NCBI GenBank assembly: GCA_903911145.1
Contig: CAIWCD010000035.1
Coordinates: forward strand, 62,001 to 126,000
Length of the DNA: 64,000 nt
Direction: 5' to 3'
From: an uncultured delta proteobacterium
Lineage (GTDB): Bacteria; Myxococcota; Myxococcia; Myxococcales; 40CM-4-68-19
Position 1 is the first letter of the stretch; each line of letters starts with the position of its first letter. Under the pieces are notes generated by a model. That model searched no databases. It saw nothing but the letters and a program-made list of their open reading frames with translations, and was not told the DNA's origin. Shown here in pieces: positions 1-64,000 of the stretch. Made by a program: the position numbers and the translations under genes.

Positions 1-125
1 GGAGCGAGGGGGACGCAATCGCGTACGAGATGAGCGGTGTCGCACAGCTCGTCGTGGCGAAGGTGCGCCACCTCTTTGCGGAGGCTCCGACGCTCGCTTC
101 CTATCGGGTGCGCCACACGCCTTGA
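1..125 (+). CDS. C-terminal fragment of an unidentified protein (5' end outside window)
   Basis: The frame beginning at base 3 is open from the window edge and ends in TGA at 123-125, giving about 40 residues that end in ASYRVRHTP. The composition (Ala, Val, Leu, Arg, one His-Leu-Phe stretch) looks like ordinary coding sequence of this GC-rich genome, but I recognise no domain and too little is present to assign a function. It converges on the DUF962 gene, whose stop lies 24 bases away. It could also be a chance open frame, because long open frames are common in DNA of this composition. Confidence 0.4.
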   Translation, partial: SEGDAIAYEMSGVAQLVVAKVRHLFAEAPTLASYRVRHTP

Positions 126-149
126 GCCGCTCGCCAGCGGCCGCAGAGA

Positions 150-491
150 TCACGCCGGCCGCACGACCGAGGCGACCTCGGCCTTGTCTAGATGCGGCTG
201 CAATCGCCCGGTGAGAAAGAGCGCCCACATGAGCCAGTCGCTGATGAAGCTGAAGAACGGATATTTGAACGTCGCGGGGCGATTCTTCTCGATGAAGAAG
301 TGCGAGACCCAGGCGAACGCGTAGCCGGAGAAGAGCGCGGGCAGGAGCAGCGCGGGCCGCAGATGGATCACGGCCGCGGCGATCCAGAGAAACGCGACGG
401 TCGTTCCGGCGTAGTGCATCGCTCGCGTCGCCGGCTTGCTGTGCTCGCGCAGATAGAACGGCCAGAACTCGGCGAACGTCGAATAGGTCAC
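150..491 (-). CDS. DUF962 / Mpo1-like integral membrane protein
   Basis: A 113-residue protein with the DUF962 (Mpo1/YGL010w-like) signature. It has an N-terminal FWPFYLREH segment followed by RAMHYAGT, three hydrophobic stretches, and a later [19 protein letters not shown] segment with an SDWLMW end. In yeast Mpo1 this fold is an Fe2+-dependent dioxygenase acting in fatty acid alpha-oxidation. The bacterial role is not established, so I assign only the family. I chose the GTG start at 491 because GGAGAG lies just upstream (complement of 496-501) and the DUF962 domain begins directly after it. An in-frame ATG at 608 would add 39 arginine-rich residues without family similarity. It is divergent from the E1 alpha gene, with 139 bases between the starts. 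Confidence 0.75.
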
Positions 492-630
492 GATGCTCTC
501 CCCGCGGCGCAGAAGTTGAGCGACGCTTCTACCGAGCATCGTGCGGCAAAAGGAAGCCCGGCGGCGATCGATCGCGAGAGGCGATGGTGCTATTCCTCGC
601 GCCGCCACGACTGCCTCGCACGAGACCGAT

Positions 631-1710
631 ATGACTGCGACGACGAATCCCGAGAACGCGAACGAGCCCTCGCCCGCGCTGCTCCTGCGCCTCTATCGAG
701 AGATGGTCCGGCTGCGCACGCTCGATGAACGGATGATGACGCTGCAGCGGCAAGGGCGCGTTGGCTTCTACGGCGCGTGCACGGGCCAAGAAGCGGCGAC
801 GCTCGCGAGTGCGATCGCGTTCGAGCCCGACGACTGGATCTTTCAGGCGCTGCGCGAATCGAGCGCGATGCTGATGCGCGGCTTCTCGATGATTACTTAT
901 CTTTGCCAAGTATTCGGCAACGAAGGCGACATCACCAAGGGTCGGCAGATGCCGTCGCATATGGCGGGCCGCTCGGTGAACCAGGTGAGCTGGGGCTCGT
1001 GTCTGGGTACGCAGCTGCCACAGGCGGTGGGCGCGGCGATGGCAGCGCGCATCAAGGGCGAGAAGATGGTGGTCGCGGCCTACACGGGCGACGGCGCGAC
1101 CAGCGAAGGGGACTTTCACGTCGCCCTCAATTTCGCGGGAGTGTTCAAGGCGCCGGTCGTCTTCATCTGCCAGAACAACCACTGGGCGATCAGCGTTCCG
1201 ACCAGCAAGCAGACGGCCTCGGAGAGCATCGCGATCAAGGCGCAGGCCTACGGGATGCCGGGCGTGAAGGTCGATGGCAACGACGCGGTGGCGGTCTATC
1301 GCGCGGTGAAGGCCGCAGTCGATCGCGCGCGTGCGGGGCAGGGGCCGTCGCTCGTGGAGTGCGAGACGTATCGAATCGGCGCGCACAGCTCGAGCGATGA
1401 TCCCACCCGCTACCGCGATGAGCGCGAGGTCGAGGCGTGGAGGAAGCGCGACCCGATCGAGCAGCTGCGCGGAAAGCTTGTCAATGACAAGCATTGGGAT
1501 CTGCCGCGCGACGAAGCGATGCGCGCGGAGTTGCTCGCCGAGGTGAATGCGGCGATCGATGAGGCGGAGCGCAAGCCGGATCCTCCTCGCGAGGGGCTCT
1601 TCGATGACGTCTACGCGGAGATGCCGTGGCACTTGCGCGAGCAGCGCGAGGAGCTGCTCGCCGCGCCGCCCGTGCCGCGCCCGGATGCCAAGCAGATCGC
1701 GGGGAAGTGA
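631..1710 (+). CDS. bkdA: 2-oxoacid dehydrogenase E1 component alpha subunit (branched-chain type)
   Basis: A 359-residue thiamine-diphosphate-dependent E1 alpha subunit. It has the ThDP motif [11 protein letters not shown] ending about 30 residues later at QNN, preceded by the conserved [17 protein letters not shown] stretch. The phosphorylation-loop-like [14 protein letters not shown] and the C-terminal [14 protein letters not shown] are closer to branched-chain 2-oxoacid dehydrogenase (BkdA/BCKDH alpha) than to pyruvate dehydrogenase. It would decarboxylate branched-chain 2-oxoacids and pass the acyl group to a lipoylated E2, together with an E1 beta subunit that is not in the window. The ATG at 631 is preferred over upstream in-frame starts because the family alignment begins soon after it. 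The next gene is lipB, which makes the lipoyl cofactor that E2 needs, so the two probably act in one pathway. Confidence 0.85.
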
Positions 1711-1723
1711 CGTGCGGCGCGGG

Positions 1724-1767
1724 TTGACGTTATCGACGGTTATCGAAAATTATCGAATTCGATAATC
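1724..1767 (+). promoter_or_regulatory. Operator-like array of TTATCGA repeats in front of lipB
   Basis: Three copies of TTATCGA start at 1730, 1740 and 1750, exactly one helical turn apart. The third copy forms a perfect 18-bp palindrome with an inverted copy (1749-1766). A TTGACG at 1724-1729 resembles a -35 box, and AATTAT at 1748-1753 is a possible -10 at 18-bp spacing, which would place the repeats across the promoter. The palindrome ends one base before the lipB ATG, so there is no room for a Shine-Dalgarno sequence and the transcript may be leaderless or nearly so. The phased arrangement suggests cooperative binding of a repressor. The regulator is unknown. Confidence 0.55.
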
Positions 1768-2991
1768 ATGCCCCGCGCGCTGCACATCCGGAAGCTCGGG
1801 CTCGTCGAGTACGAAGACGGACTCGCGATGCAGAAAGCTCTCGCGGCCGCGCGGGGCGCGGGGCTGGTGACCGATACGCTTCTTCTCCTCGAGCATCCGC
1901 GCGTGATCACGCTGGGGCGCGGCGCGAAGGCCGCGAACGTTCTCTGGAACGCGCAGCAACTGGACGCGCGCGGCTTCTCGCTCGTCGAGACAGACCGCGG
2001 CGGCGACGTGACGTACCACGGGCCTGGACAGCTGGTCGGCTACCCGATCCTCGATCTCAAGCCCGATCGCCGCGACGTGCGCCGCTACGTGAACAGCGTC
2101 GAGGAGCTGATGATCCGCACTGCGCGCGACTTCGGCGTGATTGCGGAGCGCGTGCCGGGCCGGCCAGGGATCTGGGTGAATCGCGCAGAGGCCAGCAGTG
2201 CGGAGCCGAGCACGCCGCGTGCGCAGAGCGGAGTTCGCGACGCCTGGGAGAAGCTCGGCGCGATTGGCGTGCATCTCTCGCGCTGGATAACGACGCACGG
2301 ATTTGCCTTCAATGTGACGACGGACCTCGCCGATTTTCGCGCGATCGTGCCGTGCGGAATCCAGGATGCCGGCGTCTGCTCGCTTCAGTCGCTGCGCGCA
2401 AGTCCGCTCCAGGCGCGGTCGGGCGCGATCACGCAAGAACCTCTCGCGCGCGAGAGAGATGCGCTCGCCATCTCCTTTGCCGACGTCGAGGAGCGCGCGG
2501 CGCTGCATGGCGCGGAGGTCTGGGAGAGCGAGCCGTTCGAGATCCCGGTCGAACTCGAGGCGATCTCTCTGACGATCGTGCGCGAAGGATTGCACGGCGA
2601 TGAGCTGCTCCTGCTGCATCGGGTGCCGGCGCGCGGCGGCTTCTGGCAGACCCTCACGGGAAAGCGTGAACGCGGCGAGGCCGCGCTGGCCGCGGCTGCG
2701 CGCGAACTGTTCGAGGAGACGGGCTTTGCTCCGGCGCTCGAGGAGTTGCGGGAACTCGATTACGTGCACGCCTTCGCGCTCGACCCATCGCTTGCGCCAG
2801 ACGCTGCGCGCGTGCCGATCTTCTGCCGCGAGACCGCGTTTGCCGTTCGCGTGCATCCCTCGGCTGAGCCGCGCCTTGACCCGCGCGAGCACGACGCGCA
2901 CCGCTGGGTTTCACTCGAGGATGCGCTCCCGCTCCTGCCGTTCGCGGGACTTCGTCGTGCGGCGAGATTGGCGCTGCAGCAGCTCGCGTAG
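1768..2991 (+). CDS. lipB: Octanoyltransferase LipB fused to a C-terminal Nudix hydrolase domain
   Basis: A 407-residue two-domain protein. Residues 1 to about 210 are LipB, which transfers octanoate from acyl carrier protein to apo-lipoyl domains. They show the HPRVITLGRGAK and RGGDVTYHGPGQLVGYPI motifs, the catalytic Lys in EKLGAIGVHLSRW, and the catalytic Cys in the PCGIQDAGVCSL segment. Residues from about 255 to the end form a Nudix domain with a complete Nudix box at about 297-319 (GX5EX7REUXEEXGU, ending RELFEETGF). Bacterial LipB is normally about 210-240 residues, so this is a fusion rather than an overlong single domain. The Nudix substrate cannot be predicted. The upstream gene encodes a 2-oxoacid dehydrogenase subunit, a lipoyl-dependent system. 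The stop lies 10 bases from that of the convergent lipoprotein gene. Confidence 0.9.
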   Translation: MPRALHIRKLGLVEYEDGLAMQKALAAARGAGLVTDTLLLLEHPRVITLGRGAKAANVLWNAQQLDARGFSLVETDRGGDVTYHGPGQLVGYPILDLKPDRRDVRRYVNSVEELMIRTARDFGVIAERVPGRPGIWVNRAEASSAEPSTPRAQSGVRDAWEKLGAIGVHLSRWITTHGFAFNVTTDLADFRAIVPCGIQDAGVCSLQSLRASPLQARSGAITQEPLARERDALAISFADVEERAALHGAEVWESEPFEIPVELEAISLTIVREGLHGDELLLLHRVPARGGFWQTLTGKRERGEAALAAAARELFEETGFAPALEELRELDYVHAFALDPSLAPDAARVPIFCRETAFAVRVHPSAEPRLDPREHDAHRWVSLEDALPLLPFAGLRRAARLALQQLA

Positions 2992-3001
2992 GAGCGCGGA
3001 C

Positions 3002-3835
3002 TCAAAGCCCGCAGCGCAGACCGATGCTCGCGTGCCGGGTCGTCGGATCGTTGCTGTAGCGGCTCGAGGCGCGTGCAGCCGACGGCTTCTCCGCCCATGC
3101 TCCGCCGCGCTGGACCTTCGCGCTCGCGTCCGCCGCGCTGCTCGCAGTCCACTGCCAGACGTTCCCGACCATATCCAGCAAGCCCAGGCGCGATGCACCC
3201 GCCGGGAACGAGCCGACCGACGAGGTGGCCGCGAACCCATCGTCGAGTTCGGTCGCGGCCCACGACGCGGTGCTCGCGTCTCCGGAGCGGCACTGCTTGT
3301 CGCAGACGTTCGCGCGCGTCGCATCGAGCGGCGCGTCGCCCCACGGATAGATCCGGCTCTCGCCGCCTTTCGCCGCGTACTCCCACTCGACCTCGGTCGG
3401 CAGGCGCCCATCGATCCAGGCGCAGAACGCCTGCGCCTGCTTCCAGTCGATGCAATTCATCGGATGATCGAGCCGCCCGTTCTTGTAGTTGCAGCGGTGC
3501 TGCTCATCGTCCTTCGCAATCTCTTCGCATGCGCCCGCGGCCACGCACTTCTGCCAGGCCGCGACGGTGACGTCGGTCTTGCCCAGCCAGAAGCCACTCA
3601 CGCTCTCGTCGCGGCCTGGCTTCTCGTCGTCGTCGCACTGCGGATCCTGCGGCTCGCACCCGAAGTGGAACTTCCCCGACGGGATGTAGACGAACTCGAG
3701 ACCGCTCTTGGAATTGTGTTTCGTCTTCGCCGAGGCCGCGGCTTGCGCGTCCGTGCGCTTCTCCTTCGAGAGCGAAGAGCACGCTCCGAGGAGCAGCAGC
3801 ATTCCCGTGGCAACAACACTGTTCAGCCGGAGCAT
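3002..3835 (-). CDS. FGE-sulfatase/SUMF1-fold lipoprotein, apparently without the catalytic Cys pair
   Basis: A 277-residue lipoprotein. The N-terminal hydrophobic segment ends in LLLLGAC, a good lipobox. The rest is a formylglycine-generating-enzyme-like (SUMF1/FGE) domain, with VYIPSGKFHFGC, TDVTVAAWQKC, GRLPTEVEWEYAAKGG, YPWGD and LLDMVGNVWQWT. In true FGEs the segment after RGGSW carries two active-site cysteines. Here the segment RGGAWAEKPSAARASSRYS has none, so oxidase activity is unlikely and a structural or binding role is more plausible. Such FGE-fold lipoproteins are abundant in myxobacteria. It converges with lipB and lies downstream of the MBL hydrolase on the same strand, 136 bases away. 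Confidence 0.8.
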   Translation of the reverse strand: MLRLNSVVATGMLLLLGACSSLSKEKRTDAQAAASAKTKHNSKSGLEFVYIPSGKFHFGCEPQDPQCDDDEKPGRDESVSGFWLGKTDVTVAAWQKCVAAGACEEIAKDDEQHRCNYKNGRLDHPMNCIDWKQAQAFCAWIDGRLPTEVEWEYAAKGGESRIYPWGDAPLDATRANVCDKQCRSGDASTASWAATELDDGFAATSSVGSFPAGASRLGLLDMVGNVWQWTASSAADASAKVQRGGAWAEKPSAARASSRYSNDPTTRHASIGLRCGL

Positions 3836-3971
3836 GAGCGTCCTTTCCAGACCAGCATTCAGATGAGCGCAAGCATGCAGGTTCGATGCCGCGGTACCAG
3901 TTCAGCGCGTGCTGTCAAGAGATGCTGGCGCGTCCGCGGCGCCGTGCCGCGCAGTTGCTGCGCGAGACGTT

Positions 3972-4937
3972 CTACAGATCGATCGACAGACCTTCGCTCG
4001 CAGCGATCGTCTTCTTGTGTGTGCGTCGGGCGAGCCGGCTGATCTCCTCGACCGCCGCGTCATCCCGCTCGGGCGCGTGATGGAAGAGCGCGAGCTGCTT
4101 CACTCCGGCCCGCTGTGCGAGGGTCGCACCGGCCTCATAGGTGGAGTGGCCCCAGCCGCGCCGCGAGCGCGCGCCCTTGGCGTCGTATTCGTCGGGCGTG
4201 AACTGGGCGTCGAAGATGAGCAGGTCCGCGTTGCGCGCAAGCTCGACGAGTCGATCGTCGGCCTCGGTTCCGTGCTCGAAGTCGGTTGCGTAGACGAGGA
4301 CCCGGCCGCCAAATTCGAGCCGGTATCCCAGCGAGCCACCCGGATGGCAGAGCTCCGCGGCCTGCAGCGTCACCGCGCCCAGCGTGGTCCGCCCGCCGTC
4401 CTCGATCGGCACGAATTGCAGGCGCGCGTTGAAGACGCCGAGGTCGACCGGGAAGTAGGGATCAACCATCTGCCCGCTCAGCAGTTGGCGGACGTCCTTG
4501 CCCATGCGGGTCGCGCCGTAGATCGTCAACTGGGAGTGCGGATCGTATGCGGGAGCGAAGAACGGCAGGCCCGCGATGTGGTCCCAGTGATAGTGCGAGA
4601 CGAAGATGCTCGCCCGCGTAGCGCCCTTCTCGGCGAGCGACATTCCCAGCGCGCGCAGGCCCGTGCCGCAGTCGAAGATGATCAGCTCGTCGCCGCAGCG
4701 CACCTCGACGCACGACGTGTTGCCGCCGATCCGCTCTGTGTGCGGGCCGGCGCTCGCGAGGCTCCCGCGCACGCCCCAGAAGCGCACCTGCATTGCAGTC
4801 TGTTCGCCCGCCCTTTGGGATGCCACGCGCTGCTTGCGCGCGGGCCGTGCGCTCGACGTCTTCGCCGGCGAAGGCCGGGCGGCTGCACGCTTGGGTTTTG
4901 CACGCGCATGGGGAGCCGCGCGGGGTGACTTCTTCAC
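3972..4937 (-). CDS. Metallo-beta-lactamase-fold hydrolase with a basic N-terminal tail
   Basis: A 321-residue protein whose core starts at about residue 49 (MQVRFWGVRGS). The metal-binding motif is SHYHWDHIAG (HxHxDH). Further likely ligands are the His in ELCHPGGSLGYR, the Asp in VYATDFEH and the His in LFHHAPERDD. This matches the PhnP/COG1235-type MBL-fold phosphodiesterase group, and the substrate is not predictable. The first 48 residues are almost only Lys, Arg, Ala, Pro and Ser, resembling histone-H1-like tails. They appear to belong to the protein, because the GTG at 4937 has a good GAGGAG ribosome-binding site about 6 bases upstream, while the internal ATG has none. It is divergent from queD. 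Confidence 0.8.
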   Translation of the reverse strand: MKKSPRAAPHARAKPKRAAARPSPAKTSSARPARKQRVASQRAGEQTAMQVRFWGVRGSLASAGPHTERIGGNTSCVEVRCGDELIIFDCGTGLRALGMSLAEKGATRASIFVSHYHWDHIAGLPFFAPAYDPHSQLTIYGATRMGKDVRQLLSGQMVDPYFPVDLGVFNARLQFVPIEDGGRTTLGAVTLQAAELCHPGGSLGYRLEFGGRVLVYATDFEHGTEADDRLVELARNADLLIFDAQFTPDEYDAKGARSRRGWGHSTYEAGATLAQRAGVKQLALFHHAPERDDAAVEEISRLARRTHKKTIAASEGLSIDL

Positions 4938-5111
4938 GCGATCTCCTCAGAGCCTGTCAGCGCGCAGAATTTGGGCGAGCGACGCAGCGAGCGGTGGAAA
5001 GCTGAGCAGATCATCGAAGGGGAGCGCGCGGCTGTCAAATGCGAACTTCACTTGCCGCATCAACGCGCAGAGAGCGTTGACCCGCGCAGGGGGCGGCGCT
5101 AGGGACAGCGG

Positions 5112-5477
5112 ATGCACCAACTCGAGGTCGAGTACACCTTCGCCGCTGCGCATCGCCTGCCGCGCCATCCGGGCAAGTGCAGGAACATGCACGGCCACAA
5201 CTACAAGATGCAGGTTGTGCTGCGCGGCGAGCCGGAGCCGGATCAGGGCCTGGTGATCGACTTCGGCGATGTCGACCGCGTCGTGCAGGAGCGGGTGCTC
5301 GCGCTCGCCGATCACAAGACGCTCAATGATTTTCTCGAGAATCCGACCGCCGAGAACATCGCAAGCTGGCTCTGGGAGCGGCTCTCCGGCGTTCTGCCCG
5401 GACTCTTCGAGGTGCGCCTCTGGGAGATCCCCACGGCCTGCGTCGTCTATCGGGGACCTGCGGGCTTCGCGCCGTGA
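5112..5477 (+). CDS. queD: 6-carboxytetrahydropterin / 6-pyruvoyltetrahydropterin synthase family protein
   Basis: A 121-residue QueD/PTPS-fold enzyme. The zinc ligands are the His in AAAHRL and the two His of MHGHNY, the nucleophile Cys is in GKCRNMHGHNY, and the later catalytic residues lie in LADHKTLND and PTAENIA. QueD converts dihydroneopterin triphosphate to 6-carboxytetrahydropterin in queuosine synthesis. The next gene, folE, makes exactly that substrate and overlaps this gene's stop, so a shared pterin role is well supported. Some homologues instead act in folate synthesis (PTPS-III) or biopterin synthesis. Without queC or queE in the window I cannot separate these. Confidence 0.85.
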   Translation: MHQLEVEYTFAAAHRLPRHPGKCRNMHGHNYKMQVVLRGEPEPDQGLVIDFGDVDRVVQERVLALADHKTLNDFLENPTAENIASWLWERLSGVLPGLFEVRLWEIPTACVVYRGPAGFAP

Positions 5478-6040
5478 GCGCGGATACGGCGGGGATGGCC
5501 GCGGCGATCGAGGCGCTCCTGCGCGCGAGCGGCGCCGAGCTCGACGCGGAGACGAAAGGCACGCCCGCGCGCGTCGCCAAGGCCTGGGCCGAGGATCTGC
5601 TCGATGGATACACGCGCGACCCCGTGGCGCTTCTGCGCAGCTCGCTCGTGCCCGCGCCGCGCAAGGGAGAGCTGGTGATCGCCTCGCAGCTCGACTTCCA
5701 CGCCATGTGCCCGCACCACCTGCTGCCCTATCAAGGCACCGCTGCGGTCGGCTACGTCGCGGACGAAAATCTCGTCGGGTTCGGCAAGATCGCCGAGGCC
5801 CTCGAGGCGCTGTCCCACCGGCTGATCCTGCAGGAGTCGCTGGTGGTGCGGCTCTGCGACGCGATCACGGATGCGCTCGCTCCGCTCGGTGCGGGCGTCG
5901 TCATCTCGGCTGAGCACGGATGCATGCAGGTGCGCGGACCCAAGCAGCGCCGCAGCCGCATCACCGTCGAGTCCTGGTCGGGCGCGTTCGAGCGCGATGC
6001 CGAGCTGCGCGCACGTCTTGCACGCCGGGCGGAGGGCTAG
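5474..6040 (+). CDS. folE: GTP cyclohydrolase I
   Basis: A 188-residue FolE. It hydrolyses GTP to 7,8-dihydroneopterin triphosphate, the entry step of folate and queuosine pterins. The zinc-binding Cys-His motif MCPHHLLPYQG and the later AEHGCMQVRGP carry the expected Cys/His ligands, and LVGFGKIAEALEALSHRLILQE is the conserved core. The start is a GTG whose GTGA overlaps the queD stop by four bases, which indicates translational coupling. The length fits the family (about 180-220 residues). It ends in TAG just before the next gene, showing that TAG acts as a genuine stop in this genome. Confidence 0.93.
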   Translation: MSADTAGMAAAIEALLRASGAELDAETKGTPARVAKAWAEDLLDGYTRDPVALLRSSLVPAPRKGELVIASQLDFHAMCPHHLLPYQGTAAVGYVADENLVGFGKIAEALEALSHRLILQESLVVRLCDAITDALAPLGAGVVISAEHGCMQVRGPKQRRSRITVESWSGAFERDAELRARLARRAEG

Positions 6041-6044
6041 CGCT

Positions 6045-6716
6045 GTGTCGCTCGCCGGGAAGGTCTGCGTCGTCACTGGCTCGTCGCGCGGGATCGGTCG
6101 GGCCTGCGCCGAGGCTCTCTCGTCGCAAGGGGCACGGTTGGCACTCTGCGCTTCGCAATCGGAGCCTGTGCTGCCGGCCGGAAGCGAAGGCTACGCTGCG
6201 CGCTGCGACGTCTCCGAATCGCGTTCCGTCGCCGCGTTTCTCCTCGAGACCGAGCAGCGGCTGGGCCCGATCGAGCTGCTCGTCATCAACGCCGGCGTGC
6301 TCGAGCGCGCGCCGCTGCAAGAGCTGACCGAAGGGCAGTGGGATCACGCGCTCGACGTCAATTTGAAGGGCGCGTTCCTCTGCGCACGCGGCGTCTGGGC
6401 CGGGATGCTCGCGCGCGGACGAGGGCGCATCATCGCCATCGGCTCCATCAGCGGCACCCTCGGCACCGCGCACGCGTCCGCCTACAACGCGAGCAAATGG
6501 GGCCTGACCGGCTTCATGAAATCGATCGCGGAGGAGGGGCGCGCGGCCGGCATCTTCTGCGCCACGGTGCTGCCGGGCTCGGTCGACACCGAGATGCTCA
6601 AAGGCACGCCCTATCCGGCGCAGATGACGGCAGAGGAGGTCGCGCGGGTGGTGACGTTCCTCGCCGACGAGGCCCCGTTCGCGATGACCGGCTCTGCGGT
6701 TGAGGTATTCGGCTAG
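6045..6716 (+). CDS. Short-chain dehydrogenase/reductase (FabG-like)
   Basis: A 223-residue classical SDR. It has the cofactor motif TGSSRGIG near the N-terminus, the NAG of the central fold, the catalytic Ser in IAIGSISG, YNASK as the YxxxK motif, and PGSVDTEML after it. The start is GTG at 6045, with GGAGGG eight bases upstream inside the end of folE. In-frame ATGs further upstream lie inside folE and lack the family N-terminus. Being third in a tight run after queD and folE it might reduce a pterin (pteridine-reductase-like), but it equally resembles FabG-type acyl reductases. The substrate is therefore open. Confidence 0.8.
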   Translation: MSLAGKVCVVTGSSRGIGRACAEALSSQGARLALCASQSEPVLPAGSEGYAARCDVSESRSVAAFLLETEQRLGPIELLVINAGVLERAPLQELTEGQWDHALDVNLKGAFLCARGVWAGMLARGRGRIIAIGSISGTLGTAHASAYNASKWGLTGFMKSIAEEGRAAGIFCATVLPGSVDTEMLKGTPYPAQMTAEEVARVVTFLADEAPFAMTGSAVEVFG

Positions 6717-6781
6717 CGGAATATCGCTGGCGGCCGAGTTCGCGTCGTGAAGTTCAGCTCCCGCTGCTCCCAGGAGATCCT

Positions 6782-8167
6782 TTGAGTGCCAATCAATTCG
6801 ATCTGATCGCGGCGCTGCAGCGCGAACTTCCCGGAGCGCAGGTGATCGCGCCCGGCGAGCGCGCGGCCGCGTACGAGAAGGATGAGAGCGGGCTCGGGCG
6901 ATTTCCGCCGCAGGCGGTGGTGATCGCGCGCGACGTCGCCGATGTGCAGGCCGTGATGCGCTTCTCGCGTGCGCATCGCATACCGGTCGTGCCGCGGGGA
7001 GGTGGCTCCGGGAAGAGCGGCGGCGCGCTTGCGATTGCAGGTGGCATCGTTCTCTCGCTCGAGAAGCTCAATCGCATCCTCGAGGTGAGCCGCGAAGATA
7101 TGGTCGCCGTGGTCGAGCCGGGAGTGGTGCTCGAGACGCTCCAGGCCGCGGTGGAGGCGGCCCAGCTCTTCTATCCGCCCGATCCGAACTCGCAGGCCTG
7201 GTGCACGCTCGGCGGCAATCTCGCGCACAACGCGGGCGGTCCGCGCGCGCTCAAATATGGAGTCACGCGCGACTACGTGCTCGGGCTCGATGCGGTGCTG
7301 CCCGATGGCGAGCTCGTCCACTGCGGGCATCGCAGCTGGAAGGGGGTTGCGGGCTACGACCTGACGCAGCTGCTCGTCGGCAGCGAAGGCACGCTCGCGG
7401 TGATTGTTCGCGCGACGCTCAAGCTCCTGCCGCTCCCGCGCCGCGTCGAGACGCTGCTTGCGTTCTTTCCCTCGGAGGAGCAGGCGGCGCGCGCCGTTCA
7501 AGCGATCTTCGGCGCGGGACTTCTGCCGCGTGCGTGCGAGCTGCTCGATGCGGCCGTGATGGAGGCCGTCTCTCCGCGCGCGCCGTTCAAGTTTCCCACT
7601 GGTGTCGGCGGTGCGCTGCTCGTTGAGCACGATGGGCACGGCGATGGCGTCGCTGACGAGCTGGTTCGCTCAGGTGAACTCTGCACCGAGGCGGGCGCGC
7701 TCGAGGTGCTCGCCGCGCAGGACGAGACGCAGCGCAAGCGGCTCTGGGAGACGCGCCGGATGATCTCGACCGCACTCAGCGCGGTCCGGCCGCACAAGAT
7801 CAGCGAGGACGTCGCGGTGCCGCGCGGCAAGCTCGTCGAGATGATCCGCGCGGTGCGTGAGATCGGCGCGCGCCATGGCCTGCCCACCGCCTGCTACGGC
7901 CACGCGGGCGACGGAAACCTGCACGTCAATCTGCTCTTCGCGTCGCTTGCAGAACGCGAGACGAGTCACCGCGCAATCGACGAAGTGATGGAGGCCGCGT
8001 TGCGCCTGGGCGGGACGATCACGGGCGAGCACGGCGTGGGGCTGGCGAAGAAGCGGTATCTCTCGCGCGAACAGAGTCCAGCACTCATCGCGCTGCAGCG
8101 CCGCGTGAAGGCCGCGTTCGATCCCGAAGAGCTGCTCAATCCGGGGAAGATCTTTCCCGACGCGTAG
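6782..8167 (+). CDS. FAD-linked oxidase, glycolate/D-lactate dehydrogenase family (GlcD-like)
   Basis: A 461-residue flavoprotein of the VAO/PCMH type. The N-terminal FAD-binding domain has VVPRGGGSGKSGGALA, SQAWCTLGGNLAHNAGGPRA and LLVGSEGTLAVIV. The C-terminal FAD-oxidase domain has CYGHAGDGNLHVN and TGEHGVGLAKK. These enzymes oxidise 2-hydroxyacids such as glycolate or D-lactate and pass electrons to quinone or a cytochrome. The start is TTG at 6782, preceded by AGGAG at 6772-6776. No ATG exists near the domain start. No GlcE/GlcF iron-sulfur partner is adjacent, so it may act alone like D-lactate dehydrogenases. The exact substrate is uncertain. Confidence 0.82.
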   Translation: MSANQFDLIAALQRELPGAQVIAPGERAAAYEKDESGLGRFPPQAVVIARDVADVQAVMRFSRAHRIPVVPRGGGSGKSGGALAIAGGIVLSLEKLNRILEVSREDMVAVVEPGVVLETLQAAVEAAQLFYPPDPNSQAWCTLGGNLAHNAGGPRALKYGVTRDYVLGLDAVLPDGELVHCGHRSWKGVAGYDLTQLLVGSEGTLAVIVRATLKLLPLPRRVETLLAFFPSEEQAARAVQAIFGAGLLPRACELLDAAVMEAVSPRAPFKFPTGVGGALLVEHDGHGDGVADELVRSGELCTEAGALEVLAAQDETQRKRLWETRRMISTALSAVRPHKISEDVAVPRGKLVEMIRAVREIGARHGLPTACYGHAGDGNLHVNLLFASLAERETSHRAIDEVMEAALRLGGTITGEHGVGLAKKRYLSREQSPALIALQRRVKAAFDPEELLNPGKIFPDA

Positions 8168-8186
8168 GGCGCGCAAATCCGCGCCC
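8167..8186. terminator. Short GC-rich hairpin between convergent genes
   Basis: GGGCGCG (8167-8173) pairs with CGCGCCC (8180-8186) across a six-base loop. The hairpin begins at the last base of the GlcD-like stop codon and lies between two convergent genes. There is no U-tract, so it is at best a weak or factor-assisted terminator. Confidence 0.3.
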
Positions 8187-8220
8187 AGCTTGGTCGCGCG
8201 CGATCGCTCGAGCGAACGCT

Positions 8221-8922
8221 TCAGTGCGCGGCGCTCCAATGCGCGAGCATCGTCATCACGCCCAGACAGATCGTGAAGCAGCCGATTCCGATTTGCAGTC
8301 CGCGGTTTGCCCACGAGAGAAATCGGGCGGAAAACGCGAGCGGCACCGAGATGACCGCAGAGAGCAGGCCCATGCCCGCCATCGTGCCGAGGCCGAAGAT
8401 CAAGATGTAGAGCGCGCCGCGCGCGGGGTCCTTCACCTGCGACATCGCGAGCAAGAGCAGCGCGGCCGAGCCCGCCATTCCGTGCATCAGGCCGACCAGC
8501 AGCGTGCGCCAGCGAAAGCCGTGCTCGTGCTGGTGCGCGGAGCGTGCGTGCGCGACGGCCTCGGTGCGGTGGCTGTGCACGTGGAGATGCGGCCGCTCGC
8601 CGTCGTGCTGGTGGACATGGACGTGGATGCGGTCGCGATAGAGCCGCACGAGCAGGTGCGCGCCGAGGCCGCAGAGCATGATCCCGACGCAGAACTCGAG
8701 CCGGTTCGAGAGCGATTCAGGGATCGCCTGCCCGAGCGCGAACGCGGCGCCACCGAGCGTGAGCAGCGTCAGCGTGTGGCCGAGGCCCCAGGTCAGTCCG
8801 TGCTTGATGATGTCGATCGGGCGGCCGTTGCGCGAGGCGAGCGTGGCGACGGCGGCGACGTGATCGGCCTCGAGCGCGTGTTGCAGGCCCATCGCGAAAC
8901 CCAGAGCGAGGATGGGGAGCAT
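8221..8922 (-). CDS. Nickel/cobalt transporter (NiCoT/UreH-RcnA-like)
   Basis: A 233-residue polytopic membrane protein. The first helix carries GLQHALEADHVAAVATL, the HX4DH metal-recognition signature of NiCoT-family permeases. A second helix has WGLGHTLTLLTLGG. A cytoplasmic loop at about residues 105-140 is rich in His (HVHVHQHDGE, HLHVHSHRTE, HQHEHG), as expected for nickel or cobalt binding. The start is ATG at 8922, with AAAGGA about five bases upstream. The upstream in-frame extension is not hydrophobic and is unlikely to be translated. Nickel is needed by the [NiFe] hydrogenase encoded at the other end of the window, so a nickel role is plausible but not proven by linkage. Confidence 0.8.
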   Translation of the reverse strand: MLPILALGFAMGLQHALEADHVAAVATLASRNGRPIDIIKHGLTWGLGHTLTLLTLGGAAFALGQAIPESLSNRLEFCVGIMLCGLGAHLLVRLYRDRIHVHVHQHDGERPHLHVHSHRTEAVAHARSAHQHEHGFRWRTLLVGLMHGMAGSAALLLLAMSQVKDPARGALYILIFGLGTMAGMGLLSAVISVPLAFSARFLSWANRGLQIGIGCFTICLGVMTMLAHWSAAH

Positions 8923-9159
8923 GAAATCCTTTCGAGGCGGGCCATGTCGCTCTAGCGCACTTTGCCCTGATGGATTCAAGTTCCGCGCCGTCGGCTTGAG
9001 GCTGCGCCCTACGCGCTGCCTGCACGGTGAGCCACCGCGATGCCTCCCGCAAAGCTTGCGTGCGCACGCGGCTGTTTTGAAGAAGGTGCGCGGTCGCAGG
9101 TGAGAAGTTCTCTGATCGCACGCGAAGGCTTGGCACGGCGGGTGTAGGCGCACTCCTGT

Positions 9160-9522
9160 ATGAAGCGCGCGAATCCGACTGCAGCCGCGCCGTCGAGATC
9201 AGCGTTTGACGAGCTGCTCGACACCGAACGCGAGATCGCTGAGGTCGCGGCGACGGCTACCCGCGACGCCCAGACCCGGCTGCTGGCGGCGCGCACCGAG
9301 GCCGCGAGCAGCCTGGCCTCGGCAGCGGCGGCCCTGGCTTCCGAGTTGGCCGAGTTCGACGAGAGAGCACGCGACGTGCGCGCTGCTGCAGTGCGCGAGG
9401 TGGAGAGCGAAGCGGCGCAGGCGATCGCACGCTACGGGTCGCTTTCGGACGGGGAGATCCTCCGGCTTGCGCTGGCCGTGATCGCGGAGGCGACCGGGCT
9501 CGCGCGAGAGGGGCCGCCATGA
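9160..9522 (+). CDS. V/A-type ATPase peripheral stalk subunit (H/G-like coiled coil)
   Basis: A 120-residue protein made almost entirely of Ala/Glu/Arg-rich helix (residues about 15-100), as in the coiled-coil H or G subunit that pairs with subunit E in the peripheral stalk. It has no catalytic motif. The position, first in the operon and directly before subunit I, is the usual one for this subunit in bacterial and archaeal V/A-ATPase clusters. Its stop overlaps the subunit I start as ATGA. No convincing Shine-Dalgarno sequence precedes the ATG. The family assignment rests on context and coiled-coil composition more than on sequence identity. Confidence 0.7.
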   Translation: MKRANPTAAAPSRSAFDELLDTEREIAEVAATATRDAQTRLLAARTEAASSLASAAAALASELAEFDERARDVRAAAVREVESEAAQAIARYGSLSDGEILRLALAVIAEATGLAREGPP

Positions 9523-11441
9523 TCGTCCCGATGGCACGCCTCCGGTTGCTGGGACCGCGCGAGCGGTTCGATGTGGCGCTCCGCTGCGTCCAGACGCTCG
9601 GGGAGCTGCAACTGGCCGACGTGCAACATCGGGAGGGAGTCTCTGCGGCGCACCTCGAGCCGCGCACAGAGCGGCGGCGCACGCAGTTGATGCGGCTGCT
9701 CTCCGACGTCGACGCGGCGATGCACGCGCTCGGTCTTGCGGGGCCGCAAGCGGCATCGGGCGCAGCGGCGACGGTGGCGGAGTTTGCGCGCTGGGCACGC
9801 CTGGCCGCTCGCACGCGAACGCAGGCCCGGCAACTCGCAGAGCGCGAGACAGCACTCGGCGAAGAGCGCGCGCTCCTCACGCGCTACCACGAGTTCCTCG
9901 TCGCGGTGGCCCCCGACGTGCGCAGGCTCGCGGGAAATCCGCGCCTCACCAGCCACGCCGTCGTTGTGCCGGCTTCGGGTCGCGCCGGACTCGAAGGGCT
10001 TGCGAACTCCCTGCGCGAAAGCCTCGGCGCGGAGTTTTCGATGACCGTGCATGAGCTGCACGGCGGCGATGCGGCGGTCTTCCTCGTGCTGCCGACCCGT
10101 TTCAACGAGCGCATCGAGGCGCAGCTCAGCGCCGCGCACGTCCCCGAGGTTCCGCTGCCGCCGGAGTATCGGGCGCTGCCTCTTGAAGCCGCGGTACCGA
10201 AGATGCTCGCGCGACTGATCGAGATCCCCGCGGAGCTCGCGACCTGTCGGGAGCGTCGGGCGACGCTCGCGCGGACGCAGGGCCCACAACTCGTGACGGC
10301 ACGCGCGGCGATCCAGGACTGGCTCGATGCGGCCGCAGCGCGCGAACGCACCGCCGTCACGACGCACGGCTTCACCATCGAAGGCTGGCTGCCCGAGCGC
10401 GCCGTCGCCGAGTTCGAAGAGCGCGTCACCAGCGCCGCCGGCCCCACCGTCATTGTCGAGACGATCGCGCGCGAGGCGTGGGGAGCGGAAGAGGTCCCCG
10501 TCGTTCTCACCAACCCGCGGCTCTTCCATCCGTTCGAACTGCTGATCGCGCTGCTTCCCCTGCCTCGCTACGGCAGCATCGATCCGACCCCGTTCGTCGC
10601 GGTCTTCTTCCCGCTCATCTTCGGAATGATCCTCGGCGATGTCGGCTACGGCCTCGCGCTGGGAGGCCTTGCGCTGCTCGTGCACCACCGTGCAGCGCCC
10701 GATTCGATGATGCGCTCGGCGACGGAGATTGCGCTGCCGTGTTCACTCTTCGCGATCATCTTCGGCGTCCTCTTCGGCGAGTTCTTCGGCGACCTGCCGC
10801 AGCGGCTCTTCCATCTGCATCCGCTCGTGCTCGATCGCGAGAAGTCGGTCTTCGCGGCGCTCGCGGCCGCAGTGGGCCTCGGCGTCGTGCAGATCGTGCT
10901 CGGGCTCATCCTCGGCGCGATCACCTCTGCCCGCCACGATCGCAAGCATGCGCTCGGCAGCGGCGTCTCGGCCGCGATGGTCCTGCTCGTGGTCGCGGCG
11001 CTGCTCGCCGCATTCAAGATCCTGCCGTCCGCGCTCTTCACGCCCTCGGTGATCGCGCTGCTCTGCGCCTTTCCCGTGCTCATCTTCGCCGAGGGGATCA
11101 TCGCGCCCGTGGAGATGCTCGCCACGCTCGGCAACGTCCTCTCCTACGCGCGCATCATGGCGCTGGGCACCGCCTCGGTGATGCTCGCGATCGTCGCCAA
11201 TCAGATGGTGGGCGCGGTCGGGAGCACCGCCGTGGGCCTGCTCTTCGCGCTTCTCTTCCATCTCGTGAACTTCGCCATCGGCGTCTTCAGCCCGGCGATC
11301 CACACGCTGCGCCTGCACTACGTGGAGTTCTTCGGGAAGTTCTACAAACCGGGCGGCCGCCGCTTCCAACCGTTCGGACATCGCGCGGCCAATCCGGCTG
11401 CGACGAACACGACGCAACAAGTTGCGAGGAGACAGCCATGA
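9519..11441 (+). CDS. atpI: V/A-type ATPase subunit I (a-type membrane stator)
   Basis: A 640-residue subunit I. The N-terminal half is soluble and helical (stalk-binding arm). From about residue 335 onward there are six to eight hydrophobic segments, starting at LRLFHPFELLIALLPLPR-like sequence and PFVAVFFPLIFGMILGD, which is characteristic of the family. Conserved features include GDVGYGLALGGLALL and the segment LATLGNVLSYARIMALG, which holds the Arg lining the ion path. The C-terminal HYVEFFGKFYKPGGRRFQPF is also typical. It is translationally coupled on both sides (ATGA with the stalk subunit and with subunit K). Confidence 0.92.
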   Translation: MIVPMARLRLLGPRERFDVALRCVQTLGELQLADVQHREGVSAAHLEPRTERRRTQLMRLLSDVDAAMHALGLAGPQAASGAAATVAEFARWARLAARTRTQARQLAERETALGEERALLTRYHEFLVAVAPDVRRLAGNPRLTSHAVVVPASGRAGLEGLANSLRESLGAEFSMTVHELHGGDAAVFLVLPTRFNERIEAQLSAAHVPEVPLPPEYRALPLEAAVPKMLARLIEIPAELATCRERRATLARTQGPQLVTARAAIQDWLDAAAARERTAVTTHGFTIEGWLPERAVAEFEERVTSAAGPTVIVETIAREAWGAEEVPVVLTNPRLFHPFELLIALLPLPRYGSIDPTPFVAVFFPLIFGMILGDVGYGLALGGLALLVHHRAAPDSMMRSATEIALPCSLFAIIFGVLFGEFFGDLPQRLFHLHPLVLDREKSVFAALAAAVGLGVVQIVLGLILGAITSARHDRKHALGSGVSAAMVLLVVAALLAAFKILPSALFTPSVIALLCAFPVLIFAEGIIAPVEMLATLGNVLSYARIMALGTASVMLAIVANQMVGAVGSTAVGLLFALLFHLVNFAIGVFSPAIHTLRLHYVEFFGKFYKPGGRRFQPFGHRAANPAATNTTQQVARRQP

Positions 11442-11665
11442 TCACCATGTGGGTTGCATTGAGCGCTGCTGCAGTGCTGGCGGTATCGGCGCTGGCGACG
11501 GCCTGGGCGCAGTCGAAGATCGGCACCGCGGGGGCTGCTGCTCTCGCGGAGAAGCCGGAGCTGGCGGGAACGATCGTCATCCTCGTCGCCATCCCCGAGA
11601 CGATGGTGATCCTCGGCTTCATCGTCGCCGTGCTGATCATCCTGCGCGGCGGTGGCGGAGGGTAG
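11438..11665 (+). CDS. atpK: V/A-type ATPase proteolipid subunit K (c ring), single-hairpin form
   Basis: A 75-residue proteolipid with two transmembrane helices. Helix 1 covers about residues 3-25 and helix 2 about 45-70, and helix 2 carries the ion-binding Glu in VAIPETMVILGF. Many bacterial V-type K subunits are about 155 residues with four helices. This short form matches the archaeal-type or F-type c subunit, with one ion site per hairpin. The start overlaps the subunit I stop (ATGA), and GAGGAG at 11426-11431 is the ribosome-binding site. I see no clear Na+-binding Gln in helix 1, so H+ is the more likely coupling ion, at low certainty. It ends in TAG. Confidence 0.9.
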   Translation: MITMWVALSAAAVLAVSALATAWAQSKIGTAGAAALAEKPELAGTIVILVAIPETMVILGFIVAVLIILRGGGGG

Positions 11666-11669
11666 GGCC

Positions 11670-12269
11670 ATGGCCGCGAACGCAGCCCCACTGCTCGAGC
11701 AGCTTCGTCGCGAGGCCTTGCTGGGGGCGGCCCAGACGCGCGCCGAGGCGGATGCGTCGTGCGAACGGATCCGCGCGGAGGCGGTCGGCGCAGCAGCAGC
11801 GCAGCGCACGTCAGCGCTCGCCGAACGAGAGCGCTCGGCCGCGCAGCAGCTCACGACGGCGCGCAGCGAGGCCGAGCAGCGCACGAGAGGAAAGACGCTC
11901 GCCGCGCGGGCCGACGCGCTCGACCGGATCTTCGCGCGCGCCGCGCTTGAGCTCGAGACCTTCGCTTCGCATGAGGGCCTGCGCGAGCTGCTCGCGCGCT
12001 TGCTGGGCGAGGCGTTGGGCTATCTCCCCGACGGACCAGTGGTGGTGCGCTGCGCTCGCGGACTGGGCGAGAATGTCTCCGCCGCGCTCAAGGCCGCAGG
12101 GCGCGCGGACGCTGACGTTCGCGAGGATTCGTCGGTGCCGCTCGGCATGTTGGTCGAGACGGCAGACGGCGCGATCGCGGTTGACGTGACCCTCGCCCGC
12201 CTCGTCGCCCGTCTTCGCCCGCGGCTGTCGCCCGCTCTCGCCCTGCAACTCGACACGAGGGCGCCATGA
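11670..12269 (+). CDS. atpE: V/A-type ATPase subunit E (peripheral stalk)
   Basis: A 199-residue protein. The N-terminal half (about 1-95) is a long Ala/Glu/Arg-rich helix that would coil with the H/G subunit. The C-terminal half is a compact alpha/beta domain (VVVRCARGLGENVSAALK, LGMLVETADGAIAVDVTLARLVARLRP) of the kind that caps the catalytic head in NtpE/AtpE. The start is ATG at 11670, with GGAGG eight bases upstream at the end of subunit K. This is the only junction in the ATPase operon without a start/stop overlap. The stop overlaps subunit C as ATGA. Confidence 0.85.
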   Translation: MAANAAPLLEQLRREALLGAAQTRAEADASCERIRAEAVGAAAAQRTSALAERERSAAQQLTTARSEAEQRTRGKTLAARADALDRIFARAALELETFASHEGLRELLARLLGEALGYLPDGPVVVRCARGLGENVSAALKAAGRADADVREDSSVPLGMLVETADGAIAVDVTLARLVARLRPRLSPALALQLDTRAP

Positions 12270-13276
12270 GCGACTGGGGCGATCTGGTCGTGCGCGCGCG
12301 CGGCCTCTCGAGTCACCTGCTGCTCCCCGCTCAGCTCGCGTCTCTCTCGGAGAAGGCGAGCCTGGGCGCGTTCGCTGCGCAGCTTGCATCGATGCAGGTC
12401 TGTCCTGCGGCTCCGGCCGGAGATCCACTCGACGAGCACGGGATCGAACTGGCGCTGCGTCGACGCGCCTCGGATCAGCTCGGACTGCTCGCACGCTGGG
12501 CGGGCGAGCGCATCGATCTGCTCGCGCCGATCTTCGACGACGAGGATCGGCGCACCTTGCGGGCTCTTCTGCGCGGCGCGGTCGGCGGTGTGCCTCCCGA
12601 GATTCGCCTGCGCGCCCTCATCGCGACGCCGGCGCTTCCTCTGCGTGCGCTCGAGCAGCTCGCGCATGCTGGAGACATCTCGACGATTGCAGCTTGCCTG
12701 CGCACGTGGCGGCATCCGTTCGCGACGGCGCTCGAGAGCGAAGCACGCAAGCAGCACCCCGATCTGCTCCAGCTCGAGATTTCGCTCGCGCGCACGTTCG
12801 CCGAGCGCGGCGTGAAGGCCGGTGGTGTCGACGCGGCGATGGCGCTCCATGTCGCGCGCACGATCGATCTCTCGAACCTGATGTCGGCGCTGGTGCTCGC
12901 GAGCGCTCCCAGCGAGCTCTCGCCGGATGCGATCTTCCTCGACGGCGGCTCGCTGCTGACGCGCGCAGATCTCCTCTTTGCCGAGACAAGCCGGAGCTCC
13001 GATTCCCTCGCGGCGAGGCTGGCCGTGCGCGTGCGCGGGACCCCTCTTGCGGCGGCGCTGTCACCCGGCGAGCGGTCCGTGGCCGACGCCGCGCTCGATG
13101 CGCAGCTGCTTGAACTGCGTCGATTCTCCGTCCGTGCTCCTCTCGGGCTCGCCCCGGTGATTCTCTTCGCGCTGCGACTGCGCGCCGAGCTGCGCGCTCT
13201 CCTGCGCATCCTCTGGCGCCTCGCACTCGGTATTCCCCCGACTTCGATTGCGCGCAGCGCCCTCGGTGCCGCATGA
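12266..13276 (+). CDS. atpC: V/A-type ATPase subunit C (AC39/d-like)
   Basis: A 336-residue, mainly helical protein in the place of subunit C, which connects the central rotor (D/F) to the membrane c ring. It opens with VVRARGLSSHLL, the region where family members carry the ARVRA/RAxGLSS-like signature, and ends with LRAELRALLRILWRLALGIP, like the family's C-terminal helix that contacts the ring. Sequence conservation in this family is low, so order (E-C-F-A) is strong supporting evidence. Both ends overlap neighbours as ATGA. Confidence 0.8.
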   Translation: MSDWGDLVVRARGLSSHLLLPAQLASLSEKASLGAFAAQLASMQVCPAAPAGDPLDEHGIELALRRRASDQLGLLARWAGERIDLLAPIFDDEDRRTLRALLRGAVGGVPPEIRLRALIATPALPLRALEQLAHAGDISTIAACLRTWRHPFATALESEARKQHPDLLQLEISLARTFAERGVKAGGVDAAMALHVARTIDLSNLMSALVLASAPSELSPDAIFLDGGSLLTRADLLFAETSRSSDSLAARLAVRVRGTPLAAALSPGERSVADAALDAQLLELRRFSVRAPLGLAPVILFALRLRAELRALLRILWRLALGIPPTSIARSALGAA

Positions 13277-13599
13277 GCTCGCGCGTGCTCGTCCTCGCCG
13301 CTCCTGCCGCGGCCGCCGGATTCCGCCTCGCGGGTCTCGCCGTCGATGAAGTGGGCGATCCGCGCGACACCGAGGCTCATCTCGCGCTCGCGTCAGCGCA
13401 GCCCGATCTGGGAATCCTGCTCGTCGAGCAGGCGCTCCTCGACGCGGTGCCCGAGGCCGCGCGCAGAGTGGCCGAGCGGCGCGCTGTGCCGATTCTGATC
13501 CCGATCCCGAAGCCGCAATGGGACGGCTCGAAGGACGGCGACAGCTTCATCGTCGAGCTGCTCTGCCGCGCCATCGGCTACCGCGTGAGGCTCCAATGA
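13273..13599 (+). CDS. atpF: V/A-type ATPase subunit F (rotor shaft)
   Basis: A 108-residue Rossmann-like protein. It has a first beta strand VLVLAAPAAAAGFRLAGL, the segment LGILLVEQALLDAVPE, and the conserved late motif PILIPIPKP followed by a C-terminal helix. Subunit F binds subunit D in the central stalk and modulates ATPase activity. The length matches the family (about 100-110). It overlaps subunits C and A by ATGA at both ends. Confidence 0.88.
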   Translation: MSSRVLVLAAPAAAAGFRLAGLAVDEVGDPRDTEAHLALASAQPDLGILLVEQALLDAVPEAARRVAERRAVPILIPIPKPQWDGSKDGDSFIVELLCRAIGYRVRLQ

Positions 13600-15278
13600 G
13601 CGACGAGACTCCCCGCATTCGGCGCGTCGCCGGCTCGCTCGTCGAGGTCTCCCCTCTGCGCGCCGCGCTCTACGAACTCGCGCTCGTCGGAGACCAGAAG
13701 ATGCTCGGCGAGGTGATCCGCCAGCGCGGCGATCTCGCGACACTTCAAGTCTACGAGGAGACGACCGGTCTCTGCGTGGGCGAGCCGGTGGAGGTGATGG
13801 GCGCGACGCTCACCGCGCAGCTCGGCCCCGGACTGCTCGGCTCCGTTCTCGATGGGATCGGCCGTCCTCTCGAGCGGGTCGCGGAGGCGACGGGCGACTT
13901 CATCGCTCCGGGCGCGCGTGCCGACACGCTCGCTGCGGATGCGCGATGGCACTTCACGGCCACGCGCAGCGCGGGTGAGCGCGTTTCGGGCGGCGACGTG
14001 CTCGGCACGATCGAGGAGCGGCCGGGAATGCTTCATCGCGTGCTGGTGCCGCCGCTGGTCAGCGGACTGCTCGCGACGCTCACGAGCGGCGAATTCACGG
14101 TGACCGATCCGATCGGCGCGCTCGCGGACGGCACGCCACTCTTCCTCTCGCATCGCTGGCCCGTGCGCACGGCGCGGCCAGTCCTGGAGCGGCTGGGAAG
14201 CTCGCGCCCGTTCGTCACCGGCCAGCGCGTCTTCGATCTCTTCTTCCCTGTCGCCGAGGGCGGCAACGCAATCGTCCCCGGTGGATTCGGGACCGGCAAG
14301 ACGATCATCGAGCAGAGCCTCGCGAAGTTCGCCGAGGCCGACATCGTCGTCTACGTGGGCTGCGGCGAGCGCGGCAACGAGATGACCGACGTGCTCACCG
14401 AGTTTCCGGCCCTCGTGGATCCGCGCACGGGAAGGCCCGTGATGGATCGCGCAGTGCTGATCGTGAACACCTCCAACATGCCGGTCGCGGCACGCGAGGC
14501 GTCCATCTATCTGGGCATCACCGTCGCCGAGTATTTCCGCGATCAAGGCAACCGCGTCGCGCTGATGATCGACTCGACCTCGCGCTGGGCCGAGGCGCTG
14601 CGCGAGATGGCGGCGCGCCTTCAAGAGATGCCGGGCGAGGAGGGCTACCCGACCTATCTGGCGAATCGGCTCGGCCAGTTCTTCGAGCGCTCGGGCCGCA
14701 GCAAGCTGCTCGGCTCTCCCGCGCGCGAAGGTGCCGTCACGATCATCGGCGCGATCTCCCCGCCCGGCGGCGACTTCTCCGAGCCGGTCACGCAGGCCGC
14801 TCTGCGCGTCGCGGGCGCGATGTGGGCGCTCGATGCGCAGCTCGCGCACCAGCGGCACTATCCGGCCGTCGATTGGGAGACGAGCTTTTCGCTCTACGCG
14901 GAGCAGGTTGCGCCCTGGTTCACCGAGCACGGAGGTGCGTGCTGGACGGCGCTGCGGCAGGAGCTGATGGCGCTCCTGCAGAAGGAGCGCGAGTTGCGCG
15001 ACATCGCGAGTCTCGTCGGGCCGGATGCGCTCGAGGATCACGATCATCTCGTCATCGAGGCCGCCGCGATCGTGCGCGAGGTCGTGCTCCGCCAGAACGC
15101 GTACCATCCGCACGACGCGATCTCCTCGCCTCAGAAGACGCACGCGCTCGCGGCCGCGGCGCTCGAGCTGCTGCACAAAGGCGAGGCGCAGCTCTCCGCC
15201 GGAAGTCCGTTCTCGTCGATCGATCTCGTCCCTGCTCGGCGTGCGCTGATGGCGATGCGCGATGGAGAAACTCCATGA
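13596..15278 (+). CDS. atpA: V/A-type ATPase catalytic subunit A
   Basis: A 560-residue catalytic subunit. The P-loop GGFGTGKT sits at about residues 229-236. The catalytic Glu lies in the family motif CGERGNEMTDVL, and the segment SRWAEALREMAARLQEMPGEEGYPTYLA follows with the ERSGR loop. The N-terminal beta-barrel and the V-type-specific insert before the P-loop (about residues 110-200) distinguish it from F-type beta. It binds and hydrolyses or synthesises ATP at the interface with subunit B. The start overlaps the subunit F stop (ATGA). Confidence 0.96.
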   Translation: MSDETPRIRRVAGSLVEVSPLRAALYELALVGDQKMLGEVIRQRGDLATLQVYEETTGLCVGEPVEVMGATLTAQLGPGLLGSVLDGIGRPLERVAEATGDFIAPGARADTLAADARWHFTATRSAGERVSGGDVLGTIEERPGMLHRVLVPPLVSGLLATLTSGEFTVTDPIGALADGTPLFLSHRWPVRTARPVLERLGSSRPFVTGQRVFDLFFPVAEGGNAIVPGGFGTGKTIIEQSLAKFAEADIVVYVGCGERGNEMTDVLTEFPALVDPRTGRPVMDRAVLIVNTSNMPVAAREASIYLGITVAEYFRDQGNRVALMIDSTSRWAEALREMAARLQEMPGEEGYPTYLANRLGQFFERSGRSKLLGSPAREGAVTIIGAISPPGGDFSEPVTQAALRVAGAMWALDAQLAHQRHYPAVDWETSFSLYAEQVAPWFTEHGGACWTALRQELMALLQKERELRDIASLVGPDALEDHDHLVIEAAAIVREVVLRQNAYHPHDAISSPQKTHALAAAALELLHKGEAQLSAGSPFSSIDLVPARRALMAMRDGETP

Positions 15279-16684
15279 CTGGTTCGCTCGAGCGCGTCTA
15301 TCGCGGTGCCGCGGCTGCCGGCGGTCCGCTGCTCTTCCTCGAGCGCACGCGCCGCGTCGCGCTCGGCGAATGGGTGATCGTCCGCATGAAGGGGCAGGCC
15401 GATCGCCGCGGGCAGGTGATCGATGCGGGCGAGCACGCGACTGTCGTGCAGCTGCTCGACGAGACCGTGGGGCTCGCGCCCGATCGCGCGGAGATCACGC
15501 TGACGGGCGAGGTCGCGACGACCGTGGTGGGGCAGGAGCTGCTCGGGCGTGCGTTCGACGGACACGGCGCGAGCGCGGACGGCCTGCCCGCGCCGATCGG
15601 CGAAGCGGTGCGAACGATCAACGGCGCCGCGATCAATCCCGTGCGCCGCGCGCGTCCGCTCGACTTCATCGAGACTGGCGTGAGCGCGATCGACGCGATG
15701 AACACGCTCGTGCGCGGACAGAAGCTCCCCGTCTTCAGCGGCCCCGGATTGCCTGGCCTCGAGCTGGCCGCGCGCATCGTCGAGTGGTCGCGCGCGCCGC
15801 GCGGAGAGCCGTTCGCCGTCGTGTTCGCGGCCGTCGGCATCACCGCGCGCGAGTCGCGAGAGTTCGTCGATCGCCTGCGCGCGAGCGGAGCGATGAGCCG
15901 CACGGTCCTCTATCTCAACGAGGCCGCGCATCCGGCCGTCGAGCGCCTGCTCGCGCCCCGCCTGGCTCTGACGTGCGCCGAGTTCCTCGCGTTCGAGCGA
16001 GGCATCCACGTGCTCGTCGTCATCGCCGACATGACCCACTACTGCGAAGCGCTGCGCGAGATCGCCACTGCGCGCGAGGAGATCCCCGGCCGACGTGGCT
16101 ATCCCGGCTACATGTACACGGACCTCGCCTCCATCTACGAGCGCGCGGGAATCATCCGCGGCCGCGCCGGATCGATCACGCAGATCCCGATTCTGACGAT
16201 GCCCGACGACGACATGACCCATCCGATCCCGGACCTCACCGGCTACATCACGGAGGGGCAGATCGTGCTCTCGCGCGAGCTGCATCGGCGCGGCATCTCT
16301 CCGCCCATCGACGTGCTGCCGTCGCTGTCGCGCCTGATGAGCGGAGGCATCGGCAAGGGGCGCACGCGCGCCGAGCATCGGGAGTGGAGCGACCAGCTCT
16401 ACGCGACCTACGCGCGCGGACGGGAAGCGCGCACGATGGCCGCGATCGTTGGCGCGTCGGGACTGCCTCCCGCCGACCAGCGCGCCCTCAAGTTCGCCGA
16501 TGCCTTCGAGGAGAATTTCATCGCGCAGCCAGGAGGGCGGCGAACAATCGACGAGACGTTTGCGGCGGGGTGGTCGCTTCTTGCGCAGCTCCCTCGCGAC
16601 GATCTGCTGCGCATCAGCGACGCGACCTGGCAGGCTCACGCGGCGCTCTCGACAGCGCCCAGCGCGGTCGCGGTGCCGCCATGA
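15275..16684 (+). CDS. atpB: V/A-type ATPase non-catalytic subunit B
   Basis: A 469-residue subunit B. It has the ATPase fold, but the P-loop position reads FSGPGLPGLELAARI, which lacks the GKT residues, as in all B subunits. Other family marks are GVSAIDAMNTLVRGQKLPVFS, DMTHYCEALREIATAREEIPGRRGYPGYMY and GSITQIPILTMPDDDMTHPIPDLTGYITEGQI. It alternates with subunit A in the hexameric head. It overlaps A and D by ATGA. Confidence 0.96.
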   Translation: MTGSLERVYRGAAAAGGPLLFLERTRRVALGEWVIVRMKGQADRRGQVIDAGEHATVVQLLDETVGLAPDRAEITLTGEVATTVVGQELLGRAFDGHGASADGLPAPIGEAVRTINGAAINPVRRARPLDFIETGVSAIDAMNTLVRGQKLPVFSGPGLPGLELAARIVEWSRAPRGEPFAVVFAAVGITARESREFVDRLRASGAMSRTVLYLNEAAHPAVERLLAPRLALTCAEFLAFERGIHVLVVIADMTHYCEALREIATAREEIPGRRGYPGYMYTDLASIYERAGIIRGRAGSITQIPILTMPDDDMTHPIPDLTGYITEGQIVLSRELHRRGISPPIDVLPSLSRLMSGGIGKGRTRAEHREWSDQLYATYARGREARTMAAIVGASGLPPADQRALKFADAFEENFIAQPGGRRTIDETFAAGWSLLAQLPRDDLLRISDATWQAHAALSTAPSAVAVPP

Positions 16685-17328
16685 TGGGTGGAGCGCGTCT
16701 CGCGCCGACGCGGATGAACCTCCTGCGGGCGCGTCGCGAGCTTGCGCGCGTCTCGAAGGGCGTCGCGCTCACGCGGCGCAAGCGCGAGGCACTCGTGGCC
16801 GAACTCTTCAAGCTCGCGCGCCCCGCGGTCGACGTGCGCGCCCGCCTGGTCCTCGCGGTCACGCGCGCCACGAGTGCTCTCTCTGATGCGCTCGCAGAGC
16901 AGGGCGCAGCAGGCCTCGCCGCGATCTCCTGGCCGCTCCACGAGCCGGTCATCGAGCTGCGACCCGCGCAGATCTGGGGACTCGCCGTGAGCGACGTCGC
17001 CAGCCGCACCCCGATCGCGCGGACGGTCTCGGCGCGCGCGATCGCTCCGGGAGCGATCGGGATCGCTGTCGTGACCGCCGCTTCTCGCTTCGAAGAGCTG
17101 GCCGATCTGCTGGTCGAAGCGGCGCCCCGGGAGCAGCGCGTGCGCCGACTCAGCGAGGCGGTTGCAGAGACGACGCGCCGCCTGCGTACGCTCGAGCAGC
17201 GGGTTGCTCCGCGCCTCTCTGCACAGATCGACAGCGTCCGCCGTCAGCTTGAAGAGCGCGAGCGCGAGGAGCACATGCGGCTGCGCCACGTGCACGCCAG
17301 GAAGAGCGCTGGCCCGCGCCAGGACTGA
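16681..17328 (+). CDS. atpD: V/A-type ATPase subunit D (central shaft)
   Basis: A 215-residue protein. The N-terminal motif PTRMNLLRARRELARVSKGVALTRRKREAL matches subunit D. A middle region follows, and a long C-terminal helix (about residues 145-210) forms a coiled coil with the N-terminal helix as the rotating shaft. ATGATG at the start allows initiation at 16681 (overlapping the B stop) or at 16684. It is last in the operon. No terminator hairpin is evident before the convergent BtaA-like gene 71 bases away. Confidence 0.92.
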   Translation: MMGGARLAPTRMNLLRARRELARVSKGVALTRRKREALVAELFKLARPAVDVRARLVLAVTRATSALSDALAEQGAAGLAAISWPLHEPVIELRPAQIWGLAVSDVASRTPIARTVSARAIAPGAIGIAVVTAASRFEELADLLVEAAPREQRVRRLSEAVAETTRRLRTLEQRVAPRLSAQIDSVRRQLEEREREEHMRLRHVHARKSAGPRQD

Positions 17329-17363
17329 GCGCGCGCGATCAGAGTGGCTGCGCGAGAACGACC

Positions 17364-17383
17364 GTACATTTTGTACATTTGTA
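17364..17383. repeat. Overlapping TACA/TGTA direct and inverted repeats
   Basis: GTACATTT occurs at 17364 and again at 17373, followed by GTA at 17381. This also creates two nested inverted repeats, TACA-TTT-TGTA (17365-17375) and TACA-TT-TGTA (17374-17383). The element sits in the 71-bp gap between the convergent ATPase and BtaA-like genes and stands out as AT-rich. Its function is unknown; it could be a protein-binding site. Confidence 0.35.
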
Positions 17384-17399
17384 TGGTCTTCGCCGAGGG

Positions 17400-18302
17400 T
17401 CACTGTTCCCCTGGCCTCGACGAAACCGGCCGCACATCAACGACGCCCCAGAGCATCGAGCGGTCCTGCGCGGCCTGGTTTGTCGCTGCATCCGCGCCCG
17501 CTTCTCCGAAGCTGCGCAGCACCACGACGGCGCCAGGAGCGGCCGCGCGCTTCACTGCCGCGAAGAGGCGCTGCGCGAACTCCGCGTCCGCACCATCGAG
17601 AATGTTCGAGAGCGTGAAGCCCCCGAAGCTCCCGGTTGGCTGCGCTTCGAGATAGGCAACGGCATCCGCATTCACCAGCGAGATGCGCCCGACCTCTGCC
17701 GGCGGCGGCTCGCGGTCCATCTCTCCGAGGAAAAGCGCGCGCGCGTAGGGGTTCGTCTGATTCGCATGCAGCGCGAAGCAGCGCTCCATCCGGGCGCGCA
17801 TCACCGCGCCGAGGTGGCGCGGGAGGAACGCGAGAAACGGGCTCGCATAGATGGCGCGCAGCGCGCTCACCGAGAGCAGCCCATCGAACGCGGCACGGAA
17901 TCGCCGCGTGTCGAGATGCTCGCGCCAATAGGCAATCTGCAGAGACGGTTCGTCGAGATCGAGGAAGGTCTGCATCCGCGCCCGGCTCCATCCGAGCAGC
18001 GGCGCAACTGCGCGCCCGAATCCCATCACGCGCTCGGCCGTCCCGTGAATCGCCGGCTCTCCCGCGAGTCGCCGCGCCGCATAGGCAAGCTGCACCGGAT
18101 TGATGTCGACCGCGACCACCTCATGCTGCGTCGCGAGCTTCATCGCCGTGCAGCCCGCGGACGCGATGCAGAAGACCCGCGCCTGGCCTGCGAACGCGCG
18201 CGCCTCGATCTGTGGGTCCTCGTACATTCTACCGAAGAGCACCTTGCGCGGCCCGCGCCCCGCATCGAATCGCCCGCTCCGCCACGGCGTCGCGCTCTCC
18301 AT
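17400..18302 (-). CDS. BtaA-like (DUF3419) protein, putative SAM-dependent 3-amino-3-carboxypropyl transferase
   Basis: A 300-residue protein. It has a Rossmann-type SAM-binding segment VFCIASAGCTAMKLATQ followed by EVVAVDINPVQLAYAARRLAG, the signature of DUF3419/BtaA. It also has a conserved FLARFL-like region and a C-terminal VLRSFGEAG. BtaA makes diacylglyceryl-homoserine, the first step of betaine-lipid synthesis, which a BtaB methyltransferase would finish. No BtaB is in the window, so the product could differ. The start at 18302 is chosen because the ATG overlaps the stop of the upstream DoxX-like gene by one base (TGATG), implying coupling. There is no separate strong Shine-Dalgarno sequence. 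Confidence 0.7.
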   Translation of the reverse strand: MESATPWRSGRFDAGRGPRKVLFGRMYEDPQIEARAFAGQARVFCIASAGCTAMKLATQHEVVAVDINPVQLAYAARRLAGEPAIHGTAERVMGFGRAVAPLLGWSRARMQTFLDLDEPSLQIAYWREHLDTRRFRAAFDGLLSVSALRAIYASPFLAFLPRHLGAVMRARMERCFALHANQTNPYARALFLGEMDREPPPAEVGRISLVNADAVAYLEAQPTGSFGGFTLSNILDGADAEFAQRLFAAVKRAAAPGAVVVLRSFGEAGADAATNQAAQDRSMLWGVVDVRPVSSRPGEQ

Positions 18303-18682
18303 CACGGCCACCGGGGGAAACTCGCCGAGACCCACGCGAGCAGGATGAACGCGAAGTTCTTCACGACCATCCCTGCTGGATCGTGAATCACCTTGCGCGC
18401 CCAGATGAGCCCATTGGTGTTGAGCGTGACGAGCAGAACGGTCTGCGCGATCACGCACGGCAGCGGCGAAATTCCGCTCAGCGCCCAGAGTCCCAACGCG
18501 CTCTCGACCAGGCCCAGCGCAATCAGGAACGCACGTCCGATCTGCTTGCCGAACGGAGCCTGCGCGACCACTTCGAGCTGGTGCGGCTCGCCCCCGACCA
18601 GCTTGCAGACGACGCCCTCGTAGAGCCAGACCGCGGCGACCGCGACGCGAATCAACCAGATGGGCACCAACAGCGCCGTCAT
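18302..18682 (-). CDS. DoxX-like small integral membrane protein
   Basis: A 126-residue protein with four predicted transmembrane helices: LIRVAVAAVWLYEGVVCK at the N-terminus, a second near FLIALGLVESALGLWAL, a third near VIAQTVLLVTLN, and a last near FAFILLAWV. The pattern matches DoxX-like (PF13781-type) proteins, which often sit beside oxidoreductases or lipid enzymes and have no agreed function. The stop overlaps the BtaA-like start, so both are probably co-translated and act together at the membrane. An AGGAG-type ribosome-binding site precedes the ATG (complement of the bases just after 18682). Confidence 0.7.
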   Translation of the reverse strand: MTALLVPIWLIRVAVAAVWLYEGVVCKLVGGEPHQLEVVAQAPFGKQIGRAFLIALGLVESALGLWALSGISPLPCVIAQTVLLVTLNTNGLIWARKVIHDPAGMVVKNFAFILLAWVSASFPRWP

Positions 18683-18871
18683 GGGAACTCCTCTCGTGAA
18701 GCGTGTCGAAATGCAGCTCTACTGCGACTCAACTGCGCGTCAGCCCCTCGCACGCGCGCGAAGGCGGAACCGCGAAGATCATCTGCGTCGTGATGTCGGC
18801 CTGTGCACGCGATGGATCCTCCGGTGCGGCTGTGAGGTTCCCGGATGCATCGGCGTTGCTCTGGGCTGTCG

Positions 18872-19849
18872 TCATGACGGGCCACGGGTGGCTGGGGGCG
18901 AATTGGTGCCGGGCCATCCTGCGAAGGCACGGTGCAGCGAGGCGTCATGCGCAGGCGACTCAATGAGCCCGAGCGTGCGCGGAGTCCAGGCGGTCGCGAG
19001 CACGGAGAGCAGGCTGCGCGCCCTGGTCGCGAGCGGGATGGTTGTCGAGGTCGCCGGCGCCGCGGCGCCAAGTGCTGCCGCGATTCCGAGCTCGCGATAG
19101 GCCCGGCCGACCAGCAGCACACCGTGTCGATAACGCAGAGGGAAGAGCGCGGCCCCTTGCTCGGCGCTTCGGTAGTAGCGATCGGCGAGCGCAGCCAGCC
19201 CTCGCAATACCGGGCGCAGCCGCGCATCAGTTGGTGCGGCGAGCGCCTGCTGCGCGTCGAGCCCCGCGGCGCAGAGACGGCTTGCCGGCAGGTAGACGCG
19301 ATCGCGCCGCGCATCGTCGGCCACTCCGAAGATGTTGTTGGTCAGCTGCAGCGCGACGCCCAGATCGACCACGCGCTGCACTCCCTCGCGCGAATGGATC
19401 TGCAGGAGCGGCGCGAGCATCAGGCCGACTGCCGCGCTCACCCGATACGCGTAGCGCAGCAGCGCCTGGTCGTCGGGGATGCGCACGCAGCCCAGGTCGG
19501 ACTCCATGCCTTCGAGCAGGAGCTGCATGCAGTCGAGAGGCAGGCCGCTCTTCGCCGCGCCCGCGAGAAACGCCGCGATGAGCGGACGCGGGGCGGCCCG
19601 TCCAGAGAGCTCCGCGCGAAAGTCCTCGAGCGCCGCACGCGCCTGCTCTGTGCTCGCTGCCTCATCAACCGCATCGTCGAGTCGCCGGCAGACGCAGTAG
19701 AGCAGGCCGATGTGCTCCAGGTCTTGCGCGGGGATGATCTCCGGGATGATCCAGAATCGACGCACGACCCGCACGAACTCTCGTCGGCTTGCGGCGACCA
19801 GCTCGGCCCACGGCAGATAGCCCGGCCACACTGGCGCGGCGCCACTCAT
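18872..19849 (-). CDS. Phytoene/squalene synthase family protein (CrtB-like)
   Basis: A 325-residue trans-isoprenyl diphosphate synthase (head-to-head). The first Asp-rich motif is CVCRRLDDAVDE and the second is in VALQLTNNIFGVADDARR, followed by DRVYLP. RYAYRVSAAVGLMLAPL is the helix typical of CrtB. It would condense two prenyl diphosphates to phytoene (carotenoids) or squalene/hydroxysqualene (hopanoids or sterols). CrtB is slightly favoured by the RVSAAVGLM segment. No crtI, crtE or hpn partner lies nearby. The second motif reads NNIFGVADD rather than the common NILRDVGED, a mild divergence. The ATG at 19849 fits the family N-terminus but has no clear ribosome-binding site. Confidence 0.75.
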   Translation of the reverse strand: MSGAAPVWPGYLPWAELVAASRREFVRVVRRFWIIPEIIPAQDLEHIGLLYCVCRRLDDAVDEAASTEQARAALEDFRAELSGRAAPRPLIAAFLAGAAKSGLPLDCMQLLLEGMESDLGCVRIPDDQALLRYAYRVSAAVGLMLAPLLQIHSREGVQRVVDLGVALQLTNNIFGVADDARRDRVYLPASRLCAAGLDAQQALAAPTDARLRPVLRGLAALADRYYRSAEQGAALFPLRYRHGVLLVGRAYRELGIAAALGAAAPATSTTIPLATRARSLLSVLATAWTPRTLGLIESPAHDASLHRAFAGWPGTNSPPATRGPS

Positions 19850-20212
19850 CGCTGGGTGCACACGTAGGTCACGGACGCCCCTCGATTCGGTCACACGCGA
19901 TTGATTTGATGATGGGTGCAAGCGACTGTCCAAGCGGGGCGCGCCCCTGCCACGGCGTCGCATCCTCCGGCGTCTCGGTCGAGCACATCGGACTGCCGCC
20001 GCAATCCGTTCGCGCTTTTTCGGGGGAGCGCAAGACTTGCCGCTCGTTACTCGGCGCGCAGCCCGTGCGGGCGATGCCGCCGGTCACGCCGAGCGTGCGC
20101 AGTGGCGGTAACTGCTCGGTAAGGGTATGACGGCGCCCCATCTCGGCCGCCCTCGCGTTTCGAGCGGCCCGCTTTTCGCACAGCAGCCCGGCACCGTCTG
20201 GAGGTCACTGAA
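19850..20212. other. Divergent intergenic region between the CrtB-like and OB-fold lipoprotein genes
   Basis: A 363-base gap that must hold promoters for both flanking genes. I see a palindromic GGGGCGCGCCCC and a run of five T followed by GGGGGAGCG, but no convincing -35/-10 pair, riboswitch or open frame with family similarity. GGAGG at 20200-20204 is the ribosome-binding site of the rightward gene. Confidence 0.5.
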
Positions 20213-21013
20213 ATGCGTCTCAATCCGTCGCTTGTTCTCGTCGCTGTGGTCGGTCTCGCCTGCTCGAAGTCTCCACCCCCCGCGGCACCTGCTCCCTCGA
20301 CAATGGCCGGCTCCCCAGTTGGCGGCGCCCCGAGCATGATGCCTCCCGCAGCCGCAATGGCCGACGTGATCGCGGGTCCCGTTCTCGAGACGATCGGCGC
20401 GAGCCAATACACCTATCTGCGCATCCAGACGCCCAGCGGAGAGATCTGGGCCGCTGTTCCGGCGTCGGACATCGCCGTCGGCGCACAGGCGCGGATCGTC
20501 GGCGCTGTCTGGATGCAGGATTTCAAGAGCGAGACGTTGAAGCGGACCTGGCCGCGCATCGCCTTCGGCACGCTCGAAGCGCAAGGGGCCGGCGCTCCCG
20601 CACAGGCTGCTGGCGCGCGCCCCGCTGGTGCGTTCGCAGAGGCCGCAGCGGGCAAGGGCTCGCCGGCCGCCCCTCCTTCAGACGGCACACCGATCTCTGT
20701 TCCGCGCGCGACGGGCAAGAACGCGCACACCATCGCCGAGGTCCTCGCGCAGAAGGCCGCGCTCAAGGATCAGACCGTTCGCATTCAGGGGAAGGTCGTC
20801 AAGGAGACCGACGGAGTGATGGGCAAGAACTGGCTGCACCTGCGCGACGGCACCGGCAAGGATGGTGCGGCTGACCTCACGTTCGCGACGGCCGACGCGT
20901 CGGCGGTGGGCGAGACGATCATTCTCGCGGGCACCGTCCATCTCGATCGCGATCTGGGCGCGGGTTATCACTACGATGTCCTCATCGAAGACGCGCATAT
21001 CGAGCGCAAGTAG
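20213..21013 (+). CDS. Lipoprotein with two OB-fold-like domains (NrfJ-like)
   Basis: A 266-residue lipoprotein, with the N-terminus ending in VVGLACSKS. Residues about 50-125 contain VLETIGASQYTYLRI, GEIWAAVP and a FKSETLKRTWPRIAFG stretch. This pattern is known from NrfJ-like and related periplasmic OB-fold proteins found with multiheme cytochromes. An Ala/Pro/Gly-rich linker follows. Residues about 180-266 form a second OB-like domain with VRIQGKVVKETDGVMGKNWLHLRDGTG and YDVLIEDAHIERK. The role is unknown; such proteins are proposed to assist redox or metal handling in the periplasm. It lies directly upstream of the collagen-like nine-heme cytochrome but is separated from it by a terminator, so it is probably its own transcript. 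Confidence 0.7.
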   Translation: MRLNPSLVLVAVVGLACSKSPPPAAPAPSTMAGSPVGGAPSMMPPAAAMADVIAGPVLETIGASQYTYLRIQTPSGEIWAAVPASDIAVGAQARIVGAVWMQDFKSETLKRTWPRIAFGTLEAQGAGAPAQAAGARPAGAFAEAAAGKGSPAAPPSDGTPISVPRATGKNAHTIAEVLAQKAALKDQTVRIQGKVVKETDGVMGKNWLHLRDGTGKDGAADLTFATADASAVGETIILAGTVHLDRDLGAGYHYDVLIEDAHIERK

Positions 21014-21329
21014 CCGCACCGGTTGCACGGAAAACCCGATTTACCAGAAGCCCTCGTCGAGCCCCTGAACCAGGCTCGAGAGGGCTTTTGTGCTTCGTGT
21101 CAAGTTGTCGTCACTTGCGCCTACGCAGTGATTGCGCATCGGTGCGACCCAACGCGAAATCTGCGCTGAACGTCCGTTTTGCGCTGTCCGATTCATCCGA
21201 AAAAATAACGTAAAAATAAAATCTTATCTGACTGAGCTGCCGCTCGCTTGCTGGCATGGCTCCTGCTCAACGCGCAAGTGGAGTCATCTGCCAAGCCAGC
21301 TCGATTTTGACCATTTGAAGGAGACGGAC
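21014..21329 (+). other. Leader and promoter region of the collagen-like cytochrome
   Basis: A 316-base gap. After the terminator at 21048-21089 it contains an unusually AT-rich stretch at about 21195-21230, with runs of A and the sequence AATAAAATCTTATC, the most likely promoter zone for the downstream cytochrome. I looked for a GEMM-type cyclic-dinucleotide riboswitch, which regulates some Geobacter cytochromes, and did not see its conserved sequence. AAGGAG at 21318-21323 is the ribosome-binding site. Confidence 0.5.
21048..21089 (+). terminator. Rho-independent terminator after the OB-fold lipoprotein
   Basis: AAGCCCTC plus TCGAGCC (one bulged G between them) pairs with GGCTCGAGAGGGCTT across a nine-base loop. 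The descending arm runs into TTTT. This is the clearest intrinsic terminator in the window and separates the lipoprotein from the cytochrome transcript. Confidence 0.85.
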
Positions 21330-24300
21330 ATGTCCAACTTGTTTCTGAGAAGTAGTCTTCTAAGCGGGCGCGTCTCGTGCCTGGCTGTGGCAGTAGCGCT
21401 TGCGGGCAGCGTCGCCTGCGGAGGTGCGGGCACCACGGGAGCGACCGGACCGACCGGTGCAACGGGCCCGGCCGGAAATCCCGGCAATCCGGGTAACCCT
21501 GGTAACCAGGGCAACCCTGGTGCAAATGGCGCGACGGGCGCGAACGGCGCGACAGGCGCGACCGGCGAGAATGGCGCGACCGGCGCAAATGGCGCGACGG
21601 GCGCAAATGGCGCGACGGGCGCAAATGGCGCGACTGGCGCAAACGGCGCGACGGGGGCAAATGGTGCGACGGGCGCAAATGGCGCGACGGGCGCAGTTGG
21701 CGCGACGGGTGACGTCGGCGCGACGGGCGCGACAGGCACCAGCACTCCGGTGATCGGCACGGTCATCATCACTGTCGACGAGGGCACGGGCGCCAACGGC
21801 GGCGTCGCAGGCCCCCTCGCTGGCGTCAGCATTGTCGCGTTGACCACGACTGGCCAGTCCGTCGATGGCAGCATCGATCCTTCGATTGTCAGCACGGGCG
21901 TCACCTCGGCGAGCGGCACCGTGACGCTGATCCTCCCCTTCGGCATCTTCAACCTCACTCTCTCGAAGGCCGGCTTCACGTCGCCCGCGCCGATCCAGGT
22001 CGGCCTCGTCGCCTTCCAGACCGTGAACGTCGGCGTGACGATGAACGAGTCGTCGAGCTCCAAGCCGTCGCTCGCCGTCGTTGCTGCGGGCGACGACATC
22101 GGCTTCGGCAACACCGTGAACCTCACCGCGCATGGCTCGAGCCCGGTTGGCGACACGCTCACATACACGTGGGCCAACACCACGACCTACGCTCTCGGCA
22201 GGGTGACGGGCAGCGGGACCGCCGGCACGATCACGACGCCGACGCTTGCCGCCGCCACTGCCCCAGAGGGCACCACGGCTGCCGGCAACTGGATCTCCGG
22301 CTACACGATCCCCGCCCAGTTTGGCGTGCTGCCGATCATGAGCGACACGAGCGGAACCGTGACGGCCACGGTCACCGCGAATGATGGCTACGGGCAGTCG
22401 ACGAGCGCCAGCGTCACGGTCAGCGCTGCGTCGTTCCAGAACGGCACTCGCAACAGTGCAGTCGGAACACGCGTGTTCCTGAATGCAGGTGCGCCGCTTG
22501 TCGACGGCGGTGCCACCTGGGCCCTCACCAACAATGCGGGCTCGAGCGCGTCGGTTGACAGCATCACGTCGCAATACCCCTCATTCATTCCGGACAAGGC
22601 CGGCGCCTACACGGCGACGTTGGGGAGCAACAGCATCACCGTCTATGCGGGAACCTGGATCGGCGCGATCCAGGCCACCGGCTCGACCGTGACGAAGACC
22701 CAGAACGGCACCGTCCCGTTCATCCCTCTCGCCCAGTGCGCGAACTGCCACCAGAGCGGATTCGCGATCGATGAGTTCACGGGCTGGATGGGAACCAAGC
22801 ACGCTGTGCACCTGACGTACGCGATGGATGGCGTGACCGGGTTCAGCTCGGGTCAGAGCTGCCTGAAGTGCCACACGGTCGGCTACGATCCAGGCAACAC
22901 CAACACGCTCGCGGGTGGCTTCAGCCAGATGGCCGCCGATGCGGGTTGGACCTATCCGACGACGATCTCCGCGAGCAACTGGTCCAATGTTCCGGCTGGC
23001 GTTGCACAGCTCGCGAACATCCAGTGCGAGAACTGCCACGGCCCGCAGGGCAACGGCGTGAGCGGCTACTACTCGGCCGCGCACACGATGACCGACGTCG
23101 ATGGTGGATTGGGGCAGGCGAAGATCACCGAGCCCTTCCAGTCGCCGCGCATCTCCTACGCTGCAGAAGATTGCGGCGTCTGCCACGCGGCAGGAACCAG
23201 CCACCACCACTACTCGGAGTGGGCGACGGCCAACCCGGACGACGGCGCTGGTCACTTGAACAGCCTGACGGGGCGCGCAGTCAACGGGAATGCGCTCGCC
23301 GCGGGCTGCGCCCGGTGCCACTCGGCCCAAGGCTTCACCGAGTACGTCCCGAACCTCCTCTCGGGCAACGTCGGCACTCTGCAGGCGAACCAGCTCGCTG
23401 TGGGGCAGATCAGCCTGAACAACATCCAGCCGCAGACCTGCCAAGCCTGCCACGATCCGCACAACACCGCAGTGGATCCGGTCACGGGCGAGGACGAGTT
23501 CCAGCTCCGCATCTGGAACAACATCCCGCTTCTTCCGTCCGGGTTCGGCGTCAGCGGAATGGGCGCTGGCGCGATCTGCGCCTCGTGCCACAACTCCGGC
23601 GCGACCAGTTCGGCGGGCGCATACGAGACTGTGGCCGAGAACACCGCGCTCATCCCCGCGATGGCGGCGGTCGGGCTCGACTCGGGCGTGACCTTCACCT
23701 CGACGGCGTATCTGCACGAGGACAGCGACGCGATCGGGTCGAACCCGGCGAATCCGAAGCTCGGCGCGACCTACATGAAGCTCGGGACGAACTTCATCCT
23801 GCAGCCTGACGCCGGCACGCTGGTGACGCTGAGCTCGCCGAGCATGACGAGCCAGACCGACGTCTTCGAGGGACACAACGCGTACTTCCTCTCCGACTCG
23901 ACGCCGGTGATCTCGCCGCACAGCGCGGTCAAGGACACCTGCGTCGGTTGCCACATGACGAACAACCCGGGCACGTACACGAGCCACGGCGCGTCGGCGA
24001 CAGCCACGCACCTGTTCTTCATCACCGACGCGGACACGCCGGGCTACTGCAGCAAGTGCCATGCGAGCGGGACGTCGAACGTCGATGGAGCGAGCCTCCA
24101 GGCCTCGACCACGGCCGGCCTCAACAAGATCCTCACCAATCTTGGCAATGCGGTTGTTGCACGCCTCGACGACGGAGTGTCTGACGGCGGTGTTCCTGCG
24201 AGCTACACGGTTCCTACTGGCTACGGCCTCTGGCAGGACACGGGCACGATCAGAATCATGTCCGGAAACCTGACCGACGCCACACCGGGCTGCGTGAAGG

Positions 24301-24716
24301 CGACGGGCACGGCGTGCGGCCAGAAGAGCAAGGCCGAAGTCAAGATCCTCACCGACCCGCTGATGAACCCGGTGGGCTCGGCGGTCGCAGGGACTGGCAG
24401 CGTGACGCTCACCTTCGCGGTCTCGGCATCCGCGCCGATCACCGTGAAGATGGCCGACAACGCGACGTACACGTACAACAGCGGGACAGCGACATTCTCC
24501 GTCTCGTACGCGAACATTCTCGACGGCTCGCTCAACCCGATGTTTGCCCAGAACGGCAACTTCATCAAAGCGATCTGGAACTACCAGCTGATCAACACGG
24601 ACAAGAGCAAGGGCGTCCACAACCCGCCGTTCGTCTCCGCGGTTCTCTCCGCGACGGCGAATCCGTGGGGCAACCCGAACGCCAGCCCGCCGCAGCCGGG
24701 CGGCCTCTGGTACTAG
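21330..24716 (+). CDS. Collagen-like nine-heme c-type cytochrome, probable surface lipoprotein
   Basis: A 1128-residue exported protein. The signal segment ends in [10 protein letters not shown] (weak lipobox, Cys30). Residues about 31-135 are an uninterrupted Gly-X-Y collagen-like tract, mostly GAT, GAN and GNP triplets, encoded by an 18-bp-phased DNA repeat. A carboxypeptidase-regulatory-like or Ig-like region follows ([17 protein letters not shown] and later). Nine CXXCH heme sites lie between about residues 465 and 915: CANCH, CLKCH, CENCH, CGVCH, CARCH, CQACH, CASCH, CVGCH and CSKCH. The start is ATG at 21330 after AAGGAG. Family members work as outer-surface electron carriers, and the collagen stalk suggests display away from the membrane. 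A terminator follows the gene. Confidence 0.88.
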
Positions 24717-24749
24717 CGGGACCGTTGCACGATTGGCCTGGGTTGGCAG

Positions 24750-24788
24750 CCGGCTCCCTCTGCTTGCGCGGAGGGGGCCGGTTGTCTT
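24750..24788 (+). terminator. Rho-independent terminator after the collagen-like cytochrome
   Basis: CCGGCTCCCTC (24750-24760) pairs with GAGGGGGCCGG (24771-24781), with one G-U pair, around a ten-base loop. It is followed by TTGTCTTT. Stem strength and position 34 bases after the stop support termination, although the U-tract is interrupted. Confidence 0.7.
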
Positions 24789-24872
24789 TCGGACGCAGGA
24801 CGGTCGGCGTCTCCTCCTGTTCCTCTTGGCAGGTGCGGTGCGACAAGGCGGTCCGTTAAGGTTTTTTATTTG

Positions 24873-24926
24873 GCGACGCAGCAATCTGGGTTCTTGCTGG
24901 TCATTACAGATTGGCTCATGCGTCGC
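24873..24926 (+). promoter_or_regulatory. Inverted-repeat element in the leader of the response-regulator pair
   Basis: GCGACGCA (24873-24880) is perfectly repeated in inverse as TGCGTCGC (24919-24926). Inside it, AATCTG (24883-24888) pairs with CAGATT (24907-24912), giving a two-step stem of 8 and 6 bp with small internal loops. It follows an AT-rich promoter-like stretch with six T at 24862-24867 and lies about 70 bases before the first start codon. It could fold in the 5' leader or be a protein-binding site. I cannot match it to a known riboswitch. Confidence 0.45.
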
Positions 24927-24995
24927 GATCGACAGAGGGCAGTCTCCCCGCAATCGGCGCACGGCCCGTTGAATGCAGAATCGGAGCAAACCGCA

Positions 24996-25373
24996 ATGAG
25001 CACGATCATGGTTGTCGACGACTCGCAGATGATCCGCCAGCAGTTCTCCAGGATGCTGACTGCCGGCGGCCACACCGTGGTCGAGGCTGCCGATGGCGTC
25101 GCGGCGCTCGAGAAGCTGCGCGCGGACAGCTCGATCCGGCTCATTCTCCTCGATGTCAACATGCCGAAGATGAGCGGTCTCGAACTGCTGCAGAGTCTGC
25201 ACGAGGATCCTGTGCTCACGACTCCAGCTGTCTTGATGATCACCACCGAAGTGCAGGCGGAGTTGGTGCAGCAGGCGAAGGGGCTCGGCGCGAAGGGCTG
25301 GCTGGTCAAACCGGTCAAGGCTGAAGCGCTGTTGGCAGCTGTGAACTCACTGCTCGGATCGGACGCACGATGA
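24996..25373 (+). CDS. Stand-alone CheY-like response regulator
   Basis: A 125-residue single receiver domain. The acidic pair is in VVDDSQMIR (Asp8, Asp9), the phospho-acceptor is Asp53 in LILLDVNMPKMSG, the conserved Thr is in VLMITTE, and the Lys is in WLVKPVK. There is no output domain, so it signals by protein contact as CheY does. The start is ATG at 24996 with CGGAG upstream. The stop overlaps the next gene's ATG (ATGA), so it is co-translated with the degenerate-receiver/CheX-like protein, a likely phosphatase or binding partner. It sits between two large cytochrome loci and may regulate them or motility. The input kinase is not in the window. Confidence 0.88.
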   Translation: MSTIMVVDDSQMIRQQFSRMLTAGGHTVVEAADGVAALEKLRADSSIRLILLDVNMPKMSGLELLQSLHEDPVLTTPAVLMITTEVQAELVQQAKGLGAKGWLVKPVKAEALLAAVNSLLGSDAR

Positions 25374-26203
25374 AAGTCCTGGTCGCAGATGGCGTCGCTT
25401 CACAGCGGGACGCTACGGTCAAACTGCTCTCGGCAGCGGGGCACAAGGTCGACACGGCCAACACGGTTGCGGAGACGGAGGCCGCGCTCGCGAAGAACCG
25501 GTACGACGTGTTCATCACCGAGGCCGATTTCCCGGAGCGTCCGGCGGAAGGGCAGAGCGTGGTGAAGCGGTTCCGCGCGGCCGAGAAGGATGGGCATCTC
25601 TACATCCTGATGCTCTCGGCGCAGATGACGCCGATGCGAATTGTGCAGGCTTTCGACGTGGGCTGCGACGACGTTGCGCGCAAGCCGATCTCGGCGGAGG
25701 AGCTGCTCGCACGTGCGGGCGCGAGCGATCGCATCCGCAAGTGGGCCGGGTTCCTCTTCAAGGAAGAGGGAAATGTCGATTTTGCGCAGAAGGCGAACCT
25801 CGCCAACATGCGCGCCTGGAAAGAGGCGCCGCACGCGACCGCGACGATTCTCGCCGGGATGTTCAATCTGAATTCGAAGCCGATCCCGCTGCCGCCGAAG
25901 GGCCCGATGACCGGCGCAGAGCTGTCGCTCGTCCTTTCCGACGATGCCGGAGAGGTGACGCTCGCGGTCGGTTGCGACGCGGCCTCGCTCAAGGAGCTTG
26001 CCGAACTTTCTCTGGGCACGCCGCAGCCTTCGATGACCGCGCTTGGCGACATGATGAAGGAGATTGCGAATACGGTCGGCGGCGCGCTCAAGCGGCTCTC
26101 CGATGCGGACCGGATCCCGATGACCATCGGTCTGCCGAAGGTCTGCGAGACGCTCGAACTCAAGAGCGAGCAGGCTGGCAGCATCAGCTCCTATGCAATC
26201 TAG
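25370..26203 (+). CDS. Degenerate receiver plus CheX-like phosphatase domain, N-terminal part of an amber-interrupted gene
   Basis: 277 residues before TAG. Residues 1-120 are a receiver fold in which the phospho-acceptor Asp is replaced by Glu51 (FITEADFPE in place of the usual LLDxxMP) and the first acidic residue by Ala (LVADG). It therefore probably cannot be phosphorylated and may mimic the active state. Residues about 175-270 resemble CheX/CheC chemotaxis phosphatases, with the DxxxExxN-type motif in DMMKEIANTVGGAL. That domain could dephosphorylate the upstream CheY-like protein, to which it is coupled by ATGA. The frame continues open for 74 codons after the TAG, with a recognisable domain (next entry), so the gene is probably cut by a nonsense codon. 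Confidence 0.72.
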   Translation: MKVLVADGVASQRDATVKLLSAAGHKVDTANTVAETEAALAKNRYDVFITEADFPERPAEGQSVVKRFRAAEKDGHLYILMLSAQMTPMRIVQAFDVGCDDVARKPISAEELLARAGASDRIRKWAGFLFKEEGNVDFAQKANLANMRAWKEAPHATATILAGMFNLNSKPIPLPPKGPMTGAELSLVLSDDAGEVTLAVGCDAASLKELAELSLGTPQPSMTALGDMMKEIANTVGGALKRLSDADRIPMTIGLPKVCETLELKSEQAGSISSYAI

Positions 26204-26428
26204 GTCGGCGACTCGATCGTGTTGAGCTTCGGGACGTCGCTGCGCTCGCGCACGGCCGAGTGGGTCTCCATCAAGGACCTCCAGGAAAACATGGTGGTCG
26301 TGCAGCCCGTGCTCAACAACAACGGGCTGACGCTGGTGGCTGCTGGCTCTCGCCTCACCGTGTCTGGCATCGAGAAGCTGGGCCGCTTCATGGCGGGCGA
26401 GACTCTCGTCCAGATCGTGCGCGTCTAA
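26204..26428 (+). pseudogene. In-frame C-terminal continuation of the CheX-like gene after TAG
   Basis: This is the same reading frame as the preceding gene, beginning right after the TAG at 26201-26203 and ending in TAA at 26426-26428. The 74 residues include VSIKDLQENMVVVQPVLNNNGLTLVAAGSRLTVSGIEKLGRF. This matches the small domain (DLxxGMVxxxxV...LLxxGxxLT...I..L) that ends many receiver and HD-GYP signalling proteins. No start codon here has a ribosome-binding site; a GTG at 26219 is the best candidate. Either the full protein of about 352 residues is made by read-through, or the strain carries a nonsense mutation, or the base call is wrong. A CAG (Gln) to TAG change would explain it. Confidence 0.6.
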
Positions 26429-26618
26429 CTCGAGGCACGCCTGAAGTCCGCTCCTGGCGCGGTCGCGCGGTGACTGCGAGCCGGGAGTCGTTGCTTTGAA
26501 TCCGCAATATCGTCGCGACCAATCGAGGGGCTGTCGCGTCTTGATCGCGGCGCGCTCTGTCTCAGCTTGATTCACGCGGCGCGTGCGCTCGTGTCTGAAT
26601 CGATCCGAATCTGGTGTT

Positions 26619-26652
26619 GCCTGGGACGACCCCTCTGCGGATCAGCCCAGGC
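26619..26652 (-). terminator. Possible hairpin terminator of the electron-transfer operon
   Basis: GCCTGGG (26619-26625) and CCCAGGC (26646-26652) form a 7-bp perfect stem with a 20-base loop. It lies 11 bases beyond the stop of the decaheme cytochrome on the minus strand. There is no U-tract, so this is tentative. The rest of the 235-base gap 26429-26663 shows nothing else I can support. Confidence 0.3.
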
Positions 26653-26663
26653 GGACGACGAGG

Positions 26664-29600
26664 CTAGCGCGCCTTGTGGACGAGCGAGACTTCCTCGACA
26701 GCGCCGGCCGCGTGGCAGACCGAGCAGGACTCGACGTTGTTCGGCGCCATCGCGTCAAAGTGCGCGCCGGCCGCGGTCGACGTGTGGCAGCCGCTGCATG
26801 CTGCCCTCCACGTGCGCACGGGCATCACCTGCTGCGTCGGGTGGTTGCGATTGGTCGGCGCTTGCCAGACGGTGCTCGTCCCGTGGCAGGTCGCACACGA
26901 ACCCGCTCCGTTCGGGGTCACAGGGAAGGTATCCGCGTGGAGGTTGTGGATCAGCGTGCGGAAGTTTCCCGTCTCCGACGACACTGTCGTGCCCGCAGGC
27001 GGCGGCATCGCGTTGTAGGACGAAAGCGAGAGGCCCGCGACGCCGTGGCAGAGCAGGCAGGTGCTCGCATCGCGCCGCGATCCGCTGTGGAACGAGAGGT
27101 CTTCGTGGCAGCTTTGGCAGTTGTTGGTCGTGTCGATCAACGCGTAGGGCGTGAGTGTCGTGGCCGAGCCGAAGAGGAAGTCCTGCTTCGCCGAGACCGC
27201 CGTCGCGCGATAGGCCTGATACTCGCCCGCGCTCGCATAAGGCACGATCTGGTAGCCCCAGATCGCGGCCGTGTACGTCCCGCTCGCGTAGCTCTTGCCC
27301 GCCCAGTTGCCCCATGTCTCGTCGAGGTTCGGGTTGTTGTGCGGAGGCGGCGCGTAGACGGCCTGGAGCGTGTCGCCCGGCTTGCGATACCAGCCGAAGC
27401 GGCCGTTGGTCCGGTAGCTCATGACGAACGAGTTGGTCGAGCCGGCCGTCAGCGTGATCGTGCCCGTCCCTGAGTTGAGCGTGTAGTCGACGCCCTCCTG
27501 GCGGAACGTCAGCGTGACCTTTTTGACGGACGCGCCGCTCGAGTGCGTGAAGCGCAGTGGCGTGGTCGGCCAGACGCGATTCGCCGCGCTGTCGACAAGG
27601 CCGACCTGCACATACTCGGCACTGGAGAGGCCGTCGTCGATGACCAGGTAGTCACTCGTCGCGAACGGCGTGGGAGACCCGACGCTTGCCACGGGAAGGA
27701 ACGCGCCTTCGAACGCGACAGCGGCCGTCAGCGTGGTCGAGATGCCGCCGAGGGCCGTGCGCTCATAGAGCGATTGATAGCTGTACCAGACCGGCGTGTT
27801 CGCGGCCGTCAGCACCTGGCCCGCGTTGCCGTTGCCATCTCCGAGATATTCGAACGGGAGATCCATCGGCACATTCAGCGAGTAGGTCGGGGCCGGTGCC
27901 GTGTAGTTGTAGTAGATGCGATCGTTCGCGACGAAAGCGGCGCGGCCCGCAGCCACGGCGAAGAGCACCGGGTTCGCGACGGCTCCCTTGAAGACAGTGA
28001 CGTAGATCTTGTTGCCGCCCACGAACGGGGTCGTGCCGACCGTGACGCTGAACGAGATCGTCCCGTCGTTCGAGGTGAACCAGCTCGTCGCCGAAACCGT
28101 GTTCGGGAGCAGGCCCGAGCCCATCGAGCCGGAGACGCTGCCCGCAACGGTGTAGCTCGTCGAATCGTTGAACGTGACGCTGATGGTCTGCGGCACAGCG
28201 TCGGCCGTCAGGTAGATGCTCGCGATCGAGGAGCCCGTCGGGTTGCTGCTGATGGGCGCCGCGAGCGCAGCTCCTCCGAGTGGGCCGGTCTGGTGGCCCG
28301 TGACAGTGAATGCCGTCGCGCTGGTGAACTGCACGACCAGCGGTTCGGTCACGGTCGCGCCGATCGGGACGACGCGGCTCATGATGCCCTTGTTGGTCGT
28401 GGTCCCGGACGCAACGCGGCCCGCGAAGTCGTAGGGGCTAAGCCAGATGTTGCTTGTGGTTGCGTAGGGGAACGGCACTTGGCGATTCGACGTGGGGCCG
28501 ACGACCATGCTGGTGATCGAATCGAGCGACGTGATCGGGATGTTGTTCGCCGCGCCGTCAGTGATCGAGAACGAGAGGGTCGGCTCGTCTCCCGACTTGA
28601 ACGCGCCGTTCGGACCCGTGCCGCCCGTGAGCGCCGAGATGTTGAAGTTCACGCTCGGCGTAAACGCGGAGTTGTTGAGCGGGTGCGTGTGCGCGCCGCG
28701 CACGTCGAGCGTCTGGTCGAATCCGCGGTGGCAGTAGATGCAGCCATCGTCATTCGCCTGAGGAGGCATGCGCTGGCCGTTCTTGACGTAGGGCTTGGTG
28801 AAGTCCACGTCGTCGTGGCACGAGCCGCACGCCATACGGGAAGGCTGCGTGAAGTAGTCACCCTGCGCTGGCGCCTTGACTGGGAACGAGGAGCTGCCAG
28901 TGCCATGGCAGCGGAAGCAGGCGATGACGCCCTGGCGGATGGCGTTGTCGGCGGTCTGCTGGGCAGACGTGAGCTTCGAGAAGCCGGAGTTGCGCGGCAT
29001 GGCGATCTGGAAGCTCGGCAGCACGGGGAACTGGACGGCCGAGAAGTTCTCGGCAGTGACGCCGCCGACGACAAAGGGCGTCTTTGTCGACGCGTAGTTG
29101 CGCGAGCCGTCCGGATTGGTGGTCACGCCGTTCACCGAGGGAAGGTGAGGTCCGTTGTGCAGCTTGTGGATCAGGCTGCGCAGCTCGATGGTCACCGGCG
29201 TCGCGTCGTTCGTGTCGGTGCTATTGGCGTCCTCCGCGCCCGCCGTGTGGCAGGTCGCGCAGAGCGTGGTGTTCCGGTAGAGGCCGTCGTGCGCGCGCAG
29301 GCTTGCGTGGCAGCCGTTGCAGTTCGCCGTCGTCACGACTTCTCGTGCCTCGAGCGTAGTCGCGTGGCCGAAGAGGAAGTCGAGCGTATCCGCGCCGACG
29401 TCCGGATAGGTCGTCTCCGCCACGGTGTAGTTGCGGTGGGCCTGCATCGCGACCGTGTACGTGCCGGCCTGAAGCGGTCCGGTCAGCTCACCGAGCGAGA
29501 ACTTCGCCGTGTTCCAGAGCGGAACGCCGTAGTTCGCAGGGAGCGGCGCTGCAAACGTGTACGTGTAGCTCCCGTCGCTGTTGAGATGCGACGCAGTCGC

Positions 29601-30527
29601 TACGTCGGTGAACGACTGCTGATCGCGCGCCGTCGGCAGGATGTGCTGGTAATTCGTCGTCGGGCCAGCGATCCAGATCTCTGCGCCGTCGAGCTCGCTC
29701 AAGTCGAGCGGGATGCCTGCGTTCGTCGTGATGCTGAACTTCACCGAGACGAGATCTCCCGGAGCGAACGTGCCGTCGCCGTTGCCCGCGCCGGTGATGT
29801 TGGCGATGTGAAGGACGACCCCTGGCAACGCCGTGTACGCATCGAGGACCGTTCCGATTGGCGGCGCGATGGTGACCGCGGTGCCGTCGGTGCAGCTGAC
29901 CGTCTTGGTTCCGTTCGAGTTGGCCACGACCGAGCAGGACGTTCCATCTGCAACTGTGACGGAGGTGCCGTTGGTGCAGGAGATGGTCTTGGTGCCATCC
30001 CCGTTGTCCTTCACCGAGCAGGAAGCGCCGTCGACGCCGTTGGTGCCGTTCGAGACATTGACCGACGTGCCATCGGCGCAGGTGATCGTCGAGCTGCCAC
30101 CATCGGTCGCGGTCACCGAGCAGGAGGTGCCGTTGGTGACCGTCACGCTCGAGCCGTCGGGGCAGGTGATGGTCTTGGTTCCGTTCCCGTTGTCCTTGAC
30201 CGAGCAGGTGCCGCCGTTGGTGCCGTTGGTTCCGTTGCTGATCGTGACCGACGTGCCGTCCGTGCAGGAGAGCGTCGCGGTTCCGTCGGCGTTCTTCTGC
30301 ACCGAGCAGGAGGCCGCGGAGCCGTTCGCTCCATCGTGCACCGTCACCGAAGAGCCGTCCGCGCACGCGATTGTCTCGGTCCCGTCGCCGTTATCCTTCA
30401 CGGTGCAAGCACCGCCCGACGCGCCCGGGTCGCCCTTCGGTCCACGGCAGCCTGCGCTGAAGGCCATCCCTGCTGCGAGAAGAGCGACACAGGCCACTCT
30501 GAGAGTCACGTTCTGATTGCCGGTCAT
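26664..30527 (-). CDS. OmcA/MtrC-like decaheme c-type cytochrome, surface lipoprotein
   Basis: A 1287-residue lipoprotein (AGMAFSAGCRG lipobox) and the last gene of the electron-transfer operon. A short collagen-like GPKGDPG stretch is followed by six tandem units of about 30 residues (about 40-220), each with two Cys and the pattern CSVKDNGDGTKTISC then DGTSVTV. The remainder has the OmcA/MtrC-type layout: two groups of five heme sites separated by Ig-like beta domains. The sites are CNGCH, CATCH, CFRCH, CGSCH and CIYCH, then CQSCH, CLLCH, CATCH, CSGCH and CSVCH. In Shewanella this family carries electrons from the porin-cytochrome conduit to minerals at the cell surface. OmcA and MtrC are about 670-735 residues, so this protein is nearly twice that length. 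The start is ATG at 30527 with AAGG upstream. Confidence 0.9.
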   Translation of the reverse strand: MTGNQNVTLRVACVALLAAGMAFSAGCRGPKGDPGASGGACTVKDNGDGTETIACADGSSVTVHDGANGSAASCSVQKNADGTATLSCTDGTSVTISNGTNGTNGGTCSVKDNGNGTKTITCPDGSSVTVTNGTSCSVTATDGGSSTITCADGTSVNVSNGTNGVDGASCSVKDNGDGTKTISCTNGTSVTVADGTSCSVVANSNGTKTVSCTDGTAVTIAPPIGTVLDAYTALPGVVLHIANITGAGNGDGTFAPGDLVSVKFSITTNAGIPLDLSELDGAEIWIAGPTTNYQHILPTARDQQSFTDVATASHLNSDGSYTYTFAAPLPANYGVPLWNTAKFSLGELTGPLQAGTYTVAMQAHRNYTVAETTYPDVGADTLDFLFGHATTLEAREVVTTANCNGCHASLRAHDGLYRNTTLCATCHTAGAEDANSTDTNDATPVTIELRSLIHKLHNGPHLPSVNGVTTNPDGSRNYASTKTPFVVGGVTAENFSAVQFPVLPSFQIAMPRNSGFSKLTSAQQTADNAIRQGVIACFRCHGTGSSSFPVKAPAQGDYFTQPSRMACGSCHDDVDFTKPYVKNGQRMPPQANDDGCIYCHRGFDQTLDVRGAHTHPLNNSAFTPSVNFNISALTGGTGPNGAFKSGDEPTLSFSITDGAANNIPITSLDSITSMVVGPTSNRQVPFPYATTSNIWLSPYDFAGRVASGTTTNKGIMSRVVPIGATVTEPLVVQFTSATAFTVTGHQTGPLGGAALAAPISSNPTGSSIASIYLTADAVPQTISVTFNDSTSYTVAGSVSGSMGSGLLPNTVSATSWFTSNDGTISFSVTVGTTPFVGGNKIYVTVFKGAVANPVLFAVAAGRAAFVANDRIYYNYTAPAPTYSLNVPMDLPFEYLGDGNGNAGQVLTAANTPVWYSYQSLYERTALGGISTTLTAAVAFEGAFLPVASVGSPTPFATSDYLVIDDGLSSAEYVQVGLVDSAANRVWPTTPLRFTHSSGASVKKVTLTFRQEGVDYTLNSGTGTITLTAGSTNSFVMSYRTNGRFGWYRKPGDTLQAVYAPPPHNNPNLDETWGNWAGKSYASGTYTAAIWGYQIVPYASAGEYQAYRATAVSAKQDFLFGSATTLTPYALIDTTNNCQSCHEDLSFHSGSRRDASTCLLCHGVAGLSLSSYNAMPPPAGTTVSSETGNFRTLIHNLHADTFPVTPNGAGSCATCHGTSTVWQAPTNRNHPTQQVMPVRTWRAACSGCHTSTAAGAHFDAMAPNNVESCSVCHAAGAVEEVSLVHKAR

Positions 30528-30624
30528 GGCGCGTTACCTTGTCTGAAGAAGAGTTCCGACACGGGGATGGTGAAGCGTCGTCCGAGTGTGGTGATCGGGG
30601 AGGTGCTCATGGCGCGCGGTGCGA

Positions 30625-33573
30625 TCACCACTCCTTCTGCGAGGTGTGGCAGGCCGTCGTGCAGTTCTTCGTCGGGTTGACTGTCCAGGTGCCGCCGGTG
30701 CGGAAGTTGACGTCTTTGACGCCGTTGGCGTGCAGCGCCTTGTTCGCGGCGATGATCGCGGTGCCCGTCGAGTTGGTTTCGCCGTTGTGGCAGTAGGTGC
30801 AGTCGCTGCCCATGAACGCGTGGCCGGGCTGCGCGGCCGGATGCTGCCCCGTCGTGGGCGCGGTCGCGTGGCAGGTGCCGCAAGCGGCCTGGGTTCCGTC
30901 AACGCGAGTCCACTTCGGCGTGTTGCCCGCGTTTCCGCCAGGGAAGTCGCCATGGCAGTACGAGGTGGAGCAGCTCGCCCCATTTGCGTTCCACGCGGGA
31001 GCTGCGCCGCCGGTCTGCGCGAGCGGTCCCCACGTCAGAGTGGCAGGCGGCGGGACGACGTGGCCGGCGCTGAAGATGTCGGTCGGAACGACGTGGCACT
31101 CGCTGCACGCGACCGGACTCGAGATGTTCGCGCTGCCCTCGACGTGCGAGGTGTGCGCGCCGACTCCCACGGTCTGCGTCGAGAAGCCATGCGATAGGCT
31201 CGTGGGGGGCGCGCCGGTGAGGTTGTCGCTGCCTCCGTGGCAGAACGTGCAGTTTGTCCTCCAGGCCGTGCCGCCCTTGTGGCAGCTGTCGCAGCTGATT
31301 CCAGTGCCGCCTCCGCTGAGGTCCGCACCGTGGCAGCGCTGGCACCATGCGATGCCCTTCGCCGACACCGAGTCGCCGTGGAAGTTTCCGCTGCCAGGCG
31401 TCGTCCAGATGTCCGCGGCGGGGTGCACGTCCTGGACTTCGATGCTGCCGTTGATGTGCAGGCCACCCGTGATGTTGATGGTCCCGTCGTGGTTGACCGT
31501 GCCGGGATGGCAACCGTCGCAAGCCGTCAACTGGAGATGGGGCGCTGGAGGAGGCGCACCGTGGCAGGTGCCGCAGGCGTCTTGTGTGCCATCGACCTGC
31601 GTCCAGATCGGCGTCTTGTTGGTGCCGCCCGCGATGGTTGCGCCGTGGCAGTAGACGTTCGAGCAGGTCGCGCTGTCGCTGTTGAACGCCGGCGCAAGAC
31701 CGCTCGTGGTCGCGAGCGTGCCGAAGTTGAGCGGAGCCGGTCCCACGACGATGTGGCCGGGGTCGGTGATTGAGCTCGGGACGATGTGACACTCGTTGCA
31801 CGCGATCGCCGCGCGCACCTTCCCGTCCGTGACGTGCGTTTGATGGGCGCCAACGCGAACGTCTGTCGTGGCCGTCGCGCCGGTCGTCGCCTTCGGCGGT
31901 GCGTTGTTGGCCGCGCTGCCGTGGCAACTCGAGCAGTTCACGCTCACTTCTGCGATCCCATTGATGTGATGCCCGCCCGCGATGTCGATGTCCCCATTCG
32001 GGAGCACAGTCATCGGGTGGCACGCGTTGCAGTCTGCGCGCTGCGGGTGAGGGAACGGCGGCGGATCACCGTGGCAGGTCCCGCACGCGGCCTGCGTGTG
32101 GTCGACCTTGGTCCACTGCGGAGTCTTGAGAGTGCCGCCCGGCGCCTGTGTCCCGTGGCAATACACGTTCGAGCAGGTCGCGCTGTCGTGGTCCCACGTT
32201 GGCGCCAGTCCGCCTGTCGCGGCGAGCGAGCCGAACACGACTGGCGCAGGTCCGCTGACGATGTGCCCGGGATCCGTGATTGACGTCGGCAGGACGTGGC
32301 ACTCAGTGCAGGCGAGCGCGCTGTGGAGCGGGCCGGCGGTGACGTGGGTCTGGTGTGCGCCGACGCGAACATCGCTGGTCGCGGTCGCGCCGGTGGTCGC
32401 CTGCGGAGGCGCATTGTTGGCGCCGCTACCGTGGCAACTCGAGCAGGTGATGCTGACCTCCTGGATGCCGTTGATGTGATGCCCTCCCGCGACGTCGATC
32501 GTGCCGTCTGCCCGGACCGTCTGGGGATGGCAGGCGGTGCAGTCCGTGCGCTGCGGGTGCGGGAACGGAGGCGGATTCCCATGGCAGGTCCCGCAGGCGG
32601 CCTGCGTGTTGTCGACCTTGGTCCACTGCGGGGTCTTGAGACTGCCGCCTGGTGCCTGCGCTCCGTGGCAGTAGACGTTCGAGCAGGTCGCGCTGGTGCG
32701 GTCCCAGACGGGCGTCAAGCCGCTGGTCGCTGCGAGTGCGCCGAAGATGACCGGAGCGGGGCCATCGATGATGTGTCCAGGGGAATCCACGCTCGCCGGC
32801 AGGAGGTGGCAGTCCGTGCACGCGAGGGCCTTGCGCAGCGCACTGTCCTGCATGTGGCTCTGGTGCGCCCCGACCGTGATGTCGGTCGTGGCTGTCGCGC
32901 CGTGTGCGGAGACGGGCGGGGCGTTGTTCGTCGTGCTGCCGTGGCAGGTCGAGCAGGAGAGGGTGACCACCTCGAGTTGGCCATTGATGTGGTGGCCGCC
33001 AGCGACGTCGATGGTGCCGTCGGGCTTGACCGTCAGAGGGTGGCAGGTGTTGCAATCGGTGCGCGGCGGATGCGGGATCGGCGGCGGATTTCCATGGCAG
33101 GTCCCGCACGCGGCCTGCGTGCCGTCGACCTTGGTCCAGACAGGATTCTTGTTCGTTCCGCCGCTCAGAGTTGCGCCGTGGCAGTAGCTCGCCGAGCAGC
33201 TCAGCGACTGTCCGCTCCAGACGGGAGTGGTGCCGCCGGCCGACGCGAGCGATCCGAAGATGACGTTGATGACCCCATTGTTGTGCCCGGGGTCGGTGAC
33301 TTCGCGCGGAACCGGATGGCACTCGCTGCAGGCGATCGCCTGGCGCAGCGACGAGTCGCGGACGTGGCTCTGGTGCGCGCCCACCGCGGGATCGGTGGTT
33401 GCGGTCGCGCCGTCTACGGAGTGCGGAGGGGCGTTATTTTCGGTGGAGCCGTGGCACGAATGGCAGGTGACCTCCGCGGGGAGGCCGGTGCCGAGCGGTT
33501 GCGTCTGGTTGCACGCGGCGACGCCGAGCGCGATGGCCAGAACGGCGATCCTGGTGGCGGTCGAGTCAGTCAT
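30625..33573 (-). CDS. 28-heme c-type cytochrome of the CX4CH/CXXCH repeat family, lipoprotein
   Basis: A 982-residue lipoprotein (ALGVAACNQ). I count 28 heme-attachment motifs: 22 CXXCH, five CX4CH (one CSASYCH, three CSNVYCH, one CSTSYCH) and one final CXXXCH (CTTACH). The middle is a tandem array of a five-heme module of about 170 residues (about 510 bp). Each module has CSECHP-type, CSNVYCHG, CGTCHG, CNACHP and CSSCHG sites separated by conserved GGHHINGxxEV and VGAHQTHV segments. This matches the Geobacter CxxxxCH...CXXCH domain family (TIGR01904). It starts four bases after the 11-heme gene. As a lipoprotein beside a beta barrel and a decaheme cytochrome it is likely an outer-surface electron wire, though the periplasm cannot be excluded. 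Confidence 0.88.
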   Translation of the reverse strand: MTDSTATRIAVLAIALGVAACNQTQPLGTGLPAEVTCHSCHGSTENNAPPHSVDGATATTDPAVGAHQSHVRDSSLRQAIACSECHPVPREVTDPGHNNGVINVIFGSLASAGGTTPVWSGQSLSCSASYCHGATLSGGTNKNPVWTKVDGTQAACGTCHGNPPPIPHPPRTDCNTCHPLTVKPDGTIDVAGGHHINGQLEVVTLSCSTCHGSTTNNAPPVSAHGATATTDITVGAHQSHMQDSALRKALACTDCHLLPASVDSPGHIIDGPAPVIFGALAATSGLTPVWDRTSATCSNVYCHGAQAPGGSLKTPQWTKVDNTQAACGTCHGNPPPFPHPQRTDCTACHPQTVRADGTIDVAGGHHINGIQEVSITCSSCHGSGANNAPPQATTGATATSDVRVGAHQTHVTAGPLHSALACTECHVLPTSITDPGHIVSGPAPVVFGSLAATGGLAPTWDHDSATCSNVYCHGTQAPGGTLKTPQWTKVDHTQAACGTCHGDPPPFPHPQRADCNACHPMTVLPNGDIDIAGGHHINGIAEVSVNCSSCHGSAANNAPPKATTGATATTDVRVGAHQTHVTDGKVRAAIACNECHIVPSSITDPGHIVVGPAPLNFGTLATTSGLAPAFNSDSATCSNVYCHGATIAGGTNKTPIWTQVDGTQDACGTCHGAPPPAPHLQLTACDGCHPGTVNHDGTINITGGLHINGSIEVQDVHPAADIWTTPGSGNFHGDSVSAKGIAWCQRCHGADLSGGGTGISCDSCHKGGTAWRTNCTFCHGGSDNLTGAPPTSLSHGFSTQTVGVGAHTSHVEGSANISSPVACSECHVVPTDIFSAGHVVPPPATLTWGPLAQTGGAAPAWNANGASCSTSYCHGDFPGGNAGNTPKWTRVDGTQAACGTCHATAPTTGQHPAAQPGHAFMGSDCTYCHNGETNSTGTAIIAANKALHANGVKDVNFRTGGTWTVNPTKNCTTACHTSQKEW

Positions 33574-33577
33574 CGCG

Positions 33578-34405
33578 TCAAGGCCTCAGGAGCGTGTTGT
33601 GGCAGGCCGCGCACCAGTTCGGCTGGTGGCAGGCACTGCACGACTCGCTCACGCGGGCTCCGGCAGCGAGCCCATGAATGTGCAGCCAAGGCCCGGCGTG
33701 GTTCGCCGGCTCGGTGGTCTGGTGGCAACGAACGCAGGTGCTCGTCTCGTGACAGGTCTTGCAGCGATCGCGATCCCACTGTGCCGCGATGCCGTGCGCC
33801 TGCTGGCGCCAGAGGCCGGTATGGTCGCGTGGCGCCAACTGATCGTGGCACTCAGTGCAGGAGCTCTTCGAGTGGCACTGGCGGCAGTCCTGCCCGTGCG
33901 CGCCGTCGGATACGTTCCAGGCCGCCTGCGCGCCGTGGGTCGATCGCCAATCGGGACCGTGGCTCGCGGGCCGGAGCACCTTGCGGTTTTCTCCGTGGCA
34001 GCGCGCGCAGGCCGTCGTCGAGACGCCAACCTTCTTCTCCTCGTGGCACGAGAAGCAGCGCGCGTTGGTGAGGACCGGTTCGCCCTCCGTGATCTTGTCG
34101 TCAGGGATCGACGAGTGGCAGGTCGTGCAGGCGAACTTCTCTGCGTGCTCGCGATGGGGGAAGACGACATCGAGCTTGCGAATCTTCGGCAGCGGCCTGT
34201 GCTCGGGGGCGCCGTTGTCGTGGCACTCGATGCAGCCATTCTCGAGCTTGAGCTGCGGCACGCCCGGACCCGATGCGGCGTCGTGGCAGGCCGTGCACTC
34301 GAGACCCAGCCCGAGGTGGTGCTGGTGGGAAAAATCGACCGGCCCGCGCGGCGTGGGGCCGGCAGCGACGAGAAGCGCAACGATCGCGAGCTGTGCGGTG
34401 ACCAT
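33578..34405 (-). CDS. Compact 11-heme periplasmic c-type cytochrome
   Basis: A 275-residue protein. A short signal segment (AIVALLVAAGPTPRG) is followed by eleven CXXCH sites: CTACH, CIECH, CTTCH, CFSCH, CARCH, CRQCH, CTECH, CKTCH, CVRCH, CSACH and CAACH. One heme per about 25 residues is a very dense packing, as in MtrA/OmaB-type cytochromes that fill a porin. It starts two bases after the beta-barrel stop, so barrel and cytochrome are translationally coupled. That is what one expects for the barrel and its buried heme wire in a porin-cytochrome conduit. There is no lipobox. The ATG at 34405 is chosen because of this coupling and the signal peptide. Confidence 0.87.
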   Translation of the reverse strand: MVTAQLAIVALLVAAGPTPRGPVDFSHQHHLGLGLECTACHDAASGPGVPQLKLENGCIECHDNGAPEHRPLPKIRKLDVVFPHREHAEKFACTTCHSSIPDDKITEGEPVLTNARCFSCHEEKKVGVSTTACARCHGENRKVLRPASHGPDWRSTHGAQAAWNVSDGAHGQDCRQCHSKSSCTECHDQLAPRDHTGLWRQQAHGIAAQWDRDRCKTCHETSTCVRCHQTTEPANHAGPWLHIHGLAAGARVSESCSACHQPNWCAACHNTLLRP

Positions 34406-34407
34406 GG

Positions 34408-36012
34408 TCAGAACGATTGGGACAGCGAGGCGGTGAAGGTCTGCAGAACGCGGTCGAAGACTTCGTATCCGTAGCGGGCGCGGACGGTGAGCCAGCGTGC
34501 GAACGTGTAGCTCGCGTCGCCGTAGTAGCCGCGGACGTTCGCGAGCTCCTCGGGCTGCTGGAAATAGACGTAGCGCCAGCGCTGATAGTACGTGCCGGCT
34601 TCGAGGCGCACGTATTTGCGGGTCCATCCGATGTTGCCGCTCGCGGTGAACGTCCCGTTGTTGCCGGCGAAGCCATCCTGGTCGTACTCGACGTTCGCCG
34701 ACACGTAGAAGTTGGTGCCACCGAGCTGGGTCGCAGTCGCGAGGAGATAAGCGCGCAGGAAGTTGCGATTGAAGAGCGACTCGTCTGCGTTGATGAGCTG
34801 CCGCGCCTGGCCGCCGACGTGGGCGGTAAAGACGCCGGCCGACGTGTCGAATCCCTTCCATGCATCGAGATTGATCTTGAGGTGCGGGCGGCTCTGACCG
34901 AGCGTCAGGTAGAACGGGTTGTCCATCTCATCGAGCTCGTTGAGCGTCGCGGGCTGCGCGTCGAGCTTGAGTTCGACGCCGACCATGCGCTCCGTCGACT
35001 CGACCCGCCCCGCGACGCCGAGGGCCTCAAGCGAACTGCCGATGCCGCGCGCCCAGAGCCGGGCCTTCGCCCAGCTGCCTGCGCGCCACTGCGCAGAGAT
35101 GCCGTAGGTGTTGTCGGTGACGAGCTGGATTCCAGAGGCGGTCGCTGCGGGAACGCCGTCGCGGAGCAACCGATAGTCCACTTCGACTTTCAGATTCTCG
35201 GCGACGCGGATGTCAGCACCTGCGCTGCCGATCCAATCTTGAAAGACCTTCGGATCGATCTCGAAGAAGTGAACCGAACGCCCGCCGAACGCGAAGAGCT
35301 GGATGCGTGGTGTTCCTGCGTTGACCTCGAGGGCTGCGCCGTCGAACGTCGCAGGCGCGCCATGCTCTGCGTCCTGTCGACCGACGCGCAGCAGGCGCAG
35401 CGGCCCGTCAGGTCGGTACTCGACGTTGAGTCGGTAGATGTCGAGCCAGAGCGGCGAACTGGTCGAGCCGTGGATCGAGTTGAAGCTGTTGATGGAGTTC
35501 GCGGCTGGTTCACCGCTCGCGTCCCACCAGAGTCCGAGACCGACAGTGAGGAGGAGCTTGTCGTCAGCGCTGGTGCGCGCGGCGTCGATCGCGATGCGGG
35601 CGAGTGCCTCATTCTGGTCAGGTAGAGAGGAGACGCGCTCGCGAAACTCCTCCCGCGAGAAGAAGCTGTAGCTCGGCCGCGCCACCGACGACGGCGCGGT
35701 CAATGGAGGGGCAACTGCGGACTGCGGATTCGCTGGCGCTGCGGGCTGGTTGGCCGACGGCGGCGCGCTCGGCACAGGAGCAGGCGCAGCGCTCGACTGC
35801 GCTGCTTGCGGTGTCGTGGACTGCGTGCCGGCATCCGCACCGATCGACGCGGATGCCGGATCCTTCGGGCTCTCTTGCGCCATGGCAACGCTGGAGGCCA
35901 GCGCGGACAAGAGAGCGGCGATGCGTGCCGCCCTCTGCCAACGCAGGTTCCAGCGCCCCGGTCTGGCGGCGGGGACAGGCGACGAAGCTGTCTCAAGAGG
36001 CGTGGTCGTCAT
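34408..36012 (-). CDS. Outer-membrane beta-barrel protein, putative porin of the electron conduit
   Basis: A 534-residue protein. A basic N-terminus and hydrophobic segment (IAALLSALASSVAMAQ) form the signal peptide, and an Ala/Pro/Ser/Gln-rich linker spans about residues 50-110. The rest is rich in alternating aromatic and polar residues (LWLDIYRLNVEYRPDG, YQRWRYVYF, YGYEVF) and ends in the C-terminal Phe (SLSQSF) used for BAM-mediated insertion. It is not recognisably MtrB/PioB by sequence, so the porin role is inferred from its place between a membrane-anchored 9-heme cytochrome and a periplasmic 11-heme cytochrome. It begins 34 bases after the 9-heme gene. A general alginate- or Opr-like porin is the alternative. 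Confidence 0.72.
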   Translation of the reverse strand: MTTTPLETASSPVPAARPGRWNLRWQRAARIAALLSALASSVAMAQESPKDPASASIGADAGTQSTTPQAAQSSAAPAPVPSAPPSANQPAAPANPQSAVAPPLTAPSSVARPSYSFFSREEFRERVSSLPDQNEALARIAIDAARTSADDKLLLTVGLGLWWDASGEPAANSINSFNSIHGSTSSPLWLDIYRLNVEYRPDGPLRLLRVGRQDAEHGAPATFDGAALEVNAGTPRIQLFAFGGRSVHFFEIDPKVFQDWIGSAGADIRVAENLKVEVDYRLLRDGVPAATASGIQLVTDNTYGISAQWRAGSWAKARLWARGIGSSLEALGVAGRVESTERMVGVELKLDAQPATLNELDEMDNPFYLTLGQSRPHLKINLDAWKGFDTSAGVFTAHVGGQARQLINADESLFNRNFLRAYLLATATQLGGTNFYVSANVEYDQDGFAGNNGTFTASGNIGWTRKYVRLEAGTYYQRWRYVYFQQPEELANVRGYYGDASYTFARWLTVRARYGYEVFDRVLQTFTASLSQSF

Positions 36013-36046
36013 GGCGATTGTGACCTGGGGACTGCCCGCGTGGTGC

Positions 36047-37606
36047 TCATGGCTTGTCCGAGTCCTTCCGGCTTCGCTCGAGCTCGCGCAGCTTGAGACC
36101 GATGCCCGCGACGAGCAGCATCATGAAGACGATCGCGCCCACCAGTCCTCGACGACGGAACTGGAACTCGTTGTGCGCTTCGCCGATTTCCTGCCGCGAC
36201 TTCTGCAGCGCTTCGGTGCCGGGCTTCGCGGCCGCGTCGAAGGTGCTCATGCTGAACGAGTGCACCTTGGCCTTGGACTGCGTCACCGCCTCGTCGAGAT
36301 CCGAGAGCGAGCGCGTCACGGGCTCGATGTCGAGACCCATCTCCGCGAGGTGCTCGACTTCTCCCGAGACCTCTTCGCGGCCTGCGATCATCTCGTCGAG
36401 CGTCGTGCGGAAGTGCTTGGCGGTCTCATTGCACTTCGGGTTGTCCTTCGAGTTCTCCGCGTGGCACTTGCCGCAGAGCGTGTCGGTGGTGTTGCCGATG
36501 AGCGACACGGTCGGCTTCTGGATGTCGTGATGGCCGTGGCACTGGCCGCACTCGGGCCACTTGTGCTCCTCGAACGCCTTCTTGTGGCGGCTCGAGTCGA
36601 AGAGCATTCCGTTCTGCGCGTGGCATCGGCGGCAGACTTGCGAGACCGACGCGACCTCTGGCGGCTGCGCGGCGTGGCTGCCGTGGCACCCGGTGCAAGA
36701 CGGCGCACCGAGATCCCCCTTCACCAGCAGCGCCTGGCCGTGAACGCTCTTCTTGTACTTCTCGACCTGATCGGTCGGCAGCGGCGCGCCCGCGGACGTG
36801 AGGTAGCCCTTCATATGCTCGGGATCGGCGTGGCACTTGCCGCAGGTCTCCGGGACTTTTTGAGGATGCACCGTCGAGTTGCGGCTCTTCGCCGAGCGGA
36901 TCCCGTGCACGCTGTGGCAGCTCACGCACTGGGCCGCGTTGTTGTCGTGCTTCTCGAGAAGCAGCTCGCCGTGCTTGCTGGTCTTGTACTTGGCGAGCTG
37001 GTCGGTCGGCAGCGTCGGGTTGAAGCCGCGCATGAACTGGGTGTCGGAGTGGCAGCGCGCGCAGAACTCGGGGATCCAGCTGCGGTCCGTGTGCCGAACC
37101 TCCTCGGCGGGCCAGCGCGTCGCGATCTCCTTCGGCATCACGTCATCGCTCGGCTTGCCGCCGTGGCATCCCGCGCAGGAGAGGCCCGCGCGGAAGTGCA
37201 CGTCGCTCACCAGCTCGCGCAGATTGAGCAGCGGATTCGATCCCGCGGCTTTCGGGTCGGGAGAGAAGAGCGCCTTCGGCTTCTGGTTCATCGGATCGGC
37301 GTGGCAGAGCACGCAGTTGTCCGTCGCGATCAGGTCGAGTACCTGCGGCTGCACGTCGAGGGAGAGCAGGGCGGCGAGCTCTTCCGGACTTCCGAGGATC
37401 ATCGAATCGGCCGCGTCGGAGAGGAGCTTGATCGTCCGCTCGGGCAGCGCGGCGAGCGTGTCGCGCTGCTTCTGCGTGAGGATGGGCGTTCCGTCCTTAT
37501 GCTTGCCGTCGGCGAGCGCGGCGAGCGGCTTGGGCAGCGCGGCCGCGGGAGCCGGCGCAGCTGCTGCCGTCTGGGCGAACAAGGCAGCGAGAAGGAGGCC
37601 GATCAT
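36047..37606 (-). CDS. Membrane-anchored nine-heme c-type cytochrome
   Basis: A 519-residue cytochrome. It has a signal peptide (LLLAALFAQTAAAA) and nine CXXCH sites between about residues 90 and 380 (CVLCH, CAGCH, CARCH, CVSCH, CGKCH, CTGCH, CRRCH, CGQCH, CGKCH), several followed by His-rich cytochrome c3-like spacing such as KYKTSKHGE. A helical region (ISADLDEAVTQSKAK-like) follows. One C-terminal transmembrane helix, GLVGAIVFMMLLVAGIGLKL, would hold it in the inner membrane facing the periplasm. The start overlaps the cytochrome b stop (ATGA). In place of cytochrome c1 it probably accepts electrons from the Rieske protein and hands them to periplasmic or outer-membrane cytochromes. Confidence 0.88.
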   Translation of the reverse strand: MIGLLLAALFAQTAAAAPAPAAALPKPLAALADGKHKDGTPILTQKQRDTLAALPERTIKLLSDAADSMILGSPEELAALLSLDVQPQVLDLIATDNCVLCHADPMNQKPKALFSPDPKAAGSNPLLNLRELVSDVHFRAGLSCAGCHGGKPSDDVMPKEIATRWPAEEVRHTDRSWIPEFCARCHSDTQFMRGFNPTLPTDQLAKYKTSKHGELLLEKHDNNAAQCVSCHSVHGIRSAKSRNSTVHPQKVPETCGKCHADPEHMKGYLTSAGAPLPTDQVEKYKKSVHGQALLVKGDLGAPSCTGCHGSHAAQPPEVASVSQVCRRCHAQNGMLFDSSRHKKAFEEHKWPECGQCHGHHDIQKPTVSLIGNTTDTLCGKCHAENSKDNPKCNETAKHFRTTLDEMIAGREEVSGEVEHLAEMGLDIEPVTRSLSDLDEAVTQSKAKVHSFSMSTFDAAAKPGTEALQKSRQEIGEAHNEFQFRRRGLVGAIVFMMLLVAGIGLKLRELERSRKDSDKP

Positions 37607-39000
37607 GACCGCACCTCCGGCACTGCTTGCCCTCGAGAGCGAAGCACCAGCAGTCCGATCACCAGCGCGACGAGCGCAATCCCTCCCGCCGCGAGGTACT
37701 GCATTCCGAGCAGGCCGTGCAGAGCGATCTGGAGCGCGGTTGCCGCGGTGAACAGGAAGTAGCGCTGGTGCAGGACAGTCGCGCGCAGCGCGGTCGCGAC
37801 GCTCGCAATGCCGAGCCACCAGAATGCGCAGATGCGCGCGGTCAACACCGGATCGGGGAGCTTGTCGCCGATGCCTCCTCCGCCGATATCCCAGGCTTTG
37901 AACAGCAGGAAGCCGAGGAAGATGAGCGTGGCCGCGCCGATATCGGTGAAGCCCGGAGAAGCCTCGTCGCGCTGGGCTCGCCGATCGAGCCAGGGCATCA
38001 TCGCCCACGCCCCCATCAGCAATCCAACGAGCAGCACCGCGGCCTGAGAGCCTTCCATGCCGAGGAAGTGGGCCGGGAACTCCTTGAGGAGTTGATATAT
38101 CCAGAGGAAGTACCATTCCGGTTTAATCCCCGGATATGCCGGCGCGAGTGGATTGGCCTTCTTGCCGAGTTCCCATTCAATGCCCGGGATATGCGGCCCA
38201 TATGGAAGGAATACGGCCAGCGACGCGAGCACGATGAGGCACATCAGCCAGAGCTGCAGATCGCGCAGCGCGAAGTCGGGGAAGAAACGCATTCCCTTCG
38301 GCGCCGTCTTATGTCCCTGCGGAGGCGCCATTCCCTGTCGCTGGATCACGAGCAGGTGGGCCGTGACCAGGCCCACCATGACGAGCGGGAGAATGACGAC
38401 GTGAAGTCCGAAGAAGCGGTGGAGGGTATTGATGCTGACATCGGTTCCGCCGCGCAGAACCTGGAGGAGAAAGTCGCCGATACCAGGAACGGCTTTCATT
38501 GAATCGGTGCCGACGGCGGTGGCGAAGAAGGCCAGCTCGTTCCACGGCAATAGATATCCGGAGAATCCGAATCCCAGCGCGAGCGAGAGAAGAATAAAGC
38601 CGGTGACCCAGGTCATCTCACGCGGAGGCCGATAGGCCTTCAGCATCATCGTGCTGAACATATGCGTGACCAATGAGATGATCATTAAGTGCGCGCTCCA
38701 GCAATGCATCGAGCGCACAAGCCAACCGAATGGAACCTTCGTTGTAATGAATCGAATCGACTCGTATGAGGTGCTCTCGCCCGCCTGATAGAACAGCAGA
38801 AGAAGCGAGCCGGTGCAGACCTGCATCATGAAGAAGAAGAGAGTCGCGCCGCCGAGGTAGTACCAGAACATCGAGTGCACGCCGACGGGCACTTCCTTGT
38901 GCTTCATGAACTCGACGAGCGGCGTGAGGCCATAGCGCCGGTCGAGCCAGCCGAAGACGCCTCCGCCCTCTTTGGCGATATTCGAAGTATCGACGCTCAT
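37603..39000 (-). CDS. Cytochrome b of a Rieske/cytochrome b quinol-oxidising complex
   Basis: A 465-residue polytopic protein with a full-length cytochrome b. The N-terminal four-helix domain has heme-ligand histidines in VRSMHCWSAHLMIISLVTHMF and in NTLHRFFGLHVVILP. The quinol-site motif is IKPEWYFLW, and several further C-terminal helices follow. It oxidises quinol and splits electrons between heme b and the Rieske centre. The start overlaps the Rieske stop and the stop overlaps the 9-heme start, so the three are one coupled unit. A cytochrome c1 gene is absent and its place is taken by the multiheme protein. Confidence 0.92.
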   Translation of the reverse strand: MSVDTSNIAKEGGGVFGWLDRRYGLTPLVEFMKHKEVPVGVHSMFWYYLGGATLFFFMMQVCTGSLLLLFYQAGESTSYESIRFITTKVPFGWLVRSMHCWSAHLMIISLVTHMFSTMMLKAYRPPREMTWVTGFILLSLALGFGFSGYLLPWNELAFFATAVGTDSMKAVPGIGDFLLQVLRGGTDVSINTLHRFFGLHVVILPLVMVGLVTAHLLVIQRQGMAPPQGHKTAPKGMRFFPDFALRDLQLWLMCLIVLASLAVFLPYGPHIPGIEWELGKKANPLAPAYPGIKPEWYFLWIYQLLKEFPAHFLGMEGSQAAVLLVGLLMGAWAMMPWLDRRAQRDEASPGFTDIGAATLIFLGFLLFKAWDIGGGGIGDKLPDPVLTARICAFWWLGIASVATALRATVLHQRYFLFTAATALQIALHGLLGMQYLAAGGIALVALVIGLLVLRSRGQAVPEVRS

Positions 39001-39467
39001 GACTCACCCTTCTTCGGCGGTTGGATGGTGACCGAGCCGTCCGGGTCACGCGTGCAGCCATAGAGCGCGAGCGGGCGCGGGGGCGGGCCGGCCAGCACGC
39101 GTCCATCGAGGTCGTAGCGACCGTTGTGGCAGGCGCACCAGATCACCGAGTCGCCCGGCACGTACTGAACCGTGCAGCCCTCGTGCGTGCAGCGCGCATC
39201 GAGGGCGCGCAGGTTCTGCTGCGCGTCCTCGAAGACCAGCACGCGGCCCGTTCCGAGCCGCGTGATGATCGAATGCTCCTTCGCCAGCTTCCCAACTTCG
39301 TCCGCGGTCAGCTTGAGCGGGCCACCCGGCCCCGCAGAGGCCATCGGCTTCAGATAGCGGAGCACAGGATAGAGCGCACTTGCTGCGAAGCCGATGAAGC
39401 CGACCCCCAATAGGAGGTCAAGCAGACTTCGTCGCGTTCTGACCGGTTCAGTGTCGTTGGTTGGCAT
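38997..39467 (-). CDS. Rieske [2Fe-2S] protein
   Basis: A 156-residue protein. A twin-Arg-like N-terminus (RTRRSLLDLLLGVGF) leads into one transmembrane helix, so export by Tat with retention of the anchor is likely. The cluster is bound by box 1, CTHEGC, and box 2, CACHNGRYD, each supplying one Cys and one His, with the extra disulfide Cys of classical Rieske proteins. The C-terminal RPLALYGCTRDPDGSVTI is the usual beta-sandwich end. It accepts the first electron from quinol in complex with the cytochrome b encoded next. It starts 24 bases after the monoheme cytochrome stop. Confidence 0.93.
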   Translation of the reverse strand: MPTNDTEPVRTRRSLLDLLLGVGFIGFAASALYPVLRYLKPMASAGPGGPLKLTADEVGKLAKEHSIITRLGTGRVLVFEDAQQNLRALDARCTHEGCTVQYVPGDSVIWCACHNGRYDLDGRVLAGPPPRPLALYGCTRDPDGSVTIQPPKKGES

Positions 39468-39491
39468 GGCGATCGCTCGAGTGCGCGGGCG

Positions 39492-39848
39492 CTACTTCTT
39501 GAGAGTGCGGACGTAGGCGATGAGCGTGTCGATCTGCTCGCTGTCGAGCTTGTCCTTGAATGCGTCCATACCCTCGGTCTTGCCCTCGGCCTTCTTGCCC
39601 TCGTTCACGGCCTTCTTCAGGTCGGCGTCAGTCAGCTTCTGCACGTCTGCCGAGGTGAGGTCCTTGGCCCCGAGTTTCTTGCCCTGGTCGGTGTCGCCCT
39701 TGCCGTCGACTCCGTGGCAGGTGGCGCACTTGGCCTTGAACATCCGGACCGTCTTGGCATCCGCCTCTGCGTGGGCGGGAACCGAGAGCGTGACGAGAGC
39801 CGCAACAACCGCGGCACCGAGGGACTGCGCAAGCGGGAAACGCATCAT
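39492..39848 (-). CDS. Small monoheme c-type cytochrome (first gene of the Rieske/b operon)
   Basis: A 118-residue exported class I cytochrome c. The signal peptide ends near VPAHAEAD, the heme site is KCATCHGVDGKG, and the likely sixth ligand is a Met in the EGMDAFKDKL segment. It ends ALIAYVRTLKK-like, typical of the family. The ATG at 39848 has AGGAGG eight bases upstream; a second ATG follows directly. It is clearly paralogous to the cytochrome at 42064-42408. A soluble periplasmic shuttle between the Rieske/b complex and other carriers is the simplest role. Confidence 0.88.
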   Translation of the reverse strand: MMRFPLAQSLGAAVVAALVTLSVPAHAEADAKTVRMFKAKCATCHGVDGKGDTDQGKKLGAKDLTSADVQKLTDADLKKAVNEGKKAEGKTEGMDAFKDKLDSEQIDTLIAYVRTLKK

Positions 39849-39919
39849 TTTGTCTGCCTCCTCTGAATTGGAAAACTGCAAGCACTGCACCAGTGAAACG
39901 ATCGATGAACCGCGCCCCG

Positions 39920-41872
39920 CTAGGGGCTCCTGGCCTCGTGGCAATAGGCGCACGATTCAGTTGCGGTCTGTCCCTTGTAGAAGAGCTTTGCGTTGTCGGA
40001 CCCGTGCGGGTTGTGGCAACTCACGCAGGAGAAGGCTCGACCTGCGCGCTTCTCGTCGAGCCCTCCGCTGATCTTGTGGAGCACGCCTGGCTTCATCCCG
40101 GTCACGTGGGCACCATCGGCCTGCTTCTCGTGGCAGGAGACGCAGAGCTCGTTGGTCGCCTTGAGCAGGCCTCCTGGTTGGTCCGAGGCGTGCGCGTCGT
40201 GGCACTTGATGCAACCGCTCTCCATCACCTTGTGCTTGACCTTGATGTTGACGCCGACTCCCTTGTGGCACTTCAGGCAGAGCGCATCGCCCTCGCCGTC
40301 GGAGAGATCGTTGGCGTAGTCGCCGCCGTGCGCATCGTGGCAGGCGGTGCAGCCCTTCTCGGTAATCGGCGCGTGGATCCACTCGCGCTTGGTGATGTTG
40401 TCCTTGTGGCAGCTGAAGCAGAGGTCGTTGATGTGTCCTTGCTTGAGCAGACCGGCCGTGTCTGAAGAGTGCGGATCATGGCAGCCCGTGCACTCGCCCT
40501 TCTTCGCGGGCGTGTGCTGGAACTTGTACATGTCGTCGAACCGCGTGTGGCAGCGGTAGCAGGTCTCGGCGATCGGCTTGAGCAGCAGCCGCTCATTGTC
40601 CGAGCTGTGCTTCTGCGTGTGGCACTCCTGGCAGTCCTCTTTGCCGACCGGCTTGTGAACGACCTTCTTGCTGAGGTCGATGCGGAAATCCGGACCGGGG
40701 CTCGACGCGGTGATCTTCCCCTTGGCGTCGTGGCAACCGAGGCAGAGCTTCTTGCCCTTCTCGACGAGCTGGAACTTCTCGTCGGCGCGGTGCGGGTCGT
40801 GGCACTCGATGCAGCGGCCCGCGACGACCGGAGGATGCTTCGAGCGGCCGGGCAGCAGGTCCGCGCTCTTGTGGCAGGAGAAGCAGAGCTCTTGCCTGGA
40901 GGCGAGCAGGAGCGGGCTTGCGACTGCGCGGTGCGGGCTGTGGCAGCCGAGGCACTCGCCCTTCTGGACCGCGGTGTGGATGAAGGCCGCGTCGTCGTAC
41001 TTCGCGTGGCACTTGTAGCAGAGCGGCTCGAGCGGCCAGCGCCTGGTCAGCTTGGGATTGATCGACGCGTGCGGGTCGTGGCAGACGGTGCAGCCGTCCG
41101 ACTTGATGACGGGGTGCTGGTCGGGGCCGAAGATGTGCGCGGTCGAGTGGCTGTCGTGCCCGACCTGCGACTTGAGGACCGGGTGAGGCGTGGCCGCGCT
41201 GGTGTCGTGACAGGTCGCGCAGAGCGCCTGGCCTGTCGCGACGAGCGTCCAGGCGGAGGCCTTAGGGCTCAGGCATGTTCCCATCGCGCCATCGGCCGCC
41301 GGCGCGTGGCACTTGATGCAGAGAGCGCCGTTCTTCACGGGCATGTGCGGCTGGCGGCCGTCGATCAGCGTGTGGTGACAGCTCAGGCAGTCGTTCAGAT
41401 CTGCGCCAGGCGCGGGCGCGGAGGCCGGGAATGCAGGGGCGGCTTTTGCCGGCTTGGGGGCTGGTGCCTTCGCGAGTGCGGGCTGTTCTGCCGGAGCCGG
41501 CGACGGAGTCGCAGCGGGCGGAACCGGGGATGCGGCTGGAGCCGATGCCGATGCGGCAGACGGTGACGGGGTGGGAGCAGGCGTGCTTGGCGCAGGCGTC
41601 GGCGCTGCCTTCGTCTTCTTTGGGGACGCGGCTGCCAGTCTTGGCGTGGAGGCGTGGCGGGCAAGCAGCGACCGGTGCTCCGCGCGAACGTTCAGCGGGA
41701 ACGCATTCGCGCGCGCCGCAAGCTTTGCGACACGCGCTTGCGGGAGGGGACGCGCATCGCTTGAACAGACGACGAAGCCGAGGCACACGGCCAGCGCGGC
41801 GAGTTCGCGTCGATGCGGCATCCTGCAGGACAAGTGGACCACTCCCATGCTCCCGCTCAAAGCAACTCTCAT
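39920..41872 (-). CDS. 19-heme c-type cytochrome (doubled-CXXCH family)
   Basis: A 650-residue exported cytochrome. A signal-like segment (LAALAVCLGFVVCSSDA) is followed by a Pro/Ala/Ser-rich linker to about residue 155. Nineteen CXXCH sites come next, many in the pattern CTGCHDPHSS...LCFSCH that defines the doubled-CXXCH family (TIGR01905). Examples are CTVCHDPH, CIECHDPH, CTACHDAH and CVSCHNPHGS. The ATG at 41872 is preferred because GGGAG lies seven bases upstream; internal Met starts lack spacing. It is 71 bases upstream of the monoheme/Rieske operon on the same strand, and a GCCCC/GGGGC hairpin follows its stop, so it may be co-transcribed or be attenuated there. Confidence 0.88.
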   Translation of the reverse strand: MRVALSGSMGVVHLSCRMPHRRELAALAVCLGFVVCSSDARPLPQARVAKLAARANAFPLNVRAEHRSLLARHASTPRLAAASPKKTKAAPTPAPSTPAPTPSPSAASASAPAASPVPPAATPSPAPAEQPALAKAPAPKPAKAAPAFPASAPAPGADLNDCLSCHHTLIDGRQPHMPVKNGALCIKCHAPAADGAMGTCLSPKASAWTLVATGQALCATCHDTSAATPHPVLKSQVGHDSHSTAHIFGPDQHPVIKSDGCTVCHDPHASINPKLTRRWPLEPLCYKCHAKYDDAAFIHTAVQKGECLGCHSPHRAVASPLLLASRQELCFSCHKSADLLPGRSKHPPVVAGRCIECHDPHRADEKFQLVEKGKKLCLGCHDAKGKITASSPGPDFRIDLSKKVVHKPVGKEDCQECHTQKHSSDNERLLLKPIAETCYRCHTRFDDMYKFQHTPAKKGECTGCHDPHSSDTAGLLKQGHINDLCFSCHKDNITKREWIHAPITEKGCTACHDAHGGDYANDLSDGEGDALCLKCHKGVGVNIKVKHKVMESGCIKCHDAHASDQPGGLLKATNELCVSCHEKQADGAHVTGMKPGVLHKISGGLDEKRAGRAFSCVSCHNPHGSDNAKLFYKGQTATESCAYCHEARSP

Positions 41873-42063
41873 GCCCTATCTCCCACATAGGCAATCTGTT
41901 CCGACGCACGGAGATTTTTGCGTGCATATCATTGCGCGGCGCACAGTCTGCGAACGAGAGTTGCGCCAACGTCCCGCTCACGCGGGCATCCGGCTCCGCG
42001 CATGACGCTTGCTAGCAACGCCGATAGACGCGTCGACCAGAAATCGACGCGAGGAGGATGCAC
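41873..42063. promoter_or_regulatory. Divergent promoter region between two cytochrome genes
   Basis: 191 bases separate the starts of the leftward 19-heme and the rightward monoheme cytochrome. It is the only obvious upstream region for the whole leftward electron-transfer cluster. It is locally more AT-rich (GATTTTTGCGTGCATATC near 41912). I cannot fix a -35/-10 pair. GAGGAGG at 42051-42057 serves the rightward gene. Confidence 0.45.
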
Positions 42064-42408
42064 ATGAACAAGTGGATCATCGCTGCTGTGGTTGCGCTGT
42101 CGTTGCCGCTCTCTGCAGCACGCGCCGAGGTTGACAAGAAGGCCGAGCGACTCTGGAAGGGGAAGTGCGCCTCCTGCCACGGCGCGGATGGCAAGGGCCA
42201 GACCGATCAGGGCGGGAAGATGGGCGTCGCCGACTACACCGACGCTGCGTGGCAGAAGGGGCACACCGACGCGGCGATCAAGGACGCGATCACCAAGGGA
42301 GTGAAGCGCGAGAAGAACGGAAAGAAGCAGGAGATGGACCCGTTCGGCGAGAAGCTTGATGCGGCGCAGATCGACTCGCTCGTCGCGTACATCCGCACGC
42401 TGAAGTAG
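42064..42408 (+). CDS. Small monoheme c-type cytochrome, paralogue of the operon cytochrome
   Basis: A 114-residue exported cytochrome c. The signal peptide is IIAAVVALSLPLSAARA and the heme site is KCASCHGADGKGQTDQGGK, with a late Met (KQEMDPFGEKLD) as probable axial ligand. It ends SLVAYIRTLK. Two ATGs (42058, 42064) follow GAGGAGG. The second is chosen because the first touches the ribosome-binding site. The same TDQG, TDAAIK and KLDAAQID elements occur in the 39492-39848 cytochrome, so the two arose by duplication. A strong hairpin follows the gene. Confidence 0.88.
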   Translation: MNKWIIAAVVALSLPLSAARAEVDKKAERLWKGKCASCHGADGKGQTDQGGKMGVADYTDAAWQKGHTDAAIKDAITKGVKREKNGKKQEMDPFGEKLDAAQIDSLVAYIRTLK

Positions 42409-42435
42409 AGGGGCACAGCACGCGGAATTCAGAAG

Positions 42436-42472
42436 AAGCCAGGGACCCACTTCGTGCGGGTCGCCTGGCTCC
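42436..42472. terminator. Bidirectional terminator between cytochrome c and ccsA
   Basis: GCCAGGGACCC (42438-42448) pairs with GGGTCGCCTGGC (42458-42469), with one bulged base, across a nine-base loop. Rightward it is followed by TCCTTCGCGTTT. Leftward it is followed by TTCTTCT. The two flanking genes converge on it. Confidence 0.65.
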
Positions 42473-42501
42473 TTCGCGTTTGGCCTCTCTGTGGCCTGCT
42501 T

Positions 42502-44277
42502 CTACGTCGCGGCCGGCGCGCTCGTGCGCGGCGCGAGTTGCCCGGAGGCGCTCCAGAAGCGGGGCGGCAATAGCGCGAGCCCAATGAACAACAGCTGCGT
42601 CGAGCCGAACGCGACCAGCGCCCAGAAGGCCTTGTCCATGAAGCCGTACGAGTGCAGGCCGACGCCGAGCATGTTCACGCCGAACCACGAGAGCGACGTG
42701 ATGATGTTGCCGAAGATCGCCATCGCCATCAGGCCGCGGGCGCGTGCGTAGCCGCCCCAGCGGGCGTGCAGAATGATCGCGTTCCAGAGGACGATGAGGA
42801 GCGCGCCGTTCTCTTTCGGATCCCAGCCCCAGAAGCGGCCCCACGACTGATCGGCCCAGATGCCGCCGAGCACGGTGCCGACGAAGCTGAAGAGCATCGC
42901 GAAGCAGACCGTGCCGTAGCACATCCCGAGCAGCGCCTTGTCGGTGGCGGGATCGGGGGTCTTCTCGACGTGGCGGCGGATTGCCCAGCCGATCGCGATG
43001 GCGCCCGCGAGGAACGTCCCGCTGTAGCCGATCGTGATGCTGACGACGTGCGTCGCGAGCCAGAAGTTCGAGTCGAGGACCGCGCGCATCATCTCCATCG
43101 TGTCGCCATCGCTCGCGAGGTGGTGCGCGATGATCAGCGAGGCGAAGCCCGCCGCCGCCGCGACGGCAGTGCCGAAACCCTTGCGGTAGAGGCGCTCCAT
43201 GATCGCGCCGAGCACCACTGCGGCCCAGCCGACGAAGATGGCCGACGAGTAGAGGTTTGTCACCGGGGGGCGGCCTTGCAGGATCACGCGCGAGACGAGG
43301 CCCGCGGTGTGCACGAAGAGCGCGACGAGCAGCACGGCGTAGGCGCTCTGCGCGAGAATCTTCGGCTGGTAGACCCAGGAGACGAAGAGGATGAGCAGGG
43401 CGATCACGTAGAGGACCATGCCCGCATAGAACGGCTCGGCGAGATTGAACGTCTCTTCGCGTGCGGCGGCGGCGAGTTCGGCGGGGCGCGCGGTTGCGAG
43501 CAGGGCATCGGTCGCAGAGTTGAACGCGGTCGGATCCTGCGCGGACCAGGCGGCGCTCGCCTGCGCGAGGATGGTCAGGCCGCGATCGACCGGCGCCCCG
43601 GCATGGGCATCGCGCAGAGCCTCGCCGACGTTGCGCCAATCGCTCAAAGCCGCGCCAGGCAAGGCCCGGAAGAGTCCCAGCTGCATCATCTCGGTGTGAC
43701 GCTTCTCCGCATTTGCGTCATTGCGCGCCGCGATCTCATCGGCGAGCGGGCCGAACTCGGGCAGCTGCATCGAGTGCTGGAGACGATAGTAGAGATAGAC
43801 GCGGTCGTAGAGATTGACGATTGCCGACTGGAAGCGCGTGCGCTGCTTGGCGTCGATCGGGTGCGCGAGATCGGCCTGCTTCTCGACCTCCTCGAGGTGC
43901 GGCTGAAGCGTCGCAAACGAGAAGTAGCGCTCGGCGCTCTGCTTGATGCCGAGCAGGCCGAGCACGTCGGGATCGTTGATGACGAAGACCGGCTCCTCGT
44001 TGGCGATGCGCGGATTGAACATCACGTCGAGCAGCCACTCGTCCGCGCTCACGGTGCGGTCGTGATCGCGGAACGTCTGCTGGCTGCGGATGACGAGCAG
44101 CGAGTTGCGCGCGATCGAGTCGAGGGGCTTCACGCGGCCGCCCTCGAGCACAGGCAGCTGCATGAACTTCTCGACTTCAAAGCTGCGGACCTTACCGCTC
44201 GTCATCAGGCCGCTTGCGCCGCCGATGAGCGCGACCAGCGCGACGAGCCAGGGGATGAGTGCCTTGGTGTTCTTCAT
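42502..44277 (-). CDS. ccsA: System II cytochrome c maturation protein CcsA/ResC
   Basis: A 591-residue membrane protein. The C-terminal 300 residues are a CcsA domain with the tryptophan-rich heme-handling motif WGRFWGWDPKENGALL and flanking histidines (AHHLASDGD, THVVSI, ILHARWGGY). The N-terminal extension of about 250 residues begins with one helix and carries PVLEGGRVKPLDSIAR, a segment also seen in the large or fused CcsBA proteins of Bacteroidetes and epsilonproteobacteria. With ResB it exports heme and attaches it to CXXCH cysteines in the periplasm. The start overlaps the resB stop (ATGA). The neighbourhood explains the need, with roughly 94 heme sites encoded within 27 kb. Confidence 0.92.
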   Translation of the reverse strand: MKNTKALIPWLVALVALIGGASGLMTSGKVRSFEVEKFMQLPVLEGGRVKPLDSIARNSLLVIRSQQTFRDHDRTVSADEWLLDVMFNPRIANEEPVFVINDPDVLGLLGIKQSAERYFSFATLQPHLEEVEKQADLAHPIDAKQRTRFQSAIVNLYDRVYLYYRLQHSMQLPEFGPLADEIAARNDANAEKRHTEMMQLGLFRALPGAALSDWRNVGEALRDAHAGAPVDRGLTILAQASAAWSAQDPTAFNSATDALLATARPAELAAAAREETFNLAEPFYAGMVLYVIALLILFVSWVYQPKILAQSAYAVLLVALFVHTAGLVSRVILQGRPPVTNLYSSAIFVGWAAVVLGAIMERLYRKGFGTAVAAAAGFASLIIAHHLASDGDTMEMMRAVLDSNFWLATHVVSITIGYSGTFLAGAIAIGWAIRRHVEKTPDPATDKALLGMCYGTVCFAMLFSFVGTVLGGIWADQSWGRFWGWDPKENGALLIVLWNAIILHARWGGYARARGLMAMAIFGNIITSLSWFGVNMLGVGLHSYGFMDKAFWALVAFGSTQLLFIGLALLPPRFWSASGQLAPRTSAPAAT

Positions 44278-45458
44278 GTCGTTGCCTTCGCTGCTTCCTG
44301 CGTGAGCCGCTGGCGCGAGCGCTGCCCGCGCTGCAGAGAGAGTGTGAAGTGGATGAGCAGGCCGAGCGTGACGAGCGCGCACGAAATGTACGGCAGCGTC
44401 CAGCCTGGATTCTTCACCACCTGGAGGATCGAGAGGGTGTCGTTCTTGCCAAAGCTCGCTTGATAGAACGTGCGGCCGGCGTAGCGCAGCGGCTGGTTCA
44501 TGAAGATCAGCACGTCGCGCTCCTCTCCGCGGCCCTTGTCGACGAGATGCACGAGGCTCGAAAAGTTCTTCGGGATGTCGGTGCCCGCGTAGACGTCGTG
44601 GCTGAACTTCTTGAGCGTGAGCGAGTAGGGCAGGTACTCCCGCCGAGGGCGCAGCGCGATCTGATACGTGTGCCCCTCGTGGATGAACGATTGCGGTGCA
44701 CCCAGTCCCGCCGACGCGAGCCACGTCCCGTAGCTCTTGCTGCCCGCGAGGAACTCGACGACCGCGGTCGGGTTGTCGCGCGAATCCTCTGAGGTGACCG
44801 GCGGCGCTTCGCGCACGTCGATCTCGGTGCCGATCCCTTGCGTCGCCATTGCCGGCGGATCGTTCGGATTGCGGCGGCGCATCTCGGCGTTGCGGTACCA
44901 GGCGTGGACGCGCACCGCGATCGGCGTGCCGTCGAGCGGAATCGAGGCCCCCGCGCGCAGCAGGCTGTCGGGGATGCTGTAGATGTCATCGACGTTCGCG
45001 TCGCTCGGGTCGGTGATCGAGAGCTCGTAGTTGTTCGTCCACTCGACGAAGTCGCGCGTCTGCCCCTCCTCGATGGGCATGCGCGAATCGACCTGCAGCG
45101 CGGCCGAGACGAACTCCGCGGCGACAAGCAGGATGAGCCCGGCGTGCACGAGCCAGAGGCCGGCCTTGTTGAGCGTGAAGGCGAGGCGGCGAATCTGCGC
45201 GGCGATCAGGTTGACCGCGAGCACCATGCCGACGAGTGCGCCGCCGGGGAAGATCGGCAGGCTCGTGCGCCATCCTTCGGGCTTCCACCAGACGAGAAAG
45301 CTGCGCATGAACATGCTGACGGCGCCGTTGGTGCCCAGCGAGACCTGCGCGAGCGTGCAGGCGACCACGAGCACCATCAGCAGCGAAAGGCAGACGATCG
45401 CGAGCTTCAGCGAGCAGAGCACGTCAAGAATGACAGAGGGCTTGCGTTGGGCGGCCAT
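44274..45458 (-). CDS. resB: System II cytochrome c maturation protein ResB/Ccs1
   Basis: A 394-residue ResB. Three N-terminal transmembrane helices (LAIVCLSLLMVLVVACTLAQ, GALVGMVLAVNLIAA, AGLWLVHAGLILLVAAEF), a large periplasmic domain and a last helix (LPYISCALVTLGLLIHFTL) follow the family layout. SLKLAIVCLSLL at the start is the ResB signature region. The ATG at 45458 shares its A with the stop of the upstream lipoprotein gene (TGATG); a GTG three bases earlier is the alternative. It works with CcsA to hold apocytochrome for heme ligation. Confidence 0.92.
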   Translation of the reverse strand: MAAQRKPSVILDVLCSLKLAIVCLSLLMVLVVACTLAQVSLGTNGAVSMFMRSFLVWWKPEGWRTSLPIFPGGALVGMVLAVNLIAAQIRRLAFTLNKAGLWLVHAGLILLVAAEFVSAALQVDSRMPIEEGQTRDFVEWTNNYELSITDPSDANVDDIYSIPDSLLRAGASIPLDGTPIAVRVHAWYRNAEMRRRNPNDPPAMATQGIGTEIDVREAPPVTSEDSRDNPTAVVEFLAGSKSYGTWLASAGLGAPQSFIHEGHTYQIALRPRREYLPYSLTLKKFSHDVYAGTDIPKNFSSLVHLVDKGRGEERDVLIFMNQPLRYAGRTFYQASFGKNDTLSILQVVKNPGWTLPYISCALVTLGLLIHFTLSLQRGQRSRQRLTQEAAKATT

Positions 45459-46123
45459 CACTTCTCCCCGGCGGAAGGCTTGCCGAAGTGCAGCGAGCTC
45501 AGGAGGCGGAAGTACTCGGCCTGCTTCGCGGCGACTTCATCGGCGCCGCCGGTCATCTTGAGGAACCAGGTGTAGCCGCTCTCCGTCGTGAGAATCGCGG
45601 CGAGCATGCGCGAGCGCTCCTTGCCTTCGGTGACGAGGTCGAAGAGCGCGACCGGGCCTGCGTCGGTCTGCATCGGCTTGCGCAGAGCGGCGAGTTGCGT
45701 CTCGTCGATGGGCGCGAGGCCCAGTTGCCCTCTCCAGCGATTGACGTTCGCGAGGTCGCCGCCAGCTGTTCCTGGCAGCACCACCACCGAGACTTCGACC
45801 TTGCCCGCCCCTGCCGGCTTGAGCGTGGCGAAGCGCATCCCCGACTCCATCTTCGCGGTCCATCCGGAGGGCAGTGTCCAGAGCAGCGGAGGGAAGTCCG
45901 TCGTGGGCGCGACCTGGCCCGCAGGCATCGCGCCCCCTGGCATCCCAGCGGGAGGCATCGCGCCGGGCGGCATGCCGGACCCGCCCATCATCATCGGAGG
46001 CATGGCTGGCGGGGCGTCGGCGCTCTTGGGAACACGCACGTGGGTGACGGTGTCGCGCTCGCACGCGGCCGCAGAAAGTGCCATCGCGGCGCAAATCAGG
46101 AGCAGCGGCCTTCGTTCGTTCAT
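45458..46123 (-). CDS. Lipoprotein of unknown function upstream of resB-ccsA
   Basis: A 221-residue lipoprotein (ALSAAACERD). A Met/Pro/Gly-rich linker (residues about 40-68, with PPMMMGGSGMPPGAMPPAG) precedes a compact domain from about residue 80, TDFPPLLWTLPSGWTAKM through LSSLHFGKP. I recognise no family with certainty. The start is ATG at 46123, with GGAGG eight bases upstream. Its stop overlaps the resB start, so a role in cytochrome c maturation, such as holding or reducing apocytochromes or binding copper or heme through the Met-rich linker, is suggested by context only. Confidence 0.7.
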   Translation of the reverse strand: MNERRPLLLICAAMALSAAACERDTVTHVRVPKSADAPPAMPPMMMGGSGMPPGAMPPAGMPGGAMPAGQVAPTTDFPPLLWTLPSGWTAKMESGMRFATLKPAGAGKVEVSVVVLPGTAGGDLANVNRWRGQLGLAPIDETQLAALRKPMQTDAGPVALFDLVTEGKERSRMLAAILTTESGYTWFLKMTGGADEVAAKQAEYFRLLSSLHFGKPSAGEK

Positions 46124-46357
46124 TGCAGATGCCTCCGCGAGCGACGAGAGCAAGAGGCGGACCACAGGGGTCCACGCTGCCGTCGATCCATCGCCGCGTT
46201 TGTCTAGCGCTGCTTCAGCCAATTGCGACCCATTCGCGCAAAAATAGCGCACCTCTAGAACGTCGGTGCACGTTCTGCGCGCGATTACGCGGCTCGTCAA
46301 ACGCGGCACAGGAGATGCACCCTCGCGACGAGCAGATTCCCGAATGCGAGGCTCCCC

Positions 46358-47842
46358 ATGCTGCGTCGCCTGATGTCCTTCCTTCCTCGGCTCTGGGCCA
46401 ACTGGATCACGCTGCTCGGCAGCGTCGTCACCACGCTCTCGGCATTCGCGATCATCATCTTTGCCGTCCTCGCCAGCTTCTCGACGAGGAGCAATCCGTA
46501 CAGCGGCATCTTCGCCATCGTCTTCCTGATGCTCTTCATTGTCGGCCTGCTGATCATTCCGGTCGGCTTTGTCGTCGAGCGGATCCAGCAGAAGCGCGCC
46601 ACGGCCAGCGGAGTGGTGCACGAGCGCGACGTCATCATCAAGGCCTTCATGGCCGCGGTGAGCAACCAGCGCGCGCGTCGCCTGATGCTCTTCGTCGGCG
46701 CACTCACTGCGGTGAACGTGATCCTCATCTCAGTCGGAGGCGTTCGCGCGATCAGCTACATGGACACGCCGGAGTTTTGCGGCGCCGCCTGCCACACTCC
46801 GATGGAGCCGGAGTGGACCGCCTATCACCGCTCGCCGCACCAGAAGGTCCAGTGCGTCGATTGCCACATCGGCCCGGGGGCCGGTGCGCTGGTCGAGGCG
46901 AAGCTCAATGGTATGCACCAGCTCTTCGGCGTCATCTTCAACAACTATCACCGGCCTGTGCCCGCGCCCGTCGCGCATATGCGCGCCAATACCGAGACCT
47001 GCGAAGGCTGCCACGCGCGCGAGCGATTTCTTGGAGATAGCGCGCGATTGTTCCCCCATTACAAGCCGACCAAGGAGAATACTCCCGCGTTCAACGTGAT
47101 GATCAACCATATCGGCGGCCTCGATACGCGCACCGGGAAGTTCACGGGTATCCATTCGCACCTCGCGCCCAATCACACCGTGACGTACGAATATCTCGAC
47201 GAGAAGCGCACGCAGATCGGCAAGATCACCGTGATGGAAGACGGCAAGGTCAAGACTGAATATGTGCTGCCGGGAGAAGAAGGAAAGGCCAAGCCGCTCG
47301 GAACGCGCTCGATGGAGTGCACCGATTGCCACAACCGGCCGACGCATAAGTTCGACGGCACCGCGCGCCAGGCGGTCGATAAGGCGATGTGGAACGGCGA
47401 GCTCGATTCCAAGCAGCCTTATCTCGCGAAGGTGGCCACCGAGGTGCTCGAGAAGGCGAATATCCCGCGCGAGCAGGCCGATAGCTTCTTCCGGACCGAA
47501 GTATTGGCCGCATATGGCGCGCTCGATGCCAAGCCGGTCGAGGCCGATATGAATCTGGCGATCGCTGCCATTACCAAAATCTATGCGCGCAACGTCTTCC
47601 CGAAGATGAACGTGACCTGGAACACCTATCCCGATCGGATCGGCCATTACACCGAGAAGGATGACGAGCTGGTCGGCTGCCTGCGCTGCCACGATGGAAA
47701 GCATGAGGCGACGCTGGCGAATGGGAAGACCAAGAAGATGGACAAGTCCTGCGACCTCTGCCACGCGACGGTCGAGAGCGGCGTCGCCCCGGAGAAGTTC
47801 GAGGACCCGGTCAAGCAGATGGTTGGTATCCCGCTCGATTAG
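46358..47842 (+). CDS. ImcH-like NapC/NirT-family inner-membrane multiheme cytochrome
   Basis: A 494-residue protein. Three N-terminal transmembrane helices lie at about 14-40, 48-72 and 108-130. A periplasmic domain follows with one NapC-type CX3CH site (FCGAACHTPMEPEW) and five CXXCH sites (CVDCH, CEGCH, CTDCH, CLRCH, CDLCH). NapC/NirT proteins oxidise menaquinol. ImcH of Geobacter sulfurreducens, a related inner-membrane cytochrome reported with seven hemes, is needed for electron transfer to high-potential acceptors. I count six motifs here. It gives the cell a second quinol-oxidising exit beside the Rieske/b operon. It is divergent from the resB lipoprotein, with a 234-base gap. Confidence 0.85.
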   Translation: MLRRLMSFLPRLWANWITLLGSVVTTLSAFAIIIFAVLASFSTRSNPYSGIFAIVFLMLFIVGLLIIPVGFVVERIQQKRATASGVVHERDVIIKAFMAAVSNQRARRLMLFVGALTAVNVILISVGGVRAISYMDTPEFCGAACHTPMEPEWTAYHRSPHQKVQCVDCHIGPGAGALVEAKLNGMHQLFGVIFNNYHRPVPAPVAHMRANTETCEGCHARERFLGDSARLFPHYKPTKENTPAFNVMINHIGGLDTRTGKFTGIHSHLAPNHTVTYEYLDEKRTQIGKITVMEDGKVKTEYVLPGEEGKAKPLGTRSMECTDCHNRPTHKFDGTARQAVDKAMWNGELDSKQPYLAKVATEVLEKANIPREQADSFFRTEVLAAYGALDAKPVEADMNLAIAAITKIYARNVFPKMNVTWNTYPDRIGHYTEKDDELVGCLRCHDGKHEATLANGKTKKMDKSCDLCHATVESGVAPEKFEDPVKQMVGIPLD

Positions 47843-48212
47843 TTTCGCGAGATTGGACATAGCGACGATCAAGCACGGGGAGGCCTGCGTCGCGGCCTCC
47901 CCGCGGTGCATTGTGCGAACTCGTGCCCGCTGAGGCCGCTTAACGCGCACTTCCTGTTCGGCCGAAACACAGACGGACGCGACGTCGAAGGGCATCGACG
48001 AGCGGACTCTTCGCCGCGGCAGGACTTGCCCATTCGACGCGTCCGCTTGCGGCGGAGCGCGGTTTGCCGTACGGTCCGGTGCGCGGTTCGCCACGCTTGC
48101 TGGGGGCGCTTTCGGTCGGACCGTGGTTTCTTCTTGTCCACGGGCGAAGTCCGTGTCGGCACGATCCCCCACTCGTGGCCTGGTGCTTCACAAAGCAGAC
48201 CAAGGAACAACG
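47843..48212. other. Intergenic region between the ImcH-like and giant surface protein genes
   Basis: A 370-base stretch with no supported gene. An arginine-rich open frame on the minus strand has no family features and is rejected. It holds a strong hairpin at 47876-47903 and, further on, only GC-rich sequence without a clear promoter. AAGGA at 48202-48206 is the ribosome-binding site of the next gene. Confidence 0.5.
47876..47903 (+). terminator. Perfect 10-bp hairpin after the ImcH-like gene
   Basis: CGGGGAGGCC (47876-47885) pairs perfectly with GGCCTCCCCG (47894-47903) around an eight-base loop, 34 bases after the stop. It lacks a U-tract, so it is either a Rho-assisted terminator or an RNA-stabilising hairpin. 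Confidence 0.5.
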
Positions 48213-51200
48213 ATGCCATACATCCGCTGGTTGACGATCGCGTCCGTACTCCTCGTCCTTTTGACGCCGGCAGTGCTGCACGCGCAATCGGCAACCATCA
48301 ATCGCGTGGAGATCAGCTCGGCGGGGACATCGCCGACCGACTATTGCTCGCTGACCGATCCGAGCAATCCCGTCTGCAATCCCACTGCGATACCCGCCAA
48401 CCTTGACGCAGGGATTCCACTCGGCAGCCCTCTTTATCTGAACGTCTATTACAGCGTCAGCGGTCTGCAGGCGGGCCAGACGTTCGCGGTCCGATATCAA
48501 CTCCCTGAATATTCCCCCACCGGCTCGCAGACTCCGCTGGCCAACTACGATGCGTTTGGCTGGCCGGAATCGCCGAAATACGGGAATGCGATCTCGTTTC
48601 AAGCCCCCGATGCTGGCAGCGGGACGCTATCGGGAAGCACGCCGTTCGGATTCATTCCGACGACAGTTTCCGCAGTGTCCGGAATCCCAACGACGGTTGC
48701 AATGGTCCAGGGAATTCTTCCTCCGATATCGTGCCAGGCCAATGAGCCTTATGTCGTGCGCATCCCGATTGAGATCGATCAATGCACCGCGAAGACCGGT
48801 GGAAACTGCACCGCATGGTCTCCCGTTCCTGCGACAGCCCAGAGCTTCGATCACCTCGATGTGCTGATGACCAACAATAGCCCCGGCGGCATTACTACGG
48901 CCGTCTATAGCTCGACGATCGTCGCCGATCCGAATGATGCGGGCTATGACGTCACCTATCTCGTCTCCACCCAATCCCAACCGACGGCGTTCGGGTCGGC
49001 CTTTATCCCCGGCGATGTGACGACGACCATCTCCGCAACCTATCTGCCGCAGCTTGCAGATGGAGGGCTCAGCGATTCGGGAGTCGCGGCGACGGTGGTC
49101 AGCGCGGGCTTTAGTTGGGACTCCGGCGTGCAGATTCCGGGTTCGGTTCAATTCGGCCCGATCGCGACCACGACGACGACGGTGGTGGACGGCCATCCCT
49201 GGAACCAATCGCCTGCGGTGCGCGCCACGCTGACGAATACACAGGCTGATGGCGGCTCGATTCCCTACTATTCATTGACGCCGACAACCGCCACCTTCGA
49301 GGTCCATCACCTTCAATGGCCGCCGGTCACCGATAATGCTGAAGAGACGACGATTACATTCCATGTGCCGGCGAATACGGGGACGCTGACGGCCAAGGCG
49401 ACGACAGCAGTTCTTAATCTCGAGGGGACGTGCGCTGCGCCCACCCTGAATCCCGTTACGCCTCCGACAACAACCGTCGATCTGCGCTCATCGCCGCTCT
49501 ATACGAACATTTCGCACACCGTCTGGCCCGGCGGGTGGACCCACCTCTATGACGACGCTGGGACTCCGAATCCCGACGGCGGATATCCGAGCTCGCTTGG
49601 ATTTACTGCTGCCCAGGTTCCCGAGTGGGTTGGCGTCACAGTTGAATCGTTGAACGGAGGCTTGATGCTCAATCCATCGTTCATCGTTGCGCTTCCTGCC
49701 CAGATGGAGCTCAACGCCGCGCCGGGCGTCATCGGAACGAACGGCTCGGCGTGGGTCATGACGGTATTCCCTTCGACGACTGTCTATAATGCGCCGGATG
49801 GAACGCAGCAGTTGCAATGCTGCGATGGGAATGGAACGTGCGGCGCGAGTGCGGTCGGTACGCCGCTCGCGCTGCCGGCCAGCACACTCCCCGCCGGTCA
49901 GCATGACCAGTGCTTCAAGCTCAGCTATGCCGGGAGCTGGGCGACTTCAATCAACTACTATTTTACCGTCCGGCTCACATCGGCCACGGTCGCCGCGACG
50001 ACGCTGGCCTCTCCCTACTACAGCGGCACGAGCCTGCTGCAGATGAAGACCGACAATCTTGCGACCGCCTACAACGCGGTGTTGCCCGCAAACTATCTCG
50101 CAGACGGGATTACCAAGATCACGTCCGATACCATGGCATTCGAGAATCGGGAGGGATTGCTCCCTGCCTGCGCGGTAGCCAGCTCCTTCGATCATGTCCA
50201 CTACATCGGGACCAATGTCGTTCAGACCGCCGATGGAAGATCTTCGACGCCGTTCGCCATCGATCTGGCCGCGAGCCTGCCCACCACCGAGGGCCGTCCC
50301 TATGACGACCTCTATATCACCAGCTATACCAATCCTTCGCTGCAGCTCACGCTCCCGCCGCAGCTGCTCGCGACGCCGGATGGCGGGCCGACGCTGATTG
50401 GATACGATTCGACCGGCGCGCAGATTAATCAGCCGTGCTCGCTGCAGCCGAACGATGGCGGCACGCTCGGCCAGAGCTATCTCTGCACCATTCCCGGCAA
50501 TCACACGTTTCTGGTTCCGCCCGCCTTTGATGCCGGACCGTCTCCTCTCGCGCTGGAGTTCTCCGCGAGCGCGGTCGCGGGCGCCAGCGGACAGGTGCTG
50601 CCAATCGCCCTGCAGGGATCAGTTGTCGCGCAAGGCGCGCTCCCGGCCGTCTACTATCTCAGCATCAATCAGCTCTCGCCGACGCCCAACGCCTATACCA
50701 ACCCGAGTCTCTGCTCCGTCCAGACCAACGGCGTCCCTCAATACCTCCTCGAGGGTTACTCCTCGGTTGACGCCGGCGTCTATCTGGCATCAGGCACTCC
50801 ATATAGCTACGATATCTACTATGGCGCCGGCTCGGGCGCGACGATTGGCACCGAGGGAACCACCATCGTCGATATGTTCGGCGAGAGTCCGAACGGTGCG
50901 GCCTTCAGTGGCGTGCAGGGCGGCTGCCTCGATGCAGGAATGATTCTCTCCAACGTCGTCTTCCGCTCATTGCAAGCCGACGGCGGGCAGACGATGGGGG
51001 ATATCTACTTCTCGCTCGATGGAGGCAGCGCATTAATCAGCGCAGCGGACGGCGGTCCGTGGGTTCCCGCGGCGCAGGTGATTGCAGCCAACCAGCTCGC
51101 GCAAGTGAAGGGGGTCGAAGTCATCGTCCGCTCGGCGACGACGGGCGTCTCAGGCGAGTTCAGTCCGCTCGACCCCCCTTTCGATGTGCAGCTGCAGCTA

Positions 51201-54050
51201 TTGGCACCAGCCGTCGCGCGCGAAGGGCAGCTCTGCAACGAGAGCGGCGTGATCTCCGCGGGCGCCGGGCAGTTCAATACGACGCCCATTACGCTGGTCA
51301 ATATCAAGCCGCTCGTTTCAATGACCAACCCGTGCCCCGCACCTGCGTCCGGCAATTCTCCGAGCCCGCAATGCACCGTGGCTGAATTGGGCACGCTCAC
51401 GGTGAATCTGGTTGGACACGATTCCACGCCTTCGAGTGATTCAATCGCCTATCACTGCATCAATCTCCCGAGCGGCGCGACGCTCTCCGCGAGCGGGCAG
51501 ATTCAATGGAGCCCGGGCCTGCGCGTGAGCAACTCATCGCCCTATGTCGCGCACTGCTGGGTCACCGACCAGAATGGTCTGCACGACGACGACGGAACCG
51601 ATGCCATCGCGCACGATCACTGCTCGGGAGATGGCTCTGGGGATATCGACGATGGAAGCGGTCACTGCGGGCAGGACGTCGTGCTGGGCGTGCTGCGCAC
51701 CGACGTCGCACCGTTGTTTAGTTCAATCAGCGACCAATCAATCTCCGAGAATCCCTCGCAGCCGCTCTCGTTCCAGGCCAGCGTGACGGACCCGAACTGC
51801 GACGCGTTTACTCTCTCGCCCGGATATCTGCCGCCGAATATGAGCTGCATACTCGATGGCGGCGCGGCCAACTGCGGGACGATTACTGCGAACTGCACGT
51901 GGCGTCCTGATTACACGCAATCGGGAAGCTGGACGGCGAACTTCACGGCGCTGGAGGCGAATGGGACCGATGGCGGTCCGCTCTCGACTTCATTGAGCGT
52001 GAATATCAACGTCGCGAATGTCGATCGCGCGCCAGTTCTCGATCCAATCGCGCCGATCTGCGTTGTGGCTGGCTCGATGGTTTCAATCGCGCTCGACGGC
52101 GGCGATCCGGATATGCCGATCACGGGATATCTCGGCGTGAATGGCGATGGCGGCCCGAACTCGGATCAGATCTTCTATTCGACCGGCGCGCTGCCGTTGG
52201 GCGCAAGCTTCAATGCGGGCGCGCAACAGCTGACGTGGACGCCCGATAATACGCAGACGGGTAATCACTCGATCTCCTTCTTTGTGACGGATCTCTCCGG
52301 GCTCGACGCGGGGCAGACAGCGGCGATCTATGTGGATTACCTGAGCCTGGCGCCAATCGTGGTGAATCACGATGAGACGGTGATTGAAGGGATGCCGCTG
52401 CGCTTCACGACGGACGTAAGCGAGCCGGAGGGGGATACCGACGGATATGTCTGCACGATGAATCCGGCGCAGCTGCCGGCCGGCGCGACCTATGACAGCA
52501 ATTCGCGTCAATTCAATTGGACGCCCGGGCCCGGGAGTTGGAGCGCGAGCCCGTATTCGGTGACGACGCAGTGCTGCGCACAGTTGCCGGCCAGCGCGCC
52601 GACGCCGCAATGCTCGCAGCCGGCGTGCACGTCGATTGAAACGCAGCTCTCCGTGCTGAGGTCGAAGACGCCACTCGTCGCGAGCGCGAGCGGAACGCTG
52701 CAGGGTAATGAAGGGAGCGCGATTGAGTTCCAGGCCAACGCGACGGATATGGACTGCGCGGCGTTCACGTTGGCGGTGACGAACCAGCCGCGCGGAATGA
52801 GCTGCTCGGCGGCGCAGCCGACGCGCACCCGGAATCAGAGCGGGAGTTGCACGGGGCTGGCGCAATCGATGACGTGCAATTGGACACCTGATTACAAGCA
52901 GGCCGGTCAATACCAGCTCAACATCGTTGCGGCGGAGAGCGCGGGCGCACAGCCGGCCACGGCGAATGCGCAGGTGACGCTCACGGTGCACAATGTCGAT
53001 CAATCGCCGACGCTCGCGGCGATTGCAGACCAGACTGTCGTCGAGGGCGCGGCGCTCAATATCCAGCTCGATGGCGGCGATCCGGATATGCCGCTGACGG
53101 GATATCACGGGGTCAATGCGACGAGTCCGTATGCGGATGCGCTGGATTACTCCGCGAGCGGTCTGCCGATTGGCGCGCAGTTCGCGGAGAATGCGATGGC
53201 GTGGACTCCCGTGCTCGGTCAATGGGGAGATGTCGAGGTGGCGTTTGTCGTTGCCGACCACGACGGGCCGATGACTGCAAGCCAGACGGCAAAGATACAC
53301 GTCCAATACGCGAATATCGCGCCGGTCATATCGGCGGACGCTACGGAGCACGGGATCGAAGGCCGGTCGATCAGCTTCATGAACAGCGTGACCGACCCGC
53401 GCGGTAATCTCGATACCTGCACGATGAGCGGGCTGCCTGACGGAGCGACGTATGATGCGCTCGCGCACCAGTTCAGCTGGACGCCCGCGACTGGCGCGGC
53501 GTCGATTGATGGCGGCGCATATCCGGTGACCATCAATTGCTGCTCGGTGCCGCCGTTTGGCGCGGATCCGAATCCGGCAGAGGCGTGCGCGTCGATATCG
53601 ACGCAGATCATGATTGCAACGGGGTTGCATATCAACGCAATCGCGCCGCTGTCGGGAGAAGCGACGACGCCGTTCACGTTCACGGTGCACGCGACGGATC
53701 CGAGCAATGCGGCGATCAGCTGCACCGCGGCGCCGTTGCCTGCAGGCGCGACCTATGCTGCGGATACGGGACTATTCAATTGGACTCCGGGCGCTGCGCA
53801 GACGGGGAGCTATCTGATTCAAATCGCGTGCACGGATATCGATAGCAGCGCGAATGAGGCCGTGCGGATCACAGTGACTGCTGCGCCGGTGCCGCCGACG
53901 CCGACGACGCATCATGCGAGCTGCGCTGGCTGCGCGCAGACCAATGGAGCGCCCAATGCAGGAATGCTCCCGCTGGGGATAGTGGCGGCATTGCTGATTG
54001 GACGGCGCCGTCGCACTCGATGCGTTGCCAAAGAGGAGGTGGCGCAATGA
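48213..54050 (+). CDS. Giant Ig-like repeat surface protein with MYXO-CTERM-like tail
   Basis: A 1945-residue exported protein with a signal peptide (IASVLLVLLTPAVLHAQ). The first half is beta-rich without a named domain I can place. From about residue 1100 there are repeated Ig-like He_PIG modules, each with the LPxGATYDxxxxxFxWTP motif (LPAGATYDSNSRQFNWTP, LPDGATYDALAHQFSWTP, LPAGATYAADTGLFNWTP), and a duplicated segment around LDGGDPDMP-TGY. The C-terminus has paired Cys (CAGC), a hydrophobic helix (LPLGIVAALLIG) and RRRRTR, the pattern of the MYXO-CTERM sorting signal. Surface attachment by that signal is expected. The start is ATG at 48213 after AAGGA. The stop overlaps the next gene (ATGA). 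Function, perhaps adhesion, is inferred. Confidence 0.82.
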   Translation: MPYIRWLTIASVLLVLLTPAVLHAQSATINRVEISSAGTSPTDYCSLTDPSNPVCNPTAIPANLDAGIPLGSPLYLNVYYSVSGLQAGQTFAVRYQLPEYSPTGSQTPLANYDAFGWPESPKYGNAISFQAPDAGSGTLSGSTPFGFIPTTVSAVSGIPTTVAMVQGILPPISCQANEPYVVRIPIEIDQCTAKTGGNCTAWSPVPATAQSFDHLDVLMTNNSPGGITTAVYSSTIVADPNDAGYDVTYLVSTQSQPTAFGSAFIPGDVTTTISATYLPQLADGGLSDSGVAATVVSAGFSWDSGVQIPGSVQFGPIATTTTTVVDGHPWNQSPAVRATLTNTQADGGSIPYYSLTPTTATFEVHHLQWPPVTDNAEETTITFHVPANTGTLTAKATTAVLNLEGTCAAPTLNPVTPPTTTVDLRSSPLYTNISHTVWPGGWTHLYDDAGTPNPDGGYPSSLGFTAAQVPEWVGVTVESLNGGLMLNPSFIVALPAQMELNAAPGVIGTNGSAWVMTVFPSTTVYNAPDGTQQLQCCDGNGTCGASAVGTPLALPASTLPAGQHDQCFKLSYAGSWATSINYYFTVRLTSATVAATTLASPYYSGTSLLQMKTDNLATAYNAVLPANYLADGITKITSDTMAFENREGLLPACAVASSFDHVHYIGTNVVQTADGRSSTPFAIDLAASLPTTEGRPYDDLYITSYTNPSLQLTLPPQLLATPDGGPTLIGYDSTGAQINQPCSLQPNDGGTLGQSYLCTIPGNHTFLVPPAFDAGPSPLALEFSASAVAGASGQVLPIALQGSVVAQGALPAVYYLSINQLSPTPNAYTNPSLCSVQTNGVPQYLLEGYSSVDAGVYLASGTPYSYDIYYGAGSGATIGTEGTTIVDMFGESPNGAAFSGVQGGCLDAGMILSNVVFRSLQADGGQTMGDIYFSLDGGSALISAADGGPWVPAAQVIAANQLAQVKGVEVIVRSATTGVSGEFSPLDPPFDVQLQLLAPAVAREGQLCNESGVISAGAGQFNTTPITLVNIKPLVSMTNPCPAPASGNSPSPQCTVAELGTLTVNLVGHDSTPSSDSIAYHCINLPSGATLSASGQIQWSPGLRVSNSSPYVAHCWVTDQNGLHDDDGTDAIAHDHCSGDGSGDIDDGSGHCGQDVVLGVLRTDVAPLFSSISDQSISENPSQPLSFQASVTDPNCDAFTLSPGYLPPNMSCILDGGAANCGTITANCTWRPDYTQSGSWTANFTALEANGTDGGPLSTSLSVNINVANVDRAPVLDPIAPICVVAGSMVSIALDGGDPDMPITGYLGVNGDGGPNSDQIFYSTGALPLGASFNAGAQQLTWTPDNTQTGNHSISFFVTDLSGLDAGQTAAIYVDYLSLAPIVVNHDETVIEGMPLRFTTDVSEPEGDTDGYVCTMNPAQLPAGATYDSNSRQFNWTPGPGSWSASPYSVTTQCCAQLPASAPTPQCSQPACTSIETQLSVLRSKTPLVASASGTLQGNEGSAIEFQANATDMDCAAFTLAVTNQPRGMSCSAAQPTRTRNQSGSCTGLAQSMTCNWTPDYKQAGQYQLNIVAAESAGAQPATANAQVTLTVHNVDQSPTLAAIADQTVVEGAALNIQLDGGDPDMPLTGYHGVNATSPYADALDYSASGLPIGAQFAENAMAWTPVLGQWGDVEVAFVVADHDGPMTASQTAKIHVQYANIAPVISADATEHGIEGRSISFMNSVTDPRGNLDTCTMSGLPDGATYDALAHQFSWTPATGAASIDGGAYPVTINCCSVPPFGADPNPAEACASISTQIMIATGLHINAIAPLSGEATTPFTFTVHATDPSNAAISCTAAPLPAGATYAADTGLFNWTPGAAQTGSYLIQIACTDIDSSANEAVRITVTAAPVPPTPTTHHASCAGCAQTNGAPNAGMLPLGIVAALLIGRRRRTRCVAKEEVAQ

Positions 54051-56179
54051 ATCGCACCGCGTCGGGATTGATTGCAGCGCTGGGCTGTTTGATTTGCGCG
54101 ACGCTCTCCGCGGGTTGCTCGAGCAAGAAGCTGGTCGGGTTGAGCGGAACGATATCGCTCGCTCCTGCGAAGCTTGCGTACGACGCGGTGACGGTCGGGC
54201 AGCAGCAGGAGGTCACCGTCACGGTAACGAACGTGGGAAGTATCGCGCTGCAGATCAATGCGGTGAAGATCGCGAGCGATCCGAACAATGAGCTGTTCCT
54301 CGATGCGCTGCTGACGAATGACTGCACGGGGCACGCGCGGGTTGGAGGCAGCACTCTGGCGCCGGCGGAGTGCGCGAGCTTTAATGTTGGCTGGTTGCCC
54401 GCGCGGCCGCACGCAGCGGCGGGTGCGATCGAGATTGATTCGACGGACGGGCAGAATCCGGTCGTGACGATCCCGATCACCAGCGGGCAGGCCTATGCGC
54501 CAGCAATACAGTTGTGCGTATTGGCTCTCGACGGAGGACTCGAGAGCAGCGGTTGCTCGAGTGAATGCGTGCTTGAAGTCGATGGGGGCGACGCGCCTGC
54601 GGGTTGCGCTGGCAGGGCGGCGACAGTGCCCACGGTTGATTTCGGGGCCGGTGCGCCCGGGGAGACAACGACGAGAACGGTGCGCGTGTTTAATCGCGGA
54701 GCAGGGACGTTGAGCATTGCCGCGCCGACGCCGGAGATATCAGCGACGGCGGGGACGCCTTCGCTGTTTGCGGTGACGTTGTCGCAGATCGTGCAGCCAC
54801 TGCCCGATGCTGGCGCGACTGCGACGGTCTCAATCGACGCAGGCTCGAGCATTGATCTGACGTTGACGGCCACGCCGGATACATATGGAGACGATATCTC
54901 CGGTGAGCTTGATATCAAGTCGAATGACCCAATCGCCGGCCAGTTGGCGGTGCCGCTGCGCATTGTCGTCGCGGGCTGGGCGCTCTGCATCGATCCTGCA
55001 TCTGGGCTGGATTTCGGCACCGTGGCCGTCGGGCAGACGCAGACGCAACAGTTGACGTTCACCAATTGCGGTATTGCCGATCTGCAGGTGGACCAATTCA
55101 CGTTTACGCATGCGACGGTGAGTCCATTTGCACTCACGAGAGGAACAGTGCCTGCGGTGTCGACGGTGTTGAGCAAGGGGGAAAAGATTCCGCTGGGGAT
55201 ATCCTATACACCGACCGGTGCGCAGACGGATCAGGCGACGATTGATTACTCATTCCAGGTTGGAGGAAAGGCGATCGCGGGGAGCGTGCTGATTCGCGGG
55301 AACGCGATGCTCTGCAGCAGTTCGCTCGCGCCGATTACAATTGCGTCGGGGTATGGCGACGCGGCGAGTGGGAACTATACGCAATTCACGCCAGCGCTGA
55401 CGGGGCCGGGATCAAGTCCGGTTGCGCCGCTCGATTGGGTTCAATTCACGGCCCCGCAATCGGTGCTCGGTGATGGGGGGATCGCGCCGGCCTATGTCTG
55501 GACATTGACGAGCCAGCCGAATGGCTCGACAGCGACGCTGCCGAATGGAACCAATACCTTCGCAGGGCCGCAGATTGAATTCCAGACATTGGTATCGGGC
55601 ACCTATGAACTATCGCTGGGCGCGACCGATGCGAGCGGCTGCGTTGCGACAGAGATGATTTCATTTGAGGTGGTGCCGCGCGGTGACGTCCATATCGAAC
55701 TGACGTGGGATCAGACGTGCGGGGATCTCGATCTGCACTATGTGCAGGCTGCGCAGAGCGTCTGCGATGGGACTGACTGCTCGTACGCAAACCCGAATAC
55801 CAGTTGGGGAGCGCATCTGGACGTGGATGATACCTGGGGCAGCGGGCCTGAGAATATTACCCAGGGGAGTGTGCCGCCTGGGGGCGCATATGCGGTGTGG
55901 GTCTATTACTATAGCAACCTGACGCAGGACCCGGCGCACAGCGGGGCCGCTAACTGCGATGGCGTGAACGCGACCGTGAAGGTCTATATCGGGGGAGTGC
56001 TCGGATTCACGAGTGGCCCGGTTGCGCTGGCGGGAGATGTGCCGCACGGCACGACGAACCAAGGATGGCATGCGGCGGATATCCAGGTGTCCGCGAATAC
56101 CGCAATGGGAACGACGATTGCCGTGACGGATCCGCAGGATGCGGCGGCGACGATTGCTGCGTGTCAGGCGATGGAGTGA
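54047..56179 (+). CDS. ASH/choice-of-anchor-D domain lipoprotein with C-terminal YfaP-like domain
   Basis: A 710-residue lipoprotein (CATLSAGCSS). It has several ASH-type (ASPM-SPD2-Hydin/choice-of-anchor D) immunoglobulin-like domains, seen in repeats such as VTVGQQQEVTVTVTNVGSIAL, GETTTRTVRVFNRGAGTLSI and VAVGQTQTQQLTFTNCGIADL. The last about 170 residues contain DVHIELTWDQTCGDLDLH, typical of YfaP/DUF2135-like metal-binding beta domains. The start is ATG at 54047 with GAGGAGG upstream, and it overlaps the giant protein's stop. The two are therefore co-translated and probably form one envelope structure. The precise role is unknown. Confidence 0.82.
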   Translation: MNRTASGLIAALGCLICATLSAGCSSKKLVGLSGTISLAPAKLAYDAVTVGQQQEVTVTVTNVGSIALQINAVKIASDPNNELFLDALLTNDCTGHARVGGSTLAPAECASFNVGWLPARPHAAAGAIEIDSTDGQNPVVTIPITSGQAYAPAIQLCVLALDGGLESSGCSSECVLEVDGGDAPAGCAGRAATVPTVDFGAGAPGETTTRTVRVFNRGAGTLSIAAPTPEISATAGTPSLFAVTLSQIVQPLPDAGATATVSIDAGSSIDLTLTATPDTYGDDISGELDIKSNDPIAGQLAVPLRIVVAGWALCIDPASGLDFGTVAVGQTQTQQLTFTNCGIADLQVDQFTFTHATVSPFALTRGTVPAVSTVLSKGEKIPLGISYTPTGAQTDQATIDYSFQVGGKAIAGSVLIRGNAMLCSSSLAPITIASGYGDAASGNYTQFTPALTGPGSSPVAPLDWVQFTAPQSVLGDGGIAPAYVWTLTSQPNGSTATLPNGTNTFAGPQIEFQTLVSGTYELSLGATDASGCVATEMISFEVVPRGDVHIELTWDQTCGDLDLHYVQAAQSVCDGTDCSYANPNTSWGAHLDVDDTWGSGPENITQGSVPPGGAYAVWVYYYSNLTQDPAHSGAANCDGVNATVKVYIGGVLGFTSGPVALAGDVPHGTTNQGWHAADIQVSANTAMGTTIAVTDPQDAAATIAACQAME

Positions 56180-56311
56180 TCGGCGGAGAGGTCTAGACAG
56201 TCGGGGCGTGCTGAACCGGTGGTGCGGCGTGCGACCGCACGCATTGCCTTGGTGGGCGTGCGTGCGATATGTAGCCGGCGCGTAATCCTATATCTGCTGA
56301 CGGAGGTCGTT

Positions 56312-56986
56312 ATGCTTCCACGCCATGGAATGATGCTCGGCGCGTTCTGTCTTGTTGTTTCCTCGTGCGGAGGCTCAGTCGGGCCCCAAGGGATCGTTGG
56401 GGCCACCGGCGCGACAGGGGTGGCTGGCGGGACAGGCTTGACCGGCGCGACAGGCTTGACCGGCGCGACAGGAACAGCGGGTCCGACGGGGGCAACTGGC
56501 GCAACTGGATCAGCCGGGTCCACGGGCTTAGATGGAGCGACCGGGTTCACCGGTGCGACAGGAATAACCGGTGCGACGGGAATCGCTGGTGCGACCGGAT
56601 TAACAGGGGCGAGCGGGGCACCTGGTGCAACCGGACTTCCTGGCGCCGCGGGGGCCTTGTCGTGGAGCACGGTCTCGACCGCGACGGCGGCTGTTGGCGA
56701 CCATGGCTATTTTGTGAGCGGAAACTCCTCGGTGGCCATTACCCTGCCAGCAAGCGGAACTCTGGTGCCGGGGCAGGAAATTGCGGTGATTGGTCTCGGG
56801 GCGGGAGGGTTCAGCGTGGTTGGGAACTCCGGAGAGACGATCCAGTTTGATACCGCGGATATCCCTTCGTTCCACTGGTACAATCGGACCACCGGGACCA
56901 ATGTTCCCAAGTCGTGCTGGACGGCGACTGCTTCTGACGGGACCGGAAATGCCCTCGTCGCGGCTGGTAACCAACTCGATATCTAG
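56312..56986 (+). CDS. Collagen-like lipoprotein, N-terminal part of an amber-interrupted Asp-box repeat protein
   Basis: 224 residues before TAG at 56984-56986. A lipobox-like VVSSCGG ends the signal. Residues about 23-115 are a Gly-X-Y collagen-like tract (GAT, GIT, GLT, GPT triplets). A beta-rich domain follows ([21 protein letters not shown]). The last residues GNQLDI match the start of the Asp-box unit that recurs downstream as GGDIWTSNDGGATW, so the TAG replaces the Trp codon TGG. GGAGG lies five bases before the ATG at 56312. The collagen tract resembles that of the nine-heme cytochrome at 21330, though here no heme sites occur. Confidence 0.75.
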
Positions 56987-57925
56987 ACCTCGAACAATGG
57001 CGGTGCGAGCTGGTCCAATCGCACGATTGGAACGCCTGCCTCGGGACAGCAATGGCTGAGCCTGGCCTCCAGTCGTTCTGGCCTGAATCTGGTCGCGGGC
57101 GTGCAGGGCGGTGACCTCTGGACGTCGGCGAACGGGGGCGCGTCCTGGGTGAATCGGACCACGGGCACGGCCGCGAGCGGCGCATGGTGGCGTTCGATCG
57201 CTTCCGATGCGACGGGGACCAATCTTGTTGCGGTTGCGGTCGGTCCTTCTGACCTCTGGACGTCGGACGACTCGGGGGTTACCTGGGTGAATCGAACCAA
57301 GGGAACGCCCGCAGGAGGGCATGCCTGGTACGCCGTGGCCTCAAGCGCGAATGGCCTGTTCCTCGTGGCGACGGGCGACGGCGAGGATATCTGGACGTCG
57401 AGCGATGCAGGCATTACGTGGGTGAATCGGACGTTGGGGAACAGCGCCATGTCGGGGCAATACTGGTACTCCGTGGCCTCCGATGCGTCCGGCGCGAATC
57501 TCGTTGCCGCCATATATGGCGGCGATATCTGGACGTCGAACGATGGCGGCGCGACCTGGACGAACCGGACCGCTGCGACTGCAGCGACGGGATTGAATTG
57601 GCGGTCGCTGACTTCGAATGAGACAGGAACGGTTCTCTTCGCTGCTGCTTATGGTCGGGATATCTGGGGGTCAATCGATTCCGGCGCGACCTGGACGAAT
57701 ATGACGCAAGGAGCGTCGGCATCGAACCAGCACTGGCTCTCGATGGCCTCTGATTCATCCGGATATCATCATATCGCCGACGGCTGTGCGACTGACCTCT
57801 TTACGGACGGAGATCCTGCCAGCGCATTGCTGGCTGGCCGGCAGGACGCGAGCGTCAGGCTAATCTATGCGGGCAACGGGATCTTCTACGTCGAGGAGTC
57901 GAAGGGCACGCTTCTCGCGTATTAG
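56987..57925 (+). pseudogene. In-frame Asp-box (BNR-like) repeat domain downstream of the amber codon
   Basis: Same frame as the collagen-like gene, open for 312 residues to TAG at 57923-57925. It contains six Asp-box units: TSNNGGASW, TSANGGASW, TSDDSGVTW, TSSDAGITW, TSNDGGATW and GSIDSGATW. Each is followed by xNRT/xNMT and separated by W-x-S-(I/V/L)-A-S segments. This is the layout of a beta-propeller of the photosystem-stability/BNR type. Five units read D(I/L)W before TS or GS; only the first reads DI-stop. There is no ribosome-binding site at the GTG at 57101, the first plausible restart. The intact protein would be 537 residues: collagen stalk plus propeller head. Confidence 0.7.
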
Positions 57926-57930
57926 TCACG

Positions 57931-57957
57931 CAGCGCAGTTTCATGCGCGCTGCGCTG
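57931..57957. terminator. Hairpin between the convergent Asp-box and hemN genes
   Basis: CAGCGCAG (57931-57938) pairs with CTGCGCTG (57950-57957) across an 11-base loop. It lies five bases after one stop and 32 bases beyond the other gene's stop. There is no U-tract, so termination is possible but not certain. Confidence 0.4.
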
Positions 57958-57989
57958 ATTAGACTCGTGCGCGAAACACTCTGCGCTGG

Positions 57990-59339
57990 TTAGACCGCGC
58001 GCGAAAAGCGGGGCGCCTGTTGGGGGAGATGGGCGTCGAATACCGTCGCGACGTTGCGCACGAAGATGCGGCCGAGCGGAGTTAATTCGATTGTGCGGCC
58101 GCGCAGCGTGAGGAAGCCTTCCTTTTCGAGGTCGGCGAGGCGCGCGAACTCCGCGTCGAGGCCGGGCACGGCGCTGAGATCGACGTAGAAGTTGCACATC
58201 AGCTGCGAGATGATTCCTCGGCGCAGCACGTCGTCCTCGCTCAGGCGGATTCCGCGATCAACCGCGAGGTTTCCAGCCGCGACCGCATCCTGGTAATGCG
58301 GCAGCGAGTGCGGGTTCTGCGCGTAGATACCGCCGATATCGCTGATGGCCGAGGTCCCGAACGCCACGACCTCGTTTGCCGATTGAACGGTATATCCCTG
58401 GAAATTGCGACCGAGCGCGCGGCGGCTCTGGGCTTGCGCGAGCTCATCGGTCGGCGCCGCGAAGTGATCCATTCCGATCTGCTGATATCCCGCGTTCATG
58501 AAGGCTTCCCAGGCCATGCGGAAGAGCGCGAGTTTCTCGGCGCCCTGGGGAATTCCATTGATCGGCAGGCGGCGCTGGTTGGGCCGCACATCGGGGACGT
58601 GCGCGAAGCTGTAGACGGCGAGCCGGTCCGGGCGCATCTCGAGCACCTGCGCGAGCGTGCGCGCCCAGGTCTCGCGGGTCTGGAAGGGCAGGCCATAGAT
58701 GAGATCGAAGTTGATTCCGGAGAAGCCGAGCGCGCGCGCGTGCTCAAGCGTGGCGCGGGTCTCCTCGACGGACTGCACGCGATCGATCGCCTGCTGAACG
58801 GTCGGGTCGAGGTCCTGCACGCCGAGCGACATGCGATTGAACCCGAGCTTGCGCAGCAGATCGATCTGGCCGCGCGTGGTCACGACCGGGTCGACCTCGA
58901 TGGCCACCTCGGCTCCTGGCGCGAGCGTGAACCGGCGGGTGATCGCGTTCCAGAGCGTCTCGATCTGCCGCTCGTCGAGGAAGGTCGGCGTGCCGCCTCC
59001 CCAGTGGATCTGCGAGACCGTCTTGCGTGCGCCGAGGTGCTCCTGCACCGCGTCCATCTCGCGCGCGACGATGCCGAGATACTTGTCCGCCTTCTCGCGG
59101 CTGCGCGTGATCACGACGTTGCAGGCGCAGAAGCCGCAGCGCTCGCTGCAGAACGGGATGTGCACGTAGAGGGAGAGCGGCGCATCCGGGCGGGTTGCGG
59201 CGCGCTTGAGGGCGGCGGCGTACTCGGCCGGGCCGATCTCGGTGTTCCAGGACGGGGCCGTCGGATAGCTGGTGTAGCGGGGCGCGGGAACGTCGTAGCG
59301 CTGGAGCAGCTCAGGGCTGACTGGTGGAAAAGTGGCCAT
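57990..59339 (-). CDS. hemN: Oxygen-independent coproporphyrinogen III dehydrogenase
   Basis: A 449-residue radical SAM enzyme. The cluster motif is CSERCGFCACNV (CX3CX2CXC, the HemN form with the extra Cys). YVHIPFC precedes it, and HWGGGTPTFL, EVDPVVTT, GVQDLDPTVQQAIDR and DLIYGLPFQ follow. The C-terminal HemN domain has DDVLRRGIISQLMCNF and FVRNVATVFD. It decarboxylates coproporphyrinogen III to protoporphyrinogen IX without oxygen, supplying heme in anaerobic growth, which suits a cell making so many c-type hemes. The start is taken at ATG 59339, at the family N-terminus; a second ATG four codons upstream is possible. Neither has a strong ribosome-binding site. Confidence 0.93.
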   Translation of the reverse strand: MATFPPVSPELLQRYDVPAPRYTSYPTAPSWNTEIGPAEYAAALKRAATRPDAPLSLYVHIPFCSERCGFCACNVVITRSREKADKYLGIVAREMDAVQEHLGARKTVSQIHWGGGTPTFLDERQIETLWNAITRRFTLAPGAEVAIEVDPVVTTRGQIDLLRKLGFNRMSLGVQDLDPTVQQAIDRVQSVEETRATLEHARALGFSGINFDLIYGLPFQTRETWARTLAQVLEMRPDRLAVYSFAHVPDVRPNQRRLPINGIPQGAEKLALFRMAWEAFMNAGYQQIGMDHFAAPTDELAQAQSRRALGRNFQGYTVQSANEVVAFGTSAISDIGGIYAQNPHSLPHYQDAVAAGNLAVDRGIRLSEDDVLRRGIISQLMCNFYVDLSAVPGLDAEFARLADLEKEGFLTLRGRTIELTPLGRIFVRNVATVFDAHLPQQAPRFSRAV

Positions 59340-59458
59340 GCCGCGCACCATTTCACAAAACGTGCCCGCCCGCTCCCAGAGCAGGCAGGAGCACGACGCG
59401 CAAGGCTTGCGGACCTCGCCGAGGGGCCCGCAGACTCTGCGTTGCCCGATTTCGACTG

Positions 59459-60217
59459 CTACACGGAGGCCTTGGCTGCGGTCGCGATCGGGTGGACGTG
59501 CGCTGCGTGGGCAACGACCGGCTTCGCAGTCTCGGCCGCCTTTGTCTTCGCCAGCCACGCAAGCCATTCAGGCATCCCGTCGCCGTTCTTCGCCGAGATC
59601 GCGATCACCTCGGCCTCCGGCGCAACGCGCGCGATCGAGTCGCGCAGTTGGGCAACACTGACCTCCTCGAGATACGGAAGCAGATCGGTCTTCGTGATCA
59701 GCACGAGATCTGCCGCGCGGAACATCACCGGATACTTGAGCGGCTTGTCGACTCCCTCGGTGACCGAGAGCGCGACGACGTTCGCGGCCTCGCCGAGATC
59801 GTAGATGGCAGGGCAGACGAGGTTGCCCACGTTCTCGATGAAGAGCAGATCGGCGCCCGCGATCGGCAGATCGTCGAGCGCGTGATGGACCTGGCGCGCA
59901 TCGAGGTGGCAGGCCGAGCCCGTCGTGATCGTGCGCGCGGGAATGCCCGCCGCGCGCAGCCGCTCGCCGTCGCGATCGGTCTCGAGGTCGCCGGAGAACG
60001 CGCGCAGCTTGATCTTCCCGTTCGCGTGGCGCGCCGTCGCCTCGAGCAGCGCCGTCTTGCCAGAACCGGGCGAGCCCATCAGGTTGATCGCCAGCACGCC
60101 CGCCTCAGCGAAATGCTCGCGGTTGTGCGCGGCGGTCCGATCGTTTCCCGCAAGCAGCTTCTCGTGCAGCTCGACCGGCACCAGCTCGCGGTCACCGCAT
60201 CCACAGTCCTGGCACAT
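59459..60217 (-). CDS. hypB: Hydrogenase nickel-incorporation GTPase HypB
   Basis: A 252-residue HypB. The N-terminal metal site is MCQDCGCGD. The P-loop is GSPGSGKT, the switch region has FSGDLETDRD, and the guanine-specificity motif is TKTD. TGSACHLDA holds the GTPase-domain Cys/His metal site. It delivers nickel to the hydrogenase large subunit together with HypA, which is not in the window. The C-terminus has a few His (HAAHVHP). The ATG at 60217 has AGGAG seven bases upstream. It is 188 bases downstream of the protease gene and may have its own promoter there. Confidence 0.94.
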   Translation of the reverse strand: MCQDCGCGDRELVPVELHEKLLAGNDRTAAHNREHFAEAGVLAINLMGSPGSGKTALLEATARHANGKIKLRAFSGDLETDRDGERLRAAGIPARTITTGSACHLDARQVHHALDDLPIAGADLLFIENVGNLVCPAIYDLGEAANVVALSVTEGVDKPLKYPVMFRAADLVLITKTDLLPYLEEVSVAQLRDSIARVAPEAEVIAISAKNGDGMPEWLAWLAKTKAAETAKPVVAHAAHVHPIATAAKASV

Positions 60218-60346
60218 GAGAGCAGCTCCTGTTGTGACCCTGTTGAGTGAGCGGGGATGCGTGCGCGGCGGTGAAGCGGAGCGGCGGGAGATGGGCTTTG
60301 GGTATTGCCGCGTCAATGGGCGAGTCGGCTCACTCCGACAGACGAT

Positions 60347-60364
60347 TTAGAACGAACGTTCTAA
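60347..60364. promoter_or_regulatory. Inverted repeat upstream of hypB, operator-like
   Basis: TTAGAACG, AA, CGTTCTAA is a perfect inverted repeat with 8-bp arms and a two-base centre. It is located in the 188-base gap between the hydrogenase protease gene and hypB and is AT-rich compared with its surroundings. The form suits a TetR-family or similar dimeric repressor. It also fits the GAACN4GTTC core of the Gram-positive LexA box, which is unlikely to be relevant here. It would control hypB, 130 bases downstream. Confidence 0.5.
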
Positions 60365-60405
60365 TTGGTGCATTTCCCAAAGCTCAACCACCAAAGCCCG
60401 CTTTT

Positions 60406-60939
60406 CTAAAGTCCCAGCAACCGATGGATATCATCGTCTACGCTTACGTTCTGCTTGCGCCGACGTTCGCGGAAGGGCTTGCCCAGGGCGGCAGCCTCGC
60501 GCAGCACCGATTCGATCAGCGCGGGCAGCGCGGCGGCGACAGAGGGGGAGAGACCGAGTCGCAGCTCCATTGACTCGGGCACAACTCCACAGAGGACCAG
60601 TCTGGGCGGGCAACGGCCGAGCAGAGATGCGCCGTCGAGGAGATCGGCGACGCTGACTTGATGGACCGAGAGGCGCGAGATGGCCGCGCGCGCGACGTCC
60701 TCCTGCTCGAGGCGAACGAGAGTGCCCGGCGGGCCATCGGCGCGGATCGCGTCGACGAGAATCGCCGCATCGGCGCGCGCGAGTTCGGGCAGCAGCGAGA
60801 GCCCCAGCGTTCCGCCGTCGAGCACGCGCACACCGCGGGCAGGCTGGTAGCGGCGCAGCAGCGCGACCGTGGCCGCCACGCCCACCCCATCGTCGGCGCA
60901 GAGGACGTTCCCGAGCCCGAGGATGAGCAGCGAGCTCAT
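60406..60939 (-). CDS. Hydrogenase maturation endopeptidase (HyaD/HupD family)
   Basis: A 177-residue protease of the HycI/HyaD/HupD family. The N-terminal GLGNVLCADDGVGV holds the first nickel-binding Asp/Glu. The later LVDAIRADGPPGT and SVHQVSVADLL supply the second Asp and the His. It removes the C-terminal peptide after the DPCxxCxxH motif of the large subunit once nickel is inserted. The ATG at 60939 overlaps the cytochrome b stop (ATGA), with AGGAG just upstream. In the first motif the usual Glu/Asp pair is present as ADDGVG. Confidence 0.9.
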   Translation of the reverse strand: MSSLLILGLGNVLCADDGVGVAATVALLRRYQPARGVRVLDGGTLGLSLLPELARADAAILVDAIRADGPPGTLVRLEQEDVARAAISRLSVHQVSVADLLDGASLLGRCPPRLVLCGVVPESMELRLGLSPSVAAALPALIESVLREAAALGKPFRERRRKQNVSVDDDIHRLLGL

Positions 60940-61760
60940 GCGCTCCTCTTGCGCCACGGCCAGCGCGCACGCAGATGCCACGCGTTCGCGTCGTCGAGCG
61001 CTTCGCCTTCGCGAACTTCGCGAAGCTCTTCAGGCGTCATCTCCTTGCAGCCGGAGAAGATCGAATCGAACTCGCCATTCGCTTCCACCAGCGACGTCAG
61101 GAGCGCAGTCGCCATATGCGAGACGGAGAAGAGCGCAAGGCCCCACATCACGGCGTGGTGAACCCAGCGAATCGTCGAGGCGCCGCCGAGCAGAGGCAAG
61201 AGGAACGTGAAGGGATGCAGCGGCGAGTGCGGCGCGGCCGTGGGCGCGTAGAGCGCGACGCCCGTGACGATCATCGCCAGATACATCCCGAACACCGCCG
61301 TGTAGCTCGCCCCGGCGAGCGGATTGTGGCCGAGCGAGGCGGGCGGCTTGCGGAAGATCAGCGTGTAGAAAAAGATCGTCTTGAAGATGCCGATGAAGCG
61401 CCGCTTCGTGACGGGAATCAGCTCGTGCCAGCGCGCGTAGCGGTTGCCGCGGAACATCCAGATGATGCGCGCGAGCACCGAGACCGAGAAGATGATCGAC
61501 GCGTAGAAGTGGACCGTCTTGACCCAGCCCATCATGAAGTTCGGGCTGGCCGCGCCGGAGGGCGGACCGAACGGTTTGCCGATGTAGAGGCCGGTCACCG
61601 CGAGCACGAGGAACGAGAGCGCGATGTTCCAGTGCGAGAAGCGCAGCGGCAGATCCCAGACGTAGAGGCGCACGAGCGTGGGCGTCTCGGTCGTGTGCGG
61701 GCGGGCGATCTCTGCGGACGGCATTCCGCGTGGCGGGGCGCTCGTATCCGCCGCGCTCAT
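60936..61760 (-). CDS. [NiFe]-hydrogenase b-type cytochrome subunit (HyaC/HupC)
   Basis: A 274-residue membrane protein with four helices. Heme-ligand histidines are in LRFSHWNIALSFLVLAVTG, in VKTVHFYASIIFSV and in RWVHHAVMWGLALFSVSHM, as in HyaC/HupC. It anchors the hydrogenase dimer and passes electrons from H2 to the quinone pool. The start overlaps the large-subunit stop (ATGA). Typical HyaC is about 235 residues; the extra length is a polar N-terminal segment of about 35 residues. Confidence 0.92.
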   Translation of the reverse strand: MSAADTSAPPRGMPSAEIARPHTTETPTLVRLYVWDLPLRFSHWNIALSFLVLAVTGLYIGKPFGPPSGAASPNFMMGWVKTVHFYASIIFSVSVLARIIWMFRGNRYARWHELIPVTKRRFIGIFKTIFFYTLIFRKPPASLGHNPLAGASYTAVFGMYLAMIVTGVALYAPTAAPHSPLHPFTFLLPLLGGASTIRWVHHAVMWGLALFSVSHMATALLTSLVEANGEFDSIFSGCKEMTPEELREVREGEALDDANAWHLRARWPWRKRSA

Positions 61761-63463
61761 TGCATCCTCACGCGCACGATCTCGCGGCGCTTCACGTCGA
61801 CGACGTGGACGCCACAGGCCATGCAGGGATCGAACGAGTGCAGCGTGCGGAGGATCTCGAGCGGCTGCTCGGGATCGTGCACGGGCGTGCCGAGCAGCGA
61901 CGCTTCGTAGGGACCGCGGAGCCCCGCTCCATCGCGCGGACCCGCATTCCACGTGCTCGGGACGATGCACTGGTAGTTCGCGATCACGCCGTCCTTGATG
62001 TGCACCCAGTGTCCCAGTGCACCGCGCGGCGCCTCGTGGAAGCCCGCACCGAATGCCTCCTTCGGCCACGTCGCGGGATCCCACTTCGAGTTGTCGTGGA
62101 TGCGCAGATCGCCGCCCGCCATGTTCGCGCCAAGCTCGTCGAGCCACGACTGCATCTTCTCGGTCAGCACGATCGTCTCGATCGCGCGCGCGGCGATGCG
62201 GCCGAGCGTCGAGAAGAGCGCGGTCGGTCCCACGCCGAGAGCAGAGAGCGCGCCGTCGACGTGCTTCTTCACCTGCGGATGCCCGGAGACGTACGCGACC
62301 AGCATGCGAGAGAGCGGCCCGACCTCCATGGGCTGCCCGTCGTAGCGCGGCGACTTGAGCCAGCTGTACTTCGCGTTCGTGTCGAGCCGCTCGAACGGAG
62401 GCTTCGGTCCCGTGTAGTGCGGCTGCGTCTCGCCTTGCGACGGATGCAGCGCGGTGTCGTCGCCGCCGCGATAGTCGTACCAGGCGTGCTTGACCGACTC
62501 GGTGATCCGCAGCGGATCGACCCGCTCGAGCTTCGAGATGTCGCGGCCGCGGATGATTCCGCTCGGGAAGAAGAGCGGCGCGCCCGGCTCATCGCCATCC
62601 GGGTAATCGCCGTAGACGAGATAGTTGCCGACGCCCGCGCCGATGCCCGCCCAGTCTTTATAGAAGCCCGCGATCGCGAGCACGTCCGGGATGTAGACGC
62701 GCGAGACGAAGTCATGGGCCTTGTTGATGAGCACGCGCAGCTTCGCGATGGTGCCGGTGTTGAGCGAGGCCTGCTTGTCGGGATCGACGGGCGTCGCCAT
62801 TCCTCCGACGAGGAACGACTGCAGATGCGGATTCTTCCCACCGAGGATCGCGTGCAGCTTGATGAACTCGCGCTGGAAGTCGAGCGCCTCGAGGTAGTGC
62901 GCGACCGCCATTAAATTTGCCTCGGGCGGCAGGCGATAGGCGGGGTGGCCCCAATAGGCGTTCGCGAAGGGGCCGAGCTGGCCGCGATCGATGAACGTCT
63001 TGAGGCGCGCCTTTACTCCCGTGAAGTACTTCGTGCTCGAGAGCGGCCAGTCGGAGATCGACTCCGCGAGCGACGAGGTCTTCGCCGGATCGGCAGAGAG
63101 CGCCGAGACCACGTCGACCCAGTCGAGCGCGTGCAGATGATAGAAATGGACGACGTGATCCTGCACCGCCTGCGCGGACTGGATCAGGTTGCGCAGCAGG
63201 CGCGCGTTGGGCGGCGGGCGCGCGCCGATCGCGTTCTCGACAGAGCGGATCGATGCGATCGCGTGCACGGTCGTGCAGACGCCGCAGATGCGCTGCGCGA
63301 AGAGCCAGGCGTCGCGCGGGTCGCGGCCTTTCAGGATCAGCTCGATGCCGCGGAACATCGTGGAGGAGCTCCACGCGTCCGTGACGGCGCCGTGATCGAC
63401 CTCGGCTTCAACGCGGAGGTGACCTTCGATTCGCGTGACGGGATCGACGACGATGTGGGTCAT
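61757..63463 (-). CDS. [NiFe]-hydrogenase large subunit, group 1 uptake type
   Basis: A 568-residue catalytic subunit. The four nickel-ligand cysteines are in [11 protein letters not shown] (L1) and in [10 protein letters not shown] (L2). The C-terminal 15 residues after His are the propeptide removed by the maturation protease encoded two genes downstream. [19 protein letters not shown] at the N-terminus and [17 protein letters not shown] are family hallmarks. It oxidises H2 in the periplasm with the small subunit. The start overlaps the small-subunit stop (ATGA). Confidence 0.96.
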
Positions 63464-64000
63464 GGCGTGCCTCCGTTCTTCGGGCCATCATTCGGCGGGA
63501 CCGCGCCAGGCGCGGGTTTCCTCGACTCGTGCGACGCCGACGGATCGCCCTTGAACACGACGTTCTTGAAGAGTGTGCGTCGGCCGAGTTGCACCACGCC
63601 GTGCGCGACGAAGGCGCCCGCGGTGGCCACGGTGGCGACTGCGCCGAACTTGTCGAGATCCGAGGCGACACCGAATCCGGGCACGCCTTCGAGGTGCCGA
63701 TAGAACGGCGTCATCTTGTCCCAGAAGTTTGCTTCCGAGCAGCCGATGCACGGGTGTCCGCAGCCGATCGGCCAGTTGGTGCCTTCGTTCCAGCGCACCG
63801 TCGGGCAGTTGTGGAACGTGACCGGACCTTTGCAGCCGACCTTGTAGAGGCAGTAGCCGGTGCGGTGTCCTTCGTCGCCCCAGTTCTCGACGTACTGGCC
63901 GGCATCGAAGTGCGCGCGTCGCTCGCAGTTGTCGTGGATCGACTTGCCGTGCGCGAAGAGGGGCCGGTTGTACGAGTCGAGTTCGGGCCAGCGCTTGAAC
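63460..64000 (-). CDS. [NiFe]-hydrogenase small subunit (C-terminal part; 5' end outside window)
   Basis: The frame is open from the window edge to TGA at 63460-63462, giving 179 residues of the C-terminal domain. Cluster ligands are visible in [40 protein letters not shown] and [17 protein letters not shown], which match the distal [4Fe-4S] and medial [3Fe-4S] clusters of standard group 1 enzymes. A short C-terminal hydrophobic segment ([17 protein letters not shown]) is the membrane anchor that contacts the b-type cytochrome. The proximal cluster and twin-arginine signal lie outside the window. It overlaps the large subunit by ATGA. Confidence 0.95.

Follow-up and report, generated by a model that had tools for sequence, protein, structure and literature searches.

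Bacterial pseudogenes that arise by nonsense mutation are conserved genes interrupted by one in-frame stop and intact in all other respects, and the locus described here shares this arrangement; no difference is apparent, apart from the present case appearing very recent and without further decay. An in-frame TAG followed by conserved downstream sequence is also the hallmark that the locus shares with amber-reassigned and amber-suppressing genomes. In contrast to such genomes, however, RF1 is kept here, TAG ends more genes than TGA or TAA does, in-frame TAG is not in excess across the genome, and no suppressor tRNA was found among the typed tRNAs. With regard to its product, the gene resembles proteins of the CheX/CheC/FliY phosphatase fold (PF13690) in possessing the ExxN motif and a profile match that spans most of the domain, whereas it differs from them in being fused to a probable pseudo-receiver and to a C-terminal domain and in passing the profile cut-off only barely. 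The features under discussion lie within the window, i.e., the whole stretch of 64,000 nucleotides analysed, as follows.

24996 to 25373, + strand: CheY-like single-domain response regulator gene (PF00072, E=6.3e-26; sequence).
25370 to 26203, + strand: truncated reading frame with a probable pseudo-receiver and most of a CheX-like domain, ending at TAG (PF00072, E=1.9e-12; PF13690 CheX, E=3e-6, part before the TAG).
26201 to 26203, + strand: premature in-frame TAG, codon 278 (sequence; sense codon here in five orthologues).
26204 to 26428, + strand: remainder after the TAG, with the end of the CheX-like region and a conserved C-terminal domain, 74 codons, TAA (full-length orthologue alignment).
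56984 to 56986, + strand: second in-frame TAG, in a collagen-repeat/BNR-like repeat lipoprotein gene (translation, sequence; Pfam Collagen/BNR/Sortilin).

The interrupted gene starts at the ATG at 25370, in an ATGA overlap with the upstream response regulator gene, its probable operon partner. From there, a single frame runs through 277 codons to the TAG at 26201-26203 and through a further 74 sense codons, including those for EWVSIKDLQENMVVVQPVLNNNGLTLVAAGSR, to a TAA at 26426-26428; the 74 open codons after the TAG had been described in the sequence-only reading. Openness of the tail is by itself weak evidence for coding, and 14% of shuffled tails also stay open. A codon model that had been trained on this genome and was run as a six-frame competition assigned the tail +39.9 bits in the frame of the gene versus 8.9 in the best other frame; the corresponding values upstream of the TAG were 32.0 and 8.8. 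Since the tail is coding and no orthologue is truncated or has a stop in this column, a real gene is broken by the TAG at 26201, close to where its CheX-like region ends. The claim that a CheX-like signalling gene continues past the TAG into a recognisable C-terminal domain is thus borne out by the coding score and by the alignment to five orthologues.

These orthologues were obtained by searching 195 genomes of the same phylum with a two-sequence profile. All five (in genomes G048, G182, G185, G186, and G189) run to full length uninterrupted by a stop, and they align with the query over the receiver, the CheX-like region, and the same C-terminal domain, matching the tail along its whole length. 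The column of the TAG is occupied in them by S, V, S, D, and V, a sense codon in five full-length proteins being the configuration that marks the stop as premature and that would fit a nonsense pseudogene. Residues invariant in all six proteins number 21, six of which (M308, N316, G319, G326, L329, and L337) follow the TAG. The BLOSUM62 score per residue against the orthologues is 0.67-1.26 after the TAG and 0.60-1.10 in the CheX part preceding it, and the tail is free of any additional stop or frameshift. Because its similarity is about that of the CheX part and no further lesion is present, the tail appears little decayed, with decay barely begun. At positions invariant in the five orthologues, the query retains 6 of 15 residues in the tail, compared with 10 of 14 across the CheX part, which could reflect some divergence of the tail or an older stop. 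Identity to the orthologues amounts to 20-25% over the whole protein; all five stem from other families, none belonging to the same genus or family, and scans of genome contigs returned neither close relatives nor an intact allele. As a by-product, the search delineated a small family of pseudo-receiver/CheX-like/C-terminal-domain proteins scattered over the phylum. In the same genome, a distant paralogue of the CheX-like protein (L085, G000:C11:6887-7033) adjoins receiver-domain genes and is devoid of the C-terminal tail.

The CheX-like assignment combines the PF13690 match of the part before the TAG, which at 28.0 bits lies barely above the curated cut-off of 27, with the ExxN motif (E231 and N234), which is invariant in the orthologues and located upstream of the TAG. 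The receiver domain carries Glu at the usual phospho-Asp position (DVFITE) and is therefore probably a pseudo-receiver. Weak similarity links the tail to NosR-type response regulators, whose C-terminal end it matches (NF053512, E=9.5e-5). Among the matches listed in a PDB sequence search, the receiver domain alone was covered, and a single-sequence structure prediction of the protein (mean pLDDT 37) was left out of the argument.

Based on this organization, we propose that a single nonsense change made codon 278 of a two-domain-plus-tail signalling gene a TAG, at which RF1 would end translation. The resulting product would keep the pseudo-receiver and, of the CheX-like domain, the core that bears ExxN, and would lose the end of the CheX-like region together with the C-terminal domain, so that the sequenced strain or population probably carries either a pseudogene or an allele of impaired function. 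An isolated and recent nonsense change with a strain-level effect of this kind is the likely explanation of the TAG at 26201; we infer a genuine, recent base change and an impaired product.

The use of TAG as a terminator was assessed in a genome sample of 819 kb, comprising the window and 40 further stretches. TAG ends 258 of 578 confidently called genes (44.6%) and is the commonest stop, followed by TGA (242) and TAA (78); for instance, it terminates a gene directly before another, which we take from their translations to be rplK and rplA, and likewise the gene before a presumed tpiA. The reading frames downstream of genes stay open for similar lengths whichever stop is used, with medians of 48 codons for TAG, 48 for TGA, and 46 for TAA. 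RF1 is present, prfA scoring over its cut-off, and the idea that TAG is avoided as a terminator or that RF1 has been lost is hence rejected. TAG is very unlikely to be read as an amino acid in this genome. The amber suppressor tRNA that had been suggested as a check did not emerge: no CUA anticodon occurs among the tRNAs typed by ARAGORN, the genome containing 45 tRNA matches, of which three partial ones (two on C3 and one at the end of C28) are untyped. ARAGORN also placed a tRNA-Ser(GGA) at window positions 14149-14231, inside the strongly coding ORF 13518-15278; the Rfam tRNA matches do not include it, a normal tRNA-Ser(GGA) is encoded elsewhere in the genome, and the call is probably a false positive.

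An excess of in-frame TAG across the genome, anticipated in the sequence-only reading, was found neither in the 819-kb sample nor in two families followed genome-wide. An initial codon-score scan missed the known site at 26201, and the six-frame competition model was used instead; when TAGs were planted in called genes, the resulting internal-stop filter detected 61% of them, and in the 819 kb it yielded 12 candidates, among which 26201 alone is clearly not a gene junction. Judging by sequence, the other candidates look like same-frame gene junctions. Similarly, the ten top-scoring in-frame stops of the sample are all TAG and, except for 26201, were set aside as apparent same-frame tandem genes with starts of their own, such as rplK/rplA. 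Genome-wide, no internal TAG and a single TGA occur among the 92 receiver and 46 ABC-ATPase matches. This TGA lies in a weak receiver-domain match (G000:C28:73022-73297) that adjoins another receiver and may represent either a second pseudogene or a degenerate domain.

The second amber site, at 56984, interrupts a lipoprotein-like gene (window 56255-57925) that encodes collagen triple-helix repeats and, after them, BNR/Sortilin-like GDIWTS repeats. Sibling repeats read GD-I/L-W-T-S and have TGG (Trp) where 56984 has TAG, which points to a changed Trp codon; Trp is absent from the 26201 column in the five orthologues, and the ancestral codons of the two sites probably differ. Both ambers are real in-frame stops that read ATC-TAG, as had been remarked, but the shared ATC is unremarkable, given that ATCTAG occurs at an observed/expected ratio of 1.14 in the 819-kb sample and that the two ancestral codons probably differ. 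ATC makes up 8,044 of 229,380 codons (3.5%), and two other sampled genes end in ATC-TAG after domains that are complete by Pfam. Dcm-type (CCWGG) deamination or a modification-linked error would have strongly depleted CCWGG and enriched CTAGG; it was rejected, with CCAGG at 0.88 of expectation (1,649 copies) and CTAGG at 0.96, while in-frame ATC-CAG (166) and ATC-TGG (111) are both still common. A systematic CCAGG to CTAGG change is thus excluded at genome scale, and at 26201 it could be a single event only; an ancestral CAG there is possible yet unsupported, the orthologues carrying S, V, or D. The proposed shared sequence context consequently finds no backing, and neither does a common explanation for the two TAGs, which lie 31 kb apart: since 56984 derives from TGG and the orthologues have no Trp at 26201, no shared cause is needed, and the proposed explanation involves no mechanistic link.

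Because TAG normally ends nearly half of the sampled genes, the stop at 26201 is best regarded as a one-off truncation or a sequence error. The latter, an assembly or base-calling error that put one wrong base into the draft of a gene still intact in the cell, is rather unlikely but carries more weight than any other alternative to a nonsense change; the draft state of the genome (53 contigs), the intact tail, and the presence of two such stops within one window are consistent with it, whereas the scarcity of internal stops elsewhere and the lack of motif-linked conversion in the above counts of CTAGG, ATCTAG, and CCAGG argue against it, a random single error excepted. It is improbable that the gene was naturally shortened or split, leaving a functional 277-residue protein and a tail that is dispensable or separately translated from a restart. 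The receiver core and the ExxN motif do lie wholly upstream of the TAG, and a GTG and an ATG, the latter preceded by AGGA, follow it by 6 and 30 codons, respectively; however, each of the five orthologues is a full-length fusion, a start at the ATG would fall inside the conserved domain of the tail, and no evident ribosome-binding site precedes the GTG.

Production of the full protein through amber suppression, TAG reassignment, or programmed readthrough would accord with the intact and conserved tail, but it is very improbable in a genome in which TAG is the commonest terminator, RF1 is present, internal TAG is not in excess, and a CUA anticodon was not found among the typed tRNAs. Low-level programmed readthrough generating short and long forms of the CheX-like regulator is more improbable still. 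The outcome is therefore mostly negative, in that the suggested genetic-code or DNA-modification anomaly is removed from this genome, and it flags the signalling gene at 25370 as one whose truncated annotation is in doubt.

The operon is flanked by multiheme cytochrome-like frames (window 21132-24716 and 26664-38116), five of which contain 9, 10, 22, 11, and 9 CXXCH motifs. Two of the cytochrome-like frames match MtrC/MtrF domains II/IV, one of them also with collagen-like repeats. Not all of the frames listed need be real genes; the cluster is possibly an extracellular electron transfer locus.
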